A DNA stretch of 35,484 nucleotides, taken from Asanoa siamensis. GTDB taxonomy: Bacteria > Actinomycetota > Actinomycetes > Mycobacteriales > Micromonosporaceae. The stretch covers positions 1 through 35,484 of the forward strand of contig NZ_BONE01000081.1 of the NCBI RefSeq assembly GCF_016862555.1, written 5' to 3'. Both the position numbers and the translations under genes were made by a program. Below, piece by piece: positions 1-35,484 of this stretch (the first letter of the stretch is position 1; each line of letters starts with the position of its first letter). The notes below the pieces were generated by a model. That model was not told where the DNA came from. It searched no databases and saw nothing but the letters and a program-made list of their open reading frames with translations.

Positions 1-1
1 C

Positions 2-1534
2 GCGGCGGCCCGGTGGGCGCGGCGGCGGGTGCCGGCGGCGATCCGGGCCCGCGGCTGGTACGCGGAGGCCCTGCGCCGCACCGACCCGGCCAGGGCGGTC
101 GGCGCCATCCGGGCGGGCCTGCGCATCCTGGACGAGCACGCGGCCTCGCTGGGCGCCACCGACCTGCGGGTGCACTCGGCCGCCCACCGCCGCGACCTGA
201 CGGCACTGGGCATCCGCCTCGCGTTGCGTGACGGCCGCCCGCACCGGGTGCTGGAGTGGGCGGAGCGCGGCCGGGCGACCCGGCTCGGGCACCGCCCGGC
301 CCGGCCGCCCGCGGACCCGCTGCTGGCCGACCTGCTCGCCCAGCTCCGCGGCGTGGCGTTCGAGCTCGCCGACGCGGGCGCGGCCGAGACCGCGCGGCTG
401 GTGCCGCGGCAGGTGGCGCTGGAACGGCGGATCCGCGACCATGTCCGCACGCACGCCCCGCGCGGCGGCACTCCACGGTGGACGCCGGTCCCGTTCGACG
501 CTCTGCGCGCGGCGCTGGGGTCGCGGACGTTCGTCGCGTTCGTCGAGTCCGACGGGGTGCTGCACCGGCTGGTCCTGGCGCGCGGCCGGTTGCGGGTCCA
601 CGCGATCGGCCGGGCGGCACCGATCGCGGACCTGGTGCGCCGCCTACCGTTCGCGCTGCACCGCCTGGCCCGGCCGGGCGACGACCGCCGCGCGGCGGCG
701 ACGGCGCTCCTGACGGCGGCCGCCGCCCGGCTCGACGCGGCGCTGCTCGCCGGCCTCGGCGACGAGCCGCTGGTGATCTCGCCGACGGGCGCCCTCCACA
801 GCCTGCCGTTGTCGATCCTCCCGTCCTGCGCCGGCCGCCCGGTCACGGTGTCCCCGTCCGCGACCCTGTGGTGCACGGCAGCCGCGGCGCCCCCGCCCGT
901 CGTCGGGCGTCCGCCGGTCAGGCCGGATCCTGTGCCGCGGCAGACGCGTGGGGAGTCGGCGGCGCGGGTCGCGGTCGTGGCCGGACCGCGGTTGCCCGGG
1001 GCCCGGGTCGAGGCCGAGCGGGTCGCGGCCATCCACGGTGTCGCGGCGATGGGCGACGCCACCGTCGAGCGGGTGCTGGCCGTGTTCGGGGCCGTCGACG
1101 TGTTGCACCTCGCCGCGCACGGGCGGTTGTCGACCGACAACCCCCTCTTCTCCGACCTCCTGCTCGCCGACGGGCCGTTGCTCGTGCACGACCTCGAGCG
1201 CCTGGAGCGTACGCCGCACACCGTCAGCCTGGCCGCCTGTGACAGTGGGCGGGCCGCCGTCTACGCGGGTGACGAACTGCTCGGCCTCAGCGCCACCCTG
1301 GCCGCCCGCGGCACGGTGCAACTCGTCGCGCCGGTGCTGCCGATCCCGGATCTGGCCACCACGGCCGTGATGGTCGCCTATCACGAGCGGCTCGCGGCGG
1401 GGGCGCCGCCGGCCGTCGCCCTGGCCGCGACCCAGCATGCCCTGCGGGACGCCGACCCGGCGACCCGCGTGGCGGCCGCCGGGTTCAACTGTTTCGGCCA
1501 CGGCTTCACCGCACCGTTCTCAGGAGGTCCATGA
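2..1534 (+). CDS. TPR/CHAT-domain protein (caspase-like), 5' end outside window
   Basis: The reading frame is open from base 2 with no stop, so the gene begins before the window; a GTG at 29 is only an internal candidate. About 510 residues are visible. The N-terminal part is alpha-helical and Arg/Ala-rich and reads like the end of a TPR array. The C-terminal ~250 residues are a CHAT domain (caspase HetF associated with TPRs). The expected catalytic pair is present: His in HLAAHG (His about 373 of the visible part) and Cys in LAACDSG (about 413). Known CHAT proteins are caspase-clan peptidases, some of which act in regulated proteolysis or cell suicide; the substrate here is unknown. The stop codon overlaps the following exporter start (ATGA at 1531-1534), so the two are translationally coupled. 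Confidence is high for the fold and low for the role. Confidence 0.85.
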   Translation, partial: AAARWARRRVPAAIRARGWYAEALRRTDPARAVGAIRAGLRILDEHAASLGATDLRVHSAAHRRDLTALGIRLALRDGRPHRVLEWAERGRATRLGHRPARPPADPLLADLLAQLRGVAFELADAGAAETARLVPRQVALERRIRDHVRTHAPRGGTPRWTPVPFDALRAALGSRTFVAFVESDGVLHRLVLARGRLRVHAIGRAAPIADLVRRLPFALHRLARPGDDRRAAATALLTAAAARLDAALLAGLGDEPLVISPTGALHSLPLSILPSCAGRPVTVSPSATLWCTAAAAPPPVVGRPPVRPDPVPRQTRGESAARVAVVAGPRLPGARVEAERVAAIHGVAAMGDATVERVLAVFGAVDVLHLAAHGRLSTDNPLFSDLLLADGPLLVHDLERLERTPHTVSLAACDSGRAAVYAGDELLGLSATLAARGTVQLVAPVLPIPDLATTAVMVAYHERLAAGAPPAVALAATQHALRDADPATRVAAAGFNCFGHGFTAPFSGGP

Positions 1535-2166
1535 TGGACGCCCATCTCGTGCTCGCCTTCGTCGCCGCCTGCGCGCTGATCTCCCTCGCGCCCGGGCCCG
1601 ACCTGTTGTTCATCGTGGCCAACGGGGTGGCGGGCGGCCGCCGGGCCGGTGTGCTCGCCGCCCTCGGCATGTCGACGGGACTGGCCGTGCACACGGTCGC
1701 CGCCGCGTTCGGCCTCGGGGCGTTGATCCAGGCCGCGCCGCAGGCCCTGACCGCGATCCGGCTCGCGGGCGCGCTGTTCCTGCTCTACCTCGCGGTCGCG
1801 ACCTGGCGCGGCAGCCGGACGGCGGCATTGGAAGCCACCGCCGCGCCCCGCCGCTCCCTGCGCCGCACCTTCCTGATGGCCACCCTGACCAACCTGGCCA
1901 ACCCCAAGGTGATCCTCTTCTACCTGGCGTTCCTGCCGCAGTTCATCGGCACGGGTACGACGGCCTGGCCGGCCACCGCGCAACTGCTCGTCCTGGGCCT
2001 CGTCCTCATCGTGATCGGCCTGGCCGTCGACGGCACCGCCGGCCTGCTCGCCGGCACCCTGTCCGAGAAGATCGCCGCCCGCCCCGGGTTCCGCCGCGCC
2101 ATGGAACGCCTGTCAGCCGCGGTCTTCGCCGGCCTGGCCGCCCGCCTGCTGACCGACAGCAGGTGA
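1534..2166 (+). CDS. LysE/RhtB family amino-acid exporter
   Basis: About 210 residues, the usual length for LysE/RhtB translocators, with six predicted membrane segments. It has the family N-terminal signature (APGPD near residue 20, then GxxxG-type helices) and the NPKVILFYLAF motif near residue 125. The family exports amino acids or related small metabolites using the proton motive force; the substrate cannot be read from sequence. Two adjacent ATG codons exist (1531 and 1534). A perfect AGGAGG at 1522-1527 is 6 nt from the second and only 3 nt from the first, so 1534 is preferred. The gene is coupled to the CHAT gene by overlap. Its last 54 bp overlap the 3' end of the convergent LysR gene. 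Confidence 0.9.
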   Translation: MDAHLVLAFVAACALISLAPGPDLLFIVANGVAGGRRAGVLAALGMSTGLAVHTVAAAFGLGALIQAAPQALTAIRLAGALFLLYLAVATWRGSRTAALEATAAPRRSLRRTFLMATLTNLANPKVILFYLAFLPQFIGTGTTAWPATAQLLVLGLVLIVIGLAVDGTAGLLAGTLSEKIAARPGFRRAMERLSAAVFAGLAARLLTDSR

Positions 2167-3111
2167 CCGGGAATAGACCACGTTCCACGGCTGCACCGGG
2201 TCCGCCGGGCGGGGGAGCGGTGCCGGGCCGTCCAGGACCGCGGCGGCGGTCGTGCCGAAGGTGGCGGCCGCGGGGTGCGGCGAGCGGGTCGGCCAGACCG
2301 CGGACGTACGGCGTTCCAGCACCGCCCCGGCCAGCGGCCGCCAGGCCACCCGGGTCTCGCGGCGGGCCGTGGTCTCCGGTTCGAAGGCGACGCAGCCGCG
2401 GGCGAGCACCAGGCCCAGCAGGAAGTCCGGGTTGCGGGCGTGCCGGACCGCCGCGGGCGTGAAGCCGTGCGCGCGGCAGGTGTCGAGGATCTCGTCGTAC
2501 CAGGCCGGTGCCGTCGCCCGCGGGAACAGCGCCAGGTCGTGGCCCGTCAGGTCCGCGAGGGCCAGCTCGCGCAGCCGGGCCAGGGACGACGTCCGGGGCA
2601 GCACCACGCCCAGGCGGACCCCGACCACCGGCCCGGCCCGCAGGCCCTCCGACAGGTCGACCGGGTGGTGCACCAGACCGATGTCGAGCCGGGCCTCCGC
2701 CAGCATCCGGAGCTGCTCGGCGCTGGTCAGCTCGTGCAGGTCCACGTCGAGGCCCGGCGTCCGGGCCGCCATCCCCGCCAGCAGCGCCTGCAGGGTCGCG
2801 GCGGGAAGCTCCGGGGGTACGCCCGCCCGCAGCGTGCCGATCTCGCCGTCCGCGACCTTGCGCAGCACCAGGCGGATCCGGTCCTCGGCGGCCAGCAGCG
2901 TCGGTGCCTCCGCGGTCAGCAACCGGCCCGCGACCGTCAGCGTGACCTGCCGCCGGGAGCGGTCGAACAGCTCCACTCCCAGTTCCCGCTCGAGGCGTTG
3001 GATCGCCTGGCTGAGCGGCGGCTGCGCGATGCCCAGGCGCTCGGCGGCCCGCCCGAAGTGCAGCTCGTCGGCGACGACGAGGAACTGCCTCAGGTGCCGG
3101 GCCAGGTCCAT
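2113..3111 (-). CDS. LysR-type transcriptional regulator
   Basis: A 332-residue LysR-type regulator. It has an N-terminal winged helix-turn-helix (residues ~1-60, with FGRAAERLGIAQPPLSQAI typical of the family), a linker helix and a C-terminal ligand-binding domain (~90-300). A ~30-residue tail is added where the gene runs into the 3' end of the exporter on the other strand. The ATG at 3111 is chosen because the HTH starts immediately after it and a -10 box lies 7 nt upstream. It diverges from a beta-lactamase-like serine hydrolase across 57 bp, the usual geometry of a LysR regulator and its target, as in AmpR/AmpC. Direct control of that gene and of itself is likely but inferred. The frame stays open far upstream, but that extension is antisense to the hydrolase gene and is not used. 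Confidence 0.88.
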   Translation of the reverse strand: MDLARHLRQFLVVADELHFGRAAERLGIAQPPLSQAIQRLERELGVELFDRSRRQVTLTVAGRLLTAEAPTLLAAEDRIRLVLRKVADGEIGTLRAGVPPELPAATLQALLAGMAARTPGLDVDLHELTSAEQLRMLAEARLDIGLVHHPVDLSEGLRAGPVVGVRLGVVLPRTSSLARLRELALADLTGHDLALFPRATAPAWYDEILDTCRAHGFTPAAVRHARNPDFLLGLVLARGCVAFEPETTARRETRVAWRPLAGAVLERRTSAVWPTRSPHPAAATFGTTAAAVLDGPAPLPRPADPVQPWNVVYSRSPAVGQQAGGQAGEDRG

Positions 3112-3118
3112 TCGCCCG

Positions 3119-3159
3119 AGGATATGCGAACGGATATCGGTCGCGCCCGGGCGGTAACC
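3119..3159. promoter_or_regulatory. Divergent promoter region for LysR and serine hydrolase genes with inverted repeat
   Basis: On the minus strand TATCCT (3119-3124) lies 7 nt from the LysR ATG. On the plus strand TAACCT (3154-3159) lies 9 nt before GTG 3169. Both fit -10 boxes of leaderless transcripts. Between them is a perfect inverted repeat, GATAT-N8-ATATC (3121-3138), which overlaps the LysR -10 and is a candidate LysR-protein binding site. Its spacing is not the classical T-N11-A. Confidence 0.5.
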
Positions 3160-3168
3160 TCGGGTGCC

Positions 3169-4044
3169 GTGCCAGCCGAGCGGATCACGAAGATCTTCGA
3201 CGCCGTCGGCGTCGACGCCCAGCTCCACGCGGTCGACGTCGACCGCGGCGGCGAGATCGCCGTGGGCGCTGACGATCCGGTGGTGCTGGCCTCGATCTTC
3301 AAGATCCTGCTGGTCCTGGAGTTCGCCCGGCAGGCGGCGGCCGGGCAGCTCGACCCGACCGAGCGGGTCCTGGTGCGGGCCGCGGACCGGCTCGGCGGCT
3401 GGGGCACCGCGGGCCTCGCCGACGACGCCGAGGTGTCGCTGCGCGACCTCGCCTACTTCGCCATGTCGGTCACCGACAACACCGCCGCCGACCTGCTGCT
3501 GCGCCGGGTCGGTCCCGACGTCCTGCCGCTGCTCGCCGCCGAGCTGGGGCTCACCCGGACCCGGGTCACGGGCGGGCCGCGGGAGCTGCTGGAGTCGATG
3601 TACGCGGACGTCGGCGCGACGAGCGACGCGGAGTTCGTGACGATCTTCCCGACCCTGCCCGCCGAACGCGTACGCGCGATGCGGGTCTTCGACCCGGCCC
3701 GCACCACGTCGAGCACGCCCCGCGAGGTCACCCGCCTGCTGGAGCTGGTCTGGCGTGACGAGGCCGGCCCGCCCGCCGCGACCGCGATGGTCCGCGCGCT
3801 GATGAGCCGCCAGATCTTCTGGACCCGGATCGCCTCGGGCTTCCCGCCCGGCGTCACGGTCTCGGCCAAGACCGGCACCCTCCCGGGCCTGCACATGGAG
3901 GCGGGCGTCGTCGAGTACCCGGACGGCGGCCGCTACGCCCTGGCCGTCTTCGCCCGCACCCGCTCGCTCGAGTTCCGCCGCATCGACGTCGACCTCGCCA
4001 TCGGCGAAGCCGCGCGGACCGCGGTGGAGGCGCTGCGCGCCTAA
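3169..4044 (+). CDS. Class A beta-lactamase-like serine hydrolase
   Basis: A 291-residue protein of the penicillin-binding/beta-lactamase fold. The nucleophile motif SIFK (Ser42, Lys45) and the KTG box (Lys234, in SAKTGT) are intact. The SDN motif reads TDN (Thr102), and I see no ExxLN omega-loop motif supplying the deacylating glutamate of true class A enzymes. It may therefore be a poor lactamase or an esterase/peptidase-like hydrolase. No signal peptide is visible from GTG 3169; an in-frame ATG at 3124 would add only a charged segment and would overlap the putative -10. Start 3169 is chosen for the TAACCT box 9 nt upstream. It is divergent from the LysR gene. The stop codon TAA is itself part of the next gene's -10 box. 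Confidence 0.85.
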   Translation: MPAERITKIFDAVGVDAQLHAVDVDRGGEIAVGADDPVVLASIFKILLVLEFARQAAAGQLDPTERVLVRAADRLGGWGTAGLADDAEVSLRDLAYFAMSVTDNTAADLLLRRVGPDVLPLLAAELGLTRTRVTGGPRELLESMYADVGATSDAEFVTIFPTLPAERVRAMRVFDPARTTSSTPREVTRLLELVWRDEAGPPAATAMVRALMSRQIFWTRIASGFPPGVTVSAKTGTLPGLHMEAGVVEYPDGGRYALAVFARTRSLEFRRIDVDLAIGEAARTAVEALRA

Positions 4045-4047
4045 AGT
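4042..4047 (+). promoter_or_regulatory. -10 box overlapping a stop codon, for the DUF4232 gene
   Basis: TAAAGT is a good actinobacterial -10 hexamer. Its TAA is the stop codon of the serine hydrolase. The ATG of the DUF4232 gene follows 8 nt later, as expected for a leaderless transcript. Confidence 0.5.
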
Positions 4048-4055
4048 GGCGTTCG

Positions 4056-4502
4056 ATGATCAATGCGTCGAACAGCCAACTGCGCGGGTTGGCGCGCAAT
4101 CCTGCCGGACCGGTCGACGGGGCGTCCGGCCTGCGGGCCATGGGCATCGTGCTGCGCAACTGCGGCAGCCGCCCGTACGCGCTGAACGGTTTCCCGGTCG
4201 TCCGGGTCCTGGACGAGGCCGGCGCCGCGCCGGCCGTCACGGTCGGCAACGGCTCCGCGCCGGTCAGCGCCCCGGACGCCTGGGACGCGCCGGCGAAGGC
4301 GCTGACGGTGCCGCCCGGAGGCACGGCCCGGGCCCGGATCCTGTGGCGCAACACTGTCACCGACGGCGACGCCGTGACCGCCGCCCGGCTCGCCGTCCGC
4401 CCCGCGCCGGGCGCCCCCGAGCAACAGGTCGTGCCCGACGGCGGCATCGACCTCGGCACCACCGGCCGGCTGGCGGTGAACGCCTGGCGCGAAGCGCAGT
4501 AG
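4056..4502 (+). CDS. DUF4232 domain protein
   Basis: A 148-residue protein matching the DUF4232 pattern: an early asparagine/GLR segment, then IVLRNCG, then a short aromatic/proline segment ending in NGFPVVRV, and a C-terminal beta-rich half with PPGGTARARILW. Most DUF4232 proteins are secreted or lipoproteins, but this one starts directly at the domain with no signal peptide or lipobox, so it may be cytosolic or its true start may be misplaced. Start 4056 is supported by the TAAAGT box. It lies 11 nt after the serine hydrolase and 10 nt before a LysE exporter. Function is unknown. Confidence 0.75.
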   Translation: MINASNSQLRGLARNPAGPVDGASGLRAMGIVLRNCGSRPYALNGFPVVRVLDEAGAAPAVTVGNGSAPVSAPDAWDAPAKALTVPPGGTARARILWRNTVTDGDAVTAARLAVRPAPGAPEQQVVPDGGIDLGTTGRLAVNAWREAQ

Positions 4503-4505
4503 GGT
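4500..4505 (+). promoter_or_regulatory. -10 box overlapping a stop codon, for the second LysE gene
   Basis: TAGGGT begins with the TAG stop of the DUF4232 gene and sits 7 nt before the GTG at 4513. The same stop-in-promoter arrangement occurs one gene upstream. A GAGGAG sequence lies directly against the start, too close for a normal ribosome binding site, which supports a leaderless start. Confidence 0.5.
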
Positions 4506-4512
4506 CGAGGAG

Positions 4513-5142
4513 GTGAGCTGGAGTTCGTACGCGTCCTTCGTGGTCTTCGCCCTCGTCCTGATCGCCATCCCCGGCGCCGACTTCGCCGTCACCGTGCGCA
4601 GCACCCTCGTCGGTGGCCGCCGGCAGGGCCGGTGGAGCTCGGTCGGCATCGCGTCGTCCAATGTGGTGCAGGGCCTGCTCGCCGTGGCCGGTCTCGGCGC
4701 GATCGTCGTGCACGTCGAGCCGCTGTTCCAGGCCATCAAGTGGGCCGGCATCGGCTACCTGCTCTACCTCGCGGCGCAGTCGTTCCGCTCCGCCTGGCGC
4801 GGCGACTACGCCGCGCTGGACGACGCGCAGGGCAGCCGCGCCGCCACCGCCTGGGCCGGCTGGCGGCAAGGTTTCCTGTCCAACATCACCAACCCGAAGG
4901 TGCTGGTCTTCTACCTCGCGGTGCTGCCGCAGTTCCTCGGGCCCGGCACCCCGGTCGCGGTGCTGCTCGTGTTCGCGCTGACCCACGCCGCGCTCGGGCT
5001 GCTCTGGTCGCTGCTCGTCGTCGCCGCCATGCACCGGGTGCGCCGGGTGCTGCGCCGCCGCCGGGTCCGCCGCGCCCTGGACGCCGTGACCGGCGCCGCC
5101 CTGGCCGCCTTCGGCGCCCGGCTGGCTGCCGAGAGCGCCTGA
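4513..5142 (+). CDS. LysE family translocator
   Basis: A 209-residue multi-spanning membrane protein with the LysE family landmarks: an N-terminal IPGADFAVTVR segment, GGRRQG after the first helix, YLLYLAAQSFR in the middle and TNPKVLVFYLAVLPQF. Six membrane segments are expected. It is a paralogue of the exporter at 1534-2166, with which it shares length and motif order, but it is clearly diverged. Substrate is unknown; the family exports amino acids, homoserine lactones and similar compounds. Start GTG 4513 is chosen for the -10 box 7 nt upstream. A hairpin with a T-rich tail follows at 5198-5235. Confidence 0.9.
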   Translation: MSWSSYASFVVFALVLIAIPGADFAVTVRSTLVGGRRQGRWSSVGIASSNVVQGLLAVAGLGAIVVHVEPLFQAIKWAGIGYLLYLAAQSFRSAWRGDYAALDDAQGSRAATAWAGWRQGFLSNITNPKVLVFYLAVLPQFLGPGTPVAVLLVFALTHAALGLLWSLLVVAAMHRVRRVLRRRRVRRALDAVTGAALAAFGARLAAESA

Positions 5143-5197
5143 GAACCTACCCTCCAGTAAGGATCTCGCGCGGCCACGGGATCTTACGTGTCGCATT

Positions 5198-5235
5198 CGG
5201 ACGGATCCTAACGATCAGGATCGTCCGTACTTTTG
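5198..5235 (+). terminator. Probable intrinsic terminator after the LysE gene
   Basis: CGGACGGATCCT (5198-5209) can pair with AGGATCGTCCG (5217-5227) with one bulged base and a 7-nt loop. A TTTT run follows at 5231-5234. It separates the exporter transcript from the promoter of the copper/sugar-oxidation cluster. Confidence 0.5.
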
Positions 5236-5254
5236 CTTGCTTGGATAAAAGTCT

Positions 5255-5304
5255 TGTCAACATCATCGAAAGATGTGGACAGTTCGATGATCAGCGATTA
5301 GGGT
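5255..5304 (+). promoter_or_regulatory. Promoter with two overlapping inverted repeats, for the copper/sugar-oxidation cluster
   Basis: TGGACA (5276-5281), 17 nt, then TAGGGT (5299-5304) form a near-consensus vegetative promoter. Two inverted repeats overlap the -35. One is TGTCAACATC-N7-GATGTGGACA (5255-5281, one mismatch). The other is ATCATCGAA-N12-TTCGATGAT (5262-5291, perfect). They share bases and cannot both form as hairpins, so they look like overlapping operators. The region 5143-5469 is otherwise non-coding and visibly richer in A/T than its surroundings. Transcription would start near 5311, leaving a leader of about 160 nt in which I see no known riboswitch. Confidence 0.55.
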
Positions 5305-5469
5305 CACCCACACACCACGTTGTTTCATCGATGTAAACGGCGCGTGAGCAGTGCACCTCGCTCGCCGTTCCACGCCCACGTCCCCGACTCCCCAGGCATC
5401 GCCAACCCGTCCCAGCGGGCCGGCGAGGTCTGCCTTGCCATGTCATCCGTCGGTCGAACTGCGGAAGGT

Positions 5470-8400
5470 ATGCCGGACATGCCCAATTCTGTCGTGCCAC
5501 GAGGCACGCGAAGGCGCCTGCTCAGCAGGCTCGGACACGGCCGGTTCGCCCGGCCGTCCGCGGCGTTCGCCGCCGTAACCGTCATGTTGGCCAGCGTCCT
5601 GCTGGCCGGGGTCCTGTCGGGCACGCGCCCGGCCGCGGCCGAGCCACCCGGCGGGGCGCAGCAACTCCAGGCCCAGGTGCTCACCTGGACGGCCGGGGAC
5701 AGCTTCCAGGCGTACGCGTCGGTGCCGAGCAGCGCCGTCGCCGGCCCGACCACCATCGTCTTCGAGAACAGCGCGGCGACCGGCAACACCACCGGGATGC
5801 AGCACACGCTGACGTTCGACACGGGCGACCCGCGCTACAACCGGGACGTCAACCTCAACCTGATCGCGGACCCGTCCGACGCCAACGGCGGCCGCTGGAC
5901 CGCGGACGTCACGCTGACCGCGGGCACCTACCGCTACTTCTGCGCGATCCCCGGCCACGGCCAGATGACCGGCCTGCTGGTGGTCACGGGTGGCGGCGGC
6001 GACACCACGGCCCCCACCGTCAACGCGCAGGTCGCGGGCGAGCGGGACGGCGACGGCAACTACATCGGCGCCGCGACCGTGACGGTCAACGCCACCGACG
6101 CCGACTCCGGCGTGGCCCGGGTCGAGTACGCGCTCGACGAGGGTCCGTTCGGCACCTACTCGGCCCCGGTCACGGTCAACAGCCCCGGCGCGCACACCGT
6201 GCGCTACCGGGCGACCGACGTCGCGGGCAACACCTCCGAGATCGGCTCGACCCAGTTCACCGTGGTCGAGCCGCAGAACCCGGACACCACCGCGCCGACC
6301 GTGACCGCGGCCGTCTCCGGCGACCAGGACGAGAACGGCGCCTACGTGGGCTCCGCGACCGTCACGGTCACCGCCACCGACACCGAGTCGGGCGTCGAGA
6401 GCGTCGAGTACTCGCTGGACGGCGGCGCCTTCGCGGCCTACACCGCGCCGGTCACCGTCAACACCACCGGCAGCCACACCGTGCAGTTCCGGGCCACCGA
6501 CGAGGCGGGCAACACCTCCAGCCCGCAGTCGGTCGCCTTCACCGTCGTCGACACCCCGGACCCGGACAACACCGCGCCCGAGGTGACCGCCACGGTCGCC
6601 GGCGAGCGCAACGGCGACGGTGCCTACGTTGGCGCCGCCACCGTCACGGTCGCCGCCACCGACGCGGGCTCCGGCGTCGCGACGGTGGAATACTCGCTCG
6701 ACGGCGCGCCGTACGCCGCCTACACCGCGCCCGTCGCCGTCAACCAGCCGGGGGCGCACACCCTGGCCGCCCGCGCCACCGACGAGGCGGGCAACACCTC
6801 GGCGCCGAGGACGGTCGAGTTCACCGTCGTCGACGCGCAGGGCCCCGACACCACCGCGCCGACCGTGACGGCGGCCGTCGCCGGTGACCAGAACGAGCAG
6901 GGTGCCTACCTCGGCAGCGCCACGGTCACCGTCACCGCCGACGACACGGAGTCCGGTGTGGACACCGTGGAGTACGCGGTCGACGGCGGGGCCTGGGCCC
7001 CGTACACCGCACCCGTCACCGTCACCGCGACCGGCGCGCACACGGTCACCTTCCGGGCGACCGACGAGGCCGGCAACACCTCGACGCCGGGCAGCGTGCA
7101 GTTCACTGTCGTGGACGCGCCGAACCCCGACAACACCGCGCCCACGGCCAACGCGACCGTGGCGGGCAACAAGGACAACACCGGTGCCTACATCGGCGCG
7201 GCGACGGTCACCGTGACCGCCTCCGACGCCGACTCGGGCGTGGCCACCGTGGAGTACTCGCTGGACGGCGCCCCGTACGCGGCCTACACCGCGCCGGTCT
7301 CCGTCAACCAGCCGGGCGCGCACACCGTGAGCTACCGGGCGACCGACCGGGCCGGCAACACGTCGACCCCGGCGTCGGTCTCGTTCAGCGTGGTGGCGGC
7401 GTCCAACGACACCACCCCGCCGACCGTCAACGCCGCCATCAGCGGCCAGCTCAACAGCGGCTGGGCGTACGTGGGCAGCGCGACGGTGACGCTCACGGCC
7501 GGCGACAGCGGCTCGGGCCTGATGCGCGTCGAGTACGCGCTGAACGGCAGCGGCTACCTGGTCTACGGCGCGCCCGTCACGGTCAACACCCCGGGCACGC
7601 ACACCTTCACCTACCGGGCCACCGACCGGGCCGGCAACGTCTCCAGCACCGCCTCGGCCACGTTCACCGTGGTGGAGAGCGGTCCGCCGGCGCCGTCCTG
7701 CCGGGTCGCCGACAACCGGACCACGGTCTGGATGGGCACGCTCGACACGGGCGTGGCCAACCGGGTCGTCGAGGGCGGCTGCTCGATCAACGACCTGGTC
7801 CTCGACGAGTCCCCGTGGGCCGGCACCGCCGAGTTCGTCGCCCACGTCACGACCCTGGCCGACCGCTGGCACCAGCGCTCGCTGATCCCCCTCAAGGACC
7901 GCAACGGCCTCGTCCGCGGCGCCCGCGAGAGCAACGTCGGCAAGGCCGAGTCGGTGCAGGGCTACGCGCCGCTGCTCGACAACAAGGCCACCTCGTTCCG
8001 GCTCTGGGAGCAGGTCGGCGGTGGTGGCTTCCGCCGCAACGCCGACGGCTCGATCACCAGCAAGCAGGAGGGCGGCCTGGGCATGCTCTGGTTCCCGGTC
8101 CGCACCTACGGCGACTTCTCGCTGAAGCTCCAGTGGCGGGACGACGCCCCCGGCACCGGGCGCGCCAACAGCGGCGTGTTCGTCCGCTTCCCGCAGGTGC
8201 ACCAGCACCCGCAGGAGCCCCGGCCGGAGTGGGTGGCCATCAAGTACGGCCACGAGCTGCAGATCTTCGACAGCCCGACCGGTGACGCGTACAAGAGCGG
8301 CTCGGTGTACGGCTTCGACCGGGTCGACCTGGCCGACGCGGGCGTGCGGGACAAGGGCGTCTGGAACGACTACGAGATCCGCGTGGTCGGCCAGCACTAC

Positions 8401-8592
8401 TCGATCTTCCGCAACGGCAAGCTGATCAACCAGTTCACCAACGGGCCCGGCCAGGTCTTCGACCCGCCGCGGGCCGACGACCCGGGCACCGACGGGCGCC
8501 AGCACGCGGAGGGCTACATCGGCCTCCAGAACCACGGCGCCACGGACACGGTCAGCTTCCGCAACATCCGCATCGCCCCGCTGACCCCGTAA
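5470..8592 (+). CDS. Secreted cupredoxin / Ig-like repeat / DUF1080 protein
   Basis: About 1040 residues. A long Sec-type signal segment (residues ~28-57) ends near RPAAAE. A plastocyanin-like domain follows (~60-175) with a complete type 1 copper site: His in GMQHTL, then Cys, His and Met in FCAIPGHGQM. Six tandem Ig-like repeats of ~95 residues (~179-737) follow, each starting near DTTAPTV and ending near DEAGNTS...FTVV, of the kind labelled OmpL47-type or chitobiase-C-terminal-like. A Cys-containing linker (TGVANR...GGCSINDL) leads to a C-terminal DUF1080 domain (PF06439, 3-keto-disaccharide hydrolase/LamG-like, ~843-1040). ATG 5470 is used; ATG 5479 is also possible, being 10 nt after GGAAGG. 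It is followed 16 nt later by the multicopper oxidase. It likely acts outside the cell as an electron carrier joined to a sugar-binding or hydrolysing domain. Confidence 0.88.
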   Translation: MPDMPNSVVPRGTRRRLLSRLGHGRFARPSAAFAAVTVMLASVLLAGVLSGTRPAAAEPPGGAQQLQAQVLTWTAGDSFQAYASVPSSAVAGPTTIVFENSAATGNTTGMQHTLTFDTGDPRYNRDVNLNLIADPSDANGGRWTADVTLTAGTYRYFCAIPGHGQMTGLLVVTGGGGDTTAPTVNAQVAGERDGDGNYIGAATVTVNATDADSGVARVEYALDEGPFGTYSAPVTVNSPGAHTVRYRATDVAGNTSEIGSTQFTVVEPQNPDTTAPTVTAAVSGDQDENGAYVGSATVTVTATDTESGVESVEYSLDGGAFAAYTAPVTVNTTGSHTVQFRATDEAGNTSSPQSVAFTVVDTPDPDNTAPEVTATVAGERNGDGAYVGAATVTVAATDAGSGVATVEYSLDGAPYAAYTAPVAVNQPGAHTLAARATDEAGNTSAPRTVEFTVVDAQGPDTTAPTVTAAVAGDQNEQGAYLGSATVTVTADDTESGVDTVEYAVDGGAWAPYTAPVTVTATGAHTVTFRATDEAGNTSTPGSVQFTVVDAPNPDNTAPTANATVAGNKDNTGAYIGAATVTVTASDADSGVATVEYSLDGAPYAAYTAPVSVNQPGAHTVSYRATDRAGNTSTPASVSFSVVAASNDTTPPTVNAAISGQLNSGWAYVGSATVTLTAGDSGSGLMRVEYALNGSGYLVYGAPVTVNTPGTHTFTYRATDRAGNVSSTASATFTVVESGPPAPSCRVADNRTTVWMGTLDTGVANRVVEGGCSINDLVLDESPWAGTAEFVAHVTTLADRWHQRSLIPLKDRNGLVRGARESNVGKAESVQGYAPLLDNKATSFRLWEQVGGGGFRRNADGSITSKQEGGLGMLWFPVRTYGDFSLKLQWRDDAPGTGRANSGVFVRFPQVHQHPQEPRPEWVAIKYGHELQIFDSPTGDAYKSGSVYGFDRVDLADAGVRDKGVWNDYEIRVVGQHYSIFRNGKLINQFTNGPGQVFDPPRADDPGTDGRQHAEGYIGLQNHGATDTVSFRNIRIAPLTP
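6004..7679 (+). repeat. Six tandem ~285-bp coding repeats
   Basis: Six in-frame copies of an Ig-like module, each about 95 codons, with highly similar start (GAC ACC AC(G/C) GCn CC) and end (GGCAACACCTC) segments. Copies 3 and 5 are especially close to each other, as are copies 2 and 4, which suggests duplication of a two-repeat unit. This is a protein-domain repeat, not a CRISPR or mobile repeat. Confidence 0.8.
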
Positions 8593-8608
8593 GCGAAGGA
8601 CAGGACCA

Positions 8609-9790
8609 GTGGACAAGGAATCCTCACGCCCGGGGTGGGTGGGAGCGCCACGGCTGTGGGCCGTCGCGATCCTCGCCGTGACCCTGGTCGGCGCGGGAGC
8701 CCTCCGGTTCGGCGGCCAGCAGGCCGCCGCGCCGGGGGCGCCCGCCGCGGCTCCGGCGGCGGTCAGCGCCGAGCGGGCGGCCCTGGCGGCCCTCGCACCG
8801 GGCGACCGCCCGGACGGCTGCATCCAGCCGGACCGGCGCATCCAGCTCTACGCGGTCGAGCTGCCCAAGGACGGCACCCAGATCCGGCTCGGCTACGGCC
8901 TGACCCCGGAGACGGCGTCGTACCCGGGGCCGCTGATCGAGATGATCGAGGGGGAGTGCCTCGCGATCACCCTGCACAACCAGGTGCCGGAGGCGACCCT
9001 GGCCGCGCTGCGCCAGGACCCGAGCCTGCCGCTCGGCGTCTCGCTGCACACCCACGGCGTCAAGTACACGCCGACCTCCGACGGCACCATCCACACCGAC
9101 TCGTGGGTGCCGCCGGGCGGCCAGTACACCTACATCTGGTACGCCAAGCCGCGCAACGCGACGGCCGGCTCGCAGGGCAGCGCCGGCTACTGGTGGTACC
9201 ACGACCACATGGTCGGCACCTCGCACGGCACGCGGGGCCTGAGCTCCGGCCTGTTCGGCGGGCTGATCGTGCGCCGGCAGGGTGACGTCCGGCCGAACCG
9301 GACCTACGTGACCGCGTTCGGTGACCTGCAGTCGATCAACCTGCGGCGCGGCGCCGCGACCGACACCTGCGACCCGGTCAACCCGGTGCCGGGGCCGACA
9401 TGCATCGTCGCCAAGAAGGGCGAGCGGGTCGAGTTCCTGGTCATCGGCATGGGCAACGACATGCACACCTTCCACCTGCACGGGCACTCCTGGGCGGACA
9501 CCCGCACAGGCGCGCTCGACGGCACCAACAAGGCGCTGGTCGACTCGGTGCCGGTCATCGACAACAAGACGCTCGGCCCGGGCGACACGTTCGGGGTGCA
9601 GATCGTCGCCGGTGACTCGGTCGGCTCGGGCAACTGGATGCTGCACTGCCACATGCAGTTCCACTCCGACCAGGGCATGGCCACGATGATGCACGTCCTC
9701 AACCCCGACGGCACCCTCGCGCCGCACAGCGCGGACCACGCGCCGGCCGCGGCCGCGGGTGCGCCGGCGGCGCACGGAGGCCACCAGTGA
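8609..9790 (+). CDS. Two-domain multicopper oxidase (small-laccase-like), secreted
   Basis: A 393-residue protein with an N-terminal hydrophobic segment (residues ~14-34, signal or anchor) and all four copper-ligand signatures: HTHG (~146), WWYHDHM (~197), HTFHLHGH (~285) and HCHMQFHSDQGM (~346). The last carries the His-Cys-His/Met ligands of the type 1 site. The size and spacing fit a two-domain oxidase of the trimeric small-laccase kind, which couples one-electron oxidation of a donor to reduction of O2 to water. The C-terminal tail is His-rich (ending HGGHQ) and may bind copper. GTG 8609 follows an AGGACAGGA stretch. The stop overlaps an upstream GTG in frame with the next gene. Its neighbours suggest the cupredoxin domain upstream may be its electron donor; this is inference. 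Confidence 0.92.
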   Translation: MDKESSRPGWVGAPRLWAVAILAVTLVGAGALRFGGQQAAAPGAPAAAPAAVSAERAALAALAPGDRPDGCIQPDRRIQLYAVELPKDGTQIRLGYGLTPETASYPGPLIEMIEGECLAITLHNQVPEATLAALRQDPSLPLGVSLHTHGVKYTPTSDGTIHTDSWVPPGGQYTYIWYAKPRNATAGSQGSAGYWWYHDHMVGTSHGTRGLSSGLFGGLIVRRQGDVRPNRTYVTAFGDLQSINLRRGAATDTCDPVNPVPGPTCIVAKKGERVEFLVIGMGNDMHTFHLHGHSWADTRTGALDGTNKALVDSVPVIDNKTLGPGDTFGVQIVAGDSVGSGNWMLHCHMQFHSDQGMATMMHVLNPDGTLAPHSADHAPAAAAGAPAAHGGHQ

Positions 9791-9825
9791 CCACAGGATT
9801 CCGTGACCCTCATGAAGGAGCAGGA

Positions 9826-12800
9826 ATGGCCCATCGAAAGCGGCCGAGGCTGCGCCGCGCGATAGCGCTGGCGTCGGCGGCCGTCTTGACGCTCGGCATC
9901 ATGACCGGCCCGGGATCCCCGCCGGCTGCCGCCGCGGCACCGACCTGGGGCGCCGGCGCGGTCAACGTGCTGGTCTTCCACGGCCCCGTGGACCAGCAGG
10001 ACGACCCGGTCAACCGCGCCGTCGCCGCCGTGCGCAAGCTCGGCACCGAGAACGGCTTCACCGTCCGGGTGTCGTCCAACCCGGCCGACTTCAACAAGGA
10101 CAACCTCGCGAAGTACCGCGGCGTGGTGTTCCTGTCCGCCAACGGCGTCACGCTCAACGACAGCCAGGAGGCGGCCTTCCAGGCGTACGTCAAGGGTGGC
10201 GGCGGCTTCGTCGGCGTCCACGACGCGGCCCGGGCGCAGCCCGGCTCGGAGTGGTTCACCGGCCTGATCGGCAGCCGGCCGGCGCCCAGCCTGCCCAACG
10301 CCGAGAAGGTCGTGGAGCTCGCGGCCAGCGCCCAGAACACGCCGAACGAGGGCGTGGCCCAGCTCTTCGACGGCCGCACGGGCACCAAGTGGCTTGCCTT
10401 CGCCCGCACCGCCTGGGTGCAGGGCAAGCTCGGCGCGCCGACGGTGATCAACCGGTACGCGCTGACCTCGGCCAACGACTTCGCCGGCCGGGACCCGCGG
10501 AGCTGGAAGCTGCAGGGCTCCAACGACGGCCAGAGCTGGACCGACCTCGACACCCGTACCAATGAGGTGTTCGACCAGCGGTTCCAGACCCGGCAGTTCT
10601 CCTTCACCAACACGACCGCCTACCAGTGGTATCGGCTGGACATCACGGCCAACAGCGGCGAGTCGGCCACCCAGCTCGCCGAGATCTTCCTGATCGGCCC
10701 GGACGCCGGCCCGCCGCCGGAAGCCAACGTGCAGCAGGCGACGGTCAGCGTCACCGACCGCCAGCACCCGGCCAACAAGGGCCTGCCGCTCACCTGGACC
10801 CGGTCGGACCAGTGGATCAACTGGGACCCGAACCCGACCGGCAACGTGCACACGATCGCCCAGGTGCAGGAGCACACCTACAACGCCGGCCTGTCCGGCA
10901 ACGGCGCGTTCCACCCGATCTCCTGGTGCCGCGACTACGACGGCGGCCGGTCCTTCTACACGGGCATGGGGCGCACCGACGCGAGCTACACGACCGACAC
11001 CAAGTTCCTGGGCCACCTGCTGGGCGCGATCCAGTGGACCACCGGCCTCGTGCGCGGTGACTGCCAGGCGACCATCGCGTCGAACTACAAGGTCGAGCGG
11101 CTGACCGCGGTCAACCAGCCCGGCCAGCTCGACCAGATCGGCGAGCCGCACGGCCTGACCATCGGGCCCGACGGCACGGTGTTCTACATCGGCAAGGCGG
11201 CCTGCCCGAGCGGCCCGGTCGTCGACTGGGCCAACCCCAACGTCGGCCTCGGCTGCGGCACGATCCACTCCTGGGACCCGCGTACCAAGGCGGTCAAGCT
11301 CCTCACCACGCTGAAGGTGATGGGCAACCGGGGCAGCGGCAGCGAGCTCGTCAAGAACGAGGAAGGCCTGGTCGGCATCACGCTCGACCCGAAGTTCGCC
11401 GAGAACGGCTGGGTCTACGTCTACTGGATGCCGCACGAGTCGATCGACCGCGAGAAGCGGATCGGCCAGCGGACCGTCTCGCGGTTCACCTACGACAAGG
11501 CCGCGCAGACGATCGACCAGGCGACCCGCAAGGACCTGCTGCACTGGGACACGCAGATCCACAGCTGCTGCCACGCCGGTGGCGGCATGACGTTCGACGA
11601 GTCCGGCAACCTCTACATCGGTTCCGGTGACAGCAACTCGTCCGGCGGCTCCGACGGCTACTCCGGCAACAACTGGACCCAGGAGTTCGCGGGTGTGTCC
11701 TTCCAGGACGCGCGCCGTACCTCGGGCAACACGAACGACCTGAACGGCAAGATCATCCGGATCCACCCCGAGGACGACGGCACCTACACGATCCCCGACG
11801 GCAACCTGTTCACCGGCCACGAGGGCGGTGGCGGCAAGGCCCGCCCGGAGATCTACGTGATGGGCGTGCGCAACATCGCCCGGATCGCCTGGGACCCGGT
11901 CAACGACTGGCTCACCGCCGGTTGGGTCGGCCCCGACGCCGGCGCTCCCAGCCCGGAGCTCGGCCCGGCCAAGTACGAGACGGCGACCATCATCACGCAG
12001 GCCGGCAACCACGGGTGGCCCTATTGCATGGGCAACCGGCAGCCGTACCGCGACCGGAGCAACACCGACGCGACCCAGCTGACCGGCTGGTACGACTGCG
12101 ACAACCCGAAGAACGAGTCGCCGCGCAACACCGGTCTGGTCAACCTGCCGCCGATCCGCGACAACATGATCTGGTACTCGCCGCAGGGCGGTGGCCCGGT
12201 CTTCCCGAAGCGCACCGACGGCAGCGGGCTGCCCACCTACGTGCAGTCCGAGTCCACCTACACCCAGCCCTACCTCTCGGGCGGTGGACAGGCCATCATG
12301 GACGGTCCGACCTACCAGCGCGAGAACGTCGACGTCAACAGCGGTGTGGCGTGGCCGGCGTACTGGGACAACAAGTGGTTCATCGGTGACCAGTCCAACG
12401 GCAACAACCGGATCGCCGTGACGGTGAACCCGGAGACGGCCCGCCAGGCCGGCCCCCCGGCGTTCGCCGAGGACCTGCGGCGGATCATCCCGCCGGGCAC
12501 CAACGCACAGACCCAGCTGCAGTCCTGGATGGATGCCAAGTTCGGCCCGGACGGCGCGCTGTACATGCTGGACTACGCCGGCGGCTTCTTCAGCCTGCAC
12601 AACAACCAGAAGCTGATCCGGATCACGTACACCGGCGGTCAGGCGACCCCGAACCCGAGCCTGGCCACGGCGAAGTCGGCGACCCCGACCACGCCGCGCA
12701 CCATCGAGTTCAACAGCAACCGGGTCGGCGGTGTCGCCTGGGAGTGGGACTTCGGCGACAACACCAAGGGCTCCACGGCGCCGCACCCCAAGCACACATA

Positions 12801-13797
12801 CAAGCGGTACGGCACCTTCACCGCCAAGCTGAAGACGACGTACGCCGACGGTGAGGTCGTCGAGTCGAGCATCCCGGTCACCGCCGGGTGTGTCGCGGCC
12901 GACGCCCGACCGACGGTCTACTTCCTGGAGACCGACAGCGGCGTGGCCAACCGGCAGGTCGGCGGCGGCTGCTCGATCAACGACCTGATCGACGACGAGA
13001 CGACGTGGCCCAACCGCGGTGCCTTCGCCGACCACCTGGAAACGGTGATCACGGAGCTCACCACGGCCCACGTCATCGACAACCAGGAGGCCAACACGCT
13101 GCGGCGGACCGGCACCCAGTCGCCGATCGGCGCCACCAACGGCTACCAGACCATCTTCGACGGTTCCGCGTACTCGTTGGCGGGCTGGCGGCAGGCGCCC
13201 AGCGGCAACTTCGGCCTCCGGCCGGACGGGTCGATCCGCAGCAGCGGCGGCCTGGGGATGCTGTGGTACGCGGACCAGGCGTTCGCGGACTACTCGATCA
13301 AGTTGCAGTTCAAGGACATCTCGCCGGACGCCGTCCGGGCAAACAGCGGTGTGTTCGTCCGGTTCCCGGACCCGCGCACCCCGCTGGAGCAGCGCCCGGC
13401 GGGTTCCTGCGGGACGGTCGGATCGGCACGCTCGTCGCAGGCCTGGGTCGCGATCTTCTGCGGTCACGAGATCCAGATCTACGACGGTGCCACGGGCGAG
13501 CCGCAGAAGACCGGCTCCGTCTACAACTTCGACCCGAACACGCTGGCCCAGGCCGGCGCGACCGACAAGGGTGTCTGGAACGACTACGAGATCCGCGTCG
13601 TCGGCCAGCACTACACGATGATCCGCAACGGCGTGGTGATCAACGAGTTCGACAACACGCCGGGCAAGAACTCGTCGCGCGCCGGTGACCCGCCGACCGA
13701 CATGCGGCAGTTCCTCAGCGGTTTCGTCGGGTTGCAGAACCACGGCAACAGCGACGTGATCGAGATCCGGAACGTGCGGGTCCGCAGCTACAACTGA
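9826..13797 (+). CDS. Secreted ThuA / discoidin / glucose-sorbosone dehydrogenase-like / PKD / DUF1080 fusion
   Basis: About 1323 residues. A signal peptide ends near PAAAAAP (~38). ThuA-like fold, first half (~46-148, to GGGFVGVHDA). An inserted F5/8-type C (discoidin) domain (~150-300, LFDGRTGTKW...SWKLQGSNDG). ThuA second half (~303-410, WCRDYDGGRSFYTGMG). A glucose/sorbosone-dehydrogenase-like beta-propeller (~412-938, GEPHGLTIGPDG, HAGGGMTFDESGNLYIGSGD). A PKD domain (~940-1018, WEWDFGDN). The Cys-containing SGVANR...GGCSINDL linker, and a C-terminal DUF1080 domain (~1105-1323) closely related to that of the 5470-8592 gene. ATG 9826 is chosen for GAAGGAG 5 nt upstream; GTG 9787 overlaps the oxidase stop but would put 13 residues ahead of the signal peptide. 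Propeller relatives oxidise sugars with PQQ; the cofactor here is unproven. Confidence 0.9.
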   Translation: MAHRKRPRLRRAIALASAAVLTLGIMTGPGSPPAAAAAPTWGAGAVNVLVFHGPVDQQDDPVNRAVAAVRKLGTENGFTVRVSSNPADFNKDNLAKYRGVVFLSANGVTLNDSQEAAFQAYVKGGGGFVGVHDAARAQPGSEWFTGLIGSRPAPSLPNAEKVVELAASAQNTPNEGVAQLFDGRTGTKWLAFARTAWVQGKLGAPTVINRYALTSANDFAGRDPRSWKLQGSNDGQSWTDLDTRTNEVFDQRFQTRQFSFTNTTAYQWYRLDITANSGESATQLAEIFLIGPDAGPPPEANVQQATVSVTDRQHPANKGLPLTWTRSDQWINWDPNPTGNVHTIAQVQEHTYNAGLSGNGAFHPISWCRDYDGGRSFYTGMGRTDASYTTDTKFLGHLLGAIQWTTGLVRGDCQATIASNYKVERLTAVNQPGQLDQIGEPHGLTIGPDGTVFYIGKAACPSGPVVDWANPNVGLGCGTIHSWDPRTKAVKLLTTLKVMGNRGSGSELVKNEEGLVGITLDPKFAENGWVYVYWMPHESIDREKRIGQRTVSRFTYDKAAQTIDQATRKDLLHWDTQIHSCCHAGGGMTFDESGNLYIGSGDSNSSGGSDGYSGNNWTQEFAGVSFQDARRTSGNTNDLNGKIIRIHPEDDGTYTIPDGNLFTGHEGGGGKARPEIYVMGVRNIARIAWDPVNDWLTAGWVGPDAGAPSPELGPAKYETATIITQAGNHGWPYCMGNRQPYRDRSNTDATQLTGWYDCDNPKNESPRNTGLVNLPPIRDNMIWYSPQGGGPVFPKRTDGSGLPTYVQSESTYTQPYLSGGGQAIMDGPTYQRENVDVNSGVAWPAYWDNKWFIGDQSNGNNRIAVTVNPETARQAGPPAFAEDLRRIIPPGTNAQTQLQSWMDAKFGPDGALYMLDYAGGFFSLHNNQKLIRITYTGGQATPNPSLATAKSATPTTPRTIEFNSNRVGGVAWEWDFGDNTKGSTAPHPKHTYKRYGTFTAKLKTTYADGEVVESSIPVTAGCVAADARPTVYFLETDSGVANRQVGGGCSINDLIDDETTWPNRGAFADHLETVITELTTAHVIDNQEANTLRRTGTQSPIGATNGYQTIFDGSAYSLAGWRQAPSGNFGLRPDGSIRSSGGLGMLWYADQAFADYSIKLQFKDISPDAVRANSGVFVRFPDPRTPLEQRPAGSCGTVGSARSSQAWVAIFCGHEIQIYDGATGEPQKTGSVYNFDPNTLAQAGATDKGVWNDYEIRVVGQHYTMIRNGVVINEFDNTPGKNSSRAGDPPTDMRQFLSGFVGLQNHGNSDVIEIRNVRVRSYN

Positions 13798-13809
13798 TCC
13801 AACCCCTTG

Positions 13810-13844
13810 ATAGCCGGGTACGGGCCTCGCCCGTACCCGGCTAT
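13810..13844. terminator. Bidirectional terminator hairpin
   Basis: Perfect 16-bp inverted repeat (13810-13825 and 13829-13844) with a 3-nt loop, 12 nt after the stop of the giant sugar-oxidation gene. The right arm contains the stop codon of the convergent anmK gene (13841-13843). No long T tract follows on either strand, as is common in actinobacteria. Confidence 0.8.
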
Positions 13845-14974
13845 TCCATTGTCAGCTTGTGCGGGACCTTCGTCAGAGGCGCCGGGAGCCGCAGCGGCTC
13901 GGCGCCCGGGGTGATCGCGCCGACCACCCGGGGCCCGCGCGCGCCCGTCGCGGCCGGCACCGCGCCCGGCAGGCCGTGCCAGGTGAGCCAGCCGACCAGC
14001 GCGAACAGCACGGCCTCCTTCGCGTCGGCCGGGAGCCCCAGGTCCTCGGAGCGGACCAGCGTCGCGCCCTGGGCCATTCTCGTGAGCCGGTCGAGCAGGG
14101 TCGGGTTGTGCACGCCGCCGCCGGAGATCACCACGTGGTCGAGCCGGTGTCGTCGGATCTCGGCGGCGACCGTGACCGCGGTGAGCTCGGTCAGCGTGGC
14201 CAGCAGGTCGGCCGGCGGATAGCTGCCCGCGCCGTCGAGATAGGCCGGTGAGAAGAGCTCCTTGCCGGTCGACTTGGGCGGCGTACGCGCGTAGTAGGGG
14301 TCGACCAGCAGCCGGTCCAGCAACTCGGTGCGCACGGTGCCGGTGGCCGCGAGCGCGCCGCCGCGGTCGTAGGGCTCGCCGGTTACCGCCAGCGCGGCCG
14401 CGTCGATGAGCGCGTTGCCGGGCCCGGTGTCGTAGGCCGTGGCCTCACCGGGCACCGCCACCGTCAGGTTCGCGATGCCGCCCAGGTTGACCGCGCCCCA
14501 GCGCCCTTTCTTGCCGGCGAGCAGCATCAGGTCGAGGACGGGCGCGAGCGGAGCGCCCTGCCCGCCGGCGGCGACGTCGCGCACCCGGACGTCGGCGACC
14601 ACCGGCAACCCCGTCCGTTCGGCGATCCAGGCCGGCTGGCCGAGTTGGAGCGTGCCGCCGGTGGCGGCGTGGAACAGCGTCTGCCCGTGCGAGCAGACCA
14701 GGTCGGCCGGGCCGGCCGCGTCGAGCACCGCCGTCGCCGCGCCCGCGAACGCCTGGCCGAGCCGGGTGTCCAGCCCGCAGACGTCGCCGAGCCGCACCTT
14801 GCCGGGCGGCAGCGCCGCCCGGATCGCCGCGCGCAACGCGGGTTCGTATGCCGTGGTCGCATGGTGCAGCAGCCGCCCGCGCAGGTCGGCGCCGCCGGGC
14901 GTCACGCTGAACTCGACCAGCGCCGCGTCGATGCCGTCGTGCGATGTTCCGGAGCTCAGGCCCAGTACCCGCAT
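13841..14974 (-). CDS. anmK: Anhydro-N-acetylmuramic acid kinase
   Basis: A 377-residue protein of the ASKHA-fold AnmK family, which phosphorylates and opens 1,6-anhydro-N-acetylmuramic acid to MurNAc-6-phosphate in cell-wall recycling. Recognised by the N-terminal [13 protein letters not shown], the SHGQT segment, NLGGIANLT in the middle, [11 protein letters not shown] and a C-terminal [14 protein letters not shown]. Length is normal for the family. ATG 14974 starts directly at the first beta-strand; a CAGGGT box (14981-14986) lies 6 nt upstream, a weaker leaderless-type promoter. No murQ or other recycling gene is adjacent. The stop lies inside the terminator hairpin. Confidence 0.93.
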
Positions 14975-15077
14975 CGACCCACCCTGTTCCTGCCGGGTGC
15001 TCCACGTCAATCGCTCGCGGGAGGATCGCGCACGGACGGAGGTGACGGGCACCCGCCGGGATGGCAGGGTGATCGGC

Positions 15078-15623
15078 ATGGCGCATATCGACCTCGGTCT
15101 CGACGAGAAGACGTTGCCAGGGATCTCCGGGCTGCTGCGGTACCGGCCGGAGACCGCCGGGCCGCTGCTGGCCCTCGCCGACGCGCTGCTGACGGCGCCC
15201 AACTCGCTGACCCGGGGCGAGCGCGAGCTCATCGCGGCGCGGGTGTCGACGCTCAACGAGTGCACGTTCTGCCGCGACTCGCACTCCGCCTTCGCCGCCG
15301 CGCAGCTCGACTCCGGGATGGCGCTGGTCCACCAGGTGCGGGCCGACCCCACGACCGCGCCCGTCTCCGCCAAGCTCCGCGCGCTGCTGGGGATCGCCGA
15401 CGCGGTGCAGCGCTCCGGCAGCGCGGTGACCCCTGCCCTGATCGAGGCGGCCCGGGCGGCGGGCGCGACCGACGTCGAGATCCACGACGCGGTGCTGATC
15501 GCCGCCGCGTTCTGCATGTTCAACCGCTACGTCGACGGCCTGGGCACCTGGGCGCCCGACGCGGACGCCCACACCGAGTCGGCCGCCCGCATCGTGGAGC
15601 ACGGCTACTCGTTCCGACCCTGA
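15078..15623 (+). CDS. Carboxymuconolactone decarboxylase / AhpD-like protein
   Basis: A 181-residue all-helical protein of the CMD/AhpD fold, peroxidase-related branch. The redox motif is ECTFCRDSH, with Cys62, Cys65 and His69 in the CxxCxxxH spacing used by AhpD-type alkylhydroperoxidases. Such proteins reduce peroxides or act as thiol-disulfide partners, usually in the cytosol. ATG 15078 is preferred; a CAGGGT element lies 7 nt upstream (15065-15070), and an in-frame GTG at 15069 is an alternative. It diverges from anmK and is followed 68 nt later by an NmrA-like gene in the same direction, so the two may form one redox-related unit. Confidence 0.88.
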
Positions 15624-15691
15624 GACGCCCGCTTATGCCGCCGAGCGCCTGAGCCATTCAGGCGCGCGCCGATCGCGGCTGTACTGGACGC

Positions 15692-16519
15692 ATGACAGAC
15701 ATCGACCAGACCATCCTCGTCATCGGCGGCACCGGCAAGACCGGGCGGCGGGTCGCCTCGGCGCTGCGGGAGCGCGGCATCCCGGTGCGGGTCGGCTCGC
15801 GCACCGGCAGCCCGCGGTTCGACTGGCACGACCGTTCCACCTGGGCGCCCGCGTTCGACGGCGTCCGGGCCGCGTACGTCACCTTCTATCCGGACCTCGC
15901 CGTGCCCGGCAGCCCGGCGCTGATCGGCGACCTGGCCCGCGCGGCCGTCGCGGCCGGCGTCGCCCACCTCGTGCTGCTCTCCGGCCGAGGCGAGGAGGAG
16001 GCGCAGGCCAGCGAGCGCGCCCTCGCCGACGCGGTGGCCGGCACCGGCACCGCCTGGACGGTGGTCCGGGCGAGTTGGTTCATGCACAACTTCAGCGAGG
16101 CCTTCATGGCCGACGGCGTGCGGGAGGGCACCCTGGTACTGCCGGCCGGCGACGTGCCCGAGCCGTTCGTCCACTGTGACGACGTCGCCGACGTGGCCGT
16201 GGCGGCGCTGACCGGCGCCGCGCCCGCCGGGCGGGTCTACGAGGTGACGGGGCCGCGCGCGCTGACGTTCGCCGAGGCGGTCCAGGAGATCGCCAAGGCC
16301 GCCGGCCGCGAGGTGACGTTCGTGGCGGTGCCGCTGGACGAGTACGCGGCCACCCTGCGCGGCCTCGGCCTCGGCGACGACGAGATCGCCCTGATCACCT
16401 ACCTCTTCGGCGAGGTGCTCGACGGCCGCAACGTCGCGCCGACCTCCGGCGTCCGCGCGGCGCTGGGCCGGGACCCGCGCGACTTCTCCGCCTACGCCCG
16501 CGAGGTCACCTGGGGCTAG
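15692..16519 (+). CDS. NmrA-like NAD(P)-binding protein (atypical SDR)
   Basis: A 275-residue Rossmann-fold protein with the nucleotide-binding loop GGTGKTG at residues ~12-18. It has the sequence course of NmrA/HSCARG-type atypical short-chain dehydrogenases (AYVTFYPD, VLLSGRG, VRASWFMHNF, FVHCDDVADVA, then a C-terminal substrate lobe with YEVTGPRALTF). Members act as NAD(P)H sensors or ergot-alkaloid/quinone-reductase-like enzymes; the catalytic Tyr/Lys pair of classical SDRs is not obvious. It lies downstream of the AhpD-like gene. The stop shares the CTAG sequence with the convergent YqeY-like gene (4-bp overlap). Confidence 0.87.
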   Translation: MTDIDQTILVIGGTGKTGRRVASALRERGIPVRVGSRTGSPRFDWHDRSTWAPAFDGVRAAYVTFYPDLAVPGSPALIGDLARAAVAAGVAHLVLLSGRGEEEAQASERALADAVAGTGTAWTVVRASWFMHNFSEAFMADGVREGTLVLPAGDVPEPFVHCDDVADVAVAALTGAAPAGRVYEVTGPRALTFAEAVQEIAKAAGREVTFVAVPLDEYAATLRGLGLGDDEIALITYLFGEVLDGRNVAPTSGVRAALGRDPRDFSAYAREVTWG

Positions 16520-16890
16520 CCGGCGTCGGTGATCGCGGTCAGCAGTTCGGCGCCCGCCCGCATCCGGGCCGCCGCGTCGACCTGGCCGAGGCGTTCGAAC
16601 TGGGCGGCGGCGGCCATCCGGTCGGCCGCCTCGGCGCGGACGATCCGCAGGATCTCGTCGCCGTCCAGCGTGCGCCGGGGCACCTCGGCGGCGCCGACGC
16701 CCACCGCGCCCATCGGCGCGGAGCCGAACCCGTCCGGATGCGCCGCGGGCACCGCCTCCGCGTTGTCGATCGCCGCGATCGCGGCGCGCAGCGCGCCGGC
16801 CGCGACGGCGTCGCGGGCGCGCAGGGCGTCGCGGAGGGTGCGGCGCAGCCGCTCGCGCAGCGCGGTCGGGGGCACAGCGGTCGGGGGCAC
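16516..16890 (-). CDS. YqeY/GatB-like domain protein
   Basis: A 124-residue helical protein with the YqeY signature: LRERLRRTLRDALRARDAVAAGALRAAIAAIDNAEA at the N-terminus, followed by an LDGDEILRIVRAEAADRMAAAAQFERLG segment. YqeY resembles the tRNA-binding tail of GatB. The usual length is near 150 residues, so this copy is somewhat short, and it lacks much of the usual C-terminal part. GTG 16890 is chosen because TAGCGT lies exactly 7 nt upstream on the same strand. A second GTG at 16875 follows a duplicated 15-bp segment (VPPTA twice). Role is uncertain. Confidence 0.8.
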   Translation of the reverse strand: MPPTAVPPTALRERLRRTLRDALRARDAVAAGALRAAIAAIDNAEAVPAAHPDGFGSAPMGAVGVGAAEVPRRTLDGDEILRIVRAEAADRMAAAAQFERLGQVDAAARMRAGAELLTAITDAG

Positions 16891-16897
16891 GGCGGTA

Positions 16898-16903
16898 ACG
16901 CTA
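16898..16903 (-). promoter_or_regulatory. -10 box for the YqeY-like gene
   Basis: TAGCGT on the minus strand, 7 nt before GTG 16890, as in leaderless actinobacterial promoters. Confidence 0.45.
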
Positions 16904-16995
16904 AGCCACGGACGCTCCCGCTGCCACGCCCCGTTCAGCCAACGGCCAGGTTCTGCCCGGGTCGCTGTCAGGTCGGACCGGCAGGCTGATTGCCG

Positions 16996-18507
16996 ATGAG
17001 CGACAACCCACGCGGCCGGCTGACCCGGCGGCGGCTGCTCGCGGGCGGTGCCGGGCTGGCCGTGGCGGCCGCGGCCGGCGGCGGCGGGTTCGCCCTCGGC
17101 CGCGGCACCGCGACCGCACCCGCACCGGCCGCAGACGCCCCCGCCCCGCCCCGGTTCGTGACCCGCCCCGACCTCGCGGTCCCCGTCGTCGACGTGCGCA
17201 CCACCGGCCCGACCGCGGCCGGCCTCGTCTTCCTCACCCCGGCGGCCGGGGCGGGCGGGCGCGGGCCGCTGTTGGTCGACGGCGCCGGCCAGCCGGTCTG
17301 GTTCCGCCAGGTCACCGGGCCGGGCGTGGTCGCCGTCGACGCGCGGGTGCAGCGGCTGGCCGGCGAGCCGGTGATCACCTGGTGGGAGGGGACGATCGAC
17401 CCGAAGTACGGGATCGGCGCCGGCGAGTTCGTGATCGTCGACCGCGCGTACCGGGAGATCCGCCGGCTCCGGGCCCCCGGCCCGGTGCCCGCGGACCAGC
17501 ACGACCTGGTCCTCACCCCGCACGGTACGGCGATCTTCTTCGCGTACGAGCCGGTCGCCGCCGACCTGTCCGCCGCCGGCGGCCCGCGCGACGGGGCGCT
17601 GGTCGACAACGTCCTCTACGAGATCGACGTGGCCACCGGCGCGGTCGTCTTCCGCTGGCGGGCCCGCGACCACGTCGATCTCGAGGAGTCGTATGCGGCG
17701 CCGAGCGGCCGGATCCCGTACGACTACCTGCACGCGAACTCGGTCGAGGTGGACCGCGACGGCACCCTGCTGGTCTCGGCCCGGCACACCTGGACGATCT
17801 ACAAGATCGACCGTGGCTCGGGGGCGGTCCGCTGGCGGCTCGGCGGGAAGCGGAGCGACTTCACGCTCGGCCCGGACGCGGCGTTCGCGTGGCAGCACGA
17901 CGCGCGCCGCCGATCCGACGGCACGCTCGGCCTGTTCGACAACCAGGCGGGCATCACCACGCACGCGAACGCGTCGCGCGGCCTGGTCCTCGACGTCGAC
18001 GAGGCGGCCCGCACCGCGGGGATGGTCCGCTCGCTCGCGCATCCGGACGCGCTGCTCGCGCCGAGCCAGGGCTCGATGCAGGAGCTGCCGGGCGGGGGAT
18101 CGCTGGTGGGCTGGGGACAGCAACCCTGGTTCACGGAGTACGCGGCGGACGGCACCCTGGTCGCCGCCGGCGCGCTGCCGGCCGACAACGGCTCGTACCG
18201 GGCCTACAAGTTCGACTGGTCCGGCACCCCGGGCGACCTGCCGGCGGTGGCCGCGGTCCGGGGCGCGGGGGAGGCGGTGACCGTGTACGCGAGCTGGAAC
18301 GGCGCGACCGCGGTGACCCGCTGGCGGGTCCGTTCAGGGATGCGACCCGGCCGGCTCACGGCCGCGGCGACCGCCGACCGCACCGGCTTCGAGACCGCCG
18401 TGCCGATCCCCGGCCCGGCGGTCTTCGTCACCGTCGACGGGCTCGACCGGGCCGGCGCCGTCCTGGCGTCGTCCCCGGTGACGACGGTCCCACCGCCGGC
18501 GGTGTAA
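16996..18507 (+). CDS. Tat-exported arylsulfotransferase (ASST)-family protein
   Basis: A 503-residue protein. The N-terminus (LTRRRLLAGGAGLAVAAAAGG) is a twin-arginine-type signal. The rest is a beta-propeller typical of the arylsulfotransferase family (PF14269 branch): DQHDLVLTPHGTAIFFAYE, YDYLHANSVEVDRDGTLLVSARHTWTIYKI, WRLGGKRSDF and FAWQHDARRRSDGTLGLFDN. The conserved His residues of the three propeller motifs (HDL, HAN, HDA) are present. Arylsulfotransferases move sulfate between phenolic compounds; many actinobacterial members have unknown substrates. ATG 16996 is preferred over an in-frame TTG at 16990; CAGGCT lies 7 nt upstream. The stop TAA is the first triplet of the inverted-repeat element that follows. 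Confidence 0.85.
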   Translation: MSDNPRGRLTRRRLLAGGAGLAVAAAAGGGGFALGRGTATAPAPAADAPAPPRFVTRPDLAVPVVDVRTTGPTAAGLVFLTPAAGAGGRGPLLVDGAGQPVWFRQVTGPGVVAVDARVQRLAGEPVITWWEGTIDPKYGIGAGEFVIVDRAYREIRRLRAPGPVPADQHDLVLTPHGTAIFFAYEPVAADLSAAGGPRDGALVDNVLYEIDVATGAVVFRWRARDHVDLEESYAAPSGRIPYDYLHANSVEVDRDGTLLVSARHTWTIYKIDRGSGAVRWRLGGKRSDFTLGPDAAFAWQHDARRRSDGTLGLFDNQAGITTHANASRGLVLDVDEAARTAGMVRSLAHPDALLAPSQGSMQELPGGGSLVGWGQQPWFTEYAADGTLVAAGALPADNGSYRAYKFDWSGTPGDLPAVAAVRGAGEAVTVYASWNGATAVTRWRVRSGMRPGRLTAAATADRTGFETAVPIPGPAVFVTVDGLDRAGAVLASSPVTTVPPPAV

Positions 18508-18586
18508 GGAACGGTCCGTTGTTAACGCGATGCGTTAACAACGGACCGTTCCTCTGCGGAAACCGTTAAGAACGGACCGTTCCTTA
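18505..18586. repeat. TAA-hairpin element with three copies of one motif
   Basis: A perfect 22-bp inverted repeat (18507-18528 and 18532-18553, 3-nt loop) is followed by a third, slightly shorter copy (18565-18586). Each copy has the core AACGG(T/A)CCGTT followed or preceded by GTTAA. The first arm begins with the TAA stop of the arylsulfotransferase gene. Read on the minus strand, the third copy begins with the TAA stop of the GH39 gene. It is probably a bidirectional terminator, and perhaps a member of a dispersed repeat family. Confidence 0.75.
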
Positions 18587-20437
18587 GCCGACCGGCGTCA
18601 GCTCGATGTAGGCGATGGCCGGGTTGGGCAGGTCGACCGTCACATCGACCACGCCGTCAGCGGGCTCGACCGTGGTCACCGGCTCGGCCTCGGGCAGGTG
18701 GTCCGCCGCGGCCAGGTCCGCCCACTGGGCGTCCGTCGGCCACGCGCCGCCGCCCATCGCCTGCCACCGGCCGGCCACGTTGCCGTGGTCGGCGTCGACC
18801 CGCCACCGGCGGACCTCGTAGCGGCGGCCGGGCAGGCCCGCGACGCGGACCGTCACCGACCGGTCGAGCACCTTGTCGCCGTCCCGCTTGGCGTGGTCGA
18901 GCGTGCCGTTCCAGACCAGCGCGCCGACCGTGCCGTCGGCGCCCCGGGCCGTCCACGACTCGACCAGGCTGTCGGCGCCGTCGCCGGAGAGCCGGGCCGG
19001 CAGCGCCGTGTCGCCGAGGCGCTGGGCCAGCCAGAGCGCCCAGAACTTCGGCTTGGCCAGGTTGCCGACCGTGAGCAGGCCGAAGCCGCCGTGCAGGAAG
19101 CGCGGCGGGCGGCCCAGCTCCTCGAAGTGGTCGGAGGCCACCCACGGCGCCAGCGACTCGATCCGGCCGGCCGCCGAACGCATCCCGCGGAGCAGGAACG
19201 TGGCGGCGAAGACGGTGTCGTTGATCTCGTTGCCGTGGGTCGCGGTGACGCCCCATTCGGTCCACCACTGCGGCAGATCCGCCCGGCCGCGCGCGGCGGT
19301 GATGCCCCGCAGATCCAGCGGCGGGCTGCCGTAGATGTGGGTCGAGACGAAGTCGACCGGGGCGTCGACGTCGAGCTGCCGGTCGACCCAGCCGACCGCG
19401 GCCGTGGCCGGCCCGCCGACCCGCAGGCCCGGGTCGACGTCCTTGACCGCCCGCGCGCTGATCTCGTAGAGCCGCCAGTATTCACCCGGCGTGCCCGACC
19501 AGAACACCGACAGGTTGGCCTCGTTCCACACCTCGAACGCCCAGTTGTCCCGCACCTCGTCGAGGCCGTAGCGGTCGACGAGGTGGGCGACGAGCGCGCG
19601 GACCAGGTCGCCCCAGCGGTCCCAGTCCTTCGGCGGCGAGATGATGCCGCGGTACGTGAACACGGTGCGGGACGGGTCGCTCGCCAGGTCGCGGGGCATG
19701 AAGCCCAGCTCGACGATCGGCCGCATGCCCAGCGCCAGCACGGTGTCGTAGACCCGGTCGATGCCCGTCCAGTCGTGGACCGGCCGGCCATCGACCTCGC
19801 GGTAGACGCCGAGGTCGTCGCAGAGGATCCCGTGCGCCCGCACGGTCTCCACCCCGAGCTGCTCGTGGGTGCGGGCCAGGGCGTCGCGCAGCTCCGGCCC
19901 GATCTCGCGGCCGCCGGTGTGGTCGGTCTCCAGCAGGTGGGACAGGTGCTCGGAGCCCACCATGAAGCGCCACGGCCGGTGCAGCGGGCCGGCGTCACCG
20001 GCGGCGTCGACCTCGAGCAGCAGCGGTGCCACCGCCTCGGGGCCGCCGAGCGCCGCGCCCCGCACGGGCGTGCACAGTGGACCCATCGCGGTCACGGTGG
20101 CCAGGGGCGCGACGGCGTACCAGTATTCGCGTTCCGGTTCGACGGTGGTGTCCGCGTAGGGTCCGTGCGGCACGGCGAGGACGTCGCCCCCGCCGTGGTC
20201 CACGACGGTGAACGGGCCCGTGGCGCTGGTGGCGCGGTGCACGGCGTACCCGATGGCCCCCTCGACCGGTTCCCAGCGGAGAGTGACCTGGCCGCGGCCG
20301 GGGACCGCGACGAGCCCCGCCGGCGCGGGCAGGTCGGCCGCGTCGGGCTCGCCGGGTGCGCGATCCTGCGCCCCGCCGCTGCCCATCATCGCGACCCACT
20401 GTGCCCGCGCCTGCGCGGCGATGTCGCCGACCGTCAT
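18584..20437 (-). CDS. GH39-like glycoside hydrolase with N-terminal fibronectin type III-like domain
   Basis: A 617-residue protein. An N-terminal segment (~1-35) is followed by a fibronectin-III-like domain (~38-130, VTLRWEPVEGAIGYAVHRA). A clan-A (beta/alpha)8 domain follows, resembling GH39 beta-xylosidase/iduronidase enzymes, then a C-terminal beta-sandwich. The candidate acid/base is Glu306 in VWNEANL and the nucleophile Glu394 in WWTEWG. No signal peptide is visible, so it is probably cytosolic and would act on imported oligosaccharides, although FnIII domains are more usual in secreted enzymes. Its ATG overlaps the stop of the upstream hydrolase gene (ATGA). It is the last gene of the minus-strand sugar operon and ends in the TAA-hairpin element. 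Confidence 0.82.
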   Translation of the reverse strand: MTVGDIAAQARAQWVAMMGSGGAQDRAPGEPDAADLPAPAGLVAVPGRGQVTLRWEPVEGAIGYAVHRATSATGPFTVVDHGGGDVLAVPHGPYADTTVEPEREYWYAVAPLATVTAMGPLCTPVRGAALGGPEAVAPLLLEVDAAGDAGPLHRPWRFMVGSEHLSHLLETDHTGGREIGPELRDALARTHEQLGVETVRAHGILCDDLGVYREVDGRPVHDWTGIDRVYDTVLALGMRPIVELGFMPRDLASDPSRTVFTYRGIISPPKDWDRWGDLVRALVAHLVDRYGLDEVRDNWAFEVWNEANLSVFWSGTPGEYWRLYEISARAVKDVDPGLRVGGPATAAVGWVDRQLDVDAPVDFVSTHIYGSPPLDLRGITAARGRADLPQWWTEWGVTATHGNEINDTVFAATFLLRGMRSAAGRIESLAPWVASDHFEELGRPPRFLHGGFGLLTVGNLAKPKFWALWLAQRLGDTALPARLSGDGADSLVESWTARGADGTVGALVWNGTLDHAKRDGDKVLDRSVTVRVAGLPGRRYEVRRWRVDADHGNVAGRWQAMGGGAWPTDAQWADLAAADHLPEAEPVTTVEPADGVVDVTVDLPNPAIAYIELTPVG

Positions 20438-21984
20438 GCGCCCGCTCCACCAAGCTGGGGGAGGTGCTGGTCGGCCGGGATGTTGAACGTCTCCTGCCCG
20501 ATCAGCGGGCGGATCCGCTGCTCGAAGCGCTTGTCCACGAATGACTTCCTTATCAGGTCGTTGGCGAGCTCGTTGCCGAGCGCACCCATGATCATTGCCT
20601 GGTCGAGCGAGAGGTACCGCTTGGCCACGGTGCCGCTGCCGACCGCCACGGCGTCGTAGAACCCGCCGGGGCCGTACGCGTCGAAGTTGGCCTTGAGGCC
20701 CCGCAGGTTGTCGACGACCGGGCCCTTGGCGTACGGCAGCGCGAGGAACGCCGCGTGCGGTGTCACCACGCCGTCGCCGTAGTCCGGCTCGGCGCCGGCC
20801 GGGCGGCAGTCACCGAAGCCCGCGTCGTACCGCGACTGCTCCACGTCGGAGGGATAGCCGTTGGTGTCCATGCCCATCGCGTCGACGCCCCACACCGCGT
20901 AGCCGCCGCTCGGGTTGCTGGCGGGGGAGAAGCCCCAGTAGCCGTAGCCGGCGTCGTGCAGGCCGTGCTCGATCTGCCCGGCCACGGTCGCCTTGTGGTT
21001 GCGGCCCCAGCTGTTGGGCGCCCACCGCTCCTCAGGCACGAACAGGTCCGGCATCAGCGCCTCGAACATGTCGCCGCCCCAGCTCGGCACGAACCGGATC
21101 CCGCGGTACTCGTACGCGCCCTCGTAGACCGGCACGCCCTCGTAGGTCGTGTCGAAGCCGACGGGCTGCATCTCGTGCCAGTTCCAGTCGCAGGTGGCCG
21201 GCAGCGTGCGCATGGTGTTGTAGTAGGCCTCGGCCGGGATCTGCCCGGCGCCGATGCCGAGGTAGGTCGCGATCCGCGGCTCGGTCACGGTGATGTCGTA
21301 GTGGTTGCAGGTGAACCAGGTGCCGTCGCGCTGCACGGAGCACTGCGGCGGCGGTGGCGGCTCGGCGTCCCAGAAACCACCGGCGATCAGGCCGCTGGCG
21401 CCGAAGGGCGTGGTCGCGGCGGGGTTGTAGTAGAAGCCGAAGTTCATCTTGGACAGGATCCGGTCGGCCTTGCCGCGCAGCTCCGGCACGGCACCCTTGA
21501 CGACCCGCAGCGCCGCGGCGAGCCAGCCGTTGTCCACACTCGACAGGAACGGGTAGATCGTGCTGCCGTCCTCGGGCCAGACCCGGACGACGGAGGCGTC
21601 CCGCGGGTCGTACCAGTTGAAGTACATGCCGGACTGCTCGTGGTGGTCCATCCGGGCCAGGGTGTCCAGCGTCTGGGAGATCCGGTCCCGGGCCTCCTTG
21701 CGGGAGATGAAGCCCAGCTCCCGGGCGACCACCGCCGACCACATGTAGCCGCCGATGTTGGTCGGGGAGGTGTAGGTCGAGTCGGTTTTCAGGTCACCGC
21801 TGACGTTGTCGGCGACCAGGCCGGTCCGGGGGTCGGTCATGGCGACCATCGACCGCCAGGTGTCCTTGGCGTAGGCGGTCAGCGTGCGGTCGGCGCCCTT
21901 GGTGTCCGGCGCGGCCGCGGCGGCTGATCCGCCGCCCGCCAGCACCAGCCCGAGCGCGACGACGGGAGCGAGGATGCGTCGCAT
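20434..21984 (-). CDS. Secreted glycoamylase-like (GH144-type) glycoside hydrolase
   Basis: A 516-residue protein with a signal peptide (MRRILAPVVALGLVLAGG, cleavage near AAAAAP). Its (alpha/alpha)6 domain follows the glycoamylase-like pattern (PF10091): TSPTNIGGYMWSAVVARELGFIS, WYDPRD, SSVDNGWLAAALRV, FVPSWGGDMFEALMPDL, WGFSPASNPSGGYAVWGVDAMG and VVTPHAAFLALPYA. The family includes GH144 endo-beta-1,2-glucanases and cyclic-glucan-active enzymes, so beta-1,2-glucan is a reasonable but unproven substrate. ATG 21984 has AAGGAG a few nt upstream and begins 8 nt after the MalG-like stop. Secretion suggests it releases the oligosaccharides taken up by the transporter encoded just upstream. Confidence 0.85.
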   Translation of the reverse strand: MRRILAPVVALGLVLAGGGSAAAAAPDTKGADRTLTAYAKDTWRSMVAMTDPRTGLVADNVSGDLKTDSTYTSPTNIGGYMWSAVVARELGFISRKEARDRISQTLDTLARMDHHEQSGMYFNWYDPRDASVVRVWPEDGSTIYPFLSSVDNGWLAAALRVVKGAVPELRGKADRILSKMNFGFYYNPAATTPFGASGLIAGGFWDAEPPPPPQCSVQRDGTWFTCNHYDITVTEPRIATYLGIGAGQIPAEAYYNTMRTLPATCDWNWHEMQPVGFDTTYEGVPVYEGAYEYRGIRFVPSWGGDMFEALMPDLFVPEERWAPNSWGRNHKATVAGQIEHGLHDAGYGYWGFSPASNPSGGYAVWGVDAMGMDTNGYPSDVEQSRYDAGFGDCRPAGAEPDYGDGVVTPHAAFLALPYAKGPVVDNLRGLKANFDAYGPGGFYDAVAVGSGTVAKRYLSLDQAMIMGALGNELANDLIRKSFVDKRFEQRIRPLIGQETFNIPADQHLPQLGGAGA

Positions 21985-21992
21985 GAGTCTCC

Positions 21993-22841
21993 TTACTTGA
22001 GTCCGGTTGTCGCGATGCCACGCATGAAGTGCCGCTGGAGGAGCAGGAACACGATCAGCACCGGCAGCACCACCACGACGGCGCCGGCCAGCAGCAGGCC
22101 GAAGTCGGTGCGGTTCTGCCCGATGCTGTAGAGCGCCAGCGCGACCGGCAGCGTGTACTTGTCCTCCGTGGTGGCGACGACGAGGGGCCAGAGGAAGTTG
22201 TTCCAGGACGCGAGGAACGTGAGGATCCCGAGTGTGGCCAGCGCCGGCCGGCACAGCGGCAGGACGACGCGCCAGAAGATCCGGAACTCGCCGGCACCGT
22301 CGACCCGGGCGGCCTCGATCAGGTCGTCGGGGATCGACTGGAGGAACTGGCGCATCAGGAACACGCCGAACGGGCCGACGAGGAACGGCAGGATCAGCCC
22401 CGCGTACGTGTTGGTCAGGCCCATGTTGCTGACCAGCACGAACTGCGGGACGAAGGTGACCATGCCGGGCACCATGAGCATGCCGAGCACGGCCAGGAAC
22501 AGCACCCGCTTGCCGGGGTAGCGCAGCTTCGCGAGCGCGTAGCCCACCAGCGAGCAGAACAGCAGGTTGCCGACCGTCACCGCGAGGGCCACCAGGGCCG
22601 AGTTGAAGAAGAACAGCGGGAAGTCCAGGCGGGAGAACAGGTCGCGGAAGTTCTCCAGCGTGAACGTCTCGGGCCACCAGGTCGGCGGCACGCTGCGGAT
22701 CTCGCCCTCGGGCTTGAACGACGAGAGCGCCATCCAGACGAACGGCCCCACGACCGCCAGCAGGCTGATGCTCAGGATCGTGTAGAGCACCGCCTTCGCG
22801 ACGCGGTCGCGGCCGCGTACGCCTCGATCCATTGTGGTCAT
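21993..22841 (-). CDS. Carbohydrate ABC transporter permease (MalG-like)
   Basis: A 282-residue inner-membrane permease with six predicted helices and the cytoplasmic EAA loop (EAARVDGAGEFRIFWRVVLPL) that contacts the ATPase. It belongs to the MalG half of CUT1 sugar transporters. The start overlaps the stop of the MalF-like gene (ATGA at 22838-22841); an in-frame ATG at 22832 is an alternative. Confidence 0.95.
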   Translation of the reverse strand: MTTMDRGVRGRDRVAKAVLYTILSISLLAVVGPFVWMALSSFKPEGEIRSVPPTWWPETFTLENFRDLFSRLDFPLFFFNSALVALAVTVGNLLFCSLVGYALAKLRYPGKRVLFLAVLGMLMVPGMVTFVPQFVLVSNMGLTNTYAGLILPFLVGPFGVFLMRQFLQSIPDDLIEAARVDGAGEFRIFWRVVLPLCRPALATLGILTFLASWNNFLWPLVVATTEDKYTLPVALALYSIGQNRTDFGLLLAGAVVVVLPVLIVFLLLQRHFMRGIATTGLK

Positions 22842-23800
22842 TTGCGTTCTCCGAGGAAGCGGAACTGGATGACCGACAGCGCCACGATCGCGACGAAGAG
22901 CACGTAGCTGGCCGCGGCCGCGTAGCCGTAGTTGCCGAACCCGAACTGGTTGTAGATGTGGTAGCTCACCGACAGCGTCGAGGAGAGCGGGCCGCCCTGG
23001 GTCATCACGAACGGCTCCTCGAAGAACTGCAGGTAGCCGATGCCGGTGACCACGCCACCGAAGAGCAGCGTCGGGCGCAGCATGGGCAGCGTCACGTGCC
23101 GGAACTGCTGCCAGCGGCTGGCGCCGTCGAGCGTGGCCGCCTCGTAGAGGTCACCCGGGATGGCCTGCAGGCCGGCCAGGAAGATCACCATGAGGAAGCC
23201 GAAGTTGCGCCAGGTCGCCATGACGATCAGCGAGGGCAGGGCGAGCTTCGTGTCGAACAGCCAGCTCGGCCCGTCGATCCCGACCACGCCCAGCAGGCCG
23301 TTGACCAGGCCCACCTCGGGGTCGAGCAGGAACCGCCAGACGACCGCGACGGCCACGATGCTCGTCACCACGGGCAGGTAGAAGCCGACCCGGAACAGCG
23401 CCCGGAAGCGCAGGAGGCCCGAGTTGAGCGCCGTCGCGGCGGCCAGCGCGACCACGATGGTCAGCGGCACGCCGACGACCACGAACACCAGCGTGTTGAC
23501 CGACGAGCGCAGGAACAGGTCGTCGGAGAAGAGCCGGGTGTAGTTGTCCAGGCCCACGAAGTTGACCGCGAACGGGTTGCGCAGGTCGGTCGAGCGCAGG
23601 TCGGTGAAGCTCATCACCAGCGAGACCACGACCGGGACGGCCATGAACACCAGGAAGAGCACGGTGAAGGGCGCGGAGAAGGCCCAGCCGGTCAGCGCCC
23701 GGCGCAGACGCTGCCGCCGCTGGACCGACCCGGCGGGCCGGTCGGAGGTCTTCCCTTCGACCGACCGCGCCGGAGCCGTCGCCACGGGGGCGCCGGCCAT
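22838..23800 (-). CDS. Carbohydrate ABC transporter permease (MalF-like)
   Basis: A 320-residue permease of the MalF half of CUT1 sugar ABC transporters. It has a cytoplasmic N-terminus rich in Arg/Gln, about six helices, the long periplasm-facing loop region and an EAA loop (YEAATLDGASRWQQFRHVTLPML). It lies 1 nt after the stop of the binding-protein gene and overlaps the MalG-like gene by 4 bp. No ATPase gene is present in the operon; in streptomycetes such transporters use a shared MsiK-type ATPase encoded elsewhere, which is likely here too. Confidence 0.95.
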   Translation of the reverse strand: MAGAPVATAPARSVEGKTSDRPAGSVQRRQRLRRALTGWAFSAPFTVLFLVFMAVPVVVSLVMSFTDLRSTDLRNPFAVNFVGLDNYTRLFSDDLFLRSSVNTLVFVVVGVPLTIVVALAAATALNSGLLRFRALFRVGFYLPVVTSIVAVAVVWRFLLDPEVGLVNGLLGVVGIDGPSWLFDTKLALPSLIVMATWRNFGFLMVIFLAGLQAIPGDLYEAATLDGASRWQQFRHVTLPMLRPTLLFGGVVTGIGYLQFFEEPFVMTQGGPLSSTLSVSYHIYNQFGFGNYGYAAAASYVLFVAIVALSVIQFRFLGERK

Positions 23801-23801
23801 C

Positions 23802-25067
23802 TCAGCTCCCGGTTCCGATGCCGGACGCCTTCTCCTGGATGGCCTTCGCCACCGCGGCCGGGTCCACGTCGGACTTGCACAGCTTCTCGACCTCGAGGTC
23901 GAACGACGCCGCCATCTGCTCCCAGGTCGGGATCGCGGGCGGAGCCTTGGCGTCCTCGAGCTGCTTGCCGAACACCGCGAGGTACGGGTCTCCGGAGAGG
24001 GTGCTGTCGTCCCAGGCGGACTGCACGGACGGCAGGTCCTTGACCTCCTGGTACCACTTCACCTGCACGTCGGGCTTGCTCAGCCACTGCACGAACTTCC
24101 AGCCGGCGTCGCGGTTCTTCGCGTCCTTGAAGACGGCCAGGTTGCTGCCGCCGATGAACGAGGTCGCCGACTTCTTCATCGGCATCTGGGCGATCGCCCA
24201 CTTGTCGGCGAACGCGGCGCCGCCCTTCTCCTGGAGCAGGCCGATGTGCCACGGCCCGGAGATGAACGCGCCGATCTTGCCGCTGACGAAGTCGGGCTCG
24301 AGCGCGCCCTCGGGCAGGTCGGTGCCGGACAGGCCCTGCTTGAAGAACGACTGGTAGTAGCCCAGGGCCTCGGTCATCTCCGGCGAGTCGAAGCTGACCT
24401 TGTCGGCGGACACGCCCTCGGCGCCGTTGGACCAGGCGAACGGCATCACGGACTGCCAGCTACCGGTCTTGCCGGGCTGCAGGTGGAAGCCCTCGCGTAC
24501 GCCGTTGGCCTTCATCTTGGTGGCCATCGCCGTCAGGTCGTCCCAGGTCTTGGGGCCCTCGGGGAAGCCAACCGCGGTGGCCAGGTCCTTGCGGTAGAAG
24601 ATGCCGCGGGTCTCGACGTACCAGGGCACGCCGTAGGAGGAGCCGTCGACGACCGTCGTGTCCCAGGCGCCGGGGAAGAACTCCTCCTTCTTGATCAGGT
24701 CCGGCGGCGTCGGGTCGAGCGCGCCGGTCTTGGCGAACTCGCCCTGCCAGGTGGTGCCGATCATCGACACGTCGGGGGTCTGCTTGGCCGCGATCGCGCT
24801 GGCGATCTTCTGGTGCGCCGCGTCCCAGGGCACCGGCGTCACGTTGACCTTGGCGTCGGGGTTCTCCGTCATGAACGCCTTGGCGAACTCACCGAGCTTC
24901 TCGCCCTCGGTGCCCATCGCCCAGACCGTGATCTCGCCGCTGGCCTTGCCTTCCGCGACGGCCTTCGCGTCGTCCTGGCCGCCGCCCGAGTCGCGACCGC
25001 AACCGGTCAGCGCCACGGACAGGGCTAACGCGGCCGCCGCCACGGTCGCGAGCCTGCTCCTTCTCAT
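23802..25067 (-). CDS. Sugar ABC transporter substrate-binding lipoprotein
   Basis: A 421-residue extracellular solute-binding protein of the CUT1 class (family 1). It has a lipoprotein signal with lipobox LTGC (Cys ~23) and the usual course ITVWAMGTEGEKL, then TPDVSMIGTTWQGEFAKTGAL, GVPWYVETRGIFYRKDL and a C-terminal lobe with SFIGGSNLAVFK. It captures an oligosaccharide for the two permeases that follow. ATG 25067 overlaps the LacI stop (ATGA) and has GGAGG 6 nt upstream. Substrate is not readable; the associated GH144-type and GH39-type enzymes suggest a beta-glucan or xylan-type oligosaccharide. Confidence 0.95.
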   Translation of the reverse strand: MRRSRLATVAAAALALSVALTGCGRDSGGGQDDAKAVAEGKASGEITVWAMGTEGEKLGEFAKAFMTENPDAKVNVTPVPWDAAHQKIASAIAAKQTPDVSMIGTTWQGEFAKTGALDPTPPDLIKKEEFFPGAWDTTVVDGSSYGVPWYVETRGIFYRKDLATAVGFPEGPKTWDDLTAMATKMKANGVREGFHLQPGKTGSWQSVMPFAWSNGAEGVSADKVSFDSPEMTEALGYYQSFFKQGLSGTDLPEGALEPDFVSGKIGAFISGPWHIGLLQEKGGAAFADKWAIAQMPMKKSATSFIGGSNLAVFKDAKNRDAGWKFVQWLSKPDVQVKWYQEVKDLPSVQSAWDDSTLSGDPYLAVFGKQLEDAKAPPAIPTWEQMAASFDLEVEKLCKSDVDPAAVAKAIQEKASGIGTGS

Positions 25068-26119
25068 GCCGTACCTCCGAGGGGATCGGGTGTTTCCACG
25101 GGGTGTGACCCGCAGCTGCGTCGCGTGACGAGCCGCGTGGGGAGGACCCGGCGCCGCGGGTTGGCGCGGTCCGGGCCCGTGCTTCGTTCGCCGATGCGCT
25201 CGTCGAGCCAGCGCGCCGCGGTGGCGCCCAGCTCGCGCATCGGCTGCGTCACGGTGGTCAGGCCGGCGAACCGGGCGGCGAGGACGTCGTCCCATCCGGT
25301 CACGGCCAGGTCATGGGGCACGGAGCGGCCGGCGGCCTCGGCGGCGATGTGCACGCCGAGGGCGACCTCGTCGTTGGCACAGACGACCGCGTCCGGCGGG
25401 TCGGCCATGAGCTGCGCGCCGACCCGCTCACCGGCCTCGACGTCGTAGGCGCACGGCCGCAGGTCGGGCCGGGGCAGCCCGTGCGCGCGGAGCACCTTGA
25501 CCAGGCCCGCGTACCGGCCGGCCATGTCCGGCGCGGCCTGCGGGTCGCCGGCGAAGACGAAGCGGCGGTGGCCGTGGGCGACGAGGTGCTCGGCGAGCTC
25601 GGCGGCTGTGCGCTCGTTGCGGGTGCGGATGGTGTCGATGCCGTCGACGGGCGGGCGGGCGAGGAGCACCAGGGGTACGCCGGTGGCGGCGATCGCCCGC
25701 ACGGTGTCGTCGCCGACGGTGTTGCCCATGACGGCGAGGCCGTCGACCCGGCCGGCGAGGTCGTGCACCGCCGCCTCGGCGTCGCGGCGCCCGTGCGTGG
25801 TCAGGATCAGCACGCTGCGGCCCAGCTCGGCGGCGATCTCCTCGTAGCCGAGGACGACCTCCGCGTAGTAAGGGCCGGTCAGGTCGGGGAAGACGATCCC
25901 GTTGGCGGCGTGCCGGCCCTCGGCCAGCGCGCGCCCGGACTGGTTGGGGGTGTAGTTGAGCGCCTCCACGGCGGCCCGGACCCGGGCGCGGGTCGCCTCG
26001 GTGACGAGATCGGAGTCGCGCAGTGCACGGGAGACGGTTGCTATCGACACGCCGGCGTGCTTCGCCACCTCGTAGATCGTCGCCGCCTTCGACTTTGAAA
26101 GCGCTTTCATCGCCGCCAC
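25064..26119 (-). CDS. LacI-family repressor of the sugar operon
   Basis: A 351-residue LacI/GalR regulator. It has a helix-turn-helix at residues ~13-33 (ATIYEVAKHAGVSIATVSRAL), a hinge helix (SGRALAEGRH) and a periplasmic-binding-protein-like effector domain (NGIVFPDLTGPYYAEVV to VTGWDDVLAARFAGLTTV). GTG 26119 is chosen because TAGCTT lies 7 nt upstream; ATG 26110 is an alternative. It is the first gene of the operon and overlaps the binding-protein gene, so it is probably autoregulated together with its targets. A perfect palindromic operator lies within its first codons. The effector is likely the transported oligosaccharide. Confidence 0.93.
   Translation of the reverse strand: MAAMKALSKSKAATIYEVAKHAGVSIATVSRALRDSDLVTEATRARVRAAVEALNYTPNQSGRALAEGRHAANGIVFPDLTGPYYAEVVLGYEEIAAELGRSVLILTTHGRRDAEAAVHDLAGRVDGLAVMGNTVGDDTVRAIAATGVPLVLLARPPVDGIDTIRTRNERTAAELAEHLVAHGHRRFVFAGDPQAAPDMAGRYAGLVKVLRAHGLPRPDLRPCAYDVEAGERVGAQLMADPPDAVVCANDEVALGVHIAAEAAGRSVPHDLAVTGWDDVLAARFAGLTTVTQPMRELGATAARWLDERIGERSTGPDRANPRRRVLPTRLVTRRSCGSHPVETPDPLGGTA
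26096..26109. promoter_or_regulatory. Perfect 14-bp LacI-type operator inside the repressor's first codons
   Basis: TGAAAGCGCTTTCA is a perfect palindrome with the central CG-containing AGCGCT core typical of LacI/CebR-family operators. It sits at about codons 4-8 of the repressor gene, 18-31 bp downstream of the -10 box, where bound protein would block promoter clearance or elongation. Confidence 0.7.
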
Positions 26120-26126
26120 GCGGCCG

Positions 26127-26132
26127 AAGCTA
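26127..26132 (-). promoter_or_regulatory. -10 box for the lacI sugar operon
   Basis: TAGCTT on the minus strand, 7 nt before GTG 26119, consistent with a leaderless operon transcript. Confidence 0.45.
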
Positions 26133-26181
26133 CCCGCCCTTCACGCGCCGGAAACTTGATCTTCGCCATTCGCGCGTAGCG

Positions 26182-26195
26182 ACAAAACGCTTTAA
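26182..26195. promoter_or_regulatory. Possible second, imperfect LacI operator
   Basis: ACAAAACGCTTTAA matches the perfect operator at 26096-26109 at 10 of 14 positions when read on the minus strand. It lies 86 bp (about eight helical turns) away on the other side of the promoter, which would allow looping. Confidence 0.35.
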
Positions 26196-26214
26196 AGCCG
26201 CGGCGGTACGCAAA

Positions 26215-27054
26215 TCAGACCGCACGCAAACCGGTGCGTTCCCGGCCGAACCGCAGCCGATCCGCGGCCCCGGCGGTCGCCTCGTCGGCGGGCAGCCACA
26301 CCACCACCTGCTGGGCGTCCGGCGTGGGCAGGTCCAGCGTCTCGCGGTCCCAGCGCAACCGGCCGGCGCGGGGATGATCGATGGTCAGCGGCACCCGGGC
26401 CGGCGGCAGGTGACGGTGCAGCCGGCGGGTGAACTCGGCGCCGGCGACCGGCGCGAACCGCGCCGTGAACCAGTCGAAGCTCTCGACGGAGGGCCCGAGC
26501 CACAGGTTGAAGACCTGCTCGTCGGCCACCTGGTCCCACTCGGGCAGGACGGTCCGGGCGCGCGGGTCCGTGAACACCCAGCGGGTGATGCTGGGCTCCG
26601 CGGCGTCGAGCAACCCGGTGTCCCGCACGACCGCGGCGAAACCGTCGGTGTACGCGAGCACGTCGCCCTGCCGGTTGGTCACGAAGGCGACGCTGGGCTC
26701 GAGGAGCCCGAGGACCCGCCGGACGGCGGGACGCACGGTCGTCCCGGGTCGGGTGGGCCGCGCGTGGCCGGCGCACGGGCTGCCCGTGATCTTGGCGAGG
26801 TAGCGCAGGTGGTCGCGTTCGGTCGCGTCGAGGTCGAGCGCGTCGGCGAGCGCCTTGAGGACGGGGTCGGACGGGTTGCGATCGCGGCCCTGCTCGATCC
26901 GTGTCAGGTATTCCACGCTGATGCCGGCCCGCCCCGCCAGTTCGGACCGCCGTAGCCCGGGCGCCCGCCGCCGCTGGTAGGCCGGCAGGCCGAGGTCCGC
27001 CGGCCGGATGCTGTCGCGCTTGGCCCGGACGAAGTCTCCTAACGGCGTACCCAT
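26215..27054 (-). CDS. XRE-family regulator with MmyB-like ligand-binding domain
   Basis: A 279-residue regulator. The N-terminal helix-turn-helix of the XRE type (~8-85) contains RRAPGLRRSELAGRAGISVEYLTRIEQGRD. The C-terminal domain (~105-270) follows the MmyB-like pattern (PF17765): VLAYTDGFAAVV, WVFTDPRARTVLPEWDQVADEQV, and a C-terminal HPRAGRLRWDRETLDLP. Members bind small hydrophobic ligands and usually sit divergent from an oxidoreductase gene, as here. ATG 27054 has TAAGCT 7 nt upstream (leaderless). It likely represses itself and the FMN reductase through the inverted repeats in the shared intergenic region. Confidence 0.9.
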   Translation of the reverse strand: MGTPLGDFVRAKRDSIRPADLGLPAYQRRRAPGLRRSELAGRAGISVEYLTRIEQGRDRNPSDPVLKALADALDLDATERDHLRYLAKITGSPCAGHARPTRPGTTVRPAVRRVLGLLEPSVAFVTNRQGDVLAYTDGFAAVVRDTGLLDAAEPSITRWVFTDPRARTVLPEWDQVADEQVFNLWLGPSVESFDWFTARFAPVAGAEFTRRLHRHLPPARVPLTIDHPRAGRLRWDRETLDLPTPDAQQVVVWLPADEATAGAADRLRFGRERTGLRAV

Positions 27055-27061
27055 GCCCCCG

Positions 27062-27067
27062 AGCTTA
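27062..27067 (-). promoter_or_regulatory. -10 box for the XRE regulator gene
   Basis: TAAGCT on the minus strand, 7 nt before the ATG at 27054. Confidence 0.45.
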
Positions 27068-27098
27068 TGACCAGGTCAGCGGCTTCCCCGACGCGCAC

Positions 27099-27138
27099 GG
27101 TGGCCCTGTCGGGGCCACCCTGGAACCGGCCTGTTCCA
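27099..27138. promoter_or_regulatory. Two inverted repeats between XRE regulator and FMN reductase genes
   Basis: GGTGGCCC-N5-GGGCCACC (27099-27119) and TGGAAC-N6-GTTCCA (27121-27138) are both perfect and adjoin each other. They lie 30-69 bp upstream of the reductase GTG and 45-84 bp upstream of the regulator ATG, so they are well placed as operators for the divergent pair. The first could also form an RNA hairpin. Confidence 0.5.
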
Positions 27139-27167
27139 CCGGCCGCGGGCGGCGGATCGTCGACGCC

Positions 27168-27767
27168 GTGAGTGACAGGAACAAACTTGTGATCATCATT
27201 GGCAGCGTCCGCGAGGGCCGGTTCGGCCCGGCCGCCGCCAGCTGGGTGGCCGCGCAGGCCCGGACGCACGGCGGTTTCGAGGTGGAGGTCGTCGACCTGG
27301 CCGAGGCGGACATCCCGCTCTCGCTGCCGGCCGCGCCGCCCAAGTTCGCGGGGCCCGACTATCCCCGGCCCGCGGGCCTGGCCGAGACAACCCGCAAGCT
27401 CGCGGAGGCGGACGCCTTCATCATCGTCACGCCCGAGTACAACCACAGCTATCCGGCCTCGGTGAAGGCGGTCATCGACTGGCACTACACCCAGTGGACC
27501 GCCAAGCCCGTGGCGTTCGTGAGCTACGGCGGCCCGGCCGGCGGACGGCACGCGGTGCTGCATCTCGAGAACGTGCTGACCGAACTGCACGCGGTGACCA
27601 TCCGGGACGGGCTGGCCTTCCCGAACTTCTTCACCGGGTGGCAGGACGGCGAACCGCTCGACGCCGCCGCGGCGGGCTACGCCAAGACCCTGCTCGAGCA
27701 ACTCTCGTGGTGGGCGACGGCCCTGCGGGCGGCGCGGGCCGCCAACCCGTACCCCGGCGGGTCCTGA
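27168..27767 (+). CDS. NAD(P)H-dependent FMN reductase
   Basis: A 199-residue flavodoxin-like protein of the NADPH-dependent FMN reductase family. The phosphate-binding loop is IIIGSVREGRFG (residues ~8-19), and ITPEYNHSYPASVKAVIDW and SYGGPAGGRHA mark the FMN-binding loops. Such enzymes reduce FMN, quinones, azo dyes or metal ions with NAD(P)H. GTG 27168 gives the normal length; no convincing -10 box or SD stands out close to it. It diverges from the MmyB-type regulator and is convergent with the phosphatase-fold gene, whose end lies 9 nt away. Confidence 0.92.
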   Translation: MSDRNKLVIIIGSVREGRFGPAAASWVAAQARTHGGFEVEVVDLAEADIPLSLPAAPPKFAGPDYPRPAGLAETTRKLAEADAFIIVTPEYNHSYPASVKAVIDWHYTQWTAKPVAFVSYGGPAGGRHAVLHLENVLTELHAVTIRDGLAFPNFFTGWQDGEPLDAAAAGYAKTLLEQLSWWATALRAARAANPYPGGS

Positions 27768-27776
27768 CCCGCGGTC

Positions 27777-28691
27777 TCAGCCGAACCGGAAGCCGGCCAC
27801 CACCGCGCGGTGGTCGGTCTCCGGCGTGCGCACCACGGTCGACGCCGTCGCGACCAGGCCGCGGTAGAAGATCTGGTCGGGCCGGATCACGGGCAGCGTC
27901 GCCGGCCAGGTCGCACCGGGACCGCGGCCGGCGTCGGCCTGCGCGTCCCGTACGAGGTCGCGCAGCGGAGCGATCACCCGGTCGGTGACGGCCGTGTTCA
28001 GGTCGCCGAGCACCACCAGCCGCTCCGCCCGGTCGGCGGCGACGGCGTCGGCCAGCGCCCGCAGGGAGCGGTCCCGGGTCGCGGTGACACCCGGGCGGGC
28101 CGAGCCCAGGTGCACGGCGTACACGGCGACCTCGCCCTCGGGGGTGTCGACGACCGCGCGCAGGGCCCGCTCCCAACCCAGCGCGGTGTCGACCGGCGCG
28201 TAGTCGACGATCGGGTAGCGGCTCCACAGCTCCACCGTGGACACCCGCACGTGGTGCGCGTAGTGCGCCGCCATCGTCCCGGCCGTCGGCTCGCGCAGGC
28301 CTTCGGCCACCTCGACCAGGGCCACGACGTCGGCGTCGGTGGCGGCCACCGCGTCCGCGGTCGCGGCCGGGTCGGGGTTGGCGGCGTTGACGTTCTGGCT
28401 GGCCACCCGCAGTTGCGTGGCGCCGGGGTCGCCCTTGGGCAGCCAGGCCCGGCCGAACAGCATGCCCCAGACCAGCAGCGGCACCAGCGCCGCGACGACG
28501 GCCGTCGGGGTGCGGGCGACGACGGCGCCGAGGATCAGCACGGGCACGGCCAGCAGCAGCAACGGCGCGGCGGTGTCGAGCACGCTGCCGAAGCCGGCCA
28601 CGTTGGGCACCGAGCGGTGGAAGGCGAGCAGGACGGTCACGGGCAGGGCGAGGAGCACTACCGCCGCGGTGACGAGTCGCCTGTGCATCAC
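27777..28691 (-). CDS. Membrane-anchored endonuclease/exonuclease/phosphatase-fold protein (VanJ-like)
   Basis: A 304-residue protein with three N-terminal membrane segments (residues ~4-24, 38-60, 62-82) and an exported EEP domain. Catalytic motifs are QNVNA, ALVEVAE, HLGS, GDLNTAV, RPDQIFY and TDHRAVV, so the His/Asp/Asn metal-dependent set is complete. This layout is that of the VanJ family, where a Streptomyces member gives teicoplanin resistance by acting on undecaprenyl-pyrophosphate-type substrates; related actinobacterial copies are mostly uncharacterised. GTG 28691 is 6 nt and ATG 28688 9 nt from a TAGCGT box. It diverges from the iron-uptake operon; no functional link is evident. 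Confidence 0.87.
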   Translation of the reverse strand: MMHRRLVTAAVVLLALPVTVLLAFHRSVPNVAGFGSVLDTAAPLLLLAVPVLILGAVVARTPTAVVAALVPLLVWGMLFGRAWLPKGDPGATQLRVASQNVNAANPDPAATADAVAATDADVVALVEVAEGLREPTAGTMAAHYAHHVRVSTVELWSRYPIVDYAPVDTALGWERALRAVVDTPEGEVAVYAVHLGSARPGVTATRDRSLRALADAVAADRAERLVVLGDLNTAVTDRVIAPLRDLVRDAQADAGRGPGATWPATLPVIRPDQIFYRGLVATASTVVRTPETDHRAVVAGFRFG

Positions 28692-28697
28692 CGGGTG

Positions 28698-28703
28698 ACG
28701 CTA
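28698..28703 (-). promoter_or_regulatory. -10 box for the VanJ-like gene
   Basis: TAGCGT on the minus strand, 6 nt before GTG 28691 and 9 nt before ATG 28688. Confidence 0.4.
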
Positions 28704-28770
28704 CACAACGTGGTCACGCGTTTCGCCGCGTTCGCGGTCGTGTCGTCACGGGGAGTGTCCACGCCGGAGC

Positions 28771-28810
28771 TTAGGTTGACCTTTTCCAAAGTTAGGCTAA
28801 CCTAATCCGC
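28771..28810 (+). promoter_or_regulatory. Iron-regulated promoter with iron box(es) for the siderophore uptake operon
   Basis: TTGACC (28776-28781), 16 nt, TAACCT (28798-28803), then 7 nt to GTG 28811: a well-formed leaderless promoter. The 19-bp segment 28787-28805 matches the DtxR/IdeR/DmdR iron-box consensus at 16 of 19 positions and covers the -10. A second, weaker match (12 of 19) at 28771-28789 covers the -35. With iron, a DtxR-type repressor would block the promoter. Confidence 0.85.
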
Positions 28811-29644
28811 GTGTCGCAGGGGGAACTTCGCACCGGCCTGCGCGGCGTCACGCTGGACCTCGCCTACCACGGCACTCCGGTCGTCCACGCCGCGTCCATC
28901 ACGCTGCGTCCTGGTCAGGTCACCGCTCTCGTCGGGCCCAACGGCAGCGGCAAGTCGACGCTGCTGCGGGCGCTCGCCCGGCTGCACAAGCCGGTCGCGG
29001 GCGACGTGCTGCTCGCTGACGCGTCGGCGCTGGCCCTGTCCGCGCGCGACTTCGCCCGGCGGGTCACGCTGCTCGCCCAGAGCCGGCCGACGCCGGCCGG
29101 GGTCAGCGTGCACGACGTGGTCGGTTACGGGCGGCACCCGTACCGCGGGCGCTGGCGGGCCGACGACCCCGACGGGCCGCGGGCGATCGCCTGGGCCATG
29201 GAGGTCACCGGGGTCACCGGCATGGCCGACCGCGCCGTCGACGAGCTGTCCGGCGGCGAGCGGCAGCGCGTCTGGCTGGCCACCTGCCTCGCCCAGGACA
29301 CCGGCGTGCTGCTGCTCGACGAGCCGACCACGTTCCTCGACCTGCGCTACCAGGTGGAGATCCTCGACCTGACCCGCGACCTGGCCGACGAGCACGGGGT
29401 CGCGGTCGGTGTGGTGCTGCACGACCTCGACCAGGCGGCCGCCGTCGCCGACCAGGTCGTGCTCCTCTCCGCCGGGCGCGTCGTCGGCGCCGGCGACCCG
29501 CGGGACGTGTTCACCGAGGCCGCCCTCACCGACACCTACGGCATCCCCGTCTCGGTCCTCGTGGACCCCGAGACGGGCCACCTCTCCACCCGACCCGTCG
29601 GCCGGCACCACAGCCGGGCGCGTACCGAAAGAGAAGTTGTATGA
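28811..29644 (+). CDS. Iron-siderophore ABC transporter ATP-binding protein (FecE/FepC-like)
   Basis: A 277-residue ATPase with Walker A GPNGSGKST (~42-50), Q-loop LLAQSR, signature LSGGERQR, Walker B VLLLDEPT and H-loop LHDLDQ. It belongs to the iron-chelate/cobalamin uptake subfamily and energises the double permease at 30627-32753. GTG 28811 is the leaderless start under the iron box. The stop overlaps the next gene (ATGA at 29641-29644). Confidence 0.95.
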   Translation: MSQGELRTGLRGVTLDLAYHGTPVVHAASITLRPGQVTALVGPNGSGKSTLLRALARLHKPVAGDVLLADASALALSARDFARRVTLLAQSRPTPAGVSVHDVVGYGRHPYRGRWRADDPDGPRAIAWAMEVTGVTGMADRAVDELSGGERQRVWLATCLAQDTGVLLLDEPTTFLDLRYQVEILDLTRDLADEHGVAVGVVLHDLDQAAAVADQVVLLSAGRVVGAGDPRDVFTEAALTDTYGIPVSVLVDPETGHLSTRPVGRHHSRARTEREVV

Positions 29645-30627
29645 AGCGATTCCCCTTGCTCGCCCTCGCCGCGGTCGCGGCCCTGACGCTCGGCGCCTGC
29701 GGCACCACCGAGGACGCCGGCGCGCCGTCGCCGGCGGGCTCGTCGGCGGCCGCGACCGGGCCGGTCACCGTCAAGGACGGCCGGGGCAAGGAGATCACCC
29801 TCCCGAAGCCGGCCACCCGGGTCGTCAGCCTGGAGTGGGGCGAGACCGAGATCCTGGTCAGCCTCGGCGTGATGCCGGTCGGGAGCGCCGACAACAAGGG
29901 GTACGCGACCTGGAACACCTCGGCGCCCCTGGACGCGTCGGTGAAGGACGTCGGCACCCGCGGCGAGCCGAGCGTCGACTCGGTCGTCGCCCTGCAGCCG
30001 GACCTGGTGGTCATGGAGGCCGAGCGGGGAGCGCCGATCGTGGCGCAGCTCGAGAAGTACGTGCCCGTGCTGGTCACCGTCGGCAGCGACGCGACGCGCA
30101 ACCTCGACCGGCTGCGCGAGGACGTGACGATGGTCGCGACGGCGGTCGGCAGGCAGTCCGAGGGCACGGCTCTGCTGGCGTCGCTGGACTCCCGGATCGC
30201 GTCCGCCAAGACGGAGCTCGCCTCCGCCGGCGCCGCGGGCAAGCAGTTCGCCATGGCCGACGGGTGGAAGGAAGGCAGCACCGTCTCGATCCGGATGTTC
30301 GGCAAGGGCGCGCTCGTCTCCGACCTCGGCACCGCGATCGGCCTGCAGAACGCGTGGACGGCGGCCGGCGACCCGCAGTGGGGCCTCGGCCAGACCGACG
30401 TCGAGGGCGTCAAGGCGCTCGACGGCAAGGACGTGCGGTTCTTCTACAACGCTTCCGACGGCACCGACGTGTTCGCCGAGGGCCTCGCGGGCAACGCCAT
30501 CTGGGACGCGCTCGGGTTCGTCAAGGACGGCAAGGTGAGCAAGCTGCCGAACGGCATCTGGACGTTCGGCGGCCCGAAGTCGTGCATCCAGTGGATCGAC
30601 GCGGTCACCGCGGCGTACAAGGCCTGA
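29641..30627 (+). CDS. Iron-siderophore ABC transporter substrate-binding lipoprotein
   Basis: A 328-residue FecB/FepB-like (periplasmic binding protein fold III) lipoprotein. The lipobox LGAC places the lipid-carrying Cys at residue 20. The domain shows PATRVVSLEWGETEILVSLGVMPVG and a C-terminal lobe ending near WTFGGPKSCIQWIDAV, with helices spanning both lobes. It binds a ferric siderophore at the outer face of the membrane. GAGAAG lies upstream of ATG 29641. The stop overlaps the next ATG by one base (TGATG). Confidence 0.94.
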   Translation: MKRFPLLALAAVAALTLGACGTTEDAGAPSPAGSSAAATGPVTVKDGRGKEITLPKPATRVVSLEWGETEILVSLGVMPVGSADNKGYATWNTSAPLDASVKDVGTRGEPSVDSVVALQPDLVVMEAERGAPIVAQLEKYVPVLVTVGSDATRNLDRLREDVTMVATAVGRQSEGTALLASLDSRIASAKTELASAGAAGKQFAMADGWKEGSTVSIRMFGKGALVSDLGTAIGLQNAWTAAGDPQWGLGQTDVEGVKALDGKDVRFFYNASDGTDVFAEGLAGNAIWDALGFVKDGKVSKLPNGIWTFGGPKSCIQWIDAVTAAYKA

Positions 30628-32753
30628 TGAGCCTCTCCACAAAGGAGCCAACGGCGCCGGCGGCGTCCCCCGTCGCCGATCTACCGGCGCCGAGGCGGGT
30701 ACGGGTGGCGGCGGCGTTCGTCGTCGCCCTCGTGCTCGCCTGCCTGCTGGCCGCGGCGCACCTGACCCAGGGCACCTCGTCGGTCGGCGCGAACGATCTC
30801 CTGCGACTGGCGTTTGGCTTCGGTGACGCGGGCGTCGCCGACGTCCTGGTCGCCTCGCGGTTGCCGCGGCTGCTCGCCGCCGTCGTGATCGGGGTGGCGC
30901 TCGGCCTGGCCGGGGCCGCGCTGCAGTCGTTGGCCCGCAACGCGCTCGCGTCGCCGGACACCCTGGCGGTCAACGCCGGGGCCTACCTCGCGGTCGTGGC
31001 CGTATCGGCCTTCGGGGTCACCCTGGGCGTCCTCCCCGCCGGCGGGGTCGCCTTCGCCGGCGGCCTGCTGGCCGCTGGCCTCGTGATGGCGTTGTCGGCC
31101 GGCGGGCGGGCCGGGCCGACGCGGCTGATCCTGGCCGGGACCGCGGTGGCGCTGGCACTGGGATCGCTGACGGTGGTGCTGCTCCTGCTGTTCGAGCAGA
31201 ACACCATCGGGTTGTACGCGTGGGGCAACGGCTCGCTGGTGCAGAGCGACCTCGACGCCGTGACCCGCCTGGCTCCGGTGGTCGTGCTCGGCGTGGTGCT
31301 GTTGCTGCTGGCCGCCCGGCGGTTGGACGTCCTGGCGCTGGGCGACGATCCGGCCACTGTGCTCGGTGTGCACGTGCGGCGGACCCGGATCGTCGTGGTG
31401 GTCCTGACCGTGCTGCTCTCGGCGGCGGCCGTGACGCTGTGCGGGCCGGTCGGGTTCGTCGGGCTGTGCGCGCCGGTGATCGTGCGGCTGCTGGCCCGGG
31501 TGGTGCCCGGCGTGCAGCGGCACAAGGTGCTGCTGCCGCTCTCGGGCATCGTCGGCGTGCTCGTCGTCGTCGGCTCGGACGTGCTGCTGCGGGGCCTGAT
31601 CGGCGCGCAGGCCGGCGTCGAGGTGCCGACCGGCGTGGTGACGTCGCTGTTCGGCGCGGCGGTGCTGGTCTGGCTGGCGCGCCGGCACCGGGACGCGGGG
31701 AACACGTCGCACTCGACGTCGGGGCGGCTGCGCTCGCGGCGCGCCTTCGTCGTGGTGCTGTCCGTCTCCGCCGTGCTGGCCGTGGCCGCGCTGGTCCTCG
31801 GCATGCTGTTCGGCGACACCTGGGTGCTGCTCGGCGACGTCACCAACTGGCTGTCGGGCAAGACCGGTCCGGCCTACACGTTCGTGCTCGACCAGCGGTA
31901 TCCGCGGGTGTTCGCGGCCCTGCTCGCCGGGGCCGCGCTGGCGGTGGCGGGCACGGTCGTGCAGGCGGTGTGCCGCAACCCGCTGGCCGAACCGGGCCTG
32001 CTCGGCATCTCCGCCGGTGCCGGCGTCGGCGCGGTGGCGCTGATCTCGTTCGTGCCGCTGGCCTCCGTGTGGTCGATGTCCGGTGTGGCCGGTGCGGGCG
32101 CGCTGATCGCGTTCGCCGTCGTCTATGGACTGTCGTGGCGCGGCGGGCTCAGCTCCGACCGGCTGGTGCTGGTCGGCATCGGCATGCAGACCGGGCTGTT
32201 CGCCGTCATCACGACCGTCATCATCGCCACGGACCCGTGGAACACGGGCAAGGCGCTGACGTGGCTGTCGGGGTCGACGTACGGCCGTACCGCCGGTCAG
32301 GTCGTGCCCGTGCTCGTCGCCCTGCTGGTGGCGTTGCCGCTGCTGGCCTACGCGCGGCGGGACCTGGACATGCTCGCGCTGGACGAGGACACGCCGCGGG
32401 TGCTCGGCGTGCGGCTGGAGCGCACCCGGCTCGTCGCGCTCGTCTCCGCCGCGCTGCTCACGTCGACCGCGGTGTCGGCGATCGGCGTGGTCGGCTTCGT
32501 CGGCCTGGTGGCCCCCCACGCCGCGCGGGCCCTGGTCGGCGCGCGGCACGCCCGCGCCCTCCCGGTCGCCGCCCTCCTCGGGGCAGTGATGGTCAGCGCC
32601 GCCGACACCCTGGGCCGGACGGTCATCGCACCGGCCCAGATCCCGGCGGGGCTCGTCACGGCCCTGATCGGCACCCCGTACTTCGTCTGGTTGTTGTGGC
32701 GGTCCCGCACCGGGTCCGCGTCCATGTCCGTGTCTGCGTCTGGAGGCGCTTGA
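30627..32753 (+). CDS. Fused double FecCD-type iron-siderophore permease (FhuB-like)
   Basis: A 708-residue permease made of two FecCD domains in one chain (~27-353 and ~371-700), the arrangement of E. coli FhuB rather than the more common two separate genes. Each half has the family landmarks: RLPRLLAAVVIGVALGLAG and YPRVFAALLAGAALAVAG near the start, LALGDDPATVLGV / LALDEDTPRVLGV ahead of the ATPase-contact helix, and GPVGFVGLCAPVIVRLL / GVVGFVGLVAPHAARAL. About 20 membrane helices are expected. A charged linker (~353-371) joins the halves. Start and stop are coupled by TGATG overlaps on both sides. Confidence 0.94.
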   Translation: MSLSTKEPTAPAASPVADLPAPRRVRVAAAFVVALVLACLLAAAHLTQGTSSVGANDLLRLAFGFGDAGVADVLVASRLPRLLAAVVIGVALGLAGAALQSLARNALASPDTLAVNAGAYLAVVAVSAFGVTLGVLPAGGVAFAGGLLAAGLVMALSAGGRAGPTRLILAGTAVALALGSLTVVLLLLFEQNTIGLYAWGNGSLVQSDLDAVTRLAPVVVLGVVLLLLAARRLDVLALGDDPATVLGVHVRRTRIVVVVLTVLLSAAAVTLCGPVGFVGLCAPVIVRLLARVVPGVQRHKVLLPLSGIVGVLVVVGSDVLLRGLIGAQAGVEVPTGVVTSLFGAAVLVWLARRHRDAGNTSHSTSGRLRSRRAFVVVLSVSAVLAVAALVLGMLFGDTWVLLGDVTNWLSGKTGPAYTFVLDQRYPRVFAALLAGAALAVAGTVVQAVCRNPLAEPGLLGISAGAGVGAVALISFVPLASVWSMSGVAGAGALIAFAVVYGLSWRGGLSSDRLVLVGIGMQTGLFAVITTVIIATDPWNTGKALTWLSGSTYGRTAGQVVPVLVALLVALPLLAYARRDLDMLALDEDTPRVLGVRLERTRLVALVSAALLTSTAVSAIGVVGFVGLVAPHAARALVGARHARALPVAALLGAVMVSAADTLGRTVIAPAQIPAGLVTALIGTPYFVWLLWRSRTGSASMSVSASGGA

Positions 32754-33646
32754 TGACCACCCCCGCGTGGCGGTTCTTCCCGGTGACGGTCGGTGCGGTG
32801 CGTCGCCTGTCGCCGTCGTTCGTCCGGGTGACGTTCGTGGCGGACTGCCTGAAGTCGTTCGCCGACAACGGTTACGACCAGCGGATCAAGCTGTGCCTGC
32901 CGGTGCCGGTCTTCGGTTTCGACCACCTGCCGACGGACGAGGACTGGTGGTCGCGCTGGCGCGCCCTGCCGGACACGCACCGCAACCCGATCCGGACCTA
33001 CACGGCGGCGGCGGTCCGCGCGGACCTGGGCGAGGTCGACGTGGACATGGTCCTGCACGGCGACGGCGGCCCGGCCTCCCGCTGGGCGGTCGTGGCGTCG
33101 CCCGGCGACTCGCTCGTCCTGATCGGTCCGAACGGTGAACACGACGGCGACCACGGCGGCCTGGAGTTCCAGCCGCCGGCGGAGTGCCGCCGCCTGCTCA
33201 TCGCGGGCGACGAGACGGCGGTGCCGGCGGTGGCGGCGATCCTGTCGCGCCTGCCCGGTGACGCGCGGGGCGAGGTGGTGCTGGAGGTGCCGTCGGCCGC
33301 GGACGCCCAGCCGTTGGCGGCGCCGTCGGGCATCCGGATCACCTGGGTCTCCCGGGACGGCGGGCATGATTACGGCGCACCGCTGGTGGCGGCGGTCCGG
33401 CACGTGGTGGCGGGCCACCGCACACCGGTGCCGGCGGGCATCCGCGGGGAGATCGACGAACTGGAGCCGGACGGCGACATCTGGGAGGTGCCGGAGGAGG
33501 GCGCGGTCGGGGACCGCTACGCGTGGCTGGCGGGGGAGTCGGCGGCCATCACCACCCTGCGGCGGCATCTGGTGAAGGAGTTGGGCTGGGACCGGAAGTC
33601 GGTGGCTTTCATGGGCTACTGGCGAAACGGCCGCGCCGAGTCCTGA
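32753..33646 (+). CDS. Siderophore-interacting protein (NADPH-dependent ferric-siderophore reductase)
   Basis: A 297-residue SIP/ViuB-type flavoprotein. The N-terminal FAD-binding barrel carries the RTYT motif (Arg81-Thr84, in NPIRTYT). The C-terminal NAD(P)H-binding lobe shows LIAGDETAVPAVAAIL and ends with SVAFMGYWRNGR, as in other family members. It releases iron in the cytosol by reducing the imported Fe(III)-siderophore. It is the last gene of the iron operon and ends 15 nt from the convergent MBL gene. Confidence 0.94.
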   Translation: MTTPAWRFFPVTVGAVRRLSPSFVRVTFVADCLKSFADNGYDQRIKLCLPVPVFGFDHLPTDEDWWSRWRALPDTHRNPIRTYTAAAVRADLGEVDVDMVLHGDGGPASRWAVVASPGDSLVLIGPNGEHDGDHGGLEFQPPAECRRLLIAGDETAVPAVAAILSRLPGDARGEVVLEVPSAADAQPLAAPSGIRITWVSRDGGHDYGAPLVAAVRHVVAGHRTPVPAGIRGEIDELEPDGDIWEVPEEGAVGDRYAWLAGESAAITTLRRHLVKELGWDRKSVAFMGYWRNGRAES

Positions 33647-33661
33647 CCGGCATCCGATTGC

Positions 33662-34828
33662 TTATGACCGGCACCACGGTGCGTTGGTGCCGACCGCGAC
33701 GTTCCCGGCCGCCGTAGAGTGGCATGGGCGTCCGTTCCGATGCGTGGTCTGGTGCTTGGGCCAATGACGGCCGAGCCTCGACCCGTTCTGCGAAATGCAG
33801 TAGACGGCCTGGACTCCGATCGACCGCGGCAGCGCGTGCGTGCCATGGTGTGGGGCGAGCATGACGGTGTAGAGCCCCGCCAAAGCGTCGTCCCCCACGA
33901 TCGCGTTCATTACAGGGGATTCGGCGTCGCCGAACGCGACCAGATGGCGATGGACTATTTCGTCGCACACGACGGACATGTTGTTATTCGCCCGCCGGAA
34001 GGACTGCCACGCAGAGCGGAAGTCGGACCTAAGGTCGTCTGGAACGTCGATCCGCCAGTCGTCCTCGTCGGGAGCCGCCGACCAGTCCTCTTCATCCGCG
34101 AAACTCGGGTCATCCGTTTCTCTGGCCGGCCACCGGTGCGCCGGAAGGTCGTCAGCGAGGTCGACAGGTAACCGTGTCCACAGACCGTGACGAGCCCGTT
34201 CGAGGTTCTTCGAGAGCGTGTCGTCGCCGCGCTCGTGGAGCGTTGTCGCCAGATCCTCGAACTGGGCAATGGCCTTCTGGACCTGTCGCGTCACGCCAGA
34301 GCCGAGCACGCGCGGAGGCCAGTGCACGCGCCACGTATGGCCGGCGCCCTGGAAGATATCGCCTCGGGAAACCGCACGGAATGCGAGTGGTCCGTCCGTG
34401 ACCTGCTGGAGTGCCTCCACCAGATCTAGGCTGCGGAAGCCCGTCCGCGTCATCGACAAAGTCTCAAACATCAACGCGTAGCGCGGAGTAAGCGACGGGA
34501 TGGTGGGATACACCAGTTCCATTGATTGGAAGCGCTCGCCCATCGCGAGCATCGACTCCGCCATCCGGACAAGGCCCATGTAGTGATCGGCATCGAAATG
34601 TGTCACGACAATGGTGCGTACGTCCTCAATCCGGTCCGCGAGGGTGGCCCGCAGGCGACGGCCGGCGACCTCTGCGGTCAGGTCGGTGCTGCCGCAGTCG
34701 ATGATCATCGCGGGGCCGCGATTCAACGCGGGCCGGACGACGGTGCACACGCCGTCACCAACGTCTACGACGGTCAACATCGAGTCAGCCGCGCTGCCGT
34801 CGGCGGACCGCTGGTTGACTTCGTCCAT
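33662..34828 (-). CDS. ComEC-like metallo-beta-lactamase-fold protein
   Basis: About 388 residues. The MBL fold resembles the C-terminal domain of ComEC/Rec2: VVDVGDGVCTVV and MIIDCGSTD at the start, the metal motif HFDADH (residues 77-82), NNNMSVVCDE...VAFGDAES (the N..S and GDA motifs) and APHHG near 326. An insert rich in Asp/Glu/Trp (~235-300) separates the first metal motif from the GDA segment. There are no membrane segments or signal peptide, so it is likely a cytosolic phosphodiesterase or nuclease. ATG 34828 begins just before the fold; the frame is open further upstream but those residues are antisense-like and overlap the partner gene. It overlaps that 35192-34785 gene by 44 bp. 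The DNA is less GC-rich than its neighbours. Confidence 0.82.
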   Translation of the reverse strand: MDEVNQRSADGSAADSMLTVVDVGDGVCTVVRPALNRGPAMIIDCGSTDLTAEVAGRRLRATLADRIEDVRTIVVTHFDADHYMGLVRMAESMLAMGERFQSMELVYPTIPSLTPRYALMFETLSMTRTGFRSLDLVEALQQVTDGPLAFRAVSRGDIFQGAGHTWRVHWPPRVLGSGVTRQVQKAIAQFEDLATTLHERGDDTLSKNLERARHGLWTRLPVDLADDLPAHRWPARETDDPSFADEEDWSAAPDEDDWRIDVPDDLRSDFRSAWQSFRRANNNMSVVCDEIVHRHLVAFGDAESPVMNAIVGDDALAGLYTVMLAPHHGTHALPRSIGVQAVYCISQNGSRLGRHWPKHQTTHRNGRPCHSTAAGNVAVGTNAPWCRS

Positions 34829-35192
34829 AGTGGGTGAAAACGTTCTGCACCTGCTCGGCCCAGAACACATAAGGCTCCGTAAACCGGTAGCCGAGACTCC
34901 GTGCTTCGTTGTAGAAACCGGGCCCCGGTTCCTTGTCACCATCTTTGTGGGTGACGATTGATGTCAACGCGGGACGCCCAGCCGCGTGCTCGTCCTCGAA
35001 CACCGCGCCGAGCAGGTGATTCATCAGCGCTGAGTAAGGGTCGACGCTGATGACGGACACCTTGGCGGCTACCTCGGAGTACCAGGTCATTCGGCGTTCG
35101 TATGCAGCCTCCATGATCGCATCCTGGAGTTGATGCTTGGCAACTTGCCATTGCTGATCGGTCAGGCCGAACTGGGCGGCGGTTCGTCTCAT
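34785..35192 (-). CDS. Small conserved-looking hypothetical protein, partner of the MBL gene
   Basis: A 135-residue soluble protein that I cannot name. It has an N-terminal helical part (LTDQQWQVAKHQLQDAIMEAA), a central YSALMNHLLGAVFEDEHAAGRP and a distinctive SIVTHKDGDKEPGPGFYNEA segment followed by WAEQVQNVFTHYG. The pattern, bulky residues around a GPGF motif, reads like a folded enzymatic or binding domain of the kind found beside restriction or nuclease genes, but I have no family name for it. An in-frame stop lies just upstream of ATG 35192, so this is the farthest possible start. The last 44 bp overlap the MBL gene, which argues for co-expression. Confidence 0.7.
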   Translation of the reverse strand: MRRTAAQFGLTDQQWQVAKHQLQDAIMEAAYERRMTWYSEVAAKVSVISVDPYSALMNHLLGAVFEDEHAAGRPALTSIVTHKDGDKEPGPGFYNEARSLGYRFTEPYVFWAEQVQNVFTHYGRSQPAVRRRQRG

Positions 35193-35202
35193 GTGGCCTC
35201 AT

Positions 35203-35484
35203 ATCGAGCGGCGCCGAAATCGAGCACTAAGCACCCTTTACCATCTGCCGCGACGCTACCGCGCTATCCGCCGACGGCGTATCAACCGCTCGGCCGCGAT
35301 GGCCCTTTAGCCCAGCAGACCAGCTGGGTTGGCGCAACGCGTGATTGCGGCGGGCGGCCCGGAGGGCTCATTGGTCTGGCCCCCATCCGCGTTGTCACGG
35401 CTCGCGTCGGACCCCGTCCGGCTACGGACGCATGCCCGCCAACGCGTGTAGGTCAAGACGACGCGAGGCGTCGGGCGAAGGGTT
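35203..35484. other. Right-end non-coding stretch with small hairpins
   Basis: No convincing gene or tRNA is visible. Three perfect short stem-loops are present: CCCAGC-N6-GCTGGG (35311-35328), CGTCCG-N4-CGGACG (35415-35430) and CGACGC-N3-GCGTCG (35459-35473). The promoter of the minus-strand gene pair should lie near 35200-35240, but no clear -10/-35 pair stands out. Confidence 0.4.

Follow-up and report, generated by a model that had tools for sequence, protein, structure and literature searches.

Streptomyces small laccase (SLAC, SCO6712) and its kin are type B two-domain multicopper oxidases (MCOs), a class whose physiological roles are described as poorly understood in the part of a published account available to us (PMC13151041). 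In the accessible literature SLAC appears as a stand-alone phenol oxidase, which oxidizes phenols without partners and acted on 12 of 23 phenolic compounds tested (excerpt of PMC3918160). Extracytoplasmic sugar oxidation is known from other systems. In the Caulobacter 3-ketolactose pathway, the LacABC dehydrogenase is coupled to a DUF1080 protein proposed to be a 3-ketolactose hydrolase, but LacABC is a different, membrane-bound enzyme and the available part of that paper mentions neither a cupredoxin nor a laccase (PMC9007349). The fungal PQQ-dependent sugar (pyranose) dehydrogenase of CAZy family AA12 combines a secreted propeller, a carbohydrate-binding domain and, as its built-in redox partner, a cytochrome domain; the portion of the report at hand mentions no laccase partner (PMC4133262). 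Here we describe an actinobacterial locus that shares with the Caulobacter pathway a link, here a proposed one, between extracytoplasmic sugar oxidation and DUF1080, and with the fungal enzyme its secreted, multidomain build, and in which a laccase resembling SLAC in fold and copper motifs is found together with two partner proteins.

The locus lies in a 35,484-nucleotide stretch of Asanoa siamensis DNA (the window), where three consecutive genes, P1, P2 and P3, occupy positions 5440 or 5470 to 13797 on the plus strand. P1 (5440–8592, the start being 5440 or 5470) encodes an exported protein with a type-1 copper (cupredoxin) domain (5650–6000), six OmpL47-type repeats (NCBIfam), a linker and a DUF1080 domain of the 3-keto-disaccharide hydrolase family (7966–8574). 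P2 (8609–9790) is a two-domain multicopper oxidase of the small-laccase type with a complete ligand set, similar to the two-domain laccases 9ix9, 5o3k and 3cg8 in a PDB sequence search (best E 8.6e-69); the SLAC type has been studied intensively, with 50 distinct solved sequences at E up to 1e-50. P3 (9787–13797) encodes an exported protein composed of ThuA (9937–11040), a GSDH-type propeller (11062–12669), a PKD domain, a linker and DUF1080 (13141–13785). Its GTG start at 9787 is overlapped by the P2 stop codon, and an alternative ATG, with AAGGAG just before it, lies at 9826. All three frames have a GC content of 0.95–0.96 at the third codon position.

Pfam, NCBIfam and PDB sequence searches agree on the three architectures named in an earlier note on this DNA, which also correctly placed DUF1080 on two of the three proteins. 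DUF1080 (PF06439) was matched in P1 (E 1.3e-32) and P3 (E 5.4e-31), with profile scores of 113.8 and 108.5 bits against a cut-off of 26.8. ThuA (E 3.8e-57) and GSDH (PF07995, E 4.1e-21) were found in P3, with the propeller fold of PQQ sugar dehydrogenases. The plastocyanin/azurin-type Copper-bind family (PF00127) matched P1 when the domain was isolated (E 1.1e-4) and was absent from the matches of whole P1 at E 0.001. Beyond what the note had described, P3 carries the PKD domain and an F5/8C domain inserted into ThuA at about 10321–10683. A linker of about 80 amino acids ahead of DUF1080, likewise absent from the note, is common to P1 and P3; its identification as FIMAH was discarded, as Pfam recognized FIMAH in two out of six relatives at greater distance and not in the window's linker.

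The copper sites, which the note had described as complete in this locus, are intact in every copy read. In alignments of 14 rows, H121, C167, H172 and M175 of P1 (numbered on window:5443-8589) and H147, H149, H198, H200, H286, H289, H291, H346, C347, H348, H352 and M357 of P2 are invariant columns, which we take, by analogy with their families, to be the copper ligands. The cupredoxin of P1 was recognized by PF00127, by a model and by its His/Cys/His/Met ligands, and all 79 module MCOs possess two cupredoxin domains, four His motifs and a domain-2 type-1 site of the form HCH...H...M.

We then asked how widely the three genes occur together, using the 80 best P3 relatives, which come from 29 genera. 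Within about 3 kb of P3, a laccase was present at 79 of the 80 loci and a P1-type cupredoxin at 78; the missing partners (one laccase, two cupredoxins) are due to cut contigs. A chance neighborhood can be rejected, since the laccase was found at 79/79 and the cupredoxin at 78/78 observable loci versus 0/18 distant control loci, and the 29 genera rule out conservation among close relatives only. The three genes thus form a conserved module. The set is maintained far beyond close relatives, and the proposal therefore withstood the first refutation test, which the earlier note had set beforehand. Composition varies around this core: 66 of 77 scored P1 proteins are without DUF1080, and a xylose-isomerase-like TIM barrel, with a TAT-like N terminus in the single copy read, is added to the cluster at 16 of the 80 loci. 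One P3 (locus L078, 73% identical) has no partner within 20 kb, and the same genome has the set at another locus (L082). For six related MCOs of other families, the module domains were absent from the 4–18 kb fetched, some of it contig-cut.

The laccase slot itself has been filled by more than one lineage. Among 121 genomes from a single genus, inferred to be Streptomyces, 72 carried SLAC or a close relative, 71 the neighbor gene and 70 both, the exceptions at the cut-offs used being two genomes with a laccase and no P3 match (G408 and G461) and one with the reverse (G422). The SLAC-type gene and its neighbor are divergent in every case, with 113–437 bp between them. The module MCO of one genus (g8) is SLAC or a close relative, 57–100% identical to the copy at locus L034, whereas the P2 of the window represents another two-domain lineage that shares about 42–45% identity with the SLAC type. 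Simple co-evolution of the laccase and P3 trees did not emerge from their distances, which correlate at r 0.24, a value that random permutation also reached (2000 permutations, maximum 0.37). We read this low correlation as laccase replacement: in some family members another two-domain lineage took over from the original laccase, and the slot remained occupied. Besides the domains and the full sets of copper ligands, the data show that the three partners stayed linked through rearrangement and laccase replacement. We found no published report of linkage between the laccase, P1 and P3 in the literature covered, outside which most subscription journals fall.

Upstream of the operon, and not mentioned in the note, is a putative operator-like dyad, an ACTTTTG-N10-ATAAAAGT-type site of 24 bases (5229–5252, plus strand). 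It is the sole match in the window at up to 1 mismatch (0.01 expected), and a stricter pattern has its sole match in the 8.8-Mb genome here. When the 600 bases preceding the first domain match were scanned, allowing one mismatch at most and spacings of 3–14, dyads appeared at 30 of 80 loci; the same scan gave 10 among 800 random windows and 3 among 800 shuffled sequences, for a motif that came from an unbiased k-mer count and was hence defined after seeing the data. Spacing was 10–12 in 28 of the 30. The first k-mers tried as an operator gave little, and a sigma-70 and terminator scan yielded nothing exceeding shuffles. Five Streptomyces-type intergenic regions have a similar, non-identical element that the dyad scan missed.

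The redox step assigned to P3 is less straightforward. We use the sGDH numbering and roles of His144, Arg228, Asn229, Lys377, Arg406 and Arg408. H596 (11572–11574), R695 and N696 of P3 align with His144, Arg228 and Asn229, and these motifs are present at 80/80 loci. In sGDH, Arg408, Arg406 and Lys377 serve as cationic PQQ anchors. P3 differs from sGDH and from the PQQ aldose sugar dehydrogenases (2ism, 3a9g and 3das of S. coelicolor) in having Met at the Arg408 position (80/80 loci), mostly Ser at Arg406 (62/80) and no Lys at Lys377 in the aligned rows shown, as well as in the Cys594-Cys595 pair ahead of the His and in its fused ThuA and DUF1080 domains. GSDH controls from the same genome have R-x-R in three of four cases, with Arg at the Lys377 position, and the fourth is without R-x-R. 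The Met is not specific to the module, as it occurs in 16 of 18 alignment rows, distant ones included; the Arg406 equivalent is kept in most of the distant rows. No PqqC match was obtained in the 15 genomes that carry P3, compared with matches in 7 of 46 others, two of them weak; an exogenous supply of PQQ is possible. A PqqE search stayed below cut-off in the source genome and in 14/14 control genomes and is hence weakly informative. Of the PQQ-dependent propeller proposed earlier, the fold and the catalytic His/Arg/Asn thus stand, but the cationic anchors are not kept and PqqC was not found in the 15 genomes, so that PQQ chemistry cannot be taken as settled. Neither point is decisive: the fungal AA12 relative lacks several PQQ ligands, as P3 does, and is still PQQ dependent, according to the part of the report available (PMC4133262). 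It is doubtful that the P3 propeller binds PQQ in the classical way; it may have an altered PQQ site or a different center near the Cys-Cys-His motif.

Our main reading, to which we assign a probability of roughly 45%, is that P1, P2 and P3 constitute one extracytoplasmic, copper-dependent module for carbohydrate oxidation and keto-sugar processing, with the laccase as terminal oxidase. We infer its sugar substrate, direction of electron flow and keto-sugar chemistry as follows. P3 would bind a glycan or glycoside through F5/8C, PKD and DUF1080, and its propeller would oxidize it, or handle an already oxidized sugar. The keto-sugar product could be processed by DUF1080 of P1 and/or P3, probably also by ThuA, while electrons would travel by way of the type-1 copper of P1 to P2, where O2 would be reduced to water. 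The sugar-oxidation chain outlined in the earlier note is thus strengthened by the conserved set, the copper ligands and the TIM barrel at 16/80 loci, and weakened at its PQQ step.

Because the cationic anchors are missing and PqqC was not found, redox activity of P3 is an unproven proposal. The exceptions to linkage, the low correlation of the two trees, the lack of DUF1080 in most scored P1 proteins and the ability of SLAC to oxidize phenols by itself also speak against the main reading. The propeller might instead be non-redox and carbohydrate-binding or hydrolytic, as in hedgehog-interacting protein, with DUF1080 and ThuA acting on glycans and the copper proteins cross-linking or hardening the extracellular matrix; we regard this as unlikely. 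Phenol/quinone cycling also has a low probability in our estimation: the laccase would oxidize plant or humic phenols and P3 would act on lignocellulose sugars and reduce the quinones or radicals so formed, in the manner ascribed to fungal cellobiose dehydrogenase, with the cupredoxin as a mediator-like reductant or docking part. The 12 of 23 phenolic compounds oxidized by SLAC (PMC3918160), the reduction of phenoxy radicals by cellobiose dehydrogenases reported in a review (PMC7036934) and the secreted, cellulose-binding fungal PQQ sugar dehydrogenase (PMC4133262), each as far as the accessible text goes, are in line with such cycling. It leaves unexplained, however, the type-1 copper protein at 78/78 observable loci, and a related enzyme, CjMCO, is slow on lignin in the excerpt available (PMC13151041).

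In a copper-homeostasis reading, P2 would act as a cuprous oxidase and P1 would store or chaperone copper, linked to P3 through regulation only; that same excerpt suggests that a two-domain MCO may bind copper or serve metal homeostasis (PMC13151041). Yet the linkage is to carbohydrate domains, some members carry DUF1080 on the same chain as the cupredoxin, and the subset of recurrent neighbor families typed by Pfam (TIM barrels, ROK, Gfo/Idh and ABC ATPase) includes no copper family. We find copper homeostasis very improbable.

The recurrence of a laccase with two secreted partners in soil actinobacteria suggests joint action on extracellular sugars. In a bolder form of this reading, which we hold only tentatively and consider rather less than likely, phenol oxidation would not be the main role of actinobacterial two-domain small laccases; they would instead act as terminal oxidase in a respiratory-like chain of three extracellular proteins, in which a derived propeller with a new, non-classical redox site in the Cys-Cys-His region would oxidize a glycan or glycoside, the blue-copper domain would carry electrons and the fused DUF1080 and ThuA domains would cleave the keto-sugar. 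The near-constant genomic partner pair provides candidate electron donors for SLAC-type laccases. If true, this would give the ThuA-GSDH-DUF1080 architecture, for which we found none described in the literature covered, a function, and would constitute a copper-based chain for the oxidation of extracellular sugars.

The three-gene set described in the earlier note proved to be real, with the named domains confirmed at 5440 or 5470 to 13797 and all genes on the same strand. The window itself spans 35,484 bases of contig C81, and its genome measures 8.78 Mb. P1 (5440 or 5470 to 8592) combines a cupredoxin with six OmpL47-type repeats, a linker of ~80 aa and DUF1080, P2 (8609-9790) is a two-domain multicopper oxidase (MCO), and P3 (9787 or 9826 to 13797) consists of ThuA with an F5/8C domain inside it, a GSDH propeller, PKD, a linker resembling that of P1, and DUF1080. 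Each has a hydrophobic N-terminal segment, read from the sequence, suggesting that all three may be exported. Among the matches listed, the nearest named genome is that of Asanoa iriomotensis (P3 95% identical). Immediately upstream of the module, LysE-type translocator genes (1531-2166 and 4513-5142) lie either side of a beta-lactamase-family gene. The window also holds a predicted arylsulfotransferase-family protein with a twin-arginine-like N terminus (PF14269; 16990-18507) and, downstream of the module on the minus strand (within 18584-26119), genes for a GH39 glycosidase, a solute-binding protein and a LacI regulator, between which two ORFs look like ABC permeases.

These genes co-occur beyond close relatives, far more strongly than could be foreseen from the sequence alone. 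When genome contigs were pattern-scanned with the P3 alignment, at least 573 P3 relatives were confirmed; the best 80 of them, chosen by P3 alone, spread over 29 genera. At 79/80 loci of this sample a module MCO is no more than about 3 kb away from P3, and the cluster includes a P1-type cupredoxin at 77/80 by script, or 78/80 once L097 was read by hand. The loci lacking a partner, L089 (both MCO and cupredoxin) and L094 (cupredoxin only, the remainder of P1 being present), are both at contig ends. By script, the order is MCO-P3-P1 at 55 of the 80 loci, P1-MCO-P3 at 11 and P3-P1-MCO at one, with P1 divergent from MCO-P3 at seven, MCO divergent from P3-P1 at three, P3 alone at one and P1 not scored at two. 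On a quick P3 tree (45 rows, L097 excluded from the count), the arrangement switched at least seven times. At 27/80 loci (e.g., L161:15477-16490) P1 is followed by a ~337-aa protein that matches no Pfam family and whose N terminus is export-like, and a genome from the window's own genus encodes a second laccase (71% identical to P2) directly after P3 (L073:13592-14716).

At the family level (13 loci, best P3 match per genome, fragmented G304 left out), both partners are present at 12 loci, including all five of the same genus; the P3 locus L078 has neither, and its genome carries the full set at L082. Both partners are absent from 18 more distant ThuA/GSDH or DUF1080 loci (0/18). The window's genome has two further clusters combining ThuA, DUF1080-like and GSDH domains (L028 on C25, L029 on C59), with laccase and cupredoxin absent from both; the scanned L028 protein additionally has PKD, CBM6 and a ricin-type lectin. 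In 296 genomes drawn from the phylum, 14 have a match of the Streptomyces small laccase (SLAC) type; six of these, all of the window's class, are the genomes with the close P3 type, and the other eight, from other families, lack a P3 match at a 1e-50 cut-off.

The 45 module MCOs placed on a tree with six outgroup MCOs split into two lineages. The nearest outgroups of the window-type lineage (Asanoa, Plantactinospora, Phytohabitans, two Micromonospora and L082) are L167 and L168, both non-module MCOs; those of the SLAC/Actinoplanes/Amycolatopsis type are the remaining four. A single clade of all module MCOs was ruled out (p-AU 2.8e-5, with these six outgroups), as was one clade of the P3s of window-type-MCO holders including L082 (p-AU 5.5e-55). 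Thus, the slot seems to require an oxidase of the two-domain kind rather than one particular gene. MCO and P3 tree distances are weakly correlated (r 0.24; permutation maximum 0.37), which oxidase replacement would give, as would weak coupling.

Compared with solved structures, the module oxidase of genus g8 (copy at L034) hits small laccases with E values of 1e-189 to 1e-196, including 3cg8 (S. coelicolor SLAC) and 4m3h (S. sviceus); from this match we infer that g8 is Streptomyces. Among 121 g8 genomes (cut-offs 1e-80 and 1e-200), the laccase is present in 72 (57-100% identical to the L034 copy), the ThuA-GSDH gene in 71, both in 70 and neither in 48; a Fisher test on these counts takes no account of the ancestry that the genomes share. 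All 70 pairs are divergent and on one contig, with match ends 113-437 bp apart, and the cupredoxin gene is present in 5/5 genomes checked (L032-L036). The divergent intergenic regions of these five all contain the element TTTATCCACACTCAGGACAAAGTT, with one base differing in L032 and in L036. Ahead of the first gene, 30 of the best 80 loci (from at least 573 relatives) have an ACTTNTG/CANAAGT dyad when one mismatch is tolerated (allowed spacing 3-14; 10-12 in 28/30), compared with 10/800 windows drawn at random from these loci and 3/800 shuffles, a count that is descriptive because the motif was derived from the loci themselves. The window copy (5229-5252) is the sole strict-pattern match in its genome.

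On the keto-sugar side, P3 carries DUF1080 at 80/80 of these best loci, and P1 does so in 11 of 77 scored cases and in the cut P1 of L094; at the five g8 loci the domain is on P1 only. PMC9007349 describes a genetic link of DUF1080 proteins to lactose use in Caulobacter, with 3-ketolactose hydrolysis proposed, and cites the domain in a 3-ketotrehalose hydrolase and an endo-xanthanase. A PF01261 TIM barrel is near the module at 16 of the 80 loci, sits between P1 and the MCO in L090, L091, L094 and L095, and has a TAT-like N terminus in the one copy read (L142).

The PQQ-dependent step proposed for P3 is weakened: the cationic PQQ anchors, a defining feature of PQQ sugar dehydrogenase systems, were tested for in the propeller and are absent, and the module is therefore placed outside those systems. 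The proposed mechanism is plausible though unproven, with the PQQ step its weakest link, and we file the set as a new, copper-carrier-based variant of known extracytoplasmic sugar-oxidation systems.
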